Source: Jaenimonas drosophilae (taxonomy: Eukaryota; Euglenozoa; Kinetoplastea; Trypanosomatida; Trypanosomatidae). From it: 64,000 bases of DNA. Of the stretch, positions 1-64,000 are shown piece after piece (the stretch's first letter is position 1; every line of letters begins with the position of its first letter). The notes under the pieces are model-generated. The model was given only the letters and a program-made list of their open reading frames with translations, was not told the origin of the DNA and did no database searches. Both the position numbers and the translations under genes were made by a program. Location of the stretch: NCBI GenBank assembly GCA_030849065.1, contig JASAON010001626.1, forward strand, positions 1 through 64,000, written 5' to 3'.

Positions 1-531
1 AGTGCCATCTAAGAAGGTTCGGCCTTTTTTTCTTCTCTTGGTCGGTGTGTTGTGGGCGTGGGCGTGCTGGCGTGGTGCTGTGAGTGACAGGATGGATGGT
101 CCTCCTCCTGCACATTCACTGCCCCACCTGAAGGATCTTGGTGTGTGGCGGTTAGCCGCACCCAAGCAACAAACGATGTAGAATGGGCTGACTCCAGCGT
201 TGGCACACATTCACTCTGCATCTCAGCAGAAGCCATCTCCCCCGGTCTTGTTGTGCATGCAAAGGGGATGGGGAGGTGCGTGGCTTATCGAGTGTGAGGT
301 GGGTGTGTGTGGCGTGAGTGGAGAACAAGCAATCATCTGTATCTGCGACGTGTGTACCTACACACTCAGTTGTTGTTGTTTTCTTATTCCTCTGATTGTT
401 TTTGTCACTTGTCCGCCCTCGTCATTCCCTTTCATTGTTAGCACAAGAAGAGGTTCCAGCGTTGTGTGCGAGGTTGAGTTAGTCCACCTCGTCACCCCCT
501 CCACACTTATCACCACAAACACAATCCAGTG
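1..531. other. Left-edge spacer and EF-Tu 5' region
   Basis: No supported gene. The sequence is GT-rich and of low complexity, and short frames on both strands show no recognisable protein. The right end contains the pyrimidine tract and AG that probably supply the spliced-leader acceptor of the EF-Tu mRNA. Confidence 0.6.
381..441 (+). promoter_or_regulatory. Predicted trans-splice acceptor for EF-Tu
   Basis: A T/C-rich stretch from about 381 ends in TTAG at 438-441, the first AG after the tract. This would leave a 90-nt 5' UTR before the ATG at 532. Inferred from sequence pattern only. Confidence 0.5.
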
Positions 532-1956
532 ATGCTCCGCAACACCTTCCGCACGGCCGGCATGTGTGCGCCGTCTGCCCTCCTTCGCGCTCCAAAGGAG
601 GCCTTCGTCCGCGGCAAGCCCCACCTCATTATCGGTACCGTTGGTCATGTGGATCACGGCAAGACGACCCTGACCTCCGCCATCACCACCGTCCTCGCCA
701 AGAAGGGCCAGGCCACGGCGATGGACTACTTCGCCATTGACAAGTCCCCCGAGGAAAAGAGCCGCAAGATCACCATCAACGCCACACACGTCGAGTACGA
801 GTCGGAGAAGCGCCACTACGGCCACATTGACTGCCCCGGTCACATGGACTTTGTAAAGAACATGATCACCGGTGCGGCACAAATGGATGGAGGTATTCTT
901 GTGGTGGCCGCCACCGATGGTGTGATGCCACAGACCCGCGAGCATCTTCTCATTTGCAGCCAGATTGGCCTCCCCGCCCTCGTTGGCTTCATCAACAAGG
1001 CCGACATGACCGACGACGAGACCTGCGATCTTGTAGATATGGAGGTCCGTGAGCAGCTCGAGAAGTACAAGTTCCCCGCGGAGGAGACCCCCATCATCCG
1101 TGGTTCTGCCCTGAAGGCCCTGGAGGGTGATGCCAAGTATGAGGCCACAATTCAGGAGCTCATCGCCAAGTGTGATGAGTGGATCCCTGACCCACCCCGC
1201 AACACCGATAAGCCCTTCCTCATGGCCATTGAGCACGTTTACGAGATTGGCAGCGACAAGAAGGCCGTCATCGTCACTGGACGCGTGGACCAGGGTGTGC
1301 TGAAGAACAATTCCGACGCCGAGCTGGCTGGCTTCCACACCAAGAAGTCCACGGTGAAGGTGACGGGAATTGAGATGTACCACAAGACCCTTGACGAGTG
1401 CCTCCCTGGCGACTCCGTCGGCGTGAGCATCGTGGGTGCCGGTGACACCGTCAACCTCTCCAAGGCCAACGTGGAGCGTGGCATGGTGATGGCCGCACCA
1501 GGCAGCACCAACCTCTTCAATCGCCTAAAGGCGCAGGTCTACGTCCTGACCAAGGATGAGGGCGGCCGCCACACCGGCTTTAGCCCCCACTACCGCCCAC
1601 AGCTCTTCTTCCACTGTGCTGATGTGACGGCTGACCTCAGCTTCCCCGAGGCCGAGGCCCAGCGTGAGGAGCTCAACAAGAAGTACGGCAAGGATGCCGA
1701 GGCCGAGAAGAAGAAGGCGGCGGAGATGAAGGAGTTTGAGAGCAAGCTCGTCTGCATGCCCGGTGACAACCGCGAGATGGTCGTCACCCTCGCCTACCCG
1801 ATGCCCGTACACAAGGGTCTCAAATTCACCATTCGTGAGGGCAAGATCACCGTCGGATGGGGCGCCATCACCGAAACCGTAGGACTTGACACGAAGGTGA
1901 GCATTGAGGGCAAGAAGATCGCCGCCAAGCCCGTCACTGGTAAGAAGAAGAAGTAG
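532..1956 (+). CDS. TUFM: Mitochondrial translation elongation factor Tu
   Basis: EF-Tu is the GTPase that delivers aminoacyl-tRNA to the ribosome; this is the organellar type. The 474-residue protein starts at ATG 532; the preceding in-frame GTG is not needed. About 30 N-terminal residues rich in R, A and S with no acids near the start look like a mitochondrial presequence. The GTPase motifs are complete: GHVDHGKTT at 38-46, the switch-I ITI threonine at about 80-82, DCPGH at 100-104 and NKAD at 155-158. The beta-barrel domains follow. Domain III is interrupted at about residues 370-406 by a highly charged E/K/A-rich helix-like insertion, which matches the extra subdomain reported as essential in trypanosomatid mitochondrial EF-Tu. 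The C-terminus has a short lysine tail. Departures from consensus include RKITI for RGITI and DCPGHMDF for DCPGHADY. Confidence 0.96.
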
Positions 1957-2484
1957 GCTCGTCCGCCAGACTTGCCACTGATGACCCAAACTGTCCTCCC
2001 TCTTGTGTCTGCACCCCCTCTCCCCTATCCCCCCACCACGCACAACAATACCATCATACAAAAATGGAGGAATGGATGGCTCGTAGACGAACATCAACAC
2101 TCGTCTTGGCCGACGTCCCAGTAGACGAGGTGAGCCATGATGAGGTCGGTGTGTGCGTTGGGCGATGGATGCAGAGTACGAGGGAGGAGATGGTTCCTCA
2201 GCTCCTCACCCTCACAGAGCCACCATGGAAGACGCTGCCTGATGCAGCATCCGTGGGACCCCAGAAAAAATGACTGACTTTTTCGTTGTGGGCACGCAAG
2301 GGACTACCCCACATGTACGGATGGGTGGATGGAAGGCTCGACGTGCTGGTGAGGAACAAGAGGACAGACATGGCACAGGTGTGTTGTTGTGTCTGCCCCT
2401 ACCCCTCCCTGCTGCCCACCTCCATCCAGTCAGCTCTTCTCTCTACGCAAGCAACAACACAAAGATAGGATACCTAAGTAACGA

Positions 2485-2680
2485 TAATGGGCCTGGGGTG
2501 CGGCGAGACCTGCCGAGTGTTCCACTCACCCCCGCTTCACGCAGGGGGTAGGAGATTCCCATGTACGCTGAAGGAACCACGGCGGCCTGTCTCACCACAA
2601 CGGCCACCGCACGATATTCGTGCGTCAACCTCTGGAAGTCCATCCAATTCTCAGGATAGGGGTTCNACCCCAACTTCAGC
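2485..2680. ncRNA. Candidate structured RNA block (family unknown)
   Basis: This stretch differs from the GT/CA-rich spacer around it and contains several hairpins in succession: CGGC/GCCG, AGTG-TTC-CACT, ACCCCC-GC paired with GC-A-GGGGGT, a 7-of-8 stem CGGCGGCC/GGCCACCG, and CGCACGA-TAT-TCGTGCG. It ends in GGGGTTC-N-ACCCC, with the only ambiguous base of the window at 2666; the flanks resemble a tRNA T-arm/B-box, but no cloverleaf can be built around them. The same helices form on either strand, so orientation is undecided. It could be a Pol III small RNA or merely a structured spacer. Confidence 0.25.
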
Positions 2681-2837
2681 ACACACACACACCGTTCCAC
2701 CGTGTGCGGTTCATTGTCTTGTATCTACGTTGACGCCACCCGCCCACCCACCCTCGTCCTCCTTTGCAGTCTCCGTCTCCTCAGCTACATCGCCATTGAG
2801 AACGGAGGTCTGTGTGTGTGTGAGTTCATCACATCAA

Positions 2838-2859
2838 CTTTGCTTCCGCCCCTTCACAG
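2838..2859 (+). promoter_or_regulatory. Predicted trans-splice acceptor, gene at 2974
   Basis: A pyrimidine-rich run leads to CACAG at 2855-2859, leaving a 5' UTR of about 114 nt that contains a CA repeat. Pattern-based inference. Confidence 0.4.
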
Positions 2860-2898
2860 GTGGGCTGCCACATACAAACTTCAACAGCAACAAATAAT

Positions 2899-2925
2899 AC
2901 ACACACACACACACACACACACACA
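2899..2925. repeat. (AC)13 microsatellite
   Basis: Uninterrupted AC dinucleotide run in the 5' region of the gene at 2974. It is one of many CA/TG runs in the spacers of this window. Confidence 0.95.
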
Positions 2926-2973
2926 GAGAGATTCATATCTTAAGCAGCACAGTCGCACCCACTCCCGTTCACC

Positions 2974-5900
2974 ATGGACTACCTGCTGGAAACAGCGAAG
3001 CAAAGCACCAGCCAGACCGGGTCAGAGTCCGGCGGGCATCGCTTTTTGCCACCCGGCCTACAACTCTACGACCTATGGCGGCGGCGCTCGCGGAGGAGCA
3101 AGACCGGATCGAGCGCCGGCACCAGCGCAGCCACGACACCGAGCAGCCAATTCACGATGGAGCGCAGTGACGTGCCCCTCGGTGACGCAGACGTCCCGAA
3201 CGATGACCGCATGTGCTCCAAGCTCCTCGCACTGGAGGAGCACACCTTGGAGGATGATCGAGAGCGCTCTCACATGCTGGATGCCACCTACTTGGCCCAG
3301 CCATCCGCCGCCAACTCCGTCGGCCGCGCCCGGCAGATGACGAGCCCCGCACAGGAAGAGGCCACGCAGTATGCCCGCATAGACTCTAGTGAACTGTGCC
3401 GCGATGAGGAGGAGGGGGAGGAGGCCACTCCTCCGGTGCGTTCAAGCGCCGCCTGCTACGCCGAGCCCGGCACCTCCGTGTCCTCCCTCCACGTACGCTT
3501 CGATGGAGATGGTTGGGGCCACGTCCTCTCGCACCGCGCCGAGGACCTCCACGAGGCCTTTGTGTGCGACGTGGATGATGTTACGAAGGTGGGCACCCAC
3601 AACATTCAGCGCGTCCGCTTCGCACTTGGCAGTCTCCTGGCAGACTTTGATGTACATCACCCCTCTGAAGAGGACCCGCTAGACCTGCAGTGTGCCGTGG
3701 ATTCCCATGACTTCCCCCGTGTGATGGCCTTGTACAGCAGCATTCCAAAGAATGCAGAGTACCAACGGCAGGGGTCGGAGGTGCTCACTCCGCATGAGAC
3801 AACGGTGGCGCCACTCGCCACGACTCGAAGCATGAGTGCCCGGGAAGAGGATGTGGCCAGAGATGAGGAGCTATCACGGCGCACATTCCTCTCGGCCCAG
3901 GATGAGGTTCCGATGGATTCATCCTCCCGTCCTCAGACCGGCATCCGGAGCAGCTCTATGACGATGCAGGATGACCAGCGTGATGGACCAGCACCAACAC
4001 ATCGCGACTCCCTCTTCGAAGCTCCCATGCAAGAAGATGGAGATGAGGATCATGTGGTGGAGGCTTCCTCTGCTGCTGATCCATCGCAACAAGCTCTCTA
4101 TGCAACAGAAGAAGAGGTGCCACTAGATCCTGACTCCCGCCCTCCAACGGGCGTGCGTAGCGCAAGCATGGTGGCAGACCACAATGGCCCGGAGCGCACG
4201 CATCGCGACTCCCTCTTCGAAGCTCCCATGGAAGAAGATGGAGATGAGGATCATGTGGTGGAGGCCACCTCCGCTGCTAATCCTTCGCAACAAGCTCTCT
4301 ATGCAACAGAAGAAGAGGTGCCACTAGATCCTGACTCCCGCCCACCAACGGGCGTGCGTAGCGCAAGCATGGTGGCTGACCACAATGGCCCGGAGCGCAC
4401 GCATCGCGACTCCCTCTTCGAAGCTCCCATGGAGGAAGACGGGGATGAGGATCATGTGGTGGAGGCCACCTCTGCGGCTGATCCATCGCAACATGCTCTC
4501 TACGCAACAGAAGAAGAGGTGCCACTAGAGACTGCATCACGTCCGCCTACAGACATGCGCAGCGGCAACATGACGGAGGAGCACAATGGCCCGGAACGTA
4601 CGCATCGCGACTCCCTCTTCGAAGCTCCCATGCAAGAAGATGGAGATGAGGATCATGTGGTGGAGGCTTCCTCTGCTGCTGATCCATCGCAACAAGCTCT
4701 CTATGCAACAGAAGAAGAGGTGCCACTAGATCCTGACTCCCGCCCTCCAACGGGCGTGCGTAGCGGAAGCATGGTGGCTGACCACAATGGCCCGGAGCGC
4801 ACGCATCGCGACTCCCTCTTCGAAGCTCCCATGGAAGAAGACGGGGATGAGGATCATGTGGTGGAGGCCACCTCCGCTGCTGACCCATCGCAACATGCTC
4901 TCTTCGCCAATGAAGAGGAGGTGCCACTAGAGACTGCATCACGTCCGCCTACAGACATGCGTAGCGGCAACATGACGGAGGAGCACAATGGCCCGGAACG
5001 CACGCATCGCGACTCCCTCTTCGAAGCTCCCCTGGAAGAAGATGGAGATGAGGATCATGTGGTGGAGGCCACCTCCGCTGCTGATCCTTCGCATCATGCT
5101 CACTGTGCAACAGAGGAGGAGGTACCACTGGAGGCTGCCTCACGTGCGCCTACAGACATGCGCAGTGGCAGCCTCGTGGGGGAGGAGGGCCGTACCACAG
5201 ACCCTGTTATGGTGGATGATTCCATGCAGCGCCCACGCTCGGCCTACGTAGACCGAGGTGCAGAGGCGGAGCTGCGCGGCGATGGAGGTGTGCAGGGCAT
5301 CTGTGTGGAGGAGGACGCCGCGGCTGACGTTCCGCCGGAGACGGAGAAGGTCGTGCCCATTCATGACTCCGTTGCACAGTACGTGCAGTACGCCAAGGCA
5401 CAGCATGGCCTGCAAGACACCATGCCCAGCATGTACGCAGACTCAGCAGAGCGAACCGTTGTCATGCCAGGGGAGGAGCCCGCGGGAGAGGCGGACGCAC
5501 CACAGGAGTGCGACGACACTGTGGCACCATCTGTGCCATCGGAAGAACACCACGCGGATGCAGCCGAGGTTGTCGCTGAGCCAGAGACCCAGGAGGACGC
5601 CGATGCGGCCGAGGTTGAAGCTGAGCCAGAGGCCCAGGAGGACGCCGATGCGGCCGAGGTTGAAGCTGAGCCAGAGACCCAGGAGGACGCCGATGCAGCC
5701 GAGGTTGAAGCTGAGCCAGAGGCCCAGGAGGACGCCGATGCGGCTGAAGCAGAACCTGAGCCAGAGATTCATGAGGAGGACGATGTACCCGGTATTGAAG
5801 CGCTGCCTGATGACGAGGAGAACATGGAACCTGATGCTCACTCTCATCCAGATGATGAAGTGTTGGACGATGGCAGCTACACATATCCATTGCGGACGAC

Positions 5901-8019
5901 GCAGCACAACTGCTCCTTTGATGGAGATGAGTGGGATGTGGTCCTTGAGCGATTTGGTGATATGCTTCCATCCATCTTCAAGCAGGATGCCGCAAACGGG
6001 TGCAAGCTGGACCAACATGCCGTACGTGATATGTCATTTCAACTTGGCAGTCTGCACATTCACTTTGGTGTGGAGCACGATCATGCCGCGCACGAGCTGG
6101 ATGAATCACTCTCCAGGCATGACTTCCCACTCATGACGAAGCTCTACGAAATGCGGCACCTTCCTCTCCCGATGGTGAAGCGTGCGTTGGTGGAGGCTGG
6201 GTACCAGCCTGACGCCCACTCGCAGGATGCAGATGTAGCATCCCGAACCTCTCTCACCTCCCCGCCCCCGCCAACCACAACAATGCCCCACACCCCTCAC
6301 GAGCTGGCCTCGTGGACGGAAGAACCCAAGGCTGACACACCAACCTTCCGAGCCTACGCCCTCACTCCCACCTCTGCCCGAAGCAGAGGAATCAACTCAC
6401 CCAACATGAATGACTGCTGCATCCACCACGGCCTCCGCAACGCTGGCATGACGCCCAGCTGCACCAGTGATGACGATGACATGTATACGGACACCAACTA
6501 CACCCGCGATGAATGCCTCACCCGCTTCACCGATGACAGTCGCCTCCCAACCGCACATCAGCCAACACCAGCCACCTCCGCAGAGCGCCGCATTCCTGCA
6601 CCGCCTAGTGTTGCCCAAAGCCCACGGCCCGACCAGCGCATCACTCCGAGCCCACACAGCGCCGCACAGAGTCCTAATAAGGACAACACATACAGAATCC
6701 CGAGCGCTCTGCGCAGCCCCCACAAGGAGGCTAGCGGCGTTGTGAGCCCTGACAGAGCCAGCTCCCGCAAGGAGCCCAGCGGTGTCATCAGTCCCAAGAA
6801 GGAGGCTAGCGGCATTGTGAGCCCTGACAGGGCCAGCTCCCGCAAGGAGCCCAGCGGTGTCATCAGTCCCAAGAAGGAGGCTAGTGGCATTGTGAGCCCT
6901 GACAGGGCCAGCTCCCGCAAGGAGCCCAGCGGTGTCATCAGCCCCAAGAAGGAGGCTAGCGGCATTGTGAGCCCTGACAGGGCCAGCTCTCGCAAGGAGC
7001 CCAGCGGTGTCATCAGCCCCAAGAAGGAGGCTAGCGGCATTGTGAGCCCTGACAGGGCCAGCTCCCGCAAGGAGCCCAGCGGTGTCATCAGCCCCAAGAA
7101 GCAGGCTAGCGGCATTGTGAGCCCTGACAGGGCCAGCTCCCGCAAGGAGCCCAGTGGTGTCATCAGCCCCAAGAAGCAGGCTAGTGGCATTGTCAGTCCT
7201 GACAAGGATGCCAGTGGTGTGAGCAGCTCTGATCCAACCAAATCGAAATCGGACGAAACTGCCCTGCGTAGCCCTGACAAGGCAAGTCGCCATGAAGCGG
7301 CGAGTGGCCTCCGCAGCCCCTACCAGGAGGGTAGCGCCGTCTTGGTAAGTCCTGACCGCGGCAGCTCACGAAAGGCAGGTGGCATGCGCAGCCCCGATGC
7401 TGGCAGCAGTCGTGGTGCGGCCGGTGGCCTCCGCAGCCCAGAGGGCGGTCGTGAGAGCCAAGGACGTCTGCGGTGCGCCCAGCCACGCAACTATGACGCC
7501 ACCATTCATTCCTGGGTGAATGCGGAGAGTCGCGACGTACATAGTCGTCGCTCCGCACGTCCGCCGCCGGAGATTCACTGCGTGGAGCCGGTCGCGGTGC
7601 CTGGATCCCCTGATGGCACCATGCGGTCCTGCTGGAGCGCCAAGGGGGCCGTGGAAGAGGCGGCAGATCGGCGGAGGAACTCACGGCTTCTTTCGCCGCG
7701 GCTCTCCCCAGCCCCTACGGAGCAGGCGGTGGCAACAACCATTCCAGGTGGCATGCGGGATGCGATGCAGTGGTGGTCCACGGAGGAGCCCGCAGAGGCA
7801 CCCGTTGTGCAGCAGGCACGTTTGGGTGCGGGCAATGTCATTCGTGGCGGCGCGGGCGGGCCAGAGTCCACCCGGGTACTGATTCACTCCAACACAGGTG
7901 CGACGGTGATGGCCTACCCTGAAAATGTGTTGGCCATTGGTGCGGCACCGGGGCAGGTGGCCCTCACCCCACGCGCGTTGGCCTTCAAGCGAGAGGGCAT
8001 CGCGCAGGATCGATCCTGA
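2974..8019 (+). CDS. Large repeat protein with two FAZ1-like domains
   Basis: A 1681-residue acidic protein with no membrane segments. The N-terminus has PPGL-QLYD-LW at 26-35, a motif shared with the next two genes. Two copies of a domain of about 85 residues lie at roughly 170-255 and 975-1065. Each starts with F-DGD-W--VL, continues with F--D, V--F-LGSL--F-V-H and ends with DFP--M-LY. This resembles the conserved domain of trypanosomatid flagellar attachment zone protein FAZ1 (my recognition, not searched). Between and after them lie three repeat arrays: 67-residue units (3901-5190), 15-residue acidic units (5575-5760) and 25-residue SP-rich units (6724-7203). The basic C-terminal third is rich in S-P-x-K/R sites. 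A flagellar or cortical cytoskeletal scaffold role is an inference. The ATG at 2974 has a good context (ACCATGG) and directly precedes the conserved motif. Confidence 0.85.
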   Translation: MDYLLETAKQSTSQTGSESGGHRFLPPGLQLYDLWRRRSRRSKTGSSAGTSAATTPSSQFTMERSDVPLGDADVPNDDRMCSKLLALEEHTLEDDRERSHMLDATYLAQPSAANSVGRARQMTSPAQEEATQYARIDSSELCRDEEEGEEATPPVRSSAACYAEPGTSVSSLHVRFDGDGWGHVLSHRAEDLHEAFVCDVDDVTKVGTHNIQRVRFALGSLLADFDVHHPSEEDPLDLQCAVDSHDFPRVMALYSSIPKNAEYQRQGSEVLTPHETTVAPLATTRSMSAREEDVARDEELSRRTFLSAQDEVPMDSSSRPQTGIRSSSMTMQDDQRDGPAPTHRDSLFEAPMQEDGDEDHVVEASSAADPSQQALYATEEEVPLDPDSRPPTGVRSASMVADHNGPERTHRDSLFEAPMEEDGDEDHVVEATSAANPSQQALYATEEEVPLDPDSRPPTGVRSASMVADHNGPERTHRDSLFEAPMEEDGDEDHVVEATSAADPSQHALYATEEEVPLETASRPPTDMRSGNMTEEHNGPERTHRDSLFEAPMQEDGDEDHVVEASSAADPSQQALYATEEEVPLDPDSRPPTGVRSGSMVADHNGPERTHRDSLFEAPMEEDGDEDHVVEATSAADPSQHALFANEEEVPLETASRPPTDMRSGNMTEEHNGPERTHRDSLFEAPLEEDGDEDHVVEATSAADPSHHAHCATEEEVPLEAASRAPTDMRSGSLVGEEGRTTDPVMVDDSMQRPRSAYVDRGAEAELRGDGGVQGICVEEDAAADVPPETEKVVPIHDSVAQYVQYAKAQHGLQDTMPSMYADSAERTVVMPGEEPAGEADAPQECDDTVAPSVPSEEHHADAAEVVAEPETQEDADAAEVEAEPEAQEDADAAEVEAEPETQEDADAAEVEAEPEAQEDADAAEAEPEPEIHEEDDVPGIEALPDDEENMEPDAHSHPDDEVLDDGSYTYPLRTTQHNCSFDGDEWDVVLERFGDMLPSIFKQDAANGCKLDQHAVRDMSFQLGSLHIHFGVEHDHAAHELDESLSRHDFPLMTKLYEMRHLPLPMVKRALVEAGYQPDAHSQDADVASRTSLTSPPPPTTTMPHTPHELASWTEEPKADTPTFRAYALTPTSARSRGINSPNMNDCCIHHGLRNAGMTPSCTSDDDDMYTDTNYTRDECLTRFTDDSRLPTAHQPTPATSAERRIPAPPSVAQSPRPDQRITPSPHSAAQSPNKDNTYRIPSALRSPHKEASGVVSPDRASSRKEPSGVISPKKEASGIVSPDRASSRKEPSGVISPKKEASGIVSPDRASSRKEPSGVISPKKEASGIVSPDRASSRKEPSGVISPKKEASGIVSPDRASSRKEPSGVISPKKQASGIVSPDRASSRKEPSGVISPKKQASGIVSPDKDASGVSSSDPTKSKSDETALRSPDKASRHEAASGLRSPYQEGSAVLVSPDRGSSRKAGGMRSPDAGSSRGAAGGLRSPEGGRESQGRLRCAQPRNYDATIHSWVNAESRDVHSRRSARPPPEIHCVEPVAVPGSPDGTMRSCWSAKGAVEEAADRRRNSRLLSPRLSPAPTEQAVATTIPGGMRDAMQWWSTEEPAEAPVVQQARLGAGNVIRGGAGGPESTRVLIHSNTGATVMAYPENVLAIGAAPGQVALTPRALAFKREGIAQDRS
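3901..5190 (+). repeat. In-frame 201-bp (67-residue) tandem repeat
   Basis: The THRDSLFEAP segment recurs six times at exactly 201-bp steps; the marker CTTCGAA ends at 4020, 4221, 4422, 4623, 4824 and 5025. Units fall into two types (DPDSRPPTGVRS and ETASRPPTDMRS). About 140 bp starting at 4021 are identical to the copy 603 bp downstream, closer than to the neighbouring unit. This indicates duplication of three-unit blocks. Confidence 0.95.
5575..5760 (+). repeat. In-frame 45-bp acidic repeat, about 4 copies
   Basis: The 15-residue unit AEPE(T/A)QEDADAAEVE is repeated with T and A alternating at position 5. The DNA copies are nearly identical, and the last copy decays into AEPEPEIHEED. Confidence 0.93.
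6724..7203 (+). repeat. In-frame 75-bp repeat rich in SPxK/R sites
   Basis: Six units of 25 residues (KEASGIVSPDRASSRKEPSG then VISPK), followed by a partial unit. Each unit carries SPDR and SPKK, both fitting the CDK consensus S-P-x-K/R. DNA copies differ at only a few positions. Confidence 0.95.
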
Positions 8020-8063
8020 TAAAGGTCTGATGGAGCGATGTGTGGTGAGCGGGTGGGATAATC

Positions 8064-8091
8064 ATGAGTTGGGGAACGCATCCCCACTCAT
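8064..8091. other. Hairpin 3' of the gene ending at 8019
   Basis: ATGAGTTGGGGA (8064-8075) pairs with TCCCCACTCAT (8081-8091) around the loop ACGCA; there is one bulged T. It lies 44 nt after the stop codon. Confidence 0.7.
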
Positions 8092-8795
8092 CCGTGCTCC
8101 TGCCACTGCTTTTAGGGGGTCTCACGCTCCTCTTCTTTATGTTGGACCCTGATGGTTATACCCAGTGCATTCACGTCATTTCGCGTATCTATGTATCTAT
8201 GTGTGCGTGTGTGAGTGAGAGAACACGTCGTCATGATGGTGGTTCTTCGTTGTGGTTGTTGTTGTTGTTTCTAATTATTTTCTTGTTCGGCTGTGCCTTG
8301 AAGAGCGCAAGTACAGTTGCTGGGGCTGGGTGCCGACACTCTGCTTCATGCACCTCCGTCATCACGGCAGAGGTGCATGGGCACACAACACACACACACA
8401 CACGCATCGCTCTTAACCTGCTGCGACTTTTTTTTTGTGCTTCATGTCATGCACACACGCTGGAGGGAAGAGGCACTCGATACCCCCTCCAACTAAGAGG
8501 AGCAAAGCCCCCCTTTTCACCACGTTTAGCGCCGCATCCAAGATGACATGCGTTTATCTGCACGCGTGTGTGCTCACGTGGGACCACATGAATAGCGCCG
8601 ATATGGGAACCTAGAAGTGTTGTTCCATCATTCTTCATCATCATCATCATCATCATTTGTATTTTTTTGTGTGGGGCGACCCCAAACACTCCACTATAGG
8701 GAGAGGATCTGCAGGCATATGCCTTTGCACCGGAAAAACGTGGATGTGCAGACGGAATAGTTTTCCAATCCCACAATTCATGCGTGTGCCAAGTG

Positions 8796-8856
8796 TCCTC
8801 CTTCCCATCCTCCTCTTTCCTCCTCCCTCTCTCACACACTCTCTCTCGCTTGGTAG
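8796..8856 (+). promoter_or_regulatory. Predicted trans-splice acceptor, gene at 8975
   Basis: A strong CT-rich tract about 50 nt long is followed by TAG at 8854-8856, giving a 5' UTR of 118 nt to the ATG at 8975. Confidence 0.6.
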
Positions 8857-8974
8857 TTGTGCTGAACCACGTACCCACACACACACACCCGCACTCACGC
8901 AGGTGGGTAGATTCAGCTGGCACAGACAGCCTCACAGCCACCAGCCCAACAAACACACGTGGGGTTGGGTCTTG

Positions 8975-9685
8975 ATGGAGAAGGAAGCGGCCGAACGCGT
9001 CCCGCCCGGACTTGCGTGTCGCGCGCTGTGGAAGGTCCAGGCGCTCGACCCCTCCGCCTCCATGCGGCAGATTGATCACGATAGTGAAGCAGCAGCGGAT
9101 ATCATTCTTCTGCACTCGTGCAGCACACGTCGTCGGCTGGGGATGGGGCCCTCGCGACAGTCCACCTCCAAGAGCGGAAGTGGGGCTGACGGTGGTTCAG
9201 GCCAGAAGAGTCTCGTGCCGCAGCGGCGGTACGACGGTGCCTCTCCGCCCGCACGCTTCTCGCCCGTGGAAGGGGAGCCCATCACCTCCCCATCTCTCAC
9301 CTTCAATGAAGACTCACGTCTGTCGTGGCTCCGGCCCGCACAATCGCCGCCTGTGGCGTCTATGATGCGGCCGCGCCTCGCCTCCTTCGCCTCCCAACGG
9401 AGCTGCTCCACGGACGGCGCCACCTCAGCCTCATCTGGCGTGTTGCGAGATGAACATGGAAATGTGGTGCGCGTCGTTGTGGGGCGAGCAAAGGGGGTCC
9501 TGCTGGGTGGATCGAGCATGATGGAGTCTGCGCAGTTGCCGAAGTTGTTGGATGCGTTTGGTGGTGCGGCATGGGCGGCCTCCCTCGCGGGCTCCTTCGT
9601 CAGCGGAGGCGAGCGAGGAGCGGTGCCACCACCACTGCCACCGATACGACCACGCACCACAAAAAGCAGCTCGAGATCCAGCTGA
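8975..9685 (+). CDS. Short member of the PPGL-LW tandem family
   Basis: A 236-residue basic, Ser/Pro-rich protein of unknown function. It starts PPGL-ACRA-LW at residues 10-19, the same spacing as in its two neighbours. At about 156-190 it has LRDEHGNVVRVVVGR followed by LLGG---ES-QLPKLLD, closely matching residues 130-165 of the protein from 11686. It has no FAZ1-like domain and no repeats. It is best read as a shortened paralogue of its large neighbours, or a standalone version of their N-terminal region. The start follows a clear splice acceptor; the longer upstream frame would translate the pyrimidine tract and is rejected. The relation rests on the two motifs; the rest of the chain is low complexity. 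Confidence 0.75.
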   Translation: MEKEAAERVPPGLACRALWKVQALDPSASMRQIDHDSEAAADIILLHSCSTRRRLGMGPSRQSTSKSGSGADGGSGQKSLVPQRRYDGASPPARFSPVEGEPITSPSLTFNEDSRLSWLRPAQSPPVASMMRPRLASFASQRSCSTDGATSASSGVLRDEHGNVVRVVVGRAKGVLLGGSSMMESAQLPKLLDAFGGAAWAASLAGSFVSGGERGAVPPPLPPIRPRTTKSSSRSS

Positions 9686-11685
9686 GGACGATGGCTGGCA
9701 TCACACACACACACAACTCTCTATCTCTCCTTCTCCCTCCCTCCCCTCTCCTTCCTCAGCCTGCTCTCCTGTTGGTGTGTGTGTGTCAGGTGCAGGGCAG
9801 TGAGCTCTAATTTGCTTCATCTACTGATACATCCATGGTGTAGCCGCAGGAACTTCTGCATCCAACAATAATACCAGCGTGCACACACACGAATGAAAAA
9901 AATTGTTTTGTTGTTGTTATTGTTGCCGTGTATGTGTGTGTGTGAGTGGGTCGTCGCACGCGAGATAGCTTTTTCATGGATTGATTGTTTTTCGAGCTTG
10001 GTGGCTGCGGTATCTCTTCACCCACGTCGATGGAGAGTTGCCGCAGCCTCCTCCCCACCCCCACACACACACACACATGCATAACATCCGCCACACGATG
10101 GCAATGTTTCAATGACTTTATTTTTTTTTTCGGTGACGACGAATGTCCGCAGCGACGCACACACGTGCGCGAGTGTTTTTTGTTGTTGTTGTTTCTTTTC
10201 CTTGATCATTGCCCTTATAGGTTCCCGTAGATACCGCCCCCTCCTCTCCTGCATCCATCGAAATGCAATTCCGAACGGCACCCCTCTCTCTCTGCCATCG
10301 TCTTGTGTTGCTGTGTTTGAGAATGTGGGCAGTAGAAGCCACGCACAGGCACAAGGCATGCGGAGAGAGTAGGAAACAACACGAGGAACAGAAAATGATG
10401 GGTGCATACGTCATACCGACTCCCGAATGATGATGTATGTTCTTTTCATGATCAGTTCTTCGATGTTTGTGTGCGTTTCTTCTTTTTTGTTGTTTTTTGC
10501 TGTTCTTGACGATGTGTAAAAGTGCCACTGGTGATAATCCTCACTATGTGCGCGCTTCCTTAGTATGTGATGTTGGAAGAAGGATGTGTCAGATGATAAT
10601 GGAACAAACTTCCTCTTCTCCTTCTTGTGATGGTGTTTTGTTGATGAGGTGGCGCGCGGCACCACTCATTGCTGGCAAGATCGTCTTGCTCATGCCGAAG
10701 CTGGTGGGTCGTGGAAGGACAGGCTTCGAGCATAGCTGCGTTTGGCTTCATTTTTTTCTTTTCTTCAGCGTGTCTTTGTAGATGTTGTTGGAGCACAACA
10801 ACCTGCCGCCGTGGTGCTCGTCATGACGAGCACATAGACAACACGGAGTTGGTGCGTTGTGCGTGGGTCGGCACCCGTTGACCTCCATGGGTGTTGTGCT
10901 ACTCATGTGTGTGGAGTAGATGAAGGAGGTCTTCTTGTCTTGATAAGTCCTGAGTTGTTTGTTGTATTTTCTTCTGTGGTTTGCTGAACATTGAGTGGAT
11001 CATGTGCGTCGCTCCACACACTCACTCACTCTTTTTTCCCTTTCCGCGTTCCCTCCATCCTATACAGTCGGTTGTGTGTTACAGCCACTTGTGGTAGGCA
11101 TTGGAATGATCCTCCTGTTTTGTGTGCACTTCATCCACTTGTGTGGGGGTCCTAGGAATCCCGTCCATCTCCCTCTTCTGAATGATGCCGATGATGATAG
11201 TCATGACTGCGTTCTCCCTTCTCTTCTTCTTGTTGTTGTTATGAAGTTCTATATACTCTGTGTGAGAAGGTGCCAGCACCTGCTCTTCCTCACCGCCCTC
11301 AAGCGAGTTGTTGTTGGTTGGCCTCGTACAGGCAGCGAACACAGCGCGTGCGTGGGCCCGAAAACACACACACACACACTAGGAGAACGGAAACAGCTTC
11401 CACCGCGGTGCAGAAGTTGTTCCTCGTGTGATCTTTTTTTTGTTGTTTCTTGATTATATCCCCCTCCTTCTTCTTGCTTAGAACACCCACGCATTGCCCC
11501 AGACGTACCTCCGTATACATACACATACACACATTCACGCTCTTCACGTGTCTGTGTTGTAGTCGTTGTTGTTGGTTTTATTTGGAACGGAGATACAGTC
11601 GCGTGTGGTGGCTAGAACAAACAACAACAACAACACCAACAACACCGCCTTCACCAACATCAACGGACCCCCGTTTCGTTCGCCC
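9686..11685. other. Two-kilobase spacer without supported gene
   Basis: T/G-rich on the + strand with many CA/TG and T runs. Open frames on both strands are short, low-complexity and without recognisable domains. It probably comprises a long 3' UTR, the intergenic signal and the 5' UTR of the next gene, with the acceptor near 11481. Confidence 0.5.
11432..11481 (+). promoter_or_regulatory. Predicted trans-splice acceptor, gene at 11686
   Basis: A T-rich then CT-rich tract ends in GCTTAG at 11476-11481. The resulting 5' UTR would be about 204 nt. Confidence 0.55.
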
Positions 11686-14600
11686 ATGAACGCGACCGGC
11701 AACTCCGACAGCGGGCAGCTCCCCCCGGGGCTGCAGCTCTTTGATTTGTGGAAGCGAGAGACGCTCCAGCGGCAGAAGCACTCCGCACGTATGCCGAGTA
11801 CTGCCGGCACCGCCTCCAACGTGGATGATATTCTCTTCCAGCCCACCCCACGACGCTTCAAGCAGCGTCGCCCGCGCTCGCAGCACCGCGCTGAAGACAC
11901 CGCCACCGCCGATACCGCGCCAAAGCCCGCGACGTGGTCCGACGATGGCGCATCAACGCCCGACATGGATGCAATGCCGCGGCCTGTGATGGCGTACCAA
12001 CGCCCCGCCCCCTCCACCTCCGTCTCCTCCTTGACGGAGGATGAAAGCGAGAAGTCAGCTCCATCGGGTGCCTTGCGCGATGAGGATGGCAATCTGGTAC
12101 GTGTCGTTGTTGGCCGTCGCAAGCAGCTTCTTCTTGGCAGTGATAGTTCCAATGAGTCTGGCAAGTTGCCGCGTCTGCTGGACTCGGAGGGCCATGTGCG
12201 CGAGGATTCCGTGGAGATACCCGTGGATGACTTTGGAAGCAGCGGGTTAAGAACCCCGGCCGGTGCGGAAGACGCCCTCATTGGCAGCTCCAAGTACCTC
12301 AGCCTCCTGAATACGGGCTCCTCCGCCTCGTTCCGGCGCATCGCCGAGCTCACCGCAGAGGCACTGCGCCGACGCCGCCAACGCGGCAACTCACCATGCT
12401 CGGAGCGCCGCTACGCCGTGGATTCTGAGCCGATGTCATGCGCGTCCGAATCACACGCCAGCCTCTCCACGAGTGGCAGTCTTCTCCGGCCCATGATCGT
12501 CTCCAGCCATCACTGCGACTTCCCCGGTGATTGGGATTGGCTCGTGACGAATCGGCCATCGATTGTGCAGCAGACCTTCGCACGTGATGCCGCCGATGGA
12601 TGCCGGCTGAAGCCGCACAGCATCCACAACATTTGCTTCAGCCCGGCCGGTGCCGTGGATTTTGACGTGCACCACAGCGACACCATCCCAACCTCCACCG
12701 TGAAGGAGTTGCTGCATGAGCACAACTACCCGCTTGTGTGGGCCCTGTTGGCCTCTCACCGCGACGGAGAGTCGGACGCAGGCTCGGCCGCAGATTTGTG
12801 GGGCACGCAACAGACGGACTGCGCCACGCCCGTCGCCCACCTCCTTCGCGATCTGCCCGAAGGCGATCAGATGTTGTGGCTCACCAACCCGAGCGAGGCA
12901 TCGATGCCACACCCGATGGATCTCGTGGACGAGCCACTGCGCGACTCTGTGCCACGCCAGCCACGTCTTCTCACCGTGGATGAGGCACCCATGGCCTCCC
13001 TTGGCTCCTCGCAGGAGCTGCGGGCCTCCAACAACGGGGCCGAGCTGGGAGGTTCCAAGTCCGTGAGCGAGCTCTGGAACACCGTCTCCACAGATCGAAG
13101 CCTCCCACTCGCACGCCACCTCATTCACTCCTCCATCCAGCAATCTGCAGGATGCCTCTTGGCCGCCTCGCGCTCGATGCCGACCGATGCGGTGTTGCAC
13201 CAGTCCATACACAACTTCGTGGATGAGGATGAGGTTCCGCTGAGTGAATCCGCACAACGTCCAGCTCGGCGTGCCATTGGTGCGACGGCAGACTTGCCTA
13301 GTGCGGCCGATTCCGTCGTGCTCCACAACAATGGCCTCTCTGACCACGCACAGTTGGTACAGAGCCTTAGCATCCTCTTCAACACCGTCATGTCGGATGA
13401 TTCTATTCCACTGGCGCGCCGTCTTATTCACTCCTCCATCCAGCAATCCAATGAGCTCCGTCAGCTCCTCTCGCGTAGCATGGCCAGCGATGATGTACTC
13501 CGCACCTCACTGAGGAACTTCCTCGATGAGGATGAGATCCCTCTCAGTGAATCCGCGCAACGTCCTACTCGACGAGCCATTGGTGCCACGGCAGACTTGG
13601 CCGCCTCCTCCGATGTGGTGCTACTCCAGAACAACAAGCTCACCGATCATGCCCAGCTGGTGCAGAGCCTCAGCGTCTTGTGGAACACCAACGCTACCGA
13701 AGGAGGGCTGCCCACCGCAGCGCAACTCATTGGCGATGAAGATGGTGTGAGCTACGTGCTCATGGGCCCGCAGGTGGAGCCCACGGAGCTCCACGTGCTG
13801 GACTCCGTCGTTCTGCACCCGCGGGATTCCGTGGAGGAGCTCCGCAAGGGCTTCAGTGGCAGCCAGCTTGGAAGTATGGCGGACGCTGAGTTTCCCTCAC
13901 GCGCGCTGGCCCACTTTGGCGATGGCGATGATCAGCGCTTGTGGGAGTCCATGGCATCTGCCCCGGTGGCACAGCCGCTCTACTCCACTGCCGTGGTGCC
14001 CGCCGCCGCTGCCGAGGCTCTTCCGACGCCCGCCGCCGTCTCAACACACGATTTGTGGCGCTCCTTCATGACCTCCAACGTGCCCGCGGCAATTCCGATG
14101 CACGAGGGCGGCGCGGACTCACTCCAAGCGACGCAGCTCCGGCAGATTCTGGAGTCTCAGGATCTCGGCAACGATGATGATCTGCACACCATCGTCATGG
14201 ATACGAAGGATGGCCACCCCACCATTCGGCGAACATCGATGCCATCCAACGCCCTGTGGAACTCCATGCTCACGGCACCCAATGTAGTACCTCTGCATGA
14301 GTCTGGCAATGTGGCCGAGGTGGCTGCTCCCGCAGAAAACGAACTCCGCTCAGCCGGCCAGCAGGAGCTGTGGAAGTCCTTCATGACCTCCAACATTCCA
14401 TCTGCTCTAGCGCTGCAAGAGGCTGGTGCGGAAGATATGCCCGTGCGGCAGCTTCGGGAGATACTCCTCTCTCAGGAGCTTGGCAACGATGATGATCTGC
14501 ACACCATCGTCATGGATACGAAGGATGGCCATCCTACCATTCGGCGAACATCGATGCAATCCAACGCCCTGTGGAACTCAATGCCCACCTCGCCACACGT

Positions 14601-17600
14601 AGTACCTCTGCATGAGTCTGCGGGTGAAGTAGTACCTCCAGCGGATGGCACCCTGCACTCCGCCGCACAACAAGAGCTGTGGAGATCCTTCCTCACCTCC
14701 AACATCCCCTCCGCCCTCGCTCTGCGCGAGGCTGGTGCGGAAGATTTGCCAGTCCGACAACTTAGAGAGATTCTTGCCTCGCAAGAGCTCGGTGATGATG
14801 ATGATCTGCACACCATCGTCATGGATACGAAGGATGGCCATCCTACCATTCGGCGAACATCGATGCCATCCAACGCCCTTTGGAACTCAATGCTCACGGC
14901 ACCCAATGTAGTACCTCTACATGAGTCTGGCAATGTGGCCGAGGTGGCTGCTCCCGCAGAAAACGAACTCCGCTCAGCCGGCCAGCAGGAGCTGTGGAAG
15001 TCCTTCATGACCTCCAACATTCCATCTGCTCTAGCGCTGCAAGAGGCTGGTGCGGAAGATTTGCCCGCACGGCAGTTGCGAGAGATTCTTGCCTCCCAAG
15101 AGCTTGGCAACGATGATGATCTGCACACCATCGTCATGGATACGAAGGATGGCCACCCCACCATTCATCGGCCATCTATGCCATCCAACGCCCTTTGGAA
15201 CTCAATGCTCACGGCACCCAATGTAGTACCTCTGCATGAGTCTGGCCATGTGGCCGAGGTGGCTGCTCCCGCAGAGAACGAACTGCACTCAGACGGTCAG
15301 CAGGAGCTGTGGAAGTCCTTCATGACCTCCAACATTCCATCTGCTCTAGCGCTGCATGAGGCTGGTGCGGAAGATATGCCCGTGCGGCAGCTTCGGGAGA
15401 TACTCCTCTCGCAAGAGCTCGGTGATGATGATGATCTTCGCTCCATCAACATGGATACGAAGGATGGCCAACCAACCATTCATCAGAAATCAATGGAATC
15501 CAACGCCCTGTGGGCATCGCTGCTCACGGCACCCAACGTAGTACCTCTGCATGAGTCTGCAGGTGGTGCGGAAGTAGCACCTGATGATGGCACCCTGCAC
15601 TCCGCCATGCAGCAGGAGCTGTGGAGATCCTTCCTGACCTCCAACATCCCCTCCGCCCTCGCCCTGCGCGAGGCTGGTGCGGAAGATATGCCCGTCCGAC
15701 AACTTAGAGAGATTCTTGCCTCGCAAGAGCTCGGTGATGATGATGATCTTCGCTCCATCAACATGGATACGAAGGATGGCCATCCTACCATTCATCGGCC
15801 ATCCATGCCATCCAACGCCCTGTGGAACTCAATGCTCACGGCACCCAATGTAGTACCTCTCCATGAGTCTGGCGGCGCTGCGGAAGCTCCACTGCCATCA
15901 GATGGCACGCTGCACTCTGCCGTGCAGCAGGACCTGTGGAGGTCGCTGCTCACCTCCAACATCCCCTCCGCCCTCGCCCTCCGCGACGCTGGAGCTGAGG
16001 ATATGCCAGCCAACCAGCTTCGCCAAATCCTCCTCTCGCAAGAGCTCGGTGATGATGATGATCTTCGCTCCATCAACATGGATACGAAGGATGGCCAACC
16101 AACCATTCATCGCAAATCAATGGAATCCAATGCGCTGTGGAACTCAATGCTCACGGCACCCAATGTAGTACCTCTACATGAGTCTGCGGGTGGTGCTGCC
16201 GTAGGACCAGATGATGGCACCCTGCACTCCGCCGCACAACAAGAGCTGTGGAGGTCCTTCCTCACCTCCAACGTGCCATCCGCCCTCGCCCTGCGCGAGG
16301 CTGGCGTGGATGCGCTCCCGCTTCGTATCATTCGCGATCGCATTCTCTCCGCGGAGCTCAGTGGCACTCAACACCACCTCTCTTCCCAAGACGGCATCGA
16401 GCTGGGCGAGGACGGAGATGGCTTTGCCGCCGTGAAGGTGGCCCATCATCAGCAACTGTGGTCGCGAGAGCTCACCTCCGAACGAAGCCGCACCGCCAGC
16501 TTAACGGGCATGGCGATGCATAGCACGCACGCACAGGAGCCAACGGAGCTCTGGAACTCCACCGGCCACTCCCTCTATCCAGAGGCACTTCGTCTAGAGT
16601 CATCGGGAGGTGCTTCTGCCAACGCACACCACCTCTGGCGCTCTGCTGAATCCGACGGCAGCGAGCCCAAGGTGATGAGCTTCGGCTCACGCCCACACGC
16701 GGTCTACGAGCCACACACACCCTACACGCCGAGCTCCATCATTCGTCGCAAGACGAGCACAACCGTGAAGAGCACCACACACTTTGATGAGTCGGTGCCA
16801 GTGACGACGCACCACGTTGTGTTCGAAGGAGATGAGTGGGCTGATATTCTCCGGCACTATCCGAAGTTGGTCCATGACACCTTCGTGCATGATGCGAGTG
16901 GTGGTTTGGGGATCGGTGCCGACCACATTGAGGATGTTCGCTTCACGATTGGCAGCCTCCACGTGGATTTTACGGTACGTCCTGGAAGTGGGGTCTCGTC
17001 GGATGAGGTACATCGACGCCTCCATGCGCATCTCTTTCCCTTGATGAATGCGCTGCGGGCGAGGAGGATCGCCGCCCCAGCCACCACGGAACGTGCAGAG
17101 ACGGTGAGCTTGCCCACGCTGGGTGAGAAGGGCTCCATCCTTCACGAGGATGCCATGTTGGCTGATGATGTGGCGAGGCAGGGCGAGGCGGCACGAGAAC
17201 AAACGGTGAGCTTGCCCACATTGGGTGAGAAGGGCTCCATTCTTCGTGAAGATGCCATGTTGGCTGATGATGTCGCACGTCCAGAACACGCCGTACGTGC
17301 CAACACCGTCAGCCTGCCCAGTTTGGGAAACCTCTCCGCGCTGCGCATCTCCCTTGACCGTCCTGGTGCAATGCCATCGGAGCACACACGCGATGCCACA
17401 GTGAGCATCTTTGGCGAGGATGGGTCCGACCTCTTCTCGCTCTACGACATTACATCCGATGGCCACCACACCGTGCGTGCGGAGCTCAACCGCGCCAACA
17501 CCACGAGCTTGGCAAGCGCCGAGGAGCACTCCGTCGGCATCTTCACCACCACACATCATCGAGAGTTTGCCAATCACACGTGGAACAACGCCATGCGCGA

Positions 17601-19962
17601 TGCGGCGGTGGCCGTTGTGCGCAGCGTGGTTCTTGACGTGACCGATGCCCTGGCCCTCCCTCCCTTGTGCGTAACGAACGTCCGTGTAGAAGCTGGGCCA
17701 CCCTTCCATATCATGTATGAGGTGCTTCACCCACACATGCTCTCCGCCAATGAGGAGGGCGTCGTGGAGATGCAGCTCGAGGCCTACGACTTCCCGCTCC
17801 TGAATAAACTACGTGATGATGAACGAGATGTGAGCGTTGATCAGCTCATCTGCCCTGAATCGCGTGTGGCACTGAAGGTTGGCCGTCTTCGCGCCGCCGC
17901 CACACGCGGACGCAGTGAGAAGGAGAAGCGCCTCACCACGGCGACGGTGGTGCATCATCATGATGTGCCCGCCGATGCCGCTCTTGACCTTCGTCTTGAG
18001 CTGCTGCCTCTTGGGGTTCCCATGACGGTGAGCGCGTTGCAGCGCATCTTCACGGAGGTGAAGGAGGTGTGGTCAAGGGTACTCATCACCGACCCGGAGC
18101 TGCTCCAGCAAACCTTCGAGGCCGATATATCGCAGTGCGTGGACTTGCCGTGCTCCAACGTGGAAGATACGGAGATCAATGAAGGTCCGCCCATGATGTT
18201 TGCCTTCCGCCTCCGCCATCCGGCGCGTGAGCTGACGGAGCATGTGCAGGCCCAAGTAGATGCCTACGACTTCCCCCTCATGCATCTGCTGATTGATGCG
18301 CAGGAGGGCAGGTACAGCATGGCCACCTTCCTTGCACGCGTGCAACATGCCCGCTTGCAGGAACGTGGTGGTGGGGAGGTGGATGATGGCTTCAACGATA
18401 CGGGCAACTCCATGGACCGGATCCTCGATGACCGTGGAAAACGTTTGCTCAAGGCGAGCATGTCAAGCATGGTGATGGAGGACATCCCAGGACGTACATC
18501 GCTGCCCGAAGCGGACTTCTCTCTCCGCGAGAGTGTTCTCCTCCCCGCGGTGGAGCAGGCGAGCTCACCACGCCTCACCCCTGAGGAGGAGATGGAGCTC
18601 AACCTGCTCCACGATGAGACCAAGTTGGCTGGAACGGAGGTGCTGTGGCGTGTTGTGGTGGATTCGGACGAGATGCTGGACCGCGAGCGCATTCAGCGGC
18701 AGTGCATCGCCGATGAGGAGGCCATCCGCCGTGGTGAGCGCGGTCGGGAGAGCTGCCGCATCTTGGAGCAGCTCGACCGCGAGCGCATTCGCCGTGAAGA
18801 AATCAATGCCCGGGATCAGCTGCGCGCGGAGATGCACGAGAGCAAACCGCGCGTGGATCACGAGTGGAGATCCACGGAATTGCGTCAAGCAGAGTCCAGC
18901 GAGATGCGTTCGCGCAGTGTGAGTGTGCTGCCACCACTACGCCCACACGCCGCCATGACCCGCCCCGTCTTGGCCCCGGCACCCCCGCCAATCTCCGTGC
19001 CTCGGCCAACGAAGCTACCACGTCTACGCCGCCATCGCGCACCCTTCATTCCCATCGAGTCAGACGGTTTTGTTGGGCTTCGTGGCTTGCAGAATCCGTA
19101 CCGCCAACGCCTTCAGGCCGATCACCGGCAGCTCGCGGAGCTCCAGCTCATCTATCCCTTCAACGCACTGCAGTTTGAGCTTCACAATCCCGCCGCCGTC
19201 TACGCCCACTACTGCCGGCTCTACTGCGTGGACCCGAACAGCCACGTGGTGAGTGCGTTGGATGCATGTGTCTCGGCCAAGGCACCGAGCTACTCCGCCA
19301 TGGATGATCCAATTGATCTCTCCATGCTCGATCCCGCCCGCCTCTCCACGGTGGAGCACCTCTCCGTGCCACACGCCATCATCAAGGATGCTGGTTTTCT
19401 GCCCCTCGTGGAGCTCCTCCGGTGGTGCCCGCAGCTCACGGTGCTCGATATCTCCGACAACGAACTCACAAATGAACCTGTAGAGTGGATGGTCCACGCC
19501 GCCGCACATCTCGGCAATGAGGAGCTTCTTCAGTCCGCCATCCCCGCCATCGCCGCCATCCAACCCGAAGACCTCAAGGCGCTTCGGCAATCCCCGTGGA
19601 GCTCCTCGGTTGGTGAAAGCAGCAGTAGTGGGGTGTTGCAGGTGAGCGAGCCCAGCGGTGGTGCCACGACGGCCACCACGACGAGCTCCGAGGAGGTTGA
19701 GCCGCGTCTCAGCTCGCAGCTCACGCAGGCGATCCCCATTCTTCAGGCTCATCGTGAAGAGCTCACGGCACGCTACCGGTGTGCGCTGAGTAGGCTGGAG
19801 CACATTGTGGCGGACCACAACACCTTTAGTATTGGTGCGTTGCGCATGTTTGAGGTGCTCATTGATGAGGTGCCATCGATCGAGTCTATTGAGCTCCGCG
19901 GGGCGGTGATTCGGCCACTTCTTGGTGTGGTGCCCCTGGCAGATCCAAAGATCGTGTTGTGA
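11686..19962 (+). CDS. Giant LW-repeat protein, FAZ1-like domains and LRR end
   Basis: A 2758-residue soluble protein. The first in-frame ATG (11686) precedes PPGL-QLFD-LW at 13-22; the open frame upstream starts at TTG and encodes UTR-like poly-Asn. An LRDEDGNLVRVVVGR module lies at about 130. FAZ1-like domains are seen at about 274-360, 1706-1795, 1955-2045 and 2120-2205; the last two are divergent but keep the (Y/H)DFPL(M/L) end. Between the first and second lie two copies of a roughly 100-residue unit and seven of a roughly 105-residue unit, all built on short LW-centred motifs. A charged, probably helical R/E-rich segment lies at about 2340-2400. The C-terminus (about 2460-2758) has leucine-rich-repeat-like strands such as LTVLDISDNEL. 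A flagellar or cytoskeletal scaffold is the likeliest role, by inference. Confidence 0.85.
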   Translation: MNATGNSDSGQLPPGLQLFDLWKRETLQRQKHSARMPSTAGTASNVDDILFQPTPRRFKQRRPRSQHRAEDTATADTAPKPATWSDDGASTPDMDAMPRPVMAYQRPAPSTSVSSLTEDESEKSAPSGALRDEDGNLVRVVVGRRKQLLLGSDSSNESGKLPRLLDSEGHVREDSVEIPVDDFGSSGLRTPAGAEDALIGSSKYLSLLNTGSSASFRRIAELTAEALRRRRQRGNSPCSERRYAVDSEPMSCASESHASLSTSGSLLRPMIVSSHHCDFPGDWDWLVTNRPSIVQQTFARDAADGCRLKPHSIHNICFSPAGAVDFDVHHSDTIPTSTVKELLHEHNYPLVWALLASHRDGESDAGSAADLWGTQQTDCATPVAHLLRDLPEGDQMLWLTNPSEASMPHPMDLVDEPLRDSVPRQPRLLTVDEAPMASLGSSQELRASNNGAELGGSKSVSELWNTVSTDRSLPLARHLIHSSIQQSAGCLLAASRSMPTDAVLHQSIHNFVDEDEVPLSESAQRPARRAIGATADLPSAADSVVLHNNGLSDHAQLVQSLSILFNTVMSDDSIPLARRLIHSSIQQSNELRQLLSRSMASDDVLRTSLRNFLDEDEIPLSESAQRPTRRAIGATADLAASSDVVLLQNNKLTDHAQLVQSLSVLWNTNATEGGLPTAAQLIGDEDGVSYVLMGPQVEPTELHVLDSVVLHPRDSVEELRKGFSGSQLGSMADAEFPSRALAHFGDGDDQRLWESMASAPVAQPLYSTAVVPAAAAEALPTPAAVSTHDLWRSFMTSNVPAAIPMHEGGADSLQATQLRQILESQDLGNDDDLHTIVMDTKDGHPTIRRTSMPSNALWNSMLTAPNVVPLHESGNVAEVAAPAENELRSAGQQELWKSFMTSNIPSALALQEAGAEDMPVRQLREILLSQELGNDDDLHTIVMDTKDGHPTIRRTSMQSNALWNSMPTSPHVVPLHESAGEVVPPADGTLHSAAQQELWRSFLTSNIPSALALREAGAEDLPVRQLREILASQELGDDDDLHTIVMDTKDGHPTIRRTSMPSNALWNSMLTAPNVVPLHESGNVAEVAAPAENELRSAGQQELWKSFMTSNIPSALALQEAGAEDLPARQLREILASQELGNDDDLHTIVMDTKDGHPTIHRPSMPSNALWNSMLTAPNVVPLHESGHVAEVAAPAENELHSDGQQELWKSFMTSNIPSALALHEAGAEDMPVRQLREILLSQELGDDDDLRSINMDTKDGQPTIHQKSMESNALWASLLTAPNVVPLHESAGGAEVAPDDGTLHSAMQQELWRSFLTSNIPSALALREAGAEDMPVRQLREILASQELGDDDDLRSINMDTKDGHPTIHRPSMPSNALWNSMLTAPNVVPLHESGGAAEAPLPSDGTLHSAVQQDLWRSLLTSNIPSALALRDAGAEDMPANQLRQILLSQELGDDDDLRSINMDTKDGQPTIHRKSMESNALWNSMLTAPNVVPLHESAGGAAVGPDDGTLHSAAQQELWRSFLTSNVPSALALREAGVDALPLRIIRDRILSAELSGTQHHLSSQDGIELGEDGDGFAAVKVAHHQQLWSRELTSERSRTASLTGMAMHSTHAQEPTELWNSTGHSLYPEALRLESSGGASANAHHLWRSAESDGSEPKVMSFGSRPHAVYEPHTPYTPSSIIRRKTSTTVKSTTHFDESVPVTTHHVVFEGDEWADILRHYPKLVHDTFVHDASGGLGIGADHIEDVRFTIGSLHVDFTVRPGSGVSSDEVHRRLHAHLFPLMNALRARRIAAPATTERAETVSLPTLGEKGSILHEDAMLADDVARQGEAAREQTVSLPTLGEKGSILREDAMLADDVARPEHAVRANTVSLPSLGNLSALRISLDRPGAMPSEHTRDATVSIFGEDGSDLFSLYDITSDGHHTVRAELNRANTTSLASAEEHSVGIFTTTHHREFANHTWNNAMRDAAVAVVRSVVLDVTDALALPPLCVTNVRVEAGPPFHIMYEVLHPHMLSANEEGVVEMQLEAYDFPLLNKLRDDERDVSVDQLICPESRVALKVGRLRAAATRGRSEKEKRLTTATVVHHHDVPADAALDLRLELLPLGVPMTVSALQRIFTEVKEVWSRVLITDPELLQQTFEADISQCVDLPCSNVEDTEINEGPPMMFAFRLRHPARELTEHVQAQVDAYDFPLMHLLIDAQEGRYSMATFLARVQHARLQERGGGEVDDGFNDTGNSMDRILDDRGKRLLKASMSSMVMEDIPGRTSLPEADFSLRESVLLPAVEQASSPRLTPEEEMELNLLHDETKLAGTEVLWRVVVDSDEMLDRERIQRQCIADEEAIRRGERGRESCRILEQLDRERIRREEINARDQLRAEMHESKPRVDHEWRSTELRQAESSEMRSRSVSVLPPLRPHAAMTRPVLAPAPPPISVPRPTKLPRLRRHRAPFIPIESDGFVGLRGLQNPYRQRLQADHRQLAELQLIYPFNALQFELHNPAAVYAHYCRLYCVDPNSHVVSALDACVSAKAPSYSAMDDPIDLSMLDPARLSTVEHLSVPHAIIKDAGFLPLVELLRWCPQLTVLDISDNELTNEPVEWMVHAAAHLGNEELLQSAIPAIAAIQPEDLKALRQSPWSSSVGESSSSGVLQVSEPSGGATTATTTSSEEVEPRLSSQLTQAIPILQAHREELTARYRCALSRLEHIVADHNTFSIGALRMFEVLIDEVPSIESIELRGAVIRPLLGVVPLADPKIVL
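13063..13692 (+). repeat. Two-copy repeat of about 100 residues
   Basis: Both copies contain LARxLIHSSIQQS, DEDE(V/I)PLSESAQRP, RRAIGATADL and DHAQLVQSLS. The copies have diverged more than the array further downstream. Confidence 0.9.
14050..16315 (+). repeat. About 105-residue tandem repeat, 7 full plus 1 degenerate
   Basis: Each unit carries ELW(K/R)SF(M/L)TSNIPSALAL, RQLREIL-SQELG-DDDL, MDTKDG-PTI and LWNSMLTAPNVVPLHES. Two LW motifs per unit suggest the unit itself arose from an older duplication. The eighth copy (about 16240-16315) degenerates. Long stretches are nearly identical at the DNA level. Confidence 0.95.
17101..17283 (+). repeat. Two-copy 34-residue repeat
   Basis: TVSLPTLGEKGSIL followed by EDAMLADDVAR occurs twice about 102 bp apart, with a third partial start (TVSLPSLG) just after. 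Confidence 0.9.
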
Positions 19963-20052
19963 GACGGACTTCCCCGCTGGATGTACGGATAGGTAGGTCA
20001 AGTGTGTGTGTTCGCTCATCATATCCTCGAGAGAGAGAGAGCACACATACTA

Positions 20053-20064
20053 CGCACATGTGCG
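20053..20064. other. 12-bp perfect palindrome 3' of gene at 11686
   Basis: CGCACATGTGCG, about 90 nt after the stop codon. Short enough to be chance; listed because similar elements follow other genes in the window. Confidence 0.6.
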
Positions 20065-21922
20065 GCTGAAGAATTGGTTCGTGGCTTGATTGAGGAGGGC
20101 TGGAGAGGATGGCAGCATAGATAATCTTCCATTCTCACCTGCACATGATCCTCTCTTCCACCACGTTGGCCATCATGCACGGCAATGGTCTTTCTTTTTT
20201 TTTCTATGTTCGAGTTAGACGTTCACGACGGCAGCTGAAGATAGAAGCGAGCTCGTTTTGTGATTGCTTGATGATGATGATGATGATGATGTTCCTTGTT
20301 GTGGGAATACCGTGTGTGGCATCTTATTTATATTTTCTGCAGTGTGCCGCCATATACTCACTATATGCAACAGATGGCATTCTGCAGAATATATGAGACA
20401 AAAGATGTTTTATGGAATGTGTGGATGGTGGAATCCATCGTAGAGCTACTTACATGTGTGTGTGTGAGTACTCACTGCTCACACATGTACGTGTTGTTAT
20501 TTGGAGCTGAGAGGGGGTGCGGTACCTAGATAGTCTTTCCCTCCTCCTCTCTTACTGCTCCTTTTTACGTCCATCACTACTCGTTCCTACTCACCACACC
20601 ACACCATCCATCAATCGGTTGGGCTCCTCACTCCAAACTGAGAAGGGAGGATTGAGAAGGGGGGTACACGTACGGCCAGTGGCGTACTTGCACGTTTTTT
20701 TTCGTAGTTGTTTTTTTTTCTGCTCTCTTCTTATCTTGGGAAGTGATGATGACTGATTCGATGTTGTTGATGTACATACCCGCAACGACTGCCTCACTTC
20801 ACGATTAGTCTCCATAGATGCTGGAGCCCACATATGCATCGATGGATTCAGAAGTCGGCAAGACGGTGAGCAGAAGAGCTCAACCATTGGGATGAAAAAA
20901 AAAAAGTAAGAAAAAGAGATTTCATTTCTTTTCGTGTATCAATTGTGTGGCGATTGTGATGATGATGTTGATGAGGATGGAGCACGCGCCGCAGATGTGG
21001 AAGCTCGTCCCTTTTTTTTCGGTATCCTCCTACATCACATCTACTCACTTCGTCGTCTCCTCAGCCCCGCTGCGGTGAATGGCAGCTTCCCATCTTATCA
21101 ACAACACGCACGCACGCACATGTGCATGTGTAGGCTGGGTGTGCAAGAAGTGGGTGGTTGAGCAGAGTACGTAAGATGAATGGGTGATGAATGCCTACAC
21201 ATGCTCTTCAGCACACAAGGAGCACTCCTCACGTACCTTCTTCCATGCTTGCGCTTCCGCTGTTGTTGCTGTTTTATGATTTTTTCGTCGCGACATGATT
21301 GCTGTGCCTCGTGTGCATTCGCGTGTGTCCTGTGCTTCCTTCTGCTTTTCTTTTCGTATAACTGATGAAGGAGGTGGAAGATTGGCATCCTCTTGTGATC
21401 CCACACCATCCGCCGTTGATGTTGATGGGAGCGTCTTTTTTTTCTTGTGCCATCGTGCTCTGTTTTTCATGTTGTGCGTGCAAATGCGCTCGGCGTTTGG
21501 TGATGGGCCATCATTCGATGAGCTGGCATGCACACGTAAACACACGCACACACACACACAAGCTGGTGTGGAGTTGGTGGTGCTCTCCACGCACATTACT
21601 TCAGGAGTGGTGCGATAGGTTGACGGTCTTGGTGTGTGGCTGCTACCTTTTGTATCACAACACAACATGACATCTTGTTCCACAGTACCCGCTTCTTGGA
21701 CATCCACGTTTGGTGGCACTTTTTTATACGTTTTTTTTTTCTTTTCTTGTGCTCAACATTTTCCTCCTTTGTGTGTTTTATGTTTTTCTTTGTATATCTC
21801 TCCGCTTCGGCGACATGAACATGCGATAGAACTACAAAAGATGCTCTGACTACTACAACCACCACCATCATGGATGATGATGTGGCATCCCCATGACATT
21901 GGCGCCGATCACATCTGCACAC

Positions 21923-21968
21923 TCATCTCTCTCTCTCTCCTTCTCTCTTCCCATCATCACATTCGTAG
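21923..21968 (+). promoter_or_regulatory. Predicted trans-splice acceptor, PAS gene
   Basis: A CT-rich tract ends in CGTAG at 21964-21968. A second candidate is the tract ending in TCTAG at 22015-22019. The 5' UTR would be about 320 or 270 nt. Confidence 0.45.
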
Positions 21969-22288
21969 CTACTCCATTCATTGAGCGGAGTGTAGTACAC
22001 TTCTTCCCTTTCCGTCTAGTGAATCCTGCTACACAACACGTTGTTTGCTGCTTCAGCCCAACTCAACAAGGCTGCAGCTCCACGCACGTACACGTCAGGC
22101 TCTCAGCTCCGTCTAGCACTTTCACTCACAACATCTCCCCACATTGTGGTGGAGGGGGGCAGGCCATCGTCTGCGCAAGACCCCCTACCACCACCTCTCT
22201 GTTGTGCATTGGATCATTCACGTACGTCATCAGCTCGGTGAAACACACAACAAAAACACACACATTATTACTATAGCAGCATCCACTC

Positions 22289-25200
22289 ATGGAGCGTAGT
22301 GCCACCACGATGCTCGGCAAGAGCAAGGTGGAGAAGCTGGACCACTTTCTAGATGAGCAGTGGCGCTTCTTCCCCTTCCTTGCCGAGCTACAATCCATTC
22401 CTGGTGAGTACCCACTCATTTTGATGTACGTGCACATCATCGTGGATGCGTTGCAGGTTCTCTCCCTCGCCCTCCTCCCGCAACACAACTGGGGCACCGT
22501 GATGACTGGCATGTTAGAGGCTCTCAATTTCAGCCACATTCCGTTGTATAGCTACCTCAATGCCGGCTTCTACGCCTGCTTCGCCGTCACCGCCATCCTC
22601 GCACTGGCCTTCATCATCATCTTCATCTACGTCGTCGTGCAGTGCCTGTACATGGACAACTACGTGCTGGGCTCCAGCATTCTGGATTGCTTCGCCTTCC
22701 GCGTGTTGCGCTCCTTTCTCTATCTCGCCAGCAGCATCCTCTTCGTTCCTTTTGTGGAGAATTTTGTGGCGGTGGCCTTCGTCAAGCCCAACAGCGATGG
22801 ATCTCTCTTGTGGTTCCCGAGCCACGCCACGGGAAACATACTCGTCTCCCTGGCCCTCGTCATCTCCATTGTTGGTGTGCTGCTTCATACCTTGGCTGCC
22901 GCTGCCTTTGGCATCTTTTTCCTGGACTGTGATACCAACAGCAGCCATCCACTGGCTCGGGGCCATGCGATGCTGGATAGCCCCTACCTCTTGTGGCGCC
23001 TTGTGTGCTGTGTGCTCTACCAGTACTTCTACGCCACAGACCAGATGGTCTATATGGGCGTCTTCATGGCCGTGAGCTCACTCCTCATGGCGTTGAGCTA
23101 CTCCGTCGTGATGCCCTACTACCGCGAGTGGGTGAACCGTGCCCGTATTGCCACATTGTGGGTGACATGCATCTACTCCATCTTTGCCTCCACCACCCAC
23201 GCCAGCACCGTCGAGGAGTCCTTCGTGACGAAGCAGAGCAACGCCGACGTTGCCGTCCTGTGTTGCACCTTCCCCATCGTGGCGTGGTTGGCCTACCACT
23301 ACGGCACACGTTTGCGTGTTTCTGGCATGTACGCACGCGCCATGCGTGCTCTGATGGAGGCCGATCTGGCCCACCCCGTCATTCACTTCCCCAAAAATCT
23401 TCCACGTGGGGTGGAGAGCTACACACGCAACTTGATGCTCCTCAACCGCCTCGAAGACATCACGTTGCGGCCCGACGATGATTCCGACAATGACTTTGCC
23501 GGTGAGTTTGATGATGAGGAGCTCGAGGATGAGATCGCTGCGCGCATCCGCGGTGATGAAGAAGAGTTTGGCATGGGCAAGTCCATCACTGACCGCACCC
23601 GAAAGCGTTTTCTCCTCAGCCGTTTTGTGTGCCCCTACGTCAACAGCGTTCTCATGCCCACCGATGTGGAGCTCTGCAACCGCTTCCTCTTGTACTATGG
23701 CTGGGCCACAGGGATTGAGCTCTCAGGCTATCAGATACGCTATGCCGCCACCATCTATCTCAAGGGCATGGCCAAGTACCCGGAACACTCCTTCCCGCGC
23801 TTTGCCTACGTCATCTTCCTGCTCCATCAGGTGCGCACGGCGCAGATTGCCCTTGACGTGCTCAAGGATTTTTCCCGACATGAATCGCCACTCTGGATTA
23901 GCTTTCAGGTGTGGCGGCTCGAAGGAAACGTCAGCCACGAGCTCCATCTGGGCCAGAACAACCGCGTCTCTGCCCTCAACCGCGCCAAGGACTCTCATCG
24001 TGAGGCGTTGCAGAGTACCACCGCTTTTTGGCACTTTCTTCTCAACTCACAACGCACCTACGGCGACTTGTCAGGGGTGAATTATGCCCTCATTGACTCT
24101 CAGACGAGGAGCAAGGCCATGTACCAGGTCTTGTTGGCGGGAGATGCGGGCAACATGGAGCTCCTCTCGTGCTACTCCATCTTCTGTGATCAGATCATTG
24201 ATGATCGCGACATGTCGGCGCAGTGCGTTCAGTTTATTCGCCAGGCGATTGAGACGCGTGAGCAGAACAAGATGCGTGGAGCCAAGATGAAGGCCGCAGT
24301 GGGTGCCTCCCTCACGCAGCTCAAGCTCTCCCTCAACGCCTCGTCCAAAGGGTCGGAGGAGTTTCTGCGGTCAAGCCCTGTGCTGTTCCTCCGCTCCACC
24401 CTCATCATCCTCTCCATCTTTGTGATGATGCTCCTTGTTGCCATCTTGGTTGTGATCGTCGTGTATTACAACAAGGTGCACTCCACGGAGCACTGCGTCT
24501 ACTACGTGAGTGCGCTTCGCACCCTTGCTACTCAGATTGCGGTGCAGGTGAGGATGATTCAGCTCAGCAACACACAGAGTCAGCCCATCGCGCGCTCCAT
24601 TCTCAACATTCTCGATGCCTACCGCACCGACTTCATGTCCATCTTCAATGAAGTGACGTTTGGCACAGAGTCCAGCGTGGACTCCTCCGTGCGCCAGTTC
24701 TACCGCACCTACGCTGTGCGCAACGTGGAGCCTGGCATGAACCTCAACTACTGGTCGTTCTTCAGCATCTTTTTGGGGGGCTTGATGGATATCATCGCCC
24801 GACCCACGGAGAGCGTCTACATTGATTGGATTGCGGGCTCCTTCATTAACGAGGCCACCACCGCTCTCAACCAGGCCGTGGACATCTTTGATGCGCAACT
24901 CAAGAGCCAAGTACGCATGCTGAACCGCATCTGCATACCTCTCCTCGCCGCTGGCATACTCCTGCAAGGTGTCATTGCCCTGCTCATCTTTCACAGCATC
25001 TTCCGCGTGAAGGGCATCCGCTCCACCACCTTTGGCCTTCTTCGCTTGATCCCTGTGGCGGAGATCAACATCATTTATAAGCGATCACTCCGGCAACACC
25101 TCGGCCTCGACGCCTTCTTTGGCCTCCCCACACGTGATAAGGTACTCCGCCTCATCTCCGCGATGGAAGAGGTGAATCGTCTCAAGATGGAGCGAGGCGG

Positions 25201-28200
25201 CCAAGACACCTACTACTCTCTCCTGCAGCGTGCGGCTGATCTGCGGCCCATGGATGCCATCTCTGCCCGCACCTTGTTGCGGAGCATGAAACCTGGTGGA
25301 GCTGGTGATGCCAAGGCTCAGGATGATGATGATGGCGATACACACTCGGAGAGCGATCATGATATCTGGGCGCACGATGACTCCGAGGAGAGTGATGGGG
25401 GTACCGACTCTGACACCGATCATGGAGCATCCAACAACAACAGCAGCAGCAACAACAACAACAATAATAATAGTAATGTGAATGAGCAATCTGCATCGGC
25501 TGTGGGAGGCGCGGAAGGTTTGGCGGGTGGGGCAGCCGCGGCCAAGACGGCCTCCTCCACACGTCGTCGGCAAAAGAAGCGTCGCAACCAACGTCAGGAG
25601 GAAGAGAATGAGGTGGAGCATCAATCCATCATCTCCGAGCAAACCTTCTTGTTAAGCCACGACCGCCTGAGCTCCCGCAGCTCCTCCTTCACCCTGCGCT
25701 CAGCCTTCCTCTTCTTCGTGTGCATTGGCCTCGCCGTGGCCATTATTGTGATCAACTCCGTTACGATGAGCGACCCCAATGATGCCGAGGACTACTACAG
25801 CAACTTGATGAATGAGCTTGTGTTGCTACGAACCACACAACTCCACGTCATTCGGGCGCTTCTCAGCGCCGCCAGCTTCAACATTCTTGGCCAGCAGCGC
25901 TACTTTGCCGAGTACGTGGCGATACGTGGCACCAACGACGTGGAGAACGTGCGCATCAACATCTCTCCGCAAATGACGGATATCTCCACGAGCTCCGTCT
26001 TCTTCCAGTTCAGCAAGATGTACGGCGCCATTATGGAGGTGCTCGATATCTCCGTGCGACTGAGCTGCTCAAACTACATGGATAACTGCCACACCAACCA
26101 AGAGAGCTTTGAGCAGGTGTACTTGGCCAACCTAACGTGGGGCAATGAGGCCGATCTCGTCATGTGCAATCATGCCCCACAGCTTGGCATCTACTGGACT
26201 GATTTTCCCGGCCTCAATAACTCTGAGGTGGCCTTCTCCCTCACCGAGGCGCAACAACAGACGATGGGTGCCTCCATTCTGCAATCGCACCTCATCAACG
26301 ACTACGTGGCCATCTTCTTCACCACCCTTGAGGATCTCGGTGGCACCTCCAGCGACAGCTCCATCACCCACCTCCGCAACTTTTCGTGGGTGTCGGTGGT
26401 GATGGGCGTCATACTCACCCTCCTCCTCGCGTGGGCGGCGTGGGAATCGCACCAGTCGGCACCACTTCTTCGTCGCCGCACCATTTGGTTCCTACGTGCG
26501 GTTGGCATTCTCAGCGCCGTGACCATTGTGGTGCTTTCCTCCATCAACGTGGCCAAGCTCACCAACATTAGTGGCACCAACGTGATTCAGGAGGTGTATC
26601 AAACGTGCAGCACGTGGACCGTCGTCATTTACGACTTCCTCTGGTACCCGCTCCTCTATCTGCAAACCTACAACATGTACTGGAACTACAAGCTCTACGA
26701 ACTGCGCACCACCTACAAGGACTGGCAGCTCGTGGATGCCATGATGAATATAAACCCTGGCGGCAACTACTCCTCCGCCACCCTCGCCGCCCTCGCTCAG
26801 TCAGAGAAGCTCAATCTCATTGGCATGGCACTCGTCTTCGCCGCCACCAAGAATGATCCCAACATTCTACCGTACAGCTCCATCTTTGACGGGCAGTACC
26901 TCGAGAACGTTTCGTGGGATTTTACCGCGGAAGCAGACTACCTCAACGTCTTGGCCACCTACAGCCCCGTTGACCCGCTCTTCTACAGCACCACAGCAGC
27001 CGATCTCGCCCTGCCACAGGCGCAGATGATTAGCTTGGCCGCCAACACCATCATCTCCAACCGCCAAGACAACGCCGTTGAAAACCTCTTCACCTTCATC
27101 ACCCAAACGGAGGTGAGCGTGCAATCCACCCTCGACACCCTCATACATAACTTGCAAGTACGTCGTCGGCTAATGACGGTGAGCATCATCATGAGCGGGG
27201 TGGTGCTCTTCTGCGTCTTGACATGCTTCGTCTTGGCGGTGGTGCTGCACTCACTCAGCTTCGTCCGGGCCACCAAGAAGCCCACCGTCTCGAGCGATCC
27301 ACGCTCGATGACCAACAGCCGCAGCGCCGACGATGGCGGGGAAGGGGCAGATGATGATCCGGCCGCCTCTGCACGTGCAGCTCTCGCGGGGAGTGCCGCC
27401 GTTGGCAGTGCTGCATCTGGCGCCAGCAGTGGCGGTGGTGGTGGTGGTACGGCGAGTGTGCAGGGAAGTGAGCGTGGTGGTGTTGCCGTGGACGCCATGT
27501 CGGATGCGAGCAAGAAGCGCCAGCAACAACGTCAGCAGAGTGCCTCAGATAATCTCATGAGCAGCCAAGCAGCGGAGCGCGGCAGCTCCCGCAATTCCTA
27601 CTGGCACGTTGCTCTACCCTTCATTTGCCTGTCGGTGGTGTCGCTGCTCATGTTGGCCATCATCATCGTTCTCCTCGTTTCCGTCGGAGAGATTGAGGGC
27701 CAGGCCATCCTCGTGAAGGATTCCACGATGCGGTCGTGGACGGTGTGTATGTCAATCTTCTATAGCGCACCGGCTGTTGTGAGTGAATCCCAGTACGTCA
27801 GTGCCATGGCACAGCTCCAGCTGCTCTACGCCCAACAACAACAAGTAATCAATCAGCTCTACTTCAAGAACGTAACTGACACGAGCAGCGGTTATGGCAT
27901 CATTATGGATGATGCGGAGCAGGATGAGATTCTCTTCGCACGCAACAAGTTCTACGACACGCTCAGCTTCCTAGGCCCGGTGGCCACCATTCAGAACAGC
28001 GACGGCTTCCAGGTTCTGCCAACTGCATCCACGCAGAACACCACCTCCACCACCGCGAGCAACACCGATCTCTTCTGTAGCGCGGTGCAACAGGAGGCGG
28101 TGATGCAAACTTATGCACGTGGTGTTGGATTGATGTACGACGCGGTGTGGCCAAACTTCCTGCGTCGGGCCTTCAGTGGTAGCTACACCGCCTTCAATGA

Positions 28201-31200
28201 GAGCTACCAATCCATGAGTGCCGTTTACACCAACCTACTCGTGGGCATTGACCAATCCAACAGTCAGTACTTCAACCACGCACAACACGTCATCAACACC
28301 TACATGATCGTCCTGATCATTCTCCTCATCGTTGCCATCATCATTGTCGCGCTCATTGCCATTTGCGTTCTCTTTCCCTTTGCGATGCACCTCATCCACG
28401 AAGATGCCAACAGCCGCACGTTGCTAAAGTGTGTGCCGCCAGATATTCGTGCTCGATACCCGGTCCTCACCGACTTCCTGAGCAACGACACACGTGTGCT
28501 GAGTGATGCAGAGCGGCTCAACGAAACCATGTCGGAGATGGTGCGGAGCGCCGTGGTGGTGTCCGATCACCGCGGGCGCATCATTCGCTTCAATGAGCTC
28601 GCCGAGAAGCTCTTTGGCTACAGCACCGCAGAGATCATCAATCGCAACGTATCGGCCCTCATGACAGAAGAAGATGCGCGCAATCATCAGCAGTACCTCG
28701 ACAACTTTCACCCCGACACCGCGCGCATCGTCAATCGCACGCGTGAGATCATCGCGCGGCGACGAGATGGACGACGCATGACGTGCTCATTGCGGCTGCA
28801 GGCGCTGACGCTGCCCGCCAAGGGTGAGCAAGTATTCATCGCCTTCTTCAAGCCGACAGAGGATCGCCATCGTCTGGCCCTGATGGAGCAGATTAACTTC
28901 GCCGCCTTTGATATGAGCGTGGATGGGATGATCCTCACGGATGAGAAGGGAAACATCCTGCGCGTCAACGAGGCCTGCGCCACCTTCTTTGGCTACGATC
29001 GTGAGGAGCTCGTGGAGCAGAACGTGAAGGTGCTGATGCCCAGCGATATTGCCGCACGCCATGATGACTACCTAGCCTCCTACGCCAAGAGCGGGGTGAA
29101 GCGCAAGATTGATTCCACGACCATCGTGCATGGCATCACCAAGAGTGGCACCAAACACCGTCTTCACCTCACCGTGAAGGAGATCGTCTCCATGTCAGAG
29201 CACCGCTGCTTCCTTGGGTTTTTGAAGAATGATGTGCGCATCCGCACCATTGAGGCGTCGAGCAGCATTCATGAATCCTTGTTGGCGCTCTCCCCCGTGC
29301 CGATCCTCGTCGGTGACGAACGCGGCGTCATTCGTGAGGTCTCGCGGAGTGCCATGGACACCTTGCAGTACCGTCAGGATGAGTTGGTGGGGATGAATAT
29401 CAAGGATGTGCTGCCGCCCGAGTGTGGCAATCCCAGTGAGGTGCTCTACGTGGAGAAGCATCTCGAGCCCGGCAGCGGCCACGTCGTGAGCGTGGAACCC
29501 ATGAATTTGACGGCGCGCAAGAAGGACGAGAGCACCTTCCCCGTGGTTCTCTCGCAGTGTACCGTGCCGCGTGAGAATGATCTTGACGCCAACGTTGCGG
29601 TGGCATACCTCAACGACTTTAGCAAGACGCTGAAGCTCATTGAGTCGGGCAACCTGACCTACGCCATCTTGCTGAGCAACGTCTTCCCTGTCATTGTGAT
29701 GAGCATTACGGGCATCATTAGCTTCATCAACACCGCGGGTGTGGCGTGCTTCGGATATACAAGTGCCGAGGAGCTGCAGGGGAAGAGCTGCGGTGTCCTT
29801 GGTCATGCCGAAGTTCGCGTGCATTCGGAGGTGGCCACCAACTCGGAACAACAAACGTGGCTCGGCGACTACGCCACCACACGCGATGATAGCGGCCTCA
29901 ACGTGCTGCGCACCGTGATTTGCCTCAGACGCGATGGTACGGAGTTCCCGGCGGAGCTGCGCCTGGCCAAGATTCCGTCGGTGCAGGGCGCGGAGTCCAA
30001 CCTCATCGCCTTCCTCCGCGATCTAACCACCGACATGCAAGTGCGTTTACGCTACCACGTGAATGAGACGATGCATAGCCTCTGCCCAAGTGGCATCCTC
30101 GTGGTGAGCGTGGAGGGCAGGGTGGAGAGCATGTCACCTGCGGCAGAAGAATGTTTTGGCTATCACTCGAGTGAGGTGCTCGGTGCGAGCATTCAGGTGC
30201 TGATTCCCATGTTAGGGAAGGTGGTGGAGGCGGAGGATGGCGAGCGAGCGACGCCCATGGCAACGTGGGGCTCCCGTCCACGCCGCCTCAGCCGCCCAAC
30301 CAACGTGAAGGGCGGCCGCTCTGGTGGTGGTGGTGGTGGTGCCAACGACAACAACCATCATGGTGGTGATGCCTCGGATGCCACGGTGGCGGTTGGGGAG
30401 ATTGTGAATGAGCAGCGCGTCATGACGGCGAAGCGTTGTGATGGCCGCCTCTTCTCCATCTCCGTCTTCACGCAAGAGGTTGGTGCCGCGATTGGCCCTG
30501 GCCACCAACTCTTCGTTTTGTACTGCGATGACATCAGCCAAGAACGTGAAAATCGCGAGAAGACGAGCCTCAACCGGCAGGTACGTGGCCAGTTTGATCT
30601 CCCCATTGTGCAGCTCGACCGGAGTGGCACCATTGTGTACGCCAACGCACCCTTTTATAGTGAGTTGCGCTACGATGGCAGTCGTGGCAAGACCGATCCG
30701 GTTGGCAAATCCTTCTCAACCCTCTTCGCCTCCACCGAGGATGCCACGCACTACATGCATCGATTGCAACATGCCGCGGGCATGGCCACCACACGTGAGG
30801 AGGAGCGCCGCCGTAGCACCGTGAGCACCCCTAATGCGGTGATGTACGTTTTGGTTCCTGGCGAGCGTCATGTGCTTCTCCGTCGTGGCGATCACTCAGA
30901 ACTTCTCGCGCACTGCCGCTTGGCGGTGGTGCGCTCCAAGAACACGGGCAGCATTAATTTTGTGGCATATCTCACCGGGGCCGAAGACGAACGTGAGGCA
31001 CACGCGCGCAACCACCTCACCAACGCCATTCTCGAAGCCAGCAGCATTCCCATGGTGGTGGCCGACTACACCGGGTGCATCTACAAGGTCTCCGCATCTC
31101 TCGCGAAGCTCTTTGGTTATGATGCGGTGGATGATCTTGTCGGGCAGCCCGTTGGCACCCTCGTGCCCGACCACCTCGCCGTGGATCACGCCAACTACAT

Positions 31201-34198
31201 TCTCAACTACATTACAACACGCAAGAAGGGCATCATGCTTGGCAATCGTGTCACTCAGATGGCGCGCCACCGCGATGGCAGCACCTTCCCCGTAGAGGTG
31301 CACCTCCGCGCCATTGACGAAGGTGGCGATCAGCCCATCTTCATGGCCACCATCATCAGCACCGCCGAAGATACGCAAGCTGCGCAGAGTGCCAAAATGA
31401 CGAGCCAAATGCTGCGGCAGATGTCAATGCCGGTGCTCGTTACGAACCGCGAGGGCATTCTGGAGAATGTGAATGCGGCCCTGTGCGAGGCCTTTGGCTA
31501 TGACGAGGAGGCGGAGCTCATTGGCCAGGATGTGAGCATCCTGATGCTCCCCGAGGAGGCGCAGTTTCATCGCCGCCACATTGCCAACTACTTCAAGACG
31601 GGCATCCGCTTCTCGCTGGATAACACCATTTTGCGCACCGTGCGCAAGAAGGGTGGTGAGATCATGAAGATGAACGTTCTCGTGAAGCAGGTGGACCCGG
31701 TGAGCGGGGATAAGAAGGACATCCGCTTCATTGGCTATCTCTCGCACGAATCAACGACGGTGGAGAATGCAACGAGCACACAAATCTCCACGATCCGACG
31801 CGGAGCGGCAGGTACGCCCGCCCTTGGCGCATCCAACACGGGAGGTGGTAGCACCGGTGCCGCATCCCGCGCAGAGGCCGCCGCCTTCTCCGTGGGTGAA
31901 GTTAATGATCATCGCGTGCGGCCGCTCAGTGCGTGGTTGAAGGAGGAGCTTGGCATTCCCTTCATCGTTACAGATGAGGATGGCATGATCTTGTGCCTCT
32001 CTCAGGCCGCGGAAACGATTTGCGGGTGCTCCTCCATTGATGTGGTTGAGCGCCCCCTCGCCGCCGCCCTCTCACGCGATGCGCAACGCACCAAAGTTTC
32101 CGCCACCCTCCGAGAGATTTACGAGGCGCTCGCCAATGACCGCCACTCCGACGCACGTCGTGGTGCCTCCGCGGCAGCCACACGCCCGTGGACCATCACC
32201 GCCCAACGCCGATCCGGCGAATGTTTCCCACTCCTCTTACACTTCAAGCCCGTGGAGAGCGATGGCGCCACCCTGCATAACCCTGACGTGCAGGCGCACT
32301 ACTCACCACAAACGGTATACGTCGTGCATCTCGAGGACCTCACGCAGCCCATCGAGCACAGACGTCTGAAGGAGATTTGCGACGACGCCCTCGCGCGCTG
32401 CCGTGTGCCAACCATCATCATGGATATCGAGGGTAAGGTGAAGCTCTTCAATGAGGCAGCGGAGAAGTGCTTTGGTTGGTTGGCGGACGATGTGCTCGGC
32501 AACAACGTATCCATGTTGATGCCGGAGGCCACCGCCGCGATGCATGACGGCTTCGTGCAGGCCTATTTGCTCACCCGTGAGCGCCACATCATTGGCGGAA
32601 GCCGCGCCATCACCGCCAAGCGCCGGAACCAAACCACATTTGCCGCCACCCTCTTCGTGAATGAGGTGGAGGAGGCACACGCGCACTTCTTCCTCGGCCA
32701 TATCATTGATGTGTCGGAGGACGCTCGCATCGAGGTGATGGCGGTGTTGAGCCGCACCCTCGTCGCGCAATCCACGGAGAAGCTCGTCCTCTTGGATGAG
32801 GAAGGCGCCATTCAGCAGCTCTCACCCGCCGCGCACCAGCTCCTCGGTCTTACCCCGCCCACACCGCAATCGATGCGCGCCAACAACAGCAACAACACCA
32901 CGAATGCCGCGGCGGGCATGACGACGGCCGACTTCTTCACCCCCAGCGTATCGAAGCTCTTCTCCCAGTTTGTGCAGCAACACCGTGAAGCAGCAGCAGC
33001 AGCAGCCACAACGGCAACATCATCATCATCGGGTGTTGTTGGTGGTGGTGGCGAGCATGATGAAGAGTGGGTGCGCATGATGGAGGATGGATCTAGTGCC
33101 GAAACACGTGCGAAGGCATTCTTGGCAAAGTCTCCCGAAACGAGCTTCCCCAGCGTATTTATTCGTCGCTCCGACGATACCAACGTTGCCATCAACATGC
33201 AGGTACGTCTCGTCTTGTGTGGCCCGGTGATGGCGGGCACGTTGCTGAAGCTGGAGGAGGCATCGGAGGAGGTGTTGGCGGGCAGCGACCGCGAACAAGA
33301 AAACCGCGCGCTCGCCGAGGGCACCGTCCGCTTCCTCTCACGCCCGCTCTTCATTGTGAACCGAAGTGGGCAGATTGTGCTCGTGAATCCATCCCTGGCT
33401 AAGTTGTTGGGCTACCGCGAGGTGCGAGAGGCGGAGCAGGTGTTGGTGGGTCAACGCATCAACGCCATGTTGCCGCAGATGTCTGTGCCGGAGCTGAAGT
33501 CAGGACGCGGTGGTGGCATCTCTTCACCATCGGCGGAGAGCGCACGTGAGCACAAGCAGGTGGATGTTAATCTCTACGAACACGAACGCTCATGTATTCA
33601 TGTGCTCGATGCCTTCCTCACCCACACAGGCGAGGATGCTGCCGGTGGCGGTGGTGGTGGACGTCGCAAGCTCAACGCCATGGCTGCCAACGGTGCCACG
33701 ATGGAGGTCTATCTCGAGCGCTTCTCCATCCTGAAGAGCGGAGATGGTGGCTCTGGCGCTGCGCGCTATGATTTGCACTTTTATGTTGGTGAGGTGCGCG
33801 ACGTGGAGTCGGTGCGGCGTGATGCCGTTCTCGATGGCGTCTCGGATTCCTTGTTGCAGCTCTCCCCCGTGGCGATGGTGATGATGGATCAAGTTGGCAA
33901 CATTGTTGAGGTGAACGACGCCCTCGAGCGGCTCTTTGACTTCAAGCGAGAACATCTCATCAACAAGAGCGTCATGATCCTTCTCGCACGTCAGGATCTC
34001 AACGAACGCAGCAGCGGCGATCGTGTGGATGAGCTCCTGCCCGAGGGAGAGAGCTCCATCGAATTGGAAACACGCACAGGAATTGCATTCCCGGCAACGG
34101 TCTTTGTGCGTCGCATGATCATCAATGGGCGTACCTGCGCCATTTGCTACGTGTGCCCGGAACATCTGCCCGATATGGATAGTGGCGGCCTGGCCTAA
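22289..34198 (+). CDS. Giant membrane protein with about 13 PAS domains (TmcB-like)
   Basis: A 3969-residue probable sensor. Residues 40-345 hold about seven or eight hydrophobic helices. Residues 440-690 are helical and resemble the TPR-like region of tiny macrocysts B/C (Tmc) proteins. Four pairs of transmembrane helices follow, at about 695-905, 1135-1390, 1395-1655 and 1772-2035. Each pair encloses 150-210 residues; loops 2-4 carry N-x-S/T sequons. Poly-Asn and poly-Gly linkers separate cytosolic parts. From about 2080 to the end about 13 PAS-like domains follow one another, with recurring D--G-I---N-A---FGY and VS-LMP signatures. No kinase, cyclase, phosphatase or DNA-binding domain follows the last PAS; the protein ends about 115 residues after that domain begins. 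No LOV cysteine motif was seen. The ligand, cofactor and output are unknown; the Tmc assignment is from memory of the architecture. Confidence 0.88.
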   Translation: MERSATTMLGKSKVEKLDHFLDEQWRFFPFLAELQSIPGEYPLILMYVHIIVDALQVLSLALLPQHNWGTVMTGMLEALNFSHIPLYSYLNAGFYACFAVTAILALAFIIIFIYVVVQCLYMDNYVLGSSILDCFAFRVLRSFLYLASSILFVPFVENFVAVAFVKPNSDGSLLWFPSHATGNILVSLALVISIVGVLLHTLAAAAFGIFFLDCDTNSSHPLARGHAMLDSPYLLWRLVCCVLYQYFYATDQMVYMGVFMAVSSLLMALSYSVVMPYYREWVNRARIATLWVTCIYSIFASTTHASTVEESFVTKQSNADVAVLCCTFPIVAWLAYHYGTRLRVSGMYARAMRALMEADLAHPVIHFPKNLPRGVESYTRNLMLLNRLEDITLRPDDDSDNDFAGEFDDEELEDEIAARIRGDEEEFGMGKSITDRTRKRFLLSRFVCPYVNSVLMPTDVELCNRFLLYYGWATGIELSGYQIRYAATIYLKGMAKYPEHSFPRFAYVIFLLHQVRTAQIALDVLKDFSRHESPLWISFQVWRLEGNVSHELHLGQNNRVSALNRAKDSHREALQSTTAFWHFLLNSQRTYGDLSGVNYALIDSQTRSKAMYQVLLAGDAGNMELLSCYSIFCDQIIDDRDMSAQCVQFIRQAIETREQNKMRGAKMKAAVGASLTQLKLSLNASSKGSEEFLRSSPVLFLRSTLIILSIFVMMLLVAILVVIVVYYNKVHSTEHCVYYVSALRTLATQIAVQVRMIQLSNTQSQPIARSILNILDAYRTDFMSIFNEVTFGTESSVDSSVRQFYRTYAVRNVEPGMNLNYWSFFSIFLGGLMDIIARPTESVYIDWIAGSFINEATTALNQAVDIFDAQLKSQVRMLNRICIPLLAAGILLQGVIALLIFHSIFRVKGIRSTTFGLLRLIPVAEINIIYKRSLRQHLGLDAFFGLPTRDKVLRLISAMEEVNRLKMERGGQDTYYSLLQRAADLRPMDAISARTLLRSMKPGGAGDAKAQDDDDGDTHSESDHDIWAHDDSEESDGGTDSDTDHGASNNNSSSNNNNNNNSNVNEQSASAVGGAEGLAGGAAAAKTASSTRRRQKKRRNQRQEEENEVEHQSIISEQTFLLSHDRLSSRSSSFTLRSAFLFFVCIGLAVAIIVINSVTMSDPNDAEDYYSNLMNELVLLRTTQLHVIRALLSAASFNILGQQRYFAEYVAIRGTNDVENVRINISPQMTDISTSSVFFQFSKMYGAIMEVLDISVRLSCSNYMDNCHTNQESFEQVYLANLTWGNEADLVMCNHAPQLGIYWTDFPGLNNSEVAFSLTEAQQQTMGASILQSHLINDYVAIFFTTLEDLGGTSSDSSITHLRNFSWVSVVMGVILTLLLAWAAWESHQSAPLLRRRTIWFLRAVGILSAVTIVVLSSINVAKLTNISGTNVIQEVYQTCSTWTVVIYDFLWYPLLYLQTYNMYWNYKLYELRTTYKDWQLVDAMMNINPGGNYSSATLAALAQSEKLNLIGMALVFAATKNDPNILPYSSIFDGQYLENVSWDFTAEADYLNVLATYSPVDPLFYSTTAADLALPQAQMISLAANTIISNRQDNAVENLFTFITQTEVSVQSTLDTLIHNLQVRRRLMTVSIIMSGVVLFCVLTCFVLAVVLHSLSFVRATKKPTVSSDPRSMTNSRSADDGGEGADDDPAASARAALAGSAAVGSAASGASSGGGGGGTASVQGSERGGVAVDAMSDASKKRQQQRQQSASDNLMSSQAAERGSSRNSYWHVALPFICLSVVSLLMLAIIIVLLVSVGEIEGQAILVKDSTMRSWTVCMSIFYSAPAVVSESQYVSAMAQLQLLYAQQQQVINQLYFKNVTDTSSGYGIIMDDAEQDEILFARNKFYDTLSFLGPVATIQNSDGFQVLPTASTQNTTSTTASNTDLFCSAVQQEAVMQTYARGVGLMYDAVWPNFLRRAFSGSYTAFNESYQSMSAVYTNLLVGIDQSNSQYFNHAQHVINTYMIVLIILLIVAIIIVALIAICVLFPFAMHLIHEDANSRTLLKCVPPDIRARYPVLTDFLSNDTRVLSDAERLNETMSEMVRSAVVVSDHRGRIIRFNELAEKLFGYSTAEIINRNVSALMTEEDARNHQQYLDNFHPDTARIVNRTREIIARRRDGRRMTCSLRLQALTLPAKGEQVFIAFFKPTEDRHRLALMEQINFAAFDMSVDGMILTDEKGNILRVNEACATFFGYDREELVEQNVKVLMPSDIAARHDDYLASYAKSGVKRKIDSTTIVHGITKSGTKHRLHLTVKEIVSMSEHRCFLGFLKNDVRIRTIEASSSIHESLLALSPVPILVGDERGVIREVSRSAMDTLQYRQDELVGMNIKDVLPPECGNPSEVLYVEKHLEPGSGHVVSVEPMNLTARKKDESTFPVVLSQCTVPRENDLDANVAVAYLNDFSKTLKLIESGNLTYAILLSNVFPVIVMSITGIISFINTAGVACFGYTSAEELQGKSCGVLGHAEVRVHSEVATNSEQQTWLGDYATTRDDSGLNVLRTVICLRRDGTEFPAELRLAKIPSVQGAESNLIAFLRDLTTDMQVRLRYHVNETMHSLCPSGILVVSVEGRVESMSPAAEECFGYHSSEVLGASIQVLIPMLGKVVEAEDGERATPMATWGSRPRRLSRPTNVKGGRSGGGGGGANDNNHHGGDASDATVAVGEIVNEQRVMTAKRCDGRLFSISVFTQEVGAAIGPGHQLFVLYCDDISQERENREKTSLNRQVRGQFDLPIVQLDRSGTIVYANAPFYSELRYDGSRGKTDPVGKSFSTLFASTEDATHYMHRLQHAAGMATTREEERRRSTVSTPNAVMYVLVPGERHVLLRRGDHSELLAHCRLAVVRSKNTGSINFVAYLTGAEDEREAHARNHLTNAILEASSIPMVVADYTGCIYKVSASLAKLFGYDAVDDLVGQPVGTLVPDHLAVDHANYILNYITTRKKGIMLGNRVTQMARHRDGSTFPVEVHLRAIDEGGDQPIFMATIISTAEDTQAAQSAKMTSQMLRQMSMPVLVTNREGILENVNAALCEAFGYDEEAELIGQDVSILMLPEEAQFHRRHIANYFKTGIRFSLDNTILRTVRKKGGEIMKMNVLVKQVDPVSGDKKDIRFIGYLSHESTTVENATSTQISTIRRGAAGTPALGASNTGGGSTGAASRAEAAAFSVGEVNDHRVRPLSAWLKEELGIPFIVTDEDGMILCLSQAAETICGCSSIDVVERPLAAALSRDAQRTKVSATLREIYEALANDRHSDARRGASAAATRPWTITAQRRSGECFPLLLHFKPVESDGATLHNPDVQAHYSPQTVYVVHLEDLTQPIEHRRLKEICDDALARCRVPTIIMDIEGKVKLFNEAAEKCFGWLADDVLGNNVSMLMPEATAAMHDGFVQAYLLTRERHIIGGSRAITAKRRNQTTFAATLFVNEVEEAHAHFFLGHIIDVSEDARIEVMAVLSRTLVAQSTEKLVLLDEEGAIQQLSPAAHQLLGLTPPTPQSMRANNSNNTTNAAAGMTTADFFTPSVSKLFSQFVQQHREAAAAAATTATSSSSGVVGGGGEHDEEWVRMMEDGSSAETRAKAFLAKSPETSFPSVFIRRSDDTNVAINMQVRLVLCGPVMAGTLLKLEEASEEVLAGSDREQENRALAEGTVRFLSRPLFIVNRSGQIVLVNPSLAKLLGYREVREAEQVLVGQRINAMLPQMSVPELKSGRGGGISSPSAESAREHKQVDVNLYEHERSCIHVLDAFLTHTGEDAAGGGGGGRRKLNAMAANGATMEVYLERFSILKSGDGGSGAARYDLHFYVGEVRDVESVRRDAVLDGVSDSLLQLSPVAMVMMDQVGNIVEVNDALERLFDFKREHLINKSVMILLARQDLNERSSGDRVDELLPEGESSIELETRTGIAFPATVFVRRMIINGRTCAICYVCPEHLPDMDSGGLA

Positions 34199-34753
34199 CA
34201 CATACACCATCATCATCATCATCATCAACATGATGATGGTTTCGTGAATTCTTCATGGAAGAAGAATCTTCTTCCTCTTCATCTACGAAGACGTAACTAA
34301 AGAGTCCAAGCACCACATACGCAATGTGTGTGTGTGTTGCTTCGTTCCTCCTCGTGTGGAGTTGTGAGAAGGGCATCAGCAACAACATCCCTCCTCCGTC
34401 CTTCACGGCTCCTCCTCCTCCTTTGTTTTTGTATGTATATATGTAGCTCGCAGATGTGTTGTTGTTGTTGTTGCCGATGTTGTTGTTGATGGAGCTAATT
34501 CGGATCGTGAATGGCGCCGGAGGAGAGGGCTTGTTGTTGTTGCGAAGGAGGAGGAGGAGGAGGGCCATAAGTTTATGCGTGCGGATGAAGATTCACTTTC
34601 TTTTTCTTCTATTTTCTTGTTTGCCGTTGTCGTTGATGTTGTTTGGGGTGGGCACCGTTGCTTCGTTGATGTTGTTATTGTGCAAGTGAAAGGAGTAGCA
34701 GATCTGATCGATGTTCTTGCCGTCTGATCAGTGACGTGTTCTCTTTATACGCA

Positions 34754-34754
<1 letters not shown>

Positions 34755-34785
<31 letters not shown>
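34755..34785. repeat. CA microsatellite
   Basis: Uninterrupted CA run of about 15 units in the spacer between the PAS gene and the zinc-finger gene. Confidence 0.95.
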
Positions 34786-34786
<1 letters not shown>

Positions 34787-34875
34787 CAACATGCATGCCT
34801 ACCACTCGACCACCATCATCATCATTTATTTTTGTTGTTGCGCCATATCCCTACACACATGTTCCCCTTCTTCTT

Positions 34876-34919
34876 CCTACATCTCCATCAGCCAACAATG
34901 ATGTTGATGGAGATGTAGG
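34876..34919. other. Perfect 15-bp hairpin in spacer
   Basis: CCTACATCTCCATCA (34876-34890) is the exact reverse complement of TGATGGAGATGTAGG (34905-34919), with a 14-nt loop. It lies about 680 nt after the PAS stop codon and 280 nt before the next ATG. Confidence 0.85.
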
Positions 34920-35140
34920 GTTGGTGGGTGCGAGCGCTGCGCGCCGCTTGGATGAAAACAACACACATACACGAAGTACATGCTTTTCTGTTCCTCTCAA
35001 CGTCTGGAGGAGGAAGCCATTCAGCTTTGATCATCATCTATCCAAACGCCATCACGAGCACACACACACACACACGTTCTTTCGTTGATGCATTCACGTT
35101 GTGGGCTTCACATCTCATCATCATGCACGCACATCTCATC

Positions 35141-35173
35141 TTCTTCTTCTTTTTTTCTTTGCATGTATCTTAG
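35141..35173 (+). promoter_or_regulatory. Predicted trans-splice acceptor, zinc-finger gene
   Basis: A clean TTC/T-rich tract is followed by ATCTTAG at 35167-35173. The 5' UTR would be 29 nt, and this places the start at 35203 rather than further upstream. Confidence 0.65.
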
Positions 35174-35202
35174 GTGCAGAAGACGTTGCTCATCATCTTG
35201 AC

Positions 35203-35463
35203 ATGAGTACGCATCCACTGAGCTGCACATTGTGCGGCATGGACTTCAGTGATTCTCTCGCGGCCGCAACGCACTATTCGAGCATCAAACACCGTCGCAA
35301 GGCTGGTGAGGTGCAAACGTTGGCGGAGCAACACAGGCGCGATGCATCCGTGACGGTGGCAGACATCAACGCACTCTTCTCTCGCAAGGCGGCAGAGATG
35401 CAGTTGAAGCCGTGGGAAGAATTGCGGTGTTGCGAAGAGGACCTACTCGATCCCAGCAAGTGA
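35203..35463 (+). CDS. Small U1-type C2H2 zinc-finger protein
   Basis: An 86-residue protein with one zinc finger: C8, C11, H24 and H30, spacing C-x2-C-x12-H-x5-H followed by RRK. This spacing is typical of the U1/matrin class found in RNA-binding and pre-ribosome or splicing proteins. The rest is a charged helical tail ending in DLLDPSK. The start is fixed by the splice acceptor 29 nt upstream; the open frame extends to about 35101, but that part encodes the pyrimidine tract. The specific partner or RNA cannot be told from sequence. Confidence 0.8.
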   Translation: MSTHPLSCTLCGMDFSDSLAAATHYSSIKHRRKAGEVQTLAEQHRRDASVTVADINALFSRKAAEMQLKPWEELRCCEEDLLDPSK

Positions 35464-35937
35464 GCTGCGATGGTGTTGCTGTTGTTGGTGTTGTAGTTGT
35501 TGTTGTACTTGTGTGTGTATGTGTATGTTGTTGCTTGATGAAGGCAGTAACACTGCCCACACACACACAGAGAGAAAGAATCCGTTGCCCTCTGCCGAGG
35601 TACTGACTTGCATATACAGCCCACGAAAAGGTTGGACATGTTGTGGCAAGAACACTCTTCTCTCTCTTCTTCGCATACCAACACGCTTGTTGTTTCTTTT
35701 CTCGCATCTTTTGTTTTGCTGATGAAGGATTGACGCGCTCTGCCAGTGCGAAGTGGCAGCGCCATCCACGCAGGTGAGCTACAACCTGCGCACCTACACA
35801 CAAACTAGGAGCAACAACAAGAACCAACGCACACACGAACATACGTGTGGAGGTGTGTGTGTGTGTGTGTGTTTCCTACGTGTAACACCATTTAGAACAA
35901 CAAATTTTTCACCAACACCACAAAAACAGTTGTTGAG
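35464..35937. other. Spacer before FAZ1-like/PDZ gene
   Basis: No gene supported. It contains GTT and GT runs, CA repeats, a T-rich tract ending in AG near 35727 and a (TG)n run at about 35850-35871. Confidence 0.55.
35689..35727 (+). promoter_or_regulatory. Predicted trans-splice acceptor, gene at 35938
   Basis: A T/C-rich tract ends near GAAG at 35724-35727, giving a 5' UTR of about 210 nt. The match to the pattern is weaker than for other genes. Confidence 0.35.
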
Positions 35938-38900
35938 ATGGAATCAACGGACGTCATGCTGACGACGGCCTTGATGGCGTTGCGTGGGCTGCATCATTCG
36001 CTCCTCACTCCGCCATCATCACCACCACAGGCATCAACATCCAAAACAATAACAACAACACCATCACCATCAGAACAACGCCTGCTGGATCAGGTGGTTG
36101 TCGTGGAGCAGCTCATCACGCAGATTGGCGAGTGGAAGACCACCACACAAGAACATGAGATTGATGCGCATGCACCAACAACATCGCCACAACCTGGAAT
36201 GAGCTCCGCGGTGCAAACCCTCATTCATCGCAAGTTGGGGGAGGTGGTGGAGAGCCTACGTGTTGTGCAGCGCGATCGCTCACGAGGCACAACAACAACA
36301 ACATCATCATCATCATCACCAAGGAGCTCATCTCTGGGAAGCTCGAGCTACGCGTCAATGCGCTTCACCTCAGCCGATGCGATGTTGGCAACGGTGGAGG
36401 AACATGGCGCTGCAGCACAACGCTCATCAAGTCAGCGACTGGAGGAGCTCAAGTGTTTGCTGCGCATTGCGTATCCCGCAGCACTACAGGCACCACGTCC
36501 TCGGCCTCCTCCATCCACCCACAACAACAATAGCACAACAACAACGGCTGATGCAGATGGAGGTGGTGCTGCTGCTCCTGCAACAAGACGTAGCAGCAGC
36601 AGCAGCTCTACGCACACGGCACGTGGTGCATCAACACACGCAGGGTCCTCATCACCTCCGCCAGCGGCAGCGACCACATCGATGCGGCCACCTCGCCTTG
36701 AAGCATCTCTCACTGAGCCATCCATTCCAAACACTTATGTTGATGATGATGGTGATGGTGATGATGATGATGATGATCAGCGAAGGTTTGCTGCCATGGA
36801 TACTGCACCATTCCTGGCTCAACGCAGCCGAAGTCGTAGCCACAGCCATGCTCCCCAACAACAGCAACAACAGCATGTGCATCATGTATCATCCACGCCA
36901 TCATCATCGTCATCATCCGCACCTCCACAGAAGGCTAACCCTCCTCCCCCATTACCGTCTTCACGTGTGGTGCGATGTACGAGGCACATCCCTCGAGGTA
37001 CATCGTGGCCGTCGTTGATTGCTGATGCTCAGGACGACGTGAAGCACATCATTGCTGAGGATATCGTGGATCTGCTGAATTATGGCGCGGCATCACCATC
37101 TTTTTCGGCGGATGATGTACAGCAACTTCGTCTGGAGCTGAGCCCGGCAGGCCGCCTCTCCATCCACGCTGCTCTTGTGTTTTCTCAACACACCAAGAAG
37201 AATCATCATGATGATGATGATGATGATGATGATGCTATTGTTGAAGCTGCGGTGGATGCGGATGAGGTTGTGTTGCGTGTGCAGTTGTGCTCCTTTCCAC
37301 GCCTGATGCAGCTCTACGACACCTTTGAAGAACAACAACAACAACAACAACGCACATCCACGAGTGTGATGGAAGAGATGGAGATGGAGCGAGATGCGAC
37401 TACATCCGTTGGTGGTACATCGCGACGAGGTGCGAGCAGCGAGCGCGTGCAGCGTTTTTCCAGCGCACGTGGAGCAGCCATCACCGCCGCTCGCAACACC
37501 AACACCAACGATGTGGCTCATTCTTCTCCAGCATCTACATCATCTCCCTCCGCAAGCACACACGCAACACGTGGAGCTGCTGTGCATCATCTCATCCTCC
37601 CAGATAGGACGTCGCTCGATCCACCCAGTTCGGAGAGTGAAGAAGAAGGAGCTTCGATGATTGAGCATGACGATGATGGATCACCACAACATCATCAGCA
37701 ACAGATACTCTCACGGTGTACGTCGGGCTCCGCCACAAGCGAGGTGAGCCTCCGCACGCCACACATTCTTCAGGCTGTAGCACCTGTGGAGGAGATGAGC
37801 ACGGTGCATCTCCCTCCAACAACATCGTGTGCTTCTGCAGCTATCACAACACCTCCGCAGCGTGCGGTACCCGCGGATGTGTTGTTGATGCACGTGGAGG
37901 ACCGCAGCCCACTTCCGTCGAGCGCCGCACCTGCGCCATTTTCGCGTGATGAACGCAGCGCAAGCTCCTCCATCCTTGAAGAGCCGCGTCGAGATGCACC
38001 ACAACCAACAACATCATCGTCCTCCACAGCTACAACACCCAGCCACACACCGAGCCCACAAAAGAAGAAGACGATGAACAACAACAACAACAACAACATG
38101 AAGAACGTCGTACCTGTGCCACGAACACGCAACAACAGTGGAGCAGAGCGCAATGTTTTCAATCTGCGACCATCTTCATGCACCGAGCGGCTCACACATC
38201 GCCATCGTGGAAGTACGTCCACCGCACCCCACCAAACAACACACGAAGATGTGGTTGTGCCACCTCCTCCTCCATGCATCAAGCCATCCATGCGGAGATC
38301 ATCCTCTGCAGATGTTGTTGCTGGTGATGGCGTTGGTGCGGAAGAACGTGCGCCACCAACGACGGCGTCTGTCTCGCCATCTGCGGCGGAGAAACGGGTG
38401 CGCTTTGATCCATCACTTCCGCCAGAAACGTCGAGCACAACACCGCCACGCTTCATGATGAAGATGAGCAGCGGCCGTCTTCCGCCACCAACATCCCTCA
38501 ACGGGCGCTGGGCGCTCCGTGGGCGGAGCACATCTCCGCAGGCGGTTGGGCCATCACCACGTGGGAGTGCCATCGCTGCACATCGCGGTGTTAGTGGTGG
38601 TGGAGGTGTGGCATCTTCACCACGTACAACTCCATCTCCGCGACATGCCTCTACTGCACCGCCACCAACAACAACAACAACAGCAATCAGCAACAAGAGA
38701 AGTAGTACGCCATCTGCCTCTCCACGTAGTCCCTCCGCCATGCCACTCTCACACAACACCAACGTTGTGCAGCCCGGCTCACGGCCGCGCTCTTCCTCTA
38801 CGCCCACCACAACCAAGCGCAGTGCTGTTCCAGCTACAACAACAACAACAACACCTCCGTCTACGACAACAACAACATCATCATCATCGCCATCGGTGAG

Positions 38901-39279
38901 TGGCATCTGGAAGAAGCAGCTGGATCGGCAACAACAGCAACAACGTGAGTTGGAGAAGACGGGCGGTGCCATCTCACCCACCTCACCACGTAAGCTGATG
39001 CACTTTACATCACTAGGACTGACGTTGCAAGCACACTCCACCGTTGTTGCACGAGCAGAAGGCCCCGCCGCGGAAGCTGGCATAGGTCCACGCGACGTAC
39101 TTCGTACCATTGATGGCCACACCATCACCTCCCCGGAAGATCTCACCGCCTACCTAGAACGATCATCCAACAACAGCACCTCCTCCTCCTCTGTTGCATT
39201 CATCACCATTGCATCTTTTGTGCGCCACGGCACCATCCTTGGCTGCCGTGTACGTCTGCCACACAGCTCGACGAAGTAG
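35938..39279 (+). CDS. Low-complexity protein, degenerate FAZ1-like plus PDZ
   Basis: A 1113-residue protein dominated by runs of T, S, H, Q, N and D encoded by AAC, ATC, CAA and GAT repeats. Two parts look folded. At about 346-465 is a degenerate copy of the FAZ1-like domain seen in the proteins from 2974 and 11686. It keeps the W--L start and the V-LRV-LCSFPRLMQLY end, but is split by a poly-Asp insertion. At about 1020-1105 is a PDZ-like domain: a GLTL carboxylate-loop-like strand, then GPAAEAGIGPRDVLRTIDGH and a following helix. PDZ domains bind protein C-termini or lipids, so a scaffold role is plausible. There is no signal peptide or membrane segment. The ATG at 35938 is the first in frame. 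Confidence 0.78.
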   Translation: MESTDVMLTTALMALRGLHHSLLTPPSSPPQASTSKTITTTPSPSEQRLLDQVVVVEQLITQIGEWKTTTQEHEIDAHAPTTSPQPGMSSAVQTLIHRKLGEVVESLRVVQRDRSRGTTTTTSSSSSPRSSSLGSSSYASMRFTSADAMLATVEEHGAAAQRSSSQRLEELKCLLRIAYPAALQAPRPRPPPSTHNNNSTTTTADADGGGAAAPATRRSSSSSSTHTARGASTHAGSSSPPPAAATTSMRPPRLEASLTEPSIPNTYVDDDGDGDDDDDDQRRFAAMDTAPFLAQRSRSRSHSHAPQQQQQQHVHHVSSTPSSSSSSAPPQKANPPPPLPSSRVVRCTRHIPRGTSWPSLIADAQDDVKHIIAEDIVDLLNYGAASPSFSADDVQQLRLELSPAGRLSIHAALVFSQHTKKNHHDDDDDDDDAIVEAAVDADEVVLRVQLCSFPRLMQLYDTFEEQQQQQQRTSTSVMEEMEMERDATTSVGGTSRRGASSERVQRFSSARGAAITAARNTNTNDVAHSSPASTSSPSASTHATRGAAVHHLILPDRTSLDPPSSESEEEGASMIEHDDDGSPQHHQQQILSRCTSGSATSEVSLRTPHILQAVAPVEEMSTVHLPPTTSCASAAITTPPQRAVPADVLLMHVEDRSPLPSSAAPAPFSRDERSASSSILEEPRRDAPQPTTSSSSTATTPSHTPSPQKKKTMNNNNNNNMKNVVPVPRTRNNSGAERNVFNLRPSSCTERLTHRHRGSTSTAPHQTTHEDVVVPPPPPCIKPSMRRSSSADVVAGDGVGAEERAPPTTASVSPSAAEKRVRFDPSLPPETSSTTPPRFMMKMSSGRLPPPTSLNGRWALRGRSTSPQAVGPSPRGSAIAAHRGVSGGGGVASSPRTTPSPRHASTAPPPTTTTTAISNKRSSTPSASPRSPSAMPLSHNTNVVQPGSRPRSSSTPTTTKRSAVPATTTTTTPPSTTTTTSSSSPSVSGIWKKQLDRQQQQQRELEKTGGAISPTSPRKLMHFTSLGLTLQAHSTVVARAEGPAAEAGIGPRDVLRTIDGHTITSPEDLTAYLERSSNNSTSSSSVAFITIASFVRHGTILGCRVRLPHSSTK

Positions 39280-39624
39280 GGCGTTGTGTGATGGATTGGT
39301 TGGTATCTCCTCCCTCCCCCCCCCTCGCAATGATCATCATCATCGTCATCGTTGCAACACGCGCGTACGAAGATGGTGATGATGATGTGTCAGTGTGTTT
39401 GTCCTGGTGCTACATCATCAACACGCACACCAGACAACAACCACATTTAAAAAGGCACACATTTGTTATTCTCGTGCTCATGCCACAATGCTTCCGCACA
39501 CACCATCACGTACGTACTCCTCTCATTCATCATCATCTACTTTCATATTCTCACACACACACACACACATACAATGAAGTAGCTGTTGTTTTGGTGCGTG
39601 CATTCTTCATTCATCATCATCACC
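39280..39624. other. Short spacer before RPB5
   Basis: No gene supported. Contains a C8 run, CAT and CA repeats, and a pyrimidine-rich stretch near 39520-39560. The acceptor site for RPB5 is ambiguous. Confidence 0.5.
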
Positions 39625-40290
39625 ATGGCAGCCATTGGCCAAGGTCAGCTCAAGTATCATAAGCTATTCCGCGTGATGCAAACGGTGCGGGAGATGATGC
39701 GGGACCGCAAGTACGACGTCGCGGCAGGTGTGGTGGCGGATACTTTCAGTGAATTCTTGCAACGATACACCGCGGATGCGGCAGAGATGGAGAACAGCGG
39801 CGCCGACAACATTTTGTGGGAGCGCATGACGATGCCGTGTCAGAAGGAGGGCGGTGGCAGCGCCATCGTCTTCTTCGTTGCACCGAAGGCCCTCACCTCT
39901 GCCGCTCTGCACGCCTACCTCAGCCGTGCTCGCGAGGTGGATTGCCAACGTCTCATTCTCATCTCCGCCAGCCCGCCAAACGCCCTCTTCCGCAAGCTGG
40001 TGGATCAGAACAACCGCAGCGACGTGGCACTGAAGGTGCAGGTCTTCGAGCTGGACGACCTCTGCGTGAATATCACGAAGCATGAGCTCGTCCCGAAGCA
40101 TCAGCCGCTCGAGCCACATGAGCTCCAGGAGGTGCTGCAGGCCTACGCGCTGCAACAACATCAGCTTCCACGCATTCTCGCCACGGATCCTGTGGCACAG
40201 TACTTTGGCCTGGAACGTGGCCAGGTTGTGCGGATTGAGAGGAAGAGTATGTCTGCAGGCATGTACGTTACGTACCGCCAGGTTGTGTGA
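39625..40290 (+). CDS. RPB5: RNA polymerase subunit RPB5 (shared subunit)
   Basis: A 221-residue protein, the usual length for RPB5, a subunit that forms part of the lower jaw of eukaryotic nuclear RNA polymerases. The N-terminal jaw domain (about 8-145) contains LFRVMQTVREMM and VFFVAPK. The C-terminal assembly domain has HELVPKH, then QLPRILATDPVAQYFGL-RGQVVRI and a terminal GMYVTYRQVV, very close to yeast RPB5. The first ATG of the frame at 39625 is used; 13 residues upstream come from a TTG-initiated extension. It is followed 279 bp downstream by a second, divergent RPB5 gene. Kinetoplastids are known to have two RPB5 isoforms used by different polymerases. This is the more conserved of the pair. 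Confidence 0.96.
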   Translation: MAAIGQGQLKYHKLFRVMQTVREMMRDRKYDVAAGVVADTFSEFLQRYTADAAEMENSGADNILWERMTMPCQKEGGGSAIVFFVAPKALTSAALHAYLSRAREVDCQRLILISASPPNALFRKLVDQNNRSDVALKVQVFELDDLCVNITKHELVPKHQPLEPHELQEVLQAYALQQHQLPRILATDPVAQYFGLERGQVVRIERKSMSAGMYVTYRQVV

Positions 40291-40490
40291 AGGGCGTGTG
40301 CGTGTGTATGTACGTGTGTGTGGCGAGCTTCCGTGTTTGCTGGCGTGTGGCATCTGCCCTGTAAGCCATAAAACAACAACAACAATCATCATCATCATCA
40401 TCATGATGTACTTCTCGTTACCGAGAGTGGTGCGATGGATTGGATGGAGATACTCATGGCCTCCATGTACATATGTTCTTTTTATCATGT

Positions 40491-40531
40491 TTGTTCTTCT
40501 TCTTCAATAACAAACAACTACGTTTTCATAG
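40491..40531 (+). promoter_or_regulatory. Predicted trans-splice acceptor, second RPB5
   Basis: A T/C-rich run is followed by an A-rich gap and TTTTCATAG at 40523-40531, leaving a 38-nt 5' UTR before ATG 40570. Confidence 0.5.
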
Positions 40532-40569
40532 CGAGGAGGAACACACCAACACACGTACTCACACAGAGG

Positions 40570-41514
40570 ATGAGCTCCATCTCCGAGCTGAAGGTGATTC
40601 GGCTGTTTCGAGCCTACAACAGCGCCATTGAGATGTGCCGCAATCGTGGCTACGTCGTTCGCCATCCACGCATTCTCGCCGAGGCCATGGCTCACACCAA
40701 CAAGGATGATGAAGATGGCGCAGAGCAGAGCGGCTTCTACACACCTGGAGCAGGCATCAACTATGATGCGTTCGTTGAACGCTTCGTCCTCACGCCGGAG
40801 AAGGCCGCCGCACGTGCCGCTCAACGCAACGCAGAGGGAAGCTCCATCAAAATCAGCGGCGAGGAGGAGGAGGAGGAGGTAGATGGCACCGAGCTCGCAC
40901 GGGCAATGCGCGGGGAGTACATCGCCAACCGCCGCGCCATGACCATAACGTTGGATATGGGCCATCACGGAAGCAGCAGCAACAACAACAACAACAACAA
41001 CAACACATCTGAAGATGCATCCAACTCCAAGGATGCGTCACGACGTCACTACCGAAAAGCAATGGTGTGTTTTTTTGAGTCGCGCAAGCGCATGAGCATT
41101 CGTGATGTGGAGGTGTACCGCACCGAGGCCATCAGCCGTGGTGCGCAGCTCCTCATTCTCGTCGTGAGTGCGTCGGAGCGCATTACTGGCGCCGTGTTGC
41201 GCGATGTGAAGGTGCTCGGCAATCGCGTTGATGCCACGACGAAGGAACCGGTGTTGCGCTTGCAGGTCTTTGATGAAGAAGATCTCGCCTTCAATATTGC
41301 CGCGCATGAAACGGTGCCGAAGCACGAGGTACTCAGCCCGGAGGAGCTCCACGAGCTGCTGCAGTCGCGATCGCTCACGTTGGCGCAGCTTCCACGGATG
41401 TTGGAGAGCGATCCCATCGTGGATTATCTTGGCTTGTCTCGCGGCCAGGTCGTGCGAATTACACGTGATGGCAGCGAGAGTGGGCCCTATCTGATGTACC
41501 GTCAAGTGGCGTAG
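40570..41514 (+). CDS. RPB5z: Divergent RPB5 paralogue (RPB5z-like)
   Basis: A 314-residue RPB5 homologue. The C-terminal domain is well kept: HETVPKHEVL, QLPRMLESDPIVDYLGLSRG, then QVVRI and YLMYRQVA at the end. The N-terminal jaw domain is enlarged by acidic (EEEEEE) and poly-Asn insertions at about 95-160. Typical RPB5 has about 210 residues. Trypanosomatids use a second isoform, RPB5z, in RNA polymerase I; this gene is assigned to that role by its divergence from its neighbour and not by a specific signature. The start at 40570 is the first ATG after the predicted acceptor. Confidence 0.88.
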   Translation: MSSISELKVIRLFRAYNSAIEMCRNRGYVVRHPRILAEAMAHTNKDDEDGAEQSGFYTPGAGINYDAFVERFVLTPEKAAARAAQRNAEGSSIKISGEEEEEEVDGTELARAMRGEYIANRRAMTITLDMGHHGSSSNNNNNNNNTSEDASNSKDASRRHYRKAMVCFFESRKRMSIRDVEVYRTEAISRGAQLLILVVSASERITGAVLRDVKVLGNRVDATTKEPVLRLQVFDEEDLAFNIAAHETVPKHEVLSPEELHELLQSRSLTLAQLPRMLESDPIVDYLGLSRGQVVRITRDGSESGPYLMYRQVA

Positions 41515-41839
41515 CACATCATGATTTGGATGAGGATGATTTTGAGATGATCATGATCATCGTGGTACGGGTAACATCTGCACTAATACAAAACACGATA
41601 AGGCCTTCACTGTGTTGTGGCGGATGGCGCCACTCTGCGTGGAGAATAAAAAATTTAGAAAAGTTGGTGTGCGCATTGTGTGTGTGTGTGCCTCAGAATG
41701 CGTGACATGCATCTCGAGACGTACATCTTCGTGGTGCGGGTACATCCTCATCCTCATTCTCCTCCTTCTTCGCCACAAACATCATCATGAAGATTAGCAT
41801 CTCCTTCTTCACGGAGATATACACATCAGCAACAACAAC
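41515..41839. other. Spacer with 16-bp palindrome
   Basis: No gene supported. A perfect palindrome lies 31 nt after the RPB5z stop codon. A CT-rich tract at about 41744-41772 followed by TTAG at 41793-41796 is the probable acceptor for uS8m. Confidence 0.5.
41546..41561. other. 16-bp perfect palindrome 3' of RPB5z
   Basis: GATGATCATGATCATC is its own reverse complement. It can form a hairpin in the 3' UTR or a duplex between transcripts. Confidence 0.8.
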
Positions 41840-42760
41840 ATGTTACGATTATCTAGTATCGCACGTGCTCGTGTGTTTGGCTCCATGGCCTCCTCCGCCA
41901 TCTCACCCGGCAGCCGCGTAGAGCGCAACAACACCTCATCTACATCATCCTCCACCGCATCATCATCACGTGCGGCACCACTCATGGGCCAAAAGGCACG
42001 TCGAGGAAGCCTCTTCGCCATCGCCAACGACGTCAGCCATGACGAAACACGTCTGCGCCAGGAGCTCAACGCCATGTTGGCCGAGGAGCGAAGCAATCCG
42101 CTGTACGTGCGCGATGTGCATGATCCATCATCATCATCCATGATGAGCTCCTCCGCCTACCCGATGCGCAAGTTGGTGGATCTGCCGGGCGTGGAGCGCA
42201 AGCGCGACCTCCCCGCTGACCCCATCACACGCCTCTTCTTCCAGCACAAGGGCGAGCATGCGCTGTACTACGGCAGCTTTGATCATCCCAGCGCACAGGA
42301 TGACGATCGTGTGCAGATTGAGAAGCGTGAGCCACGAGACTGGACCTTCAACGTCTTCACTCCCGTGTATGATTTCTGCCATCGTGTGCGTGAGGCAACG
42401 GAGCAACGCAAGCGCTTCGTCATTGTCCCGTCCACCCTCGAGACACGCGGGTGTGCCAAGGTTATGCTGAAGCACGGCTTGGTGGCGGGCTTCCGTGATT
42501 TTCACAACGACCGTGCCTTTGCCGTGGAGCTCAAGTACTTTCAGAATGAATCCACCATCAACGTCATTGAGCCCTGCAGCTACGATGGCAAGACGGAGTT
42601 TGAGTGGTCGCCCAAGATGATGCGCCGGCTGCTAAACACGCATGGCATTCATAACCGTTTGGTGGTGTATGTGTGCCGCACGGCAGATAATCGCATCATT
42701 GATCATATTCAGGCCGTGCGGGAGAGTGTTGGCGGTCGTGGGCTCATGATGGTACACTAA
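41840..42760 (+). CDS. uS8m: Mitochondrial small-subunit ribosomal protein uS8m
   Basis: A 306-residue protein. The N-terminus (MLRLSSIARARVFG) is rich in R and S without acids and fits a mitochondrial presequence, followed by a Ser/Thr-rich linker. Residues about 174-306 match ribosomal protein S8: VYDFCHRVREATEQRKRFV for the first helix region, then LKHGLVAGFRD, FAVELKYFQN, and the C-terminal VGGRGLMMVH, equivalent to VGGEVLAYVW of bacterial S8. uS8 binds the central domain of the small-subunit rRNA. The N-terminal extension of about 170 residues is much longer than in bacteria, as is common in kinetoplastid mitoribosomal proteins. The next gene starts about 460 bp downstream. Confidence 0.88.
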   Translation: MLRLSSIARARVFGSMASSAISPGSRVERNNTSSTSSSTASSSRAAPLMGQKARRGSLFAIANDVSHDETRLRQELNAMLAEERSNPLYVRDVHDPSSSSMMSSSAYPMRKLVDLPGVERKRDLPADPITRLFFQHKGEHALYYGSFDHPSAQDDDRVQIEKREPRDWTFNVFTPVYDFCHRVREATEQRKRFVIVPSTLETRGCAKVMLKHGLVAGFRDFHNDRAFAVELKYFQNESTINVIEPCSYDGKTEFEWSPKMMRRLLNTHGIHNRLVVYVCRTADNRIIDHIQAVRESVGGRGLMMVH

Positions 42761-42816
42761 CAACATCATCATTCATTCATCATCATCATTCATAAGCACA
42801 AACAAACGAACAACAT

Positions 42817-42852
42817 CTGCGTGTGTTGTTGGTGGGCCAACAACACACGCAG
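42817..42852. other. Perfect 16-bp hairpin, 4-nt loop, 3' of uS8m
   Basis: CTGCGTGTGTTGTTGG (42817-42832) and CCAACAACACACGCAG (42837-42852) are exact reverse complements around TGGG. It lies 56 nt after the stop codon and is the longest perfect short-loop hairpin I found in the window. Confidence 0.9.
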
Positions 42853-43187
42853 CACTGCTTCTACAGGAGTATCATCCCTGATGATGTGTGCCAGACTTGA
42901 TGAGCATGGCCTATTTCTTCTTCTTCTTTTTTTTCATCACTCGATCAAGCACTGCACATACGAGTAGGCACGAGCACATCCATCCTTCATTAGCGTAGAC
43001 GTACATCATCTCCCTTCCACCGATTTTATAATCCTACGTCACCGGGTCAGCCAACACTTGGCCCCCCCCCAGCAGACGTCGTTATCTTTTCTTGTACGTG
43101 AAAACAAAGAAAAATAAAAACTTGGTAATTTTTTTTATTGTTGTGTGTAGCACGTTTTTATTTTACTCCTCCACACACACACCACGA

Positions 43188-43204
43188 CTCCTTCGTCGTT
43201 TTAG
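43188..43204 (+). promoter_or_regulatory. Predicted trans-splice acceptor, phosphotransferase gene
   Basis: A short tract CTCCTTCGTCGTTTTAG ends at 43204, only 12 nt before the ATG at 43217. Confidence 0.6.
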
Positions 43205-43216
43205 AACGTCATCACC

Positions 43217-44434
43217 ATGACCAGCGTGTTTATCTCCACGGCGGCACCACGTTCGGCCCACTCAGATTCTGCACAGCCAAGTGTGTTGGCGGAGTACGTC
43301 TTCTTCCCCTTCTACGACTGGCTGGTGCGCTTCTATCCACGTCGCTGGGTGCCGAACCTCATCACCCTCTTTGGCGTGAGTTGTACGCTGGCCTCCTCCT
43401 TGTTGTTGCTCTCCGCCATGCCCACCAACGCCCGCTTCATACCCGCACACGTTCAGTTCCTCCCCGCCAGCCTCGTCCGTGAAGGCCCACCCACCACCTC
43501 GCCCCTGTACGTCACGGAGCTCGAGCCAACCATGGCGTGGATGAGCCCACAACTTCTCTTGTTTGTGTGTGGCCTTCTCAATCTCATCTACTGCATCGCC
43601 GACAACACCGATGGACGTCTTGCACGGCGTGATCGCCACTTCAGCGTTGTTGGTGAGTACCTCGATCATGGCCTTGATTGTGTAACTTCCCTCCTCTCCG
43701 CCGCGTTGGTTTTTGGTGTTGCTGGCGCCTCACTCAGCAACATGATCATCTCCGTCCTGCTCATCGCCACCACCACACTCCTCTCGCACACACTGCACTA
43801 TGAACGGAACATCTTCATTTGGGGGAACCGCGTGGCATCGGTGGATGAGGCGATGATCTTCTTTGGTGTGTGTATGTGGGCGCCATTGATGATGCCGCAG
43901 ATGGGCCACGCCACACTGCCAGATGAGTTGGTGGACCGTCTGCCACTCCTGCACGATGCGTGGCGTGTTGCGCTCAAGCACATGAAGGTGATTGAGATTG
44001 GCTACCTCTTCTACGCCATGGCACAAGCAGAGACCATCTTCAGCATTGTGCGTCGCAATGCCAACATGATCCTCCGTGTGCAGCTCATCTTCATGTTGGT
44101 GAATGCCGCGGTGTTGCTGCTCGCGGTGCCCTTTCACGACGGCGCCATGGAGGCAGGTCTTGTTGGAGCCACGCTGGGCCCGTTGAGCTATCCGGCCCTA
44201 TGGATCATCACGTGCGCATGCTCGTGTAGCACCATTGTGCATGTACCGATTCTGGCGCGTTGTGCCAAGATGAGCCGCATTGATCCGCTGCCACTGGGTG
44301 GGCTGATCTTCGTATGGGTCATCTTTTTGGCACATCCTGCCGCGGGAACTGTGGTGTCGGTGGCGGTGCACGTCACGCAAGTGTTGCGAAACATTGGCAT
44401 CATTCGTCGTCGATGCGCGCCACGACGTGGATGA
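43217..44434 (+). CDS. Ethanolamine/choline phosphotransferase (CDP-alcohol family)
   Basis: A 405-residue integral membrane enzyme of the last step of the Kennedy pathway, transferring phosphoethanolamine or phosphocholine from the CDP-alcohol to diacylglycerol or an ether lipid, normally in the ER or Golgi. The CDP-alcohol phosphotransferase signature D-G-x2-A-R-x8-G-x3-D-x3-D is complete at residues 132-154, with all catalytic aspartates. The N-terminal segment (FFPFYDWLVRFYPRRWVPNL and following) matches the EPT/CPT family start. About eight to ten hydrophobic helices follow. Sequence alone does not separate ethanolamine from choline specificity. The start is fixed by a splice acceptor 12 nt upstream. 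Confidence 0.92.
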   Translation: MTSVFISTAAPRSAHSDSAQPSVLAEYVFFPFYDWLVRFYPRRWVPNLITLFGVSCTLASSLLLLSAMPTNARFIPAHVQFLPASLVREGPPTTSPLYVTELEPTMAWMSPQLLLFVCGLLNLIYCIADNTDGRLARRDRHFSVVGEYLDHGLDCVTSLLSAALVFGVAGASLSNMIISVLLIATTTLLSHTLHYERNIFIWGNRVASVDEAMIFFGVCMWAPLMMPQMGHATLPDELVDRLPLLHDAWRVALKHMKVIEIGYLFYAMAQAETIFSIVRRNANMILRVQLIFMLVNAAVLLLAVPFHDGAMEAGLVGATLGPLSYPALWIITCACSCSTIVHVPILARCAKMSRIDPLPLGGLIFVWVIFLAHPAAGTVVSVAVHVTQVLRNIGIIRRRCAPRRG

Positions 44435-44691
44435 TGATTATGATGAAGATGATGATGTGTTTGCGGGCTTAATCGAAACACCAAATCATTGTGCATCATG
44501 CGAAACGTACAATTCACTCCACCGTAGAAGTGCATCAGACGTTGCACGTAAGTACAGCGCGAGGATGCGATGGCTCATCGCGCTCACCCGCACAAAGACA
44601 CGATTCCTCTCTCCATCTCATTCTGATTCTGATTCCTCCACAACACACCAACACACACACACATTATATCATGTTGCACATCTCACTCTAC

Positions 44692-44723
<32 letters not shown>

Positions 44724-44874
44724 CAGTAAAGAGTTGGTACTAAGGAGGGTGGCACACGCACACACGCCTTTGGGCACCATCCATCACCACAGAACAACAA
44801 CACCACACACACTTACTACAGACGCACACGCACAGGTGTGGGTAGGATCTTCGTACTACCACTTCCACCACCAC
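44435..44874. other. Spacer before GCN1
   Basis: No gene supported. Contains GAT and CAT repeats (a run of about 11 ATC units near 44693-44722) and CA-rich sequence. The frame is open from 44491 but encodes poly-His and low-complexity sequence and is taken as 5' UTR. Confidence 0.55.
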
Positions 44875-47800
44875 ATGGATCTCCCAGGCATCGTTCGTGC
44901 TCTCCAGCAGGGCGATGATGTTTCACTCGCCATCGATACCCTCCTCAACTACAACCACCCACTCACCGCGAAGGAGCAGCAGCAGCTCACCGCCTTCCTC
45001 GAGCTCCAGGCTGAGCAGCGCGAGGGCGGTTTGAAGGTGGATGAGCCCACGGAAGAGATTGAGCAGCTCCGCCGTCGTCCGCTGCAGCAGGCGTTTCATC
45101 CGCTCATGGTGTTGCAGTGCATCATGAGTGCCGCCAAGCTCCCCTACCTCACCAAGGATCATCAGCGACGGTTGCAAAAGACGGTGCTGCCCTTCGTGGC
45201 CGCCCACACGCCCCTCTCGATGGAGGAGTGGTACATGGCCATGTGCGTCGCGCAGGTGCAGCTCTCCGTGGCCACCTCCACCACAGCATTGCGTTGTGCC
45301 GAGGAACTCCTGCGATGTGCAGCACCCGTTGTGTTGCGATGCCCCGCGACGGTTGTGTCGGCCCTTCATCGCCAACACCCACACATGGCGGTGAAGGTGG
45401 CACCACGCAAGGAGAGCGCCACGCCCAAACTCAAGGAGATGAGTGGGAACGATGCGGAGAAGCTCTTCATGAAGCTTCTCGCCGCTGTTGTGCGCGCCTA
45501 TGCTGTGCAACACGCCAACTCCGCCAAGCACTCACGTCGTGAGGTGCCAACACCGGGCGAGCGCTTCCCAACCTGCCACGCAATGCGTCGTGTGATGGGA
45601 ACGTTGCAGCGGTGCATCAACGTGAGTGGAGGAGAGGCCTCTGTCTCTGTGCCGGAGAGCGCCTTCTTCACCGCGGTGGCCACGCTCTCAGCGGTGGAGG
45701 TGCTCGCGCTATCGCTTCTCGCGCCGTGGATGCCCGCCATGACGAAGGACCTCCTCGCCGCCGCCATCAAGACGGATGCCGATGAGGTGTTGGCACTCCT
45801 TGGTGGCACGCGCGCCGTCGCTGATGTACTTCGTCTTGCCCCCACATCATCATGCGCCGATGTGCTGCAATACTGCCTCTACACCATGGGCCTCACTACC
45901 ACCACGGAGGTGCAGTATCGAGCTCTCCTCGCCATCCTCGTGGCATTGCCCGTGGAAGAAACGTCGGCCGTCTTCCTCGAGCGCGGAAAAGATGCCGTGG
46001 CGCAGCTCCTCCACCCTTTTGTGGCCAACGCGAAGGGCCTCACGCCGGAGGTGGCCAAGGAGGTTGCTCCGCAAGTGGCTCGCCTCTGCACGCACATGAT
46101 GATGGTCTCGGCGACGGAGGTGCGTGAGAGCACCTTCATTCCGCTCACCACGGCAGTTGTGCAGGCTGCGGCCTACTCCCTTACTAGCCGTTGCCGCGCC
46201 GTGCCAGAGAAGGAGTCGGTGCTGCGCATCATCCACGCCATCTTTGCCCAGCTGCCGTGCTCCGTGATGGATCGCGTACCACGTAAGGAGCTCGTCGCGG
46301 TGCTCAATCGTGAGATCAGCCTCCCCGTCGCCGCCTCCATGGGTCAGGCGCTGCGTGTGGCTTCAGTACTGCACCTCACGGCACAGGTGGCAGATGGCCT
46401 CCGAGACGCCGTGCGTGCCTCGGCCAAGGAAGATGAGGTGCGCCGCGCGCTGCTCGTCTTCCTGACGGAGGATGAGGCAGTGCCCGAGGAGGTTGTGGCG
46501 AGCCTCGTTTCCGGTGTGCTGGAGGATTGCGTGGAGGTACATACCTCCCGACCGGATGCCTTCCTTGCCCTGGGCCTCATCTGCAGCACCAACACGGAGC
46601 GTGTGCGCCAGCTTCTGCCCATGTTGAGCTCTGCCGAGGTACTCGGCCAGTTGCAGGGATGTCATGAAGAGCGCATGGCGGCTGGGCGTGTGGCCTCTCG
46701 CCTGGCAGCCGTGGGATGCTTCGCGCCATGTGCGATGCTCCTCACCGCACCACGCGGCGATGTACGTCTCTTGATGGAGGATCAGCTCAGCACAACCATG
46801 GCCAAGGACCCCACGACGAGCCTCGCTCTGTGGAGGGCCTGGGTGGAGGAGGTGTTCCTCCTGCACAAGGAGAGCGGCGCCGCACTCCTCTGCGAGGACG
46901 GCAGCAGCCTCCCCGCCTTCGTCAAGCTGGGCCAGGCGGTGTTGCACCATCTCCCACAGCTGTATCAACCCGCTGCGGTGAAGCTCCTCGCGGAGCTCCT
47001 CATGTGCTGCGGCCACGATCATGTGCAAGGTGCTGATCCGGGCTTCTTCTTGGCGGCACGTCAACGACGTCGCTACGATGGTTCTGGATTTGGCATCCTT
47101 CGCACCAGCATCTTTGGCCGCATCTTCCCCGGCCAGGCGGATATGCTGATGGAGCATGCGGGGGAGGTGATGGAGGTACTCTGCACCTCCTTCACCACCT
47201 CGGAGCACGTTAGCACCGCAGCCGCACGTGCCGTGGTGCTTCTCCTCACGAAGCTCTCTGGGGAGGCGGCCAGTTGTGTGGCGGATCAGCTCCTTCGCGC
47301 GGCCCGCACCTCCATGGATTTTTTCGTGGCCCTCAACGAGCGCGACCGCGCCATCGCCGCCGAGTGTGCCGACGCCATGTGGAGCTACGAAGAGGCCACC
47401 TTGCGTGAGCAGCAGCTCCTCAAGACGTACACGGAGCGTGCGCCAAAGGGCATGTCGGAGGACGATTTTGCCGATCTCAAGAAGCGCGATGCCTTGGCGC
47501 TGGAGAAGGGCCGCGCCGCCCTCCACGCCGATGTGGCGAAGCGCACCCTGACCTTGCAACGCACCGCCCGCCTGCACAAAACCTCCCTCCACACCATTCG
47601 CCATCTCGGCCAACACGGCCACTTTCCCTTGGCCGCCGTCGCGACGCTCTATCCCTACCTGCAGAGCTGCCTCAACGAGACCACGCATCCTCTTGTCGTG
47701 AAGAGCCTCGCGCTCGATGCAGTCGTTGGGCTTCTCTCCCGCACCCCCTTGGCCCACCTCGTGGAGCCGATGGTTCTCACGGTGGCACGTTTGGTGGATG

Positions 47801-50800
47801 AGAAGTACCTCACCGCCAAGGATGTCTCGCAGATTGCTAGTCTGGCGCAGATGTTGCGTGTGGAGCTGCAGCAGATGCTTCCTGCTCCACTCGTGGTGCT
47901 CCTCACCGCCTTTGATCAAGTGGCCTTCAAGGCGGGTCGCGGGCTCAACGCCACATCCACGACGATCCCCGTCGCTACCCAGCACCAGCTTCTCGGCCTC
48001 TTGTTGCAGAACATTGGCCAAGCACACCTGCCACAACCTGCGGTGGTGTTGGCCCTCCTCACCACCATCCTCCAACGCTTCGCGCCCCTCTACAAGAGCG
48101 TGCAGCAGGGAGTACAGACGTTGATGCCGATGGTGCCATCGGCCGACCTCGCCACGATTGAGGCCGCCCTCCTCGGCGGCTCGGACTCGGTGCGTGAGGT
48201 GGTTGCGGGAAGCTACCAACGCTTTTCCCACTTTGATGGCAATCGTCGTGCTCTCGTGCTCGCCGCCATCTTCATGAAGGACCCTGCGACCGCTGTTGTT
48301 CGTGGCATGGAGAGCGTTCTCGCCGATGAACGTTGGTCGTGGGAGCTCCTCCCTTCGGATTGGTCCGATGTGCTCTACTATCTCCAAACGTTTGGGCAGA
48401 GCTCGGCCAACGCGCTGCGCATCGCCTCCCTCATGGCCGACCTCTTCGCCGCCCCCACGACCACCGATGAAGCCCAGCACGCGTGGCTCGCCGAGATCAT
48501 CGCCATCAACGGGGTGGCCGCCGTCGTCGCGGTTCAAACCCTCTCACCCGCCCTCCGTGGCGCGTGCCCCGTGGCGGTGATGAGCTATCTTTCCACCCTC
48601 ATTGAGCAGCCCACCACCACCGAGGCACTCATGAAGTTGGCCCTAAACAGCGGCCGTGTGGTGCTCAAGGGGATGCCCCTTGAAACCCTGCGCGGATTAT
48701 CCAGCGACGTGCAGGCACGCCTGGCCAAACCCCCCAAGGAGGCCACAGAAGCACAACGTGAGCAGTACCTGGCCACCGCCACGGTATGGCTCACCATTCT
48801 GAGCTGCCGCTTGCAGGAAACGGCCCTCATTGAATCCATCATGGACCAGCAGAGCCGCACGCTGAATAACTCACAATCGGCGATGGTGCATCGCTGTGTT
48901 GGGGAATCCATGGCGGAGATTACGCGCAACGAACAGGCACGACGCAGCCCGTCGCTCGATCTCTTCATGGAGAAGTGCAGCAAGCAGGTTTTTCACTCGG
49001 GAAGCTACATCAAGAAGAAGGCGCATGCGTGGGGTATGGTGGGTGTGTTGCAGGGCATTGGACTGCCCGCCCTCGCACGTTTTGGCATCATGGAAACGCT
49101 CAACAAGGCCGCCACGGAGAAGCAGAATGAGAAGGCTGGTGCGATGATCCTTCTCGAGGTGTTGTGCGCCGTGATGGGCAAGACGGTGGAGCCCTACGCC
49201 CTCTCACTCGTTCCCTTCTTGCTTGAGAGTGTGGCGGATGCCGATCCAAAGATCTCCGAGTGCGCCGACGATGCCGCCCGTGTGATGATGAGCAGCCTCA
49301 CCGCGGTTGGTCTTCGCCAGCTCGTGCCCACCTTGGTGGCTGGCCTATCCTGCGATCAGGCCAAGAAGCGTGTGCCACCGCTGAATTTCATTGGCTATGT
49401 GGCCTTTTGCTCCCCGAAGCAGCTCGCGGCGGCACTGCCCGAGATTATGAAGCACATCACCCCATGCCTCTTCGATGTCAACGGCTCCGTCACTGTGGCG
49501 GCCTTCAACGCTCTCCGACGTGTGGCTGGTGTGGTCTCCAACCCAGAAATTCAGGAACACGTGGAGCTCATCCTCAATGCGATGCGCAATCCAAGCTCCG
49601 ACACGGAGAACGCCCTCGATGCACTGCTCTACACGCGCTTCGTCAATGTCGTGGACCCCGCCTCCCTCGCCCTCATCATCCCCGTTATTTCACGCGGGCT
49701 GAGTGGCCAGGTGGCGCACACACGGCCCAAGGCGGCACAGATTGTGGCATCCATGGTGAGCCTCGTCGGGGATGCCAAGACACTCCAACCGTATGCAGAG
49801 GAGCTCGTGAAGCTTCTGGAGAGCGCCGCACAAGATCCTCTGACGGAGGCACGCACCACAGCTGCCAAGGCTGTCGGTGCCTTGGCCTCGGCCGTGGGAG
49901 GTGATTTCATTGATATGGTGGCAACATGGTGCTTTGGTGTGCTGCAAAAGACCCAAACAGGTGCGATTGAGAAGGCCGGTGCCGCGCAGGTTTTTGTGGA
50001 GCTCGTGAGTAGCTGCGGTTATGAGCTCCTCGTGGCCTTTTTGAGCACCATCGAGGCGGGCATGACGGATGAACGTCCGCCCATTCGTGAAGGTTTCCTC
50101 TACATCATGGTCTATGCCCCCTCCACGCTGCGCACCGAGGACTTCCAGCAGCTCCTCCCGCTGGCCTTCCCGTGGGTGCTCGATGGCCTCTCCCACTTCT
50201 CCGACAAGGTGCGCGATGTGGCGCTCGGGGCTGGTGACAGCATCATCTCCCTCTACGGTACACGCAATCTGCCACTTGTGCTGAAGGCGCTGTTGGAAGG
50301 TGTGGCCAACGAAATCACCACGATGCGGCAGAGTTCTCTGCTCCTCTCGAGCAAGCTCATGCTCCACTTGGTGGCGAGCATCAAGAAGAAGATGCGGCTC
50401 CAGCTGGCGCAGGAGGCGGCGGCGGCAGACGAAGGTGCAGATGGCGGCGGCATGGCCATGGACCCACTCGCCGATGAGGAAGGCGGCGGTGTTCTGACGA
50501 TGGAGGCTGCGCGCGACGTGGAGAAGCGTGGCATCTCCATTCTCGGCTCCCTCGAGGAGATGTTGGGCACCGATTCGCTGGTGCGAATGCTCTCGGCCAT
50601 CTACTGCGGCCGCCACGAACACAGCCTCAACGTGCGCACCGATTGCAACATGGCGTGGCAGGCCTGCGTGGCGAGCATCCGTGCCGCTGTGGGCAAGATC
50701 TTCGATGCCCTTGTGCAGCTCCTCACGCACTTCTGCAGCAGCGACAACCCCGATTGTGTGGAGGTGGCGGAGAAGTCCATTGAATTCACCACGCGCATGA

Positions 50801-52845
50801 ATGAAACCATTGAGCGCTTCATCAACGTCTTTTGCGACAACTACAAGAGTGAGCACCATCGCACGAAGCTGGGCTCCCTCACCGCGCTCGGCGTGGTGGT
50901 TCAGTACGCCGACTCCAAGCGGCTGATGAGCATGGGTGGCCAGATTGTGGGATGTGTGTTGCCTGGCATGCAGGATGAGAGCGACGCCGTGAAGGATGCC
51001 GCGCGCATCGTCTTTGCCCGGGTCACCAAATCTGTGGGCTCGCGGCTCATTGAAGGTGCGGTGGAGGCGCAGATCTCCACGAGCGTGCGTGGTGTGGTGG
51101 AGGTTGTGAAGGTGAAGCCAAGCATCGCCCTCGCCCTCGTCTTCAAGCACCTCAATGAGCTCACTGAGTACTCGGAGAGCAACGTGGAGCTCATTGACTG
51201 CATCTTGGATGTCGAGGAAGCAGAGGAGGAGCTCGAGCACTATGACGAGGACATCACGCGCATCTTGTTGGCCTGTGCGGTGCAAGGCATTGCGACAACG
51301 AGTGAGGTGGCACAGCGCTTCTTCGATAGCCTCCCGGAGGACCGCGAGGCGCAGCCGCTGGAGAGCTTTCACAAGGCCCTCAACGTGCCACGCACGCGTC
51401 TTGGTGCGCTCATCCTGGCCGAGGCGTACGGCCTCGGTGCGAGCCTCGCCAACCTCGACGGCATTGAGGCCGTCTTCCGCGCCGCCATCGACGCACTCGG
51501 CGATGCCGCGGAGGACTCACGGGCGCAGGCCGTCGCCACCATCACCGGCCTCATTTCTTCCTTGGAGCAGCGTGTGGTGGATGAGCTCGCCGAGGAGGAG
51601 CAGGGCGATATAACGGTGTCAAAGCGTGCGGCCGGGCGCTATCTCATTCAGTTCCTCGAGGTCTTCCAGGTGGCCTTGGCCTCCACGGCCTCTGCCTGCA
51701 TGAGCTCATCGGGCGAGGAGCACTTTGCCGTGCTCGGTGAAGGCGAGCCGCGCCTCTTCGATGTCTTGATGGCGCTCTACAACCGCGGCTTGGATTATGG
51801 CACAGCCACCCAAAAGGTGGAGGCGGTGGAGTGCATCCAGGATCTGATGCGCTTCGCACCACGTGCCATTAGCGCAACCGCGAGCAACACCGTGGCGGGT
51901 CGCTGCTCCAAGGTGCTCTTCACGCGCAACGAGGGCAGTGTGGTGCTCGCCCTGGTGCGTCTGTGTTTGCAGCTCATGGACTACCCCGCCAGTGGGAAGG
52001 AGAAGATGGTGGAGGGCACCATGGCCCTCGCCGTATACAACGCCGCCCTCTGCGACTCGGGTGAGGCCCGCGCACTTGCGTTGCGCATCGTCATTTCGCT
52101 CCTCAAGCGTTCCGAGAAGTATGCCGATCTCATTCTCGGCACCGTTGTTACGAAGCGCGCCGCGGCCGACTCGCCGCTGCTCCGCACCGTCATGTGCCGC
52201 TTCATCTCCGTCGTGATGCGCTACGCCAACTTTGAGAAGAGCTTCCCGCACATCATCAAGCTCATGGAGGTGGTGCGGCCCATGTGGGAGTCCCCGACCT
52301 CCCCCGCGCAGGCGGTGGCGGCGGGCGTGGCGGTTGGCGCACTCGCCAAGTCGGCGAGCGTGCCGGATGATGTGCTCCGCGACATTAAGGAACGCACCCT
52401 CGCCCTCACTGCCGTCAAGGGCGTGCAGGCCCTCGCTGGCTACGCACTCGTATACTCACTCCTCAACGCTGCTCCAGCACGTGCCGATCCAACCTTTCTG
52501 GAGGTGGCCGCAGAGCAGGTGAGCCTCGCCGCGGGCTACGCCTCTGATAAGCTCTCCACCTTGTGGGTGCTGCGCGCCGCGGGTGCCATCGCCACGACGG
52601 GGTGCATCTCGCAGGCCAACTTCCGCATTGAAACATACGTGCCGCTCCTGCGCCGCCTTGGTGGCAACAATGAGGAGCAGTCGTTGAGCACCGCGCAGTA
52701 CTTCTTCGATTGCGTCTCGGGTGCTTATCCATCCATGTATAACAGTCTCGATAGCTTTGGCCGTGAGCCGAGCGCGTTGTGGCAGATTGTGGGGCACTTT
52801 GATGCCGACTTGGATGATGAGGTGGTGGCCGATACGGTGATGTAG
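44875..52845 (+). CDS. GCN1: GCN1, activator of the eIF2-alpha kinase GCN2
   Basis: A 2656-residue HEAT-repeat protein; yeast Gcn1 has about 2670. GCN1 sits on stalled or collided ribosomes and, through its RWD-binding region, lets GCN2-type kinases phosphorylate eIF2-alpha. The N-terminal half is divergent helical sequence. The eEF3-like core begins near residue 1375 (SGSYIKKKAHAWG) and is strongly conserved: MLGK-EPY-like GKTVEPYALSLVPFLL, CSPKQLAAALPEI, SLALIIPVISRGL, RPKAAQIVASM, PLTEARTTAAKAVGALA and PPIREGFLYIMVYAP. The protein ends in LDDEVVADTVM, like the acidic tails of other GCN1 proteins. One low-complexity insertion (A/E/G-rich) lies at about 1845-1880. The ATG at 44875 gives the family length; the upstream open frame is UTR. 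The GCN2-type kinase itself is not in the window. Confidence 0.95.
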   Translation: MDLPGIVRALQQGDDVSLAIDTLLNYNHPLTAKEQQQLTAFLELQAEQREGGLKVDEPTEEIEQLRRRPLQQAFHPLMVLQCIMSAAKLPYLTKDHQRRLQKTVLPFVAAHTPLSMEEWYMAMCVAQVQLSVATSTTALRCAEELLRCAAPVVLRCPATVVSALHRQHPHMAVKVAPRKESATPKLKEMSGNDAEKLFMKLLAAVVRAYAVQHANSAKHSRREVPTPGERFPTCHAMRRVMGTLQRCINVSGGEASVSVPESAFFTAVATLSAVEVLALSLLAPWMPAMTKDLLAAAIKTDADEVLALLGGTRAVADVLRLAPTSSCADVLQYCLYTMGLTTTTEVQYRALLAILVALPVEETSAVFLERGKDAVAQLLHPFVANAKGLTPEVAKEVAPQVARLCTHMMMVSATEVRESTFIPLTTAVVQAAAYSLTSRCRAVPEKESVLRIIHAIFAQLPCSVMDRVPRKELVAVLNREISLPVAASMGQALRVASVLHLTAQVADGLRDAVRASAKEDEVRRALLVFLTEDEAVPEEVVASLVSGVLEDCVEVHTSRPDAFLALGLICSTNTERVRQLLPMLSSAEVLGQLQGCHEERMAAGRVASRLAAVGCFAPCAMLLTAPRGDVRLLMEDQLSTTMAKDPTTSLALWRAWVEEVFLLHKESGAALLCEDGSSLPAFVKLGQAVLHHLPQLYQPAAVKLLAELLMCCGHDHVQGADPGFFLAARQRRRYDGSGFGILRTSIFGRIFPGQADMLMEHAGEVMEVLCTSFTTSEHVSTAAARAVVLLLTKLSGEAASCVADQLLRAARTSMDFFVALNERDRAIAAECADAMWSYEEATLREQQLLKTYTERAPKGMSEDDFADLKKRDALALEKGRAALHADVAKRTLTLQRTARLHKTSLHTIRHLGQHGHFPLAAVATLYPYLQSCLNETTHPLVVKSLALDAVVGLLSRTPLAHLVEPMVLTVARLVDEKYLTAKDVSQIASLAQMLRVELQQMLPAPLVVLLTAFDQVAFKAGRGLNATSTTIPVATQHQLLGLLLQNIGQAHLPQPAVVLALLTTILQRFAPLYKSVQQGVQTLMPMVPSADLATIEAALLGGSDSVREVVAGSYQRFSHFDGNRRALVLAAIFMKDPATAVVRGMESVLADERWSWELLPSDWSDVLYYLQTFGQSSANALRIASLMADLFAAPTTTDEAQHAWLAEIIAINGVAAVVAVQTLSPALRGACPVAVMSYLSTLIEQPTTTEALMKLALNSGRVVLKGMPLETLRGLSSDVQARLAKPPKEATEAQREQYLATATVWLTILSCRLQETALIESIMDQQSRTLNNSQSAMVHRCVGESMAEITRNEQARRSPSLDLFMEKCSKQVFHSGSYIKKKAHAWGMVGVLQGIGLPALARFGIMETLNKAATEKQNEKAGAMILLEVLCAVMGKTVEPYALSLVPFLLESVADADPKISECADDAARVMMSSLTAVGLRQLVPTLVAGLSCDQAKKRVPPLNFIGYVAFCSPKQLAAALPEIMKHITPCLFDVNGSVTVAAFNALRRVAGVVSNPEIQEHVELILNAMRNPSSDTENALDALLYTRFVNVVDPASLALIIPVISRGLSGQVAHTRPKAAQIVASMVSLVGDAKTLQPYAEELVKLLESAAQDPLTEARTTAAKAVGALASAVGGDFIDMVATWCFGVLQKTQTGAIEKAGAAQVFVELVSSCGYELLVAFLSTIEAGMTDERPPIREGFLYIMVYAPSTLRTEDFQQLLPLAFPWVLDGLSHFSDKVRDVALGAGDSIISLYGTRNLPLVLKALLEGVANEITTMRQSSLLLSSKLMLHLVASIKKKMRLQLAQEAAAADEGADGGGMAMDPLADEEGGGVLTMEAARDVEKRGISILGSLEEMLGTDSLVRMLSAIYCGRHEHSLNVRTDCNMAWQACVASIRAAVGKIFDALVQLLTHFCSSDNPDCVEVAEKSIEFTTRMNETIERFINVFCDNYKSEHHRTKLGSLTALGVVVQYADSKRLMSMGGQIVGCVLPGMQDESDAVKDAARIVFARVTKSVGSRLIEGAVEAQISTSVRGVVEVVKVKPSIALALVFKHLNELTEYSESNVELIDCILDVEEAEEELEHYDEDITRILLACAVQGIATTSEVAQRFFDSLPEDREAQPLESFHKALNVPRTRLGALILAEAYGLGASLANLDGIEAVFRAAIDALGDAAEDSRAQAVATITGLISSLEQRVVDELAEEEQGDITVSKRAAGRYLIQFLEVFQVALASTASACMSSSGEEHFAVLGEGEPRLFDVLMALYNRGLDYGTATQKVEAVECIQDLMRFAPRAISATASNTVAGRCSKVLFTRNEGSVVLALVRLCLQLMDYPASGKEKMVEGTMALAVYNAALCDSGEARALALRIVISLLKRSEKYADLILGTVVTKRAAADSPLLRTVMCRFISVVMRYANFEKSFPHIIKLMEVVRPMWESPTSPAQAVAAGVAVGALAKSASVPDDVLRDIKERTLALTAVKGVQALAGYALVYSLLNAAPARADPTFLEVAAEQVSLAAGYASDKLSTLWVLRAAGAIATTGCISQANFRIETYVPLLRRLGGNNEEQSLSTAQYFFDCVSGAYPSMYNSLDSFGREPSALWQIVGHFDADLDDEVVADTVM

Positions 52846-53307
52846 GCGAGGAGAGACCAGTCTCTTCCTCTTTTCTGCATGCAACACAGACACACACCAA
52901 CAACAACAACAACAACAAGAATAAACACAAGAATATCTCAATAACACCAATTTTCGTAATTCATCCTCGCACAACAACTTCATCATCTTTCTTTTGTTGT
53001 GAGGCGCGTGTCAGTGACGCGCAACAACGTAGGCCGGTGCCCACTTCCTCTCTCTCTCTCTCGCCTCTTCTCCACCTCCGCGTCGTGGATGAAAACAGGT
53101 GGTTGAGAGGAGGAGAGCATCATCATCATTATCATCATCATCATTATGCACTCCATTCATGCTCCCTTTCACGTCTTCCTCTTCTTCTCTTTGTTGCTGC
53201 AGTCGTTGTTGTTTGCAAGTGAGAGTGGAGCTCATCCTACATCTCACTTCGTGTAGCATCATCTTTTTTTTTCATTTGCACATTTGGTAGGTGTAGTGCT
53301 CAGCTCC
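52846..53307. other. Spacer between GCN1 and PWP2
   Basis: No gene supported. A small stem GAGAGAC-CA-GTCTCTT lies directly after the stop codon. GCGCGT (53004-53009) pairs with ACGCGC (53017-53022). AAC and CAT repeats, CT tracts and the PWP2 acceptor follow. Confidence 0.55.
53261..53290 (+). promoter_or_regulatory. Predicted trans-splice acceptor, PWP2
   Basis: A T9 tract with further T-rich sequence ends in TTGGTAG at 53284-53290, 17 nt before the ATG at 53308. An upstream tract ending in GCAG at 53199-53202 is an alternative. Confidence 0.6.
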
Positions 53308-56109
53308 ATGCAAACAGGGTATCAGCTCGCGGCGGTCCATGGCATGCTCTACACGGGCGGCAACGTCGCCTTCAGCCCCGACGGCACGCAGCTCTTCAGC
53401 CCCGTACACAGCTATCTGAGCTCCATTGAGCTCCAGCAGGAAGGCCATCGCTCGCTGCCCTGCAGCAACAGCTCCATCCAGTGTTTTGATCTCAGCCCCG
53501 ATGGCGATATGGCCATCGTGATTGGCCAACGTGGCCTCGGCTTCTTCTACAGCATCAGCTCACGTGTGGTGCTCGATACCATCTCCTTCCCACCCAACTG
53601 CTCCTGTGCCACGGTGCGCTTCAGCCCTTGTGGCCGCTACGTGGCCCTGGCGCTAGAAACAACCTTGCAGATTTACACCGCACCCGCCAAGCGCGTCGTG
53701 AGCTTCCACGCCTGCCACCGCGTTGAGAATCTTCACGCCGCCCTAACCTTACCCATCCTGGGGCTCTGCTGGACCGATGATAGCGAGCACCTCCTCCTTT
53801 CTGGCCAAGATGCGCGCATGATCATCGTGCCACGCCAGGCCGCCCCACACATGAAGGGCCTTGCCATTCAGCGCAACTCACTGATTGGCCACCGCACCGC
53901 CGTGCTCGGTGCGTGGTTTACCAATGAAGATGCCACTCGTGTTGTCAGTGTGGCCGCCGACAACGTTGCCGTGACGTGGCGCCGCACCGCCATCACGCGT
54001 CGTGAGGTGCTTCACACCATCGCCTCGGCCAACATGTCGGCGAGGGTGGAGGCGGCCAACGAGGAAGATGGCCGCTCCGAGGTGCCACGCAGCTTCCTCG
54101 AGAAGAGCCGCCTCGAGGCGCTGAAGCTCGATGGCATGCGGGTCGCCAACGCCGACGATGGCGGCCTCCCCGACATCCTCCGCTACGCCTACGAGGTGGA
54201 TCGCAAGATGATGCTTACGCACAAGGGCAACGTTTCCGTCGCGGCATTTCACCGCGGACGTGGTCTCGTGGCCCTTGGCTACAACACCGGCATCTTCGCC
54301 GTGCACCACCTCGAGGAGGATGATATGCCACTCATTCACCTTCTCTCCATCTCCGCCCAGGCTCTCACCGCGGCGAGCTTCTCTCCCAATGGTGATTTTC
54401 TCGCATTTGGTAGCGCACACCTGAAGCAGCTCCTCGTCTGGGACTGGAAGGCTGAGGCCTACGTGCTCAAGGAGCAGGCGCACTACTACGACATCGCACG
54501 CACCGCCATCACCGCCGACAGCAGCAACATCATCTCGGGTGGCGAGGATGGCAAGGTGAAGGTATGGAAGGCCTCAACGGGTCAGTGCTTCGTCACCTTC
54601 ACGGAACACACCGGGCCCATCACGGGCATCGGCGTGAGTAGCTCCACCAACGCCTTCTTCACGTCGAGCTTGGATGGCACCGCGCGCGGCTACGACTTGG
54701 TCCGCTATCGCCACTTCCGCGTCTTCGCCCCACCAGAGGAGTCGCAGCTCAGCTGCCTCGCCGTGGATCCATCAGGGGAGGTCTTGGCGGTGGGCAGCGC
54801 GCGCATGAATAAGATCTTCGTCTTCGCCATCCAAACGGGCCGCATCATTGATGTGCTGCAGGGCCATGAAGGTGCCATTGCCTGTGTGGCGTTTCATCCT
54901 GCGGGTACCACTCTCGCATCTGGCGCCCTCGATCACTCCATCGTCTTGTGGGATCTCTTCAACCACAACGAGGGCGGCGAGCGCCTAAAGGGGGATGGAG
55001 AGGTGGTGGAGGTTGGCACCGAGGTGGTGGCCATCGCCTACAGCGCGAGCGGGCGGCGCATGGCCATCCTCACGGCGAAGCAGGAGGTATCGGTGTACGA
55101 GACCACGGTGGCAACGGAGCCGGAGCTCCTCATCACCTTTCAAACCTCCATGGATGCGGCGGGTGGCTGGAATAAGGAGGTGGGCCCGAAGAGCGCCAAC
55201 TACAACGCCCGCTTCACGCGCATCTCCTTCTCCGCCGATGGCGAGAAGATCCTCGCCGGTGGCGAATCCAAGTGGCTCGTACTCTATCATGCCACACAAG
55301 GTTTTGTGCTGAAGAAGTGGCCCATCACCACCAACATGGATGTGCAAGGTGCCGAGGAACAGTATCAGTGGCGCAGCATCACCGAGGCGGGCTTCCTGCA
55401 GGATATTGATGTGGAGGATGAGGATACGCACCTCACCAAGCGCAAGCTGATGGAGATGCCGGGCAGCCGGCACCGCCACTTCGCGACGGGGAAGCGCAAG
55501 ACGGAGCTCGTGGCTCGCACCATGGATGTTGCATTTGCCAACACGGGAAGTGAGTTTATCGCCGCCACCACCGACGGCCTCCTCGTCTTTTCCACTCGCG
55601 TAGCCCGCCCACGCTTTCAGCCGCTTCAGCTCCGCGCCAACATCACCACCGCCCACATCCGTGAGCACATGGAGCGTGGAGAGCTCGTCATGGCCTTGGT
55701 GGCCTCACTCATCCTCGGCGAGTATCTTCTCGGAATTGAGTGCATGCGCAAGATGCCACGCGAGGGCATCCCGGTGGCGGTGAGCTCCATCCCCAGCGCC
55801 GCCTACGCCCTCCTTGTGCAGTGGGTAAGTGCGGAGGTGGAGCAGAGCCGTGGCGTGGAGCACGCCCTCCTGTGGGCCCAATCCCTTCTCCTACACTCCA
55901 ACGAAGCACTCGGCAGCTACGCACAAGATACGAGCCGCGTGCTTCCAGCCCTCAAGACGCTCCAGCGTAGCCTTCAGCAACACCGCGCACTCATCACCCT
56001 CGCCAAGGAAAACTACTTTTCGGTGTCGTACCTCCGCGATCTTGCGCGGATGCCAAAACACCGGCTGACCGCCACGGCGGAGGTGGAGGAGGCGGCTACA
56101 TCAGCCTAA
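53308..56109 (+). CDS. PWP2: PWP2 (UTP1), UtpB subunit of the SSU processome
   Basis: A 933-residue WD-repeat protein; human and yeast PWP2 have about 920. PWP2 belongs to the UtpB complex, which binds the 5' ETS of pre-rRNA in the nucleolus. Diagnostic stretches in order are GNVAFSPDGTQLFSPV near the N-terminus, HKGNVSVAAFHRGRGLVALGY, LLVWDWKAEAYVLKEQ, GGEDGKVKVWKASTG, CFVTFTEHTGPITG, TSSLDGTARGYDLVRYRHFR, FAIQTGRIIDVLQGHEG and LASGALDHSIVLWDLF. Together these give about two beta-propellers. The Utp12-type helical domain occupies about 779-905 (ITTAHIREHMERGELVMAL onward). The first ATG after the acceptor is used; a TTG eight codons upstream overlaps the acceptor and is rejected. Confidence 0.96.
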   Translation: MQTGYQLAAVHGMLYTGGNVAFSPDGTQLFSPVHSYLSSIELQQEGHRSLPCSNSSIQCFDLSPDGDMAIVIGQRGLGFFYSISSRVVLDTISFPPNCSCATVRFSPCGRYVALALETTLQIYTAPAKRVVSFHACHRVENLHAALTLPILGLCWTDDSEHLLLSGQDARMIIVPRQAAPHMKGLAIQRNSLIGHRTAVLGAWFTNEDATRVVSVAADNVAVTWRRTAITRREVLHTIASANMSARVEAANEEDGRSEVPRSFLEKSRLEALKLDGMRVANADDGGLPDILRYAYEVDRKMMLTHKGNVSVAAFHRGRGLVALGYNTGIFAVHHLEEDDMPLIHLLSISAQALTAASFSPNGDFLAFGSAHLKQLLVWDWKAEAYVLKEQAHYYDIARTAITADSSNIISGGEDGKVKVWKASTGQCFVTFTEHTGPITGIGVSSSTNAFFTSSLDGTARGYDLVRYRHFRVFAPPEESQLSCLAVDPSGEVLAVGSARMNKIFVFAIQTGRIIDVLQGHEGAIACVAFHPAGTTLASGALDHSIVLWDLFNHNEGGERLKGDGEVVEVGTEVVAIAYSASGRRMAILTAKQEVSVYETTVATEPELLITFQTSMDAAGGWNKEVGPKSANYNARFTRISFSADGEKILAGGESKWLVLYHATQGFVLKKWPITTNMDVQGAEEQYQWRSITEAGFLQDIDVEDEDTHLTKRKLMEMPGSRHRHFATGKRKTELVARTMDVAFANTGSEFIAATTDGLLVFSTRVARPRFQPLQLRANITTAHIREHMERGELVMALVASLILGEYLLGIECMRKMPREGIPVAVSSIPSAAYALLVQWVSAEVEQSRGVEHALLWAQSLLLHSNEALGSYAQDTSRVLPALKTLQRSLQQHRALITLAKENYFSVSYLRDLARMPKHRLTATAEVEEAATSA

Positions 56110-56115
56110 GTCCTC

Positions 56116-56147
56116 CATCGCATCATCATCATCATGATGATGCGATG
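56116..56147. other. Perfect 14-bp hairpin, 4-nt loop, 3' of PWP2
   Basis: CATCGCATCATCAT (56116-56129) is the exact reverse complement of ATGATGATGCGATG (56134-56147), with loop CATC. It starts 7 nt after the stop codon. Confidence 0.88.
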
Positions 56148-56348
56148 CCTCAACTTCATAACTCACTTTCTTCTTGAACCGACGAATAACAGGCGGATGA
56201 GGTAGTTCCCATCGTCTAATGTGTGTGTGTGTGTGAGAATGAAGGTATGTATGATATCTTCTTCCATGCCACATGCACAAATGTACGATTGGTGTGCCTC
56301 TCTGACTGATGCTGCATAATCTCAGCCTCTCTTGTGTTTGTGTGCGTG

Positions 56349-56368
56349 GGCCTTCCCCCTTCCACTAG
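56349..56368 (+). promoter_or_regulatory. Predicted trans-splice acceptor, gene at 56482
   Basis: The tract CCTTCCCCCTTCCACTAG ends at 56368. The 5' UTR would be 114 nt and would include a short upstream reading frame. Confidence 0.5.
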
Positions 56369-56481
56369 CAATTCTCTGAGTGCCTTATATCACCATCATC
56401 ATCATCCTTCATCCTTCATCTCTCCATGGGTATCACAACACACAAGAATATAGCGGAATAGCACCTACGCAGGCGCCACAC

Positions 56482-59400
56482 ATGAACGTTGTTGGCGGTG
56501 GTTCCACCGCCCGACCCTCCAACGCGGCGGTGCAGCTTCTGCCCGATCTCATCCGCTCACTCCGTCATGAAGCGGCGCCTTTGTTGCGCCATTTGGAGCA
56601 GCAGAGCAGCGCTTCAGCACTGTGCAGCACCTACATACTTGAGATGGTGCCCGCACTCATTCGTCTCGATGCCGTCCTCACCGAGGAGGAGCGCGAGGTG
56701 TACGTGCGCGCCTTGAATAAGCTCGTTGATCATCACCGCGCACAACTCCGCCGCGTCGTGGAGCTCCGCAAAGCGGTGGAGGCCAACGCCGCCTTCATTG
56801 CCACCCTCTCCGAGCGCATCTCAGTCCTCCACGCCATCACCACACATCCATCTCTCCTCACTCGGCTGGCACACTCCGCGCCGAGCAGCGCCGTATCACC
56901 TCAGCCCAGCATCGCACACCGCCGCCAGGTCAAGAAGGAGGGCTGGCGCACACTCTTCGGGCCTCCTCCGCCAACACATGTCGCGACGGACTCCTCGAGT
57001 GAGTTCGGCGGTGACGACCACCTCAACGCCACAACCTCCACCACCAACACCAACACCAACACGCATGGATTGGCGGAGCTCCCATCACCTATCTGTGCGC
57101 TGCTCCTCGGTACCGCCACCTCTGCTGAGATTGCGGCCTTTGTACGCTTGCTGGAGCGTCGCAGCGCACACGCGCTCGGGCAGGAGGACGGCGCCGCCAA
57201 CGTACGCCTTGCTCGAGCAGCGGTGCTCTCCTCTATTCCTGGCGCATTGGGTGTGTTGGTGGAGCGCCTCCTTCACGGCGCGGAGGATCTTCACTCGTGG
57301 CGGATGGAGGTGGAAGAGACGACGCCACCATCGCCACCACCGCCAACAACACCAGCCGATGCCGCCACCTCCTCCACGTCTGCCCCCTATCCGCCTGCCA
57401 TGTTTCATCATATGAAGATTTATTGGCCAGGCATGCGCAACTACGCCACCACGATCCTCGGCATCGCACAGGAAGCAGCCAGGTTGGCCAGCTGCAACAA
57501 CAACAACAACAACAACAATCATGGCGGTGGTGCCTCCTTCTTCTCTCCCGAGGAGGCGAGTGGTGTCTTTGATCGCGCCAACAACGGTGGCAGCCTCAAC
57601 ACCTTCTCCGTGATGGAGGCAGAGAGCCAACAACAACATGGCGGCGTGCCATCGTCATGGGCCTTCGTGATGGGCTCCGCGGGCCTTCACAATGGCAGTT
57701 TTCGTGCGGCGGAGCATCACGAAACGCCGCTGCTCCAGCCGCTCGCGGATTTGGCCATGTATGCGCAGCTCCCCGAGGTGGGGCCACTCGTGGAGGATGG
57801 AGAGGCGGAGGTGCGGGCGGTGGATGTGGTGCTGCACGTGGTGTCTCGCGCATGCCAACGGATGCTGCGACGCGAGGATGGATCTCTCGTTCTCACTGCC
57901 ACCACCACCACACCCGCCGCCACGCACAGCCGTGTTGCTGCGACGCCAACCGTTGGTGGAGGTGCGGAGCAGGACTGGATGGGCAGCTTCATCACCGCGA
58001 CGGGGAGCTCCGTGGGGTTCATCTCGCCGATCATCCCGACGAGCTTCACCGGCGGCAGCCTGGAGGACGTGATGAGCAGTGGCGTAGATGATTCCAGCAC
58101 CACCTTCTCACCACAACTATCTGCTCAGCCAACATCATTATCATTATCAGCAGCAGCAGCGTTGCGCAACAACAACAACTTTGCGTTTCCAGAAGATTCT
58201 ACAACCAGCCAGCCGCGGGCCACAACACGCACATCCCACTCACCACCACCACCACATCACGCGGCATCGGCATCCATGCCAGGCCTCACGGTATTCATGA
58301 AGGAGGAGCTGGAGGAGGTGCGCAGGGCTATGGAAGAATCTTGTGCCACCTTGCGATCCATGGAGGCGCAGCTCCGCACGGAGCTCACCCTCATTCTCTT
58401 TCGTGTGTTGAGCTCCGTCCTCGATTGGCTCATCCCCGCCATCTACGTTGTCAGCCCACGCCTTCTCATCTTCTACCGCAAGTGGGTCTGCGATGTGTTT
58501 CGGCTGCTCTACGAGGAGGGCGAGCTCGATCACTTGGCACAGCTCCTCGACGCCATCAATGGTGGTGGAGCAGCAGCAGCTGCGGCATCATCATCACCTC
58601 CACCTGCTACCGCAGGAGCACAGGCTGCAACGGCAGAGTCGGCCACACCTACACGAACTCAGCCAACACGTGGTGCCAAGACAAGCAACAACAGCGGGTC
58701 GCGTGCAGGACTTGGCAAGAAACATGCGAAGCCTCCAATGAGCTCCAAGAGCGGTGCTGGAAAAGGTGGCAGCAGTAGTGATGTGGTTCTGGCCGTGGAT
58801 CGTACATCACCCACACCTCCGCCAACACCGCAGATGAATCAGACCCCCAACGTCAATGCCGTGGCGGACGATCATCTCGATGCCACCACGACCTCCATGG
58901 ACACGCTGACGATGGCGGAGGTGGAGGATCCTCGCGCGCTCATGGTTCCCGGCTCCAACGCACGCCTCATGGAGGATCTTGCGCCACCACACAACACCAC
59001 AACGCCAACATCTTCTTCGTCTGCGCTGAGCTTGGTGCAGGCGCTTCTCCTTAGTGGTGTGGCGGTGCCTCCGCCACGTACGTACCTCCTCACGCGGCAA
59101 ATCGCCGCAGCGCTCGGCGGGCTCGAGGGCGAGGCCGTGCGAGCCATGCTAATGTTGGTTGGTGAGCCGCATGCACCTCCAGCGGAGCGGATGGCGATGA
59201 TGATGGAGGAGGCGAAGGTGGCCGCAAATCGCAGCAACACAATGCGCGCAGGTCGTGGCTCAGCCACCTCCACCTCTCCCGTGGCAGCCCCACCTCCATC
59301 ATCATCATCATCTCACGTTGCTCGTGGAGGCCATCTTCATCCACATCATCGCGGAGGTTCATCCGGCCCTAAACCGCCACGTTCACCCTCCAACAACACT

Positions 59401-60138
59401 GTGATTGATACGACGCCCGCCCTCGCACATCATCATCGTTTTCGCTATCCCAACATCCGCAACGCACATGATTTGGTGCGGCTTTACATCAGCACCGTGG
59501 AGGAGGCTGAGCAGCTCCTCTCTCCACATGATCCCATTCGCGCGGCGCTGATTCAGAACGCGGCAGACTTTCTCGCGTCGGATGGTGTTGGTGAAAGCCA
59601 CACCGCCCTCGAGCTCGTGGAGCACTACATGATGGACGTGGAGGAGGAGCGCGTGCAGCTGCCGGTGTGGGTGACGAACGCACCAAACGCAGCGGGGGAG
59701 GTGCCAGCGTGGTGGGCCGCAGGCTCATCATCAACGGCAGCAACAGCATCGGCCAACGTTGCGACAACGGGCAGCGATGGAGCAGCCCCGCATCGCGGCT
59801 TCTCGGTTTCAACGGCCAGCAATCGTCCTCGGAATGTTGGTGGTGCAGCAGCAACATCATCTGTTGTTGCCGTGGATGCTTCATCTGCATATGGCGTGAG
59901 AGGTGCGCCACCCTCTCCCCCTCCTTCTACTCAGCAACATCCTCATGGCACCACCACAATGGCAGCACACGTGGCCATTCCCATGGTGCTGCCGTCGTGG
60001 AGTAGTCCGAGTGAGCGCGACGCATTTGTGCAGCTCCTCGCGGTGCTCCGTGACACACAACGGCGCCTGCAGGGCCACGCGTCAGCCGGCGACGTGGCGG
60101 AGGGTGGGAGTGTGGAGATGCACCCAACACATGCCTAG
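56482..60138 (+). CDS. Hypothetical 1218-residue protein
   Basis: Not recognised. It consists of helical blocks separated by Ser/Thr/Pro/Asn/His-rich linkers. Residues about 10-140 look alpha-helical (HLEQQSSASALCSTYILEMV, then VLTEEEREVYVRALNKLVDH). A second helical block at about 610-690 contains LFRVLSSVLDWLIPAIYVVS followed by a charged helix. It could be a short hydrophobic or amphipathic segment, but is not clearly a membrane helix. A third block near 1010-1080 contains LLSPHDPIRAALIQNAADFL. No signal peptide or catalytic motif is visible. The first in-frame ATG (56482) is chosen; the open frame starts upstream at a GTG. Codon use matches the neighbouring real genes, so it is very likely expressed, but the function is unknown. 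Confidence 0.75.
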   Translation: MNVVGGGSTARPSNAAVQLLPDLIRSLRHEAAPLLRHLEQQSSASALCSTYILEMVPALIRLDAVLTEEEREVYVRALNKLVDHHRAQLRRVVELRKAVEANAAFIATLSERISVLHAITTHPSLLTRLAHSAPSSAVSPQPSIAHRRQVKKEGWRTLFGPPPPTHVATDSSSEFGGDDHLNATTSTTNTNTNTHGLAELPSPICALLLGTATSAEIAAFVRLLERRSAHALGQEDGAANVRLARAAVLSSIPGALGVLVERLLHGAEDLHSWRMEVEETTPPSPPPPTTPADAATSSTSAPYPPAMFHHMKIYWPGMRNYATTILGIAQEAARLASCNNNNNNNNHGGGASFFSPEEASGVFDRANNGGSLNTFSVMEAESQQQHGGVPSSWAFVMGSAGLHNGSFRAAEHHETPLLQPLADLAMYAQLPEVGPLVEDGEAEVRAVDVVLHVVSRACQRMLRREDGSLVLTATTTTPAATHSRVAATPTVGGGAEQDWMGSFITATGSSVGFISPIIPTSFTGGSLEDVMSSGVDDSSTTFSPQLSAQPTSLSLSAAAALRNNNNFAFPEDSTTSQPRATTRTSHSPPPPHHAASASMPGLTVFMKEELEEVRRAMEESCATLRSMEAQLRTELTLILFRVLSSVLDWLIPAIYVVSPRLLIFYRKWVCDVFRLLYEEGELDHLAQLLDAINGGGAAAAAASSSPPPATAGAQAATAESATPTRTQPTRGAKTSNNSGSRAGLGKKHAKPPMSSKSGAGKGGSSSDVVLAVDRTSPTPPPTPQMNQTPNVNAVADDHLDATTTSMDTLTMAEVEDPRALMVPGSNARLMEDLAPPHNTTTPTSSSSALSLVQALLLSGVAVPPPRTYLLTRQIAAALGGLEGEAVRAMLMLVGEPHAPPAERMAMMMEEAKVAANRSNTMRAGRGSATSTSPVAAPPPSSSSSHVARGGHLHPHHRGGSSGPKPPRSPSNNTVIDTTPALAHHHRFRYPNIRNAHDLVRLYISTVEEAEQLLSPHDPIRAALIQNAADFLASDGVGESHTALELVEHYMMDVEEERVQLPVWVTNAPNAAGEVPAWWAAGSSSTAATASANVATTGSDGAAPHRGFSVSTASNRPRNVGGAAATSSVVAVDASSAYGVRGAPPSPPPSTQQHPHGTTTMAAHVAIPMVLPSWSSPSERDAFVQLLAVLRDTQRRLQGHASAGDVAEGGSVEMHPTHA

Positions 60139-60647
60139 CTCCAAAAAAAAATCTGATGGGTTGGATGGTTGATGGTTGCTGTTTGTTCTCAGAAGTGCTA
60201 CACCTTCATTATCATGCCATGCGCAACATCTTTCTTATCTGTGGCACATCACGTCTTCTCTCTCATCATCATCATCTTCCTCATGACAGCGTTTGGCGAC
60301 GACGCCTTCATCATCTTCTGGCAACAACAACAACAACAACTAGTACAGCTACTACTACGCGAGTAGCTTCTTCCCCCCTCTCCCGTTCAACGAAAACCAA
60401 AAGACAGAGAGATACTACTCCCAACATATCGCAAGACTCCATCATCGTGCTTGTGCTTCACACGCACCACAACAGCATCATTGGTGTATCAGATAGCTTC
60501 ATCATCATCGTCGTCTTCAGCAACAATTCCAATCCAGAAGAAGCAGATACATCACCCGACTATTCAGAAAGCAAGAACAACAACAACAACAACAACAACA
60601 CACACTGAGCACGGTGTACTTATACGTACTCTTGACGTGTGGCAAAG
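60139..60647. other. Spacer before the last gene
   Basis: No gene supported. Contains CAT, CAA and AAC repeats and a CT tract with an acceptor candidate near 60403. Open frames here are low-complexity repeats. Confidence 0.55.
60366..60403 (+). promoter_or_regulatory. Predicted trans-splice acceptor, gene at 60648
   Basis: The tract GCTTCTTCCCCCCTCTCCCG is followed by an A-rich stretch and AAAAG at 60399-60403. The 5' UTR would be about 244 nt and contain AAC repeats. Confidence 0.45.
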
Positions 60648-63600
60648 ATGGCTGAGGATGATGAGCTCCCGCTGCCAGACGTCAACGACCTTTCACAGCG
60701 AATCCGAGCCATCCACGATGAGCTCCAGCGAGCGGGCCTCTATACCACAGCGGAGGCACTCCTCGCAGAGGTGGGCCAACGTCGTGGAGTTGATGCAGCA
60801 TCGCAGGTTGTTGGATCGCGTGCGGAGGATGAGATGAGAGCCGCAGCACACACGCATGAAGAAGATGCGTTGTCAGCCACCACCACTGCAGCAGAGTCGC
60901 TGGCGAGCCCGGTGGAGCATCATGTACCAACCACAACACCCATCGCACAATCCATTGCGGAGGAGCTCGCCCGCCTCACGCTGGTGCCGCTCGCGACACC
61001 CGCGGAGTTATTAGGTGATGTAGGAGCATCATCATCATCAGCATGTTCTTCCGCGCCAGCGTTGCGCGCAGCACTCATGTCTTTGACGCGCTCAATGATG
61101 GATGCGTGCAACAATAGCAACAGCAACACGTCACCCTACCACACCTCCGCCAACACAACGAGTGAAGGCATCGCTTCACTCTACATCTTCCTCTGCATTG
61201 TACTGTGGCAGCAGGAGGAGCTGGCGGAGGTGGTGGAGCTCCATCACCTCCTCATGGAAGAGCTCATGGGCCACGCCAAGGAGGATGAAGAAGAAGACAA
61301 AACTCCAGCATGTGCATCCACCGCAGCAACAACAACAACAACAACATCCTCGTTGAGCTCTGTTGTGATGAGTGTGGTCCGGTTGGCCCACGCCGTGCGT
61401 GTCTTTCACACCCACGTTGGCATGCCTCGCCAGTGGGGGCCCGTCGTGGAGGGGGGCCATGATGCTTCGGTGCTACACGCAGCGATGCGCAAGTGCTCGC
61501 CAATCTGGCTGAGTAGAGCGGAACAGATTCTTCAGTTTTGGCTTGACTGCAGCGTCGCTGACAAAACATCCACGTCATCGTCGCCACCACTGCCGCCACT
61601 TGCAACGAAGCGTGGCCGGCAAGGTGGTGCCGTGGATGGATCTGATCAGAACAACAACAACTGTCGTGATGATCATCATCCAGTTCCACCACAAACAGCG
61701 GCTTTGAAGAGCTCACGTGAGGAGCTGCTGGTGCGCCACGTTGCGCGTCGCGCTCGTCTTGTGGTTTGGATTTTGGAGAGGATGGAGGAGCTCACGTGCA
61801 GCCCACCTCCTCGATGCACAGCCATCGTGGCGCATTGGGCCGCTGCCTGTGTGCGGCGTCTCGCCACGATGGATTCAACGCGACGGTTGTTGGCGGACCT
61901 CCGAGGACGATTTGCGGCGGTTCTTCGCCACACAAGTGCGCCAGCCTCACCTGAATCTCTATCGCTTCTCTTCACCGATTCCGCGCACAACGCCAGTGTC
62001 GTGGAACATGGCCCACCAAGGGGCACCGTTCGAGGTTCAGCAGATGTGGCGCACCCACACACCGTGGTGCTCAGCCTGCATGAGTGCCTACGTCGTGTGC
62101 TACGTGCACGGCCCCACCGCCTTCTGCGTTTTGGCAGCCCTGCCCTTCAACAACAACTCATGAGCATGCAGAAAACTCCGCAACAACAAGAGCACATGCA
62201 CGACGTCGAGGTTGGTGCAGAACAACACGATGCACCACTACCACCACCAACAACAACGTCAGCGGTGTTGGGATCTGACTCTCTCTCCTCCTCTGCATCC
62301 GCCCCCACCACACCGCAACAACCTCCTCCTCCCTACACAAGACTGCAGCCCTCGACGTCCTTCACCACATCTGATCCCGTTGATGAGCGTTTTGGTGATC
62401 CCACCGACAACATTCGCGATCAGGTGCTGAGCATCACCTCCACCAAGGATGGTGCGTTGGTGGCGATGATCTCCTCGCATGGGAAGTTGCTCGTGTACGC
62501 CAACACGGCAGCCACCACACAACACGCCCATCATCATCAACGACAGCAGAATCATAAGATGGAGGAGGAGGAGGAGCTCGTCTTGTGCGCACACCTCCTG
62601 CCGTGGGGAGCTCATCAAGCGCAGTGGTATGAGCTCATCGGCTCCATCGTGGAGATCAGCCCCGATGGGCGTTATGTGATGGCGGCGATCCAATATGCCG
62701 CGGAGAGTGTGGCTCCAGATAATGAAGCAACGGCACACATCCCCGAGGGAACGGGGGCGTTGCGCATCTACTCGCTCCATCAACGTCAGCCGCACATGGT
62801 GCGGAAAGGAATAGAGAAGATGATGCGCGCCGAGGTGGAAGAGGATGAAGAGGAGGTGCATGATGATGATGATGATGATGATGATGCGTGTTATGCCACA
62901 TACACACTTCACCGCGCACCCATCATCACGGCGCGGTGGGCTGACGCCCGATTTTGGCCGCGAGAGAAGTTGGCCGCCGCACACCTACGTCGTCAAGCCA
63001 CCGTGCGCATCATTGATGAAGATCGTTCGCCCATTGAGCATGCCTGGCGTGTTGCCGCGCGTACCTACCTACATCCTTTCCAGTGCTTCTCCGTGGGTCT
63101 GGATGATGAGCTCGTGCGTTGGCTGCCCTCCAGTGGTGTGGTGCTGCAGCGCATCGCGACCCCACCTTTGCAGGACCTCATCATCTCCCCACTCCGCGCC
63201 TCCATCTACTCCATCGACGATGGCGGCTCGTTGGGCATGATGGATGTGGCGTGGAGGAGGAGCACCGCACGTCAGCCTGCCTCTCCCCATGAGCTGGAAC
63301 ACACCGCCACCCCACTCGTCGTACTTGGCGCGGGCGGGCTTCCGTTGATGGGCCTCCCCCCATCCCCCGGTGATCCCATCGCGCCATCCGACGGGGCACC
63401 ACAACGGCAACATGAAGCGGATCGTCAGGTACCGCCGTTTATGTTCGCCGCCTCATGCGTGTTGCGCTGGAGCCGCCGCAGTCGCTCCGGTGCGGTGCGG
63501 GAGGCGGAGGATGGGGAAGAAGCGAGGGAAAAGGAGGAGCCTACTCAGCCGCTCCGCGCATCGATGATGTCGGAGTTGGCGAGGCTGATTCGTGGGTCGG

Positions 63601-64000
63601 GGAGATCGTCGTGCAACGCAGTGAGTGGTGATGCGGATGTCCTGCATGAATCATTTCGGCCACGTCAGGCAGCACAAGTGGGCTCACGGCTGTTGCGCCG
63701 GCTCTTCGCCTCCGCCGTACGTCAGTGGCGTCGTGCACGGCACCACCCTCTCGTAGAGCTCCATCCATCATCATCATCGGAGGATGATGGTGATGGTGAT
63801 GGTGTGGTGGAGCAACGCCGCTACGGCCTCCGTCCAAGTTCTCCGCACATGCGATATTCTCATCCACGATCTCCGGTCTCACCGAAGCATCGACGACGAC
63901 GGCATCATCGCCATCATCATCATCCTCATCATCATCACGAGGATGATGGAGCACGTTCGTGGTGGTGCGCCAGTGGTAGTCGTGTGGTGATAGGAGAGGT
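60648..64000 (+). CDS. Partial gene: LisH-like start, probable beta-propeller
   Basis: An open frame from ATG 60648 continues without a stop to the right edge: 1117 complete codons plus two bases, so the 3' end is missing. I translated it base by base. Residues about 12-42 (LSQRIRAIHDELQRAGLYTT, then AEALLAEVG) fit a LisH dimerisation motif. A helical region with poly-Thr and poly-Asn linkers follows. From about 590 onward short beta-strand-like stretches (VLSITSTKDGALVAMIS; GSIVEISPDGRYVMAAI; FQCFSVGLDDELVRWLP) suggest a divergent WD40-type propeller, interrupted by acidic and His-rich insertions. LisH plus propeller is common in ubiquitin-ligase adaptors and microtubule-associated proteins, but I cannot name the family. 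The sequence context and codon use agree with the neighbouring genes. Confidence 0.8.
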   Translation, partial: MAEDDELPLPDVNDLSQRIRAIHDELQRAGLYTTAEALLAEVGQRRGVDAASQVVGSRAEDEMRAAAHTHEEDALSATTTAAESLASPVEHHVPTTTPIAQSIAEELARLTLVPLATPAELLGDVGASSSSACSSAPALRAALMSLTRSMMDACNNSNSNTSPYHTSANTTSEGIASLYIFLCIVLWQQEELAEVVELHHLLMEELMGHAKEDEEEDKTPACASTAATTTTTTSSLSSVVMSVVRLAHAVRVFHTHVGMPRQWGPVVEGGHDASVLHAAMRKCSPIWLSRAEQILQFWLDCSVADKTSTSSSPPLPPLATKRGRQGGAVDGSDQNNNNCRDDHHPVPPQTAALKSSREELLVRHVARRARLVVWILERMEELTCSPPPRCTAIVAHWAAACVRRLATMDSTRRLLADLRGRFAAVLRHTSAPASPESLSLLFTDSAHNASVVEHGPPRGTVRGSADVAHPHTVVLSLHECLRRVLRARPHRLLRFGSPALQQQLMSMQKTPQQQEHMHDVEVGAEQHDAPLPPPTTTSAVLGSDSLSSSASAPTTPQQPPPPYTRLQPSTSFTTSDPVDERFGDPTDNIRDQVLSITSTKDGALVAMISSHGKLLVYANTAATTQHAHHHQRQQNHKMEEEEELVLCAHLLPWGAHQAQWYELIGSIVEISPDGRYVMAAIQYAAESVAPDNEATAHIPEGTGALRIYSLHQRQPHMVRKGIEKMMRAEVEEDEEEVHDDDDDDDDACYATYTLHRAPIITARWADARFWPREKLAAAHLRRQATVRIIDEDRSPIEHAWRVAARTYLHPFQCFSVGLDDELVRWLPSSGVVLQRIATPPLQDLIISPLRASIYSIDDGGSLGMMDVAWRRSTARQPASPHELEHTATPLVVLGAGGLPLMGLPPSPGDPIAPSDGAPQRQHEADRQVPPFMFAASCVLRWSRRSRSGAVREAEDGEEAREKEEPTQPLRASMMSELARLIRGSGRSSCNAVSGDADVLHESFRPRQAAQVGSRLLRRLFASAVRQWRRARHHPLVELHPSSSSEDDGDGDGVVEQRRYGLRPSSPHMRYSHPRSPVSPKHRRRRHHRHHHHPHHHHEDDGARSWWCASGSRVVIGE

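Follow-up and report, generated by a model that had tools for sequence, protein, structure and literature searches.

The window is a stretch of 64,000 nucleotides of Jaenimonas drosophilae DNA. The gene under study lies on its forward strand and encodes a protein (P0001) that is, with near certainty, a giant kinetoplastid membrane protein in which a TmcB-type chassis is followed by thirteen PAS domains. The chassis spans residues 1 to about 2070. Besides membrane helices and a TPR-like part, it contains four units of the form TM-ectodomain-TM.

22289..34198, + strand: whole gene, P0001; 3969 residues, single open frame from ATG
22418..23314, + strand: N-terminal membrane-helix cluster (residues about 44-342)
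23591..24370, + strand: helical TPR-like part (residues about 435-694)
23975..24256, + strand: PF25474 TPR_TmcB domain (residues 563-656; Pfam)
24404..24991, + strand: TM-ectodomain-TM unit 1 (residues 706-901); modelled as a four-helix bundle like those of chemoreceptors and NarQ
25706..26437, + strand: TM-ectodomain-TM unit 2 (residues 1140-1383), by hydropathy
26498..27241, + strand: TM-ectodomain-TM unit 3 (residues 1404-1651), by hydropathy
27623..28363, + strand: TM-ectodomain-TM unit 4 (residues 1779-2025), by hydropathy
28391..28486, + strand: juxtamembrane element (residues 2035-2066), similar in PAS-array and cyclase members

Three neighbouring genes lie on the same strand. The products of 2974-8019 (1681 residues) and 11686-19962 (2758 residues) contain two and four FAZ1_cons stretches, respectively, and are proteins of the flagellum-attachment-zone type. 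The product of 44671-52845 (2724 residues) has HEAT repeats of the EF3/GCN1 type and is possibly GCN1-like.

The TPR-like part of P0001 includes PF25474, which scores 32.6 bits against a gathering cut-off of 27. A first-pass annotation of this DNA had described a membrane protein with a TPR-like region; the PF25474 match and the membrane helices seen by hydropathy agree with that description. The N-terminal cluster has five helices over the hydropathy cut, compared with six to eight in the nine relatives compared. The model of unit 1 superposes on the TM1-ligand domain-TM2 portion of a bacterial chemoreceptor; sequence identity in the rows for chemoreceptors and NarQ is about 7-10%. All four units are probably chemoreceptor-like four-helix units, as judged from the model for unit 1 and from hydropathy for units 2-4.

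The array follows the juxtamembrane element, and the protein ends only 14 residues past PAS13. In the list below, ligand His and Arg220 are named after FixL of B. japonicum (BjFixL).

28511..28864, + strand: PAS1 (residues 2075-2192); BjFixL His200, Tyr203, Ile215, Arg220 and Leu236 retained
28886..29230, + strand: PAS2 (residues 2200-2314); ligand His retained, Thr at Arg220
29261..29626, + strand: PAS3 (residues 2325-2446); without ligand His
29651..30034, + strand: PAS4 (residues 2455-2582); without ligand His
30056..30544, + strand: PAS5 (residues 2590-2752); split by a Gly-rich insert, without ligand His
30563..30988, + strand: PAS6 (residues 2759-2900); His and Arg by script, unsure in an insert-rich alignment
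31010..31369, + strand: PAS7 (residues 2908-3027); ligand His retained, Arg220 hinges on the placement of one gap
31391..31753, + strand: PAS8 (residues 3035-3155); ligand His retained, Ile at Arg220
31925..32347, + strand: PAS9 (residues 3213-3353); without ligand His
32369..32722, + strand: PAS10 (residues 3361-3478); the PAS of P0001 nearest to FixL
32732..33280, + strand: PAS11 (residues 3482-3664); weak, interrupted by low-complexity sequence, limits set by eye
33305..33808, + strand: PAS12 (residues 3673-3840); Gly-rich insert, His and Arg by script, unsure
33836..34153, + strand: PAS13 (residues 3850-3955); without ligand His

Pfam finds PF00989 in 11 stretches (323 bits) and PF13426 in 12 (284 bits), with the best stretches of both in the C-terminal half; the NCBIfam model TIGR00229 (sensory_box) scores 415 bits. 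Six Pfam PAS-type models besides PF00989 pass their cut-offs: PF13426, PF13188, PF08448, PF24820, PF08447 and PF08446. A PAS profile of our own, trained on blocks of P0001 and of its paralogues C317 and C358, matches 14 pieces in residues 2075-3955; a merge rule that joins the halves of insert-split domains reduces these to 13. The 13 PAS-like blocks of the first-pass annotation are thus recovered, with PAS11 as a weak member. Their start moves from about 28540 to about 28511, and insert-bearing domains reach about 180 residues.

PAS11 is detected by our profile as just one 36-residue, 7-bit stretch (residues 3487-3522). Two results led us to count it: PAS order at this place in the AlphaFold2 model of residues 3480-3969, and a Foldseek alignment of that entire region to PpsR, a protein with three PAS. 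In this model, built from a four-row alignment, strands and helices are arranged in PAS order three times, although confidence is low (mean pLDDT 48.8; mostly 57-78 in the PAS13 part). PpsR provides the three best Foldseek rows (E 2e-15, 491 columns) at TM-scores of just 0.19-0.25 and an rmsd of 25.

No catalytic domain is found within residues 2070-3969 by Pfam, NCBIfam or a PDB sequence search, nor at the fold level in residues 3480-3969, where the VIA-align check in effect covers PAS13. A hidden catalytic domain in the array is rejected on the sequence searches. This bears out the earlier observation that no output domain follows the PAS blocks or lies among them. Pfam and NCBIfam find no kinase domain in P0001, unlike FixL with its histidine-kinase output; PF00211 cyclase is likewise absent by Pfam. 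Neither fewer than about eight PAS domains nor a catalytic fold among them, the two outcomes named beforehand as fatal to the array, is found by sequence over the whole array or by fold over residues 3480-3969 only.

Low-complexity inserts and the weak PAS11 might suggest that the blocks are chance resemblances, or that two genes have been falsely joined. This can be practically dismissed. Relatives at 25-31% local identity retain the array, and 12 of the 13 PAS of P0001 most resemble the same-numbered PAS of P0002; both observations argue against chance. Chassis and array also occur in one protein in P0002, P0006 and P0008, which come from other datasets, and likeness to these three by position is matched in none of 5000 permutations.

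The genome of P0001 (18.8 Mb, 370 contigs) yields five chassis proteins: P0001, C317, C358, C349 and C347. C317 (3818 residues) and C358 (3734 residues) are paralogues with 13 PAS each. C349 (L013:890-7222; 2111 residues) has the chassis with one C-terminal PAS; this lone PAS retains the FixL ligand His and not Arg220. C347 (L020:1892-9148; 2418 residues) has a PF00211 class III cyclase that begins where the array begins in P0001.

Three protein searches, of which the second and third were limited in scoring to the 7978 and 1883 candidates with the highest number of shared words, add nine relatives from other datasets among the matches listed. Five carry the array (P0002, P0006, P0008, P0009 and P0010). 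P0002 is 29% identical to P0001 across 99% of residues 1-2080. P0009 lacks the N-terminal chassis and has the juxtamembrane element. P0003 and P0005 contain a PF00211 cyclase (Pfam). P0004, possibly truncated, stops inside ectodomain 4. P0007 is a fragment of 1365 residues in which a single PAS is matched. P0008 is 5490 residues long; very long Gly/Gln/Asn-rich inserts split its PAS, and its count is still 13.

PF25474 also exceeds 27 bits in P0006 (42.0), P0005 (37.1), C358 (28.0) and P0002 (27.5). As whole proteins C317 (22.7) and C349 (22.8) score below the cut-off; a six-frame genome search passes both (27.7 and 28.9). C347 has no Pfam match to PF25474; it matches P0001 residues 442-640 at E 1e-6.

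Under one rule for all, the automatic PAS count is 13 in seven of the eight array proteins. For P0002 the rule finds 12, including one weak piece; placing PAS11 and PAS12 by eye brings the total to 13. The weak spots in the count are PAS11 of P0001, the thirteenth PAS of P0010, which is partial (71 residues), and two PAS of C358 at 7.7 and 10.3 bits; three of the counted proteins (P0001, C317 and C358) also served to train the profile. In P0006, two Pfam models each find 13 stretches by themselves. A freely varying array is not seen in the eight counted proteins among the matches listed, which all stand at 13, although other counts may exist.

Each of the six pairings of P0001, P0002, P0006 and P0008 shows a likeness between PAS at the same position that none of 5000 permutations reaches. 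Between P0001 and P0002, 12 of 13 best matches fall on the diagonal in both directions. C317 and P0010 show the same pattern (11/13 and 12/13); it is lower between C317 and P0009 (5/13 and 2/13; 0/5000 permutations as high). Likeness by position between the array groups is weak or absent (A-B p 0.026, B-C p 0.003, A-C p 0.26).

The shared count of 13 makes one origin of the array likely. It is likely at most, because the positional likeness between groups is weak and the chassis tree splits the array proteins. In this tree, which omits P0009 for want of an N-terminal chassis, the seven 13-PAS rows are not one clade; three changes are counted, and the starred branches force at least two. C347, C349 and P0005 are long branches, and the possibly shortened P0004 drives part of the non-grouping. 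That eight proteins, some of them paralogues with about 20% chassis identity, should all count 13 is unusual among tandem arrays and demands a structural explanation.

PAS10 and BjFixL align over 104 residues with no gap (E 1e-21 for 1dp6 and 3e-22 for 2cmn). Among PDB entries, FixL is the best match of PAS10, and of PAS1 as well (E 1e-11). PAS10 retains His200, His214, Ile215, Ile216, Gly217, Arg220 and Leu236; Arg206 is not retained. According to PMC10765370, His200 of BjFixL is the heme-iron ligand, Arg220 contacts the bound ligand and Arg206 is important in signalling. PAS10 of all four proteins of the P0001 group (P0001, P0002, P0006 and P0008) pairs His200 with Arg220.

By script, the ligand His is present in 7 of the 13 PAS of P0001; the alignment is good for PAS1, 2, 7, 8 and 10, whereas PAS6 and PAS12 are in doubt. 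His and Arg220 occur together in four by script (PAS1, 6, 10 and 12), firmly in PAS1 and PAS10 only. Over the eight proteins, 54 of 104 PAS have His in the heme-ligand column, 33 of them together with Arg220; the next-best His column, at FixL His214, reaches 18 of 104. A profile of mainly His-bearing P0001 PAS scores 98.6 bits against FixL, compared with 49.9 bits for a control profile of six P0001 PAS, five without His, for which FixL is still the best PDB relative. Profile A7, intended as His-bearing, includes PAS3, which has no His; A8 includes PAS3 and the doubtful PAS6.

Judged from these residues, PAS10 rather likely binds heme. PAS1 probably does so too, and PAS2, 7 and 8 perhaps. The earlier phrase 'nothing recognisable', used of what follows the array, is too weak here, since PAS10 is by sequence a FixL-type heme PAS.

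Two other readings of the array need to be weighed. The array may be a cofactor-free rod whose fixed length serves to space partners or dock them, its FixL-like residues being relics or structural. The count of 13 in eight widely diverged proteins suits such a rod, as does P0010, where His and Arg coincide in merely 1 of 13 PAS (C317 has 3 of 13). Against it, PAS10 retains most of the FixL pocket, the His and Arg pair at position 10 is kept throughout the P0001 group, and P0006 has the ligand His in all 13 PAS and both residues in nine. We consider a pure scaffold unlikely, if worth keeping in mind. Alternatively, separate PAS may bind heme, flavin and fatty acids, so that the array reads metabolic state. 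The PAS within one protein are very dissimilar, the heme His is missing from PAS3, 4, 5, 9 and 13, and several Pfam PAS-type models match besides PF00989, as this would predict. We rate such a multi-ligand array as improbable.

Profiles of the chassis from PAS members and from cyclase members align with hhalign at probability 100 (E 5e-79, 908 columns). The aligned region, query columns 21-974, reaches as far as unit 1. Beyond this, units 2-4 of both kinds are alike in helix pattern by hydropathy, and the segment directly after the last membrane helix, which precedes PAS1 or the cyclase, is similar. The array thus occupies the place of the cyclase in its relatives. C347, P0005 and P0003 end in a class III cyclase on the same chassis; some members of the family thus do carry a recognisable output domain.

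As read by eye, the C347 cyclase has Ser at the position of the first metal-binding Asp, so that its catalytic activity is putative. The first metal Asp and the VNxAxR motif are functional sites of class III cyclases. P0003 and P0005, also read by eye, retain the first metal Asp and diverge in the later VNxAxR motif. From their sequences, C347 and the P0003/P0005 cyclases are perhaps complementary half-sites.

The alignment of the N-terminal part across PAS and cyclase members, whatever their C-terminus, would also fit an output in cis, with the TPR-like part and the N-terminal membrane helices as effector and the array as input only. Yet residues 1-2070 contain no channel or enzyme family above the Pfam cut-off; fold searches barely cover the N-terminal membrane cluster. 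An effector of this kind seems to us a poor prospect.

Our preferred reading, to which we assign a probability of roughly 45%, is that P0001 is a TmcB-type multi-sensor receptor in which outer four-helix sensors are joined to a partly heme-binding PAS stalk with its output in trans. The four membrane-anchored units would face the outside or a lumen, where ligands or the state of the membrane may act on the bundles. A conformational signal would cross through the helices into the conserved juxtamembrane element, which precedes the cyclase in the sister proteins. In the cytoplasm, a probably dimeric stalk of 13 PAS linked by short helices would receive it. The PAS that would carry heme (at least PAS10, with PAS1 probable and PAS2, 7 and 8 possible) may report O2, or NO or redox state; the remaining PAS may be dimer rungs and docking sites. 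Of all this, the 13-fold array, the common chassis and the match to FixL in sequence are observed, and the topology, heme and O2 sensing, dimeric stalk and output are inferred.

The stalk of P0001 has no enzyme and would therefore have to act in trans. Its output would most likely arise by assembly with chassis cyclases of the C347 type or with the PAS/cNMP kinases C236 and C342, which could dock through PAS-PAS pairing. C236 (L012:259-9450) and C342 (L018:1429-7001) are kinases that combine one PAS with a pair of cNMP-binding stretches, and are possible partners of the array. There are 33 cyclase matches in the genome. An output through the cyclic-nucleotide system is a tentative proposal, and the odds are against it. 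A HisKA family search finds no match in the genome, and a histidine-kinase partner is rejected on this basis.

The TmcB-type TPR domain is an already known Pfam family, and related proteins exist; the earlier phrase 'undescribed sensory system' is therefore too wide, as P0001 is neither isolated nor undescribed at the family level. The name TmcB refers to 'tiny macrocysts' of Dictyostelium; a search of mostly open-access literature for this term found no paper. No report of a 13-PAS array, of its FixL-type pockets or of the exchange with a cyclase was found among the matches listed in mostly open-access literature. It is conceivable, if doubtful, that these proteins form a kinetoplastid receptor family with a fixed 13-PAS stalk, several heme sites (up to 13 in one relative), chemoreceptor-like ectodomains and a chassis shared with a cyclase.

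Oxygen sensing in kinetoplastids is, to our knowledge, little known. If the proposal is true, P0001 would be a multi-heme gauge of O2 (or NO) fused to chemoreceptor-like ectodomains, and the count of 13 would stay constant through the role of the stalk as a structural ruler or closed assembly, in contrast to a repeat that is free to grow. By placing FixL-type pockets on the chassis that cyclases also use, such a receptor would tie gas sensing to cyclic-nucleotide signalling in a concrete way that can be tested.

P0001 can be compared with several known systems. PAS-PGK, a PAS protein described for kinetoplastids, is reported from Bodo saltans, T. cruzi and Leishmania in PMC7729029. It is also encoded on contig C329 of the same genome as P0001; both are PAS proteins of one group of organisms, and PAS-PGK differs in carrying one PAS on a glycolytic enzyme. 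Together with the FAZ1_cons domains in two neighbours of the gene, this PAS-PGK supports a kinetoplastid origin, in line with the earlier annotation. A pattern search for the spliced leader finds no match; given the pattern used and a possibly partial assembly, this tells neither for nor against such an origin. Proteins of the TmcB/TmcC type share with P0001 a TPR_TmcB domain over the cut-off and a long membrane chassis, but P0001 has 13 PAS at its C-terminus; the Dictyostelium proteins are likened to it through the Pfam family only. The TmcB-chassis cyclases (C347, P0003 and P0005) have the homologous N-terminal chassis, a similar helix pattern and a similar juxtamembrane element, with a PF00211 cyclase in place of the array.

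Bacterial chemoreceptors and NarQ have the arrangement of a four-helix bundle between two TM helices that the model suggests for unit 1. Unlike them, P0001 would have four such units per chain, and by Pfam it lacks their signalling domains. The heme-PAS O2 sensors FixL and DosP share with P0001 the PAS fold and, in PAS1 and PAS10, the ligand His with the distal Arg. In contrast to these sensors, P0001 contains neither kinase nor phosphodiesterase, and it carries thirteen PAS domains on a eukaryotic membrane chassis.
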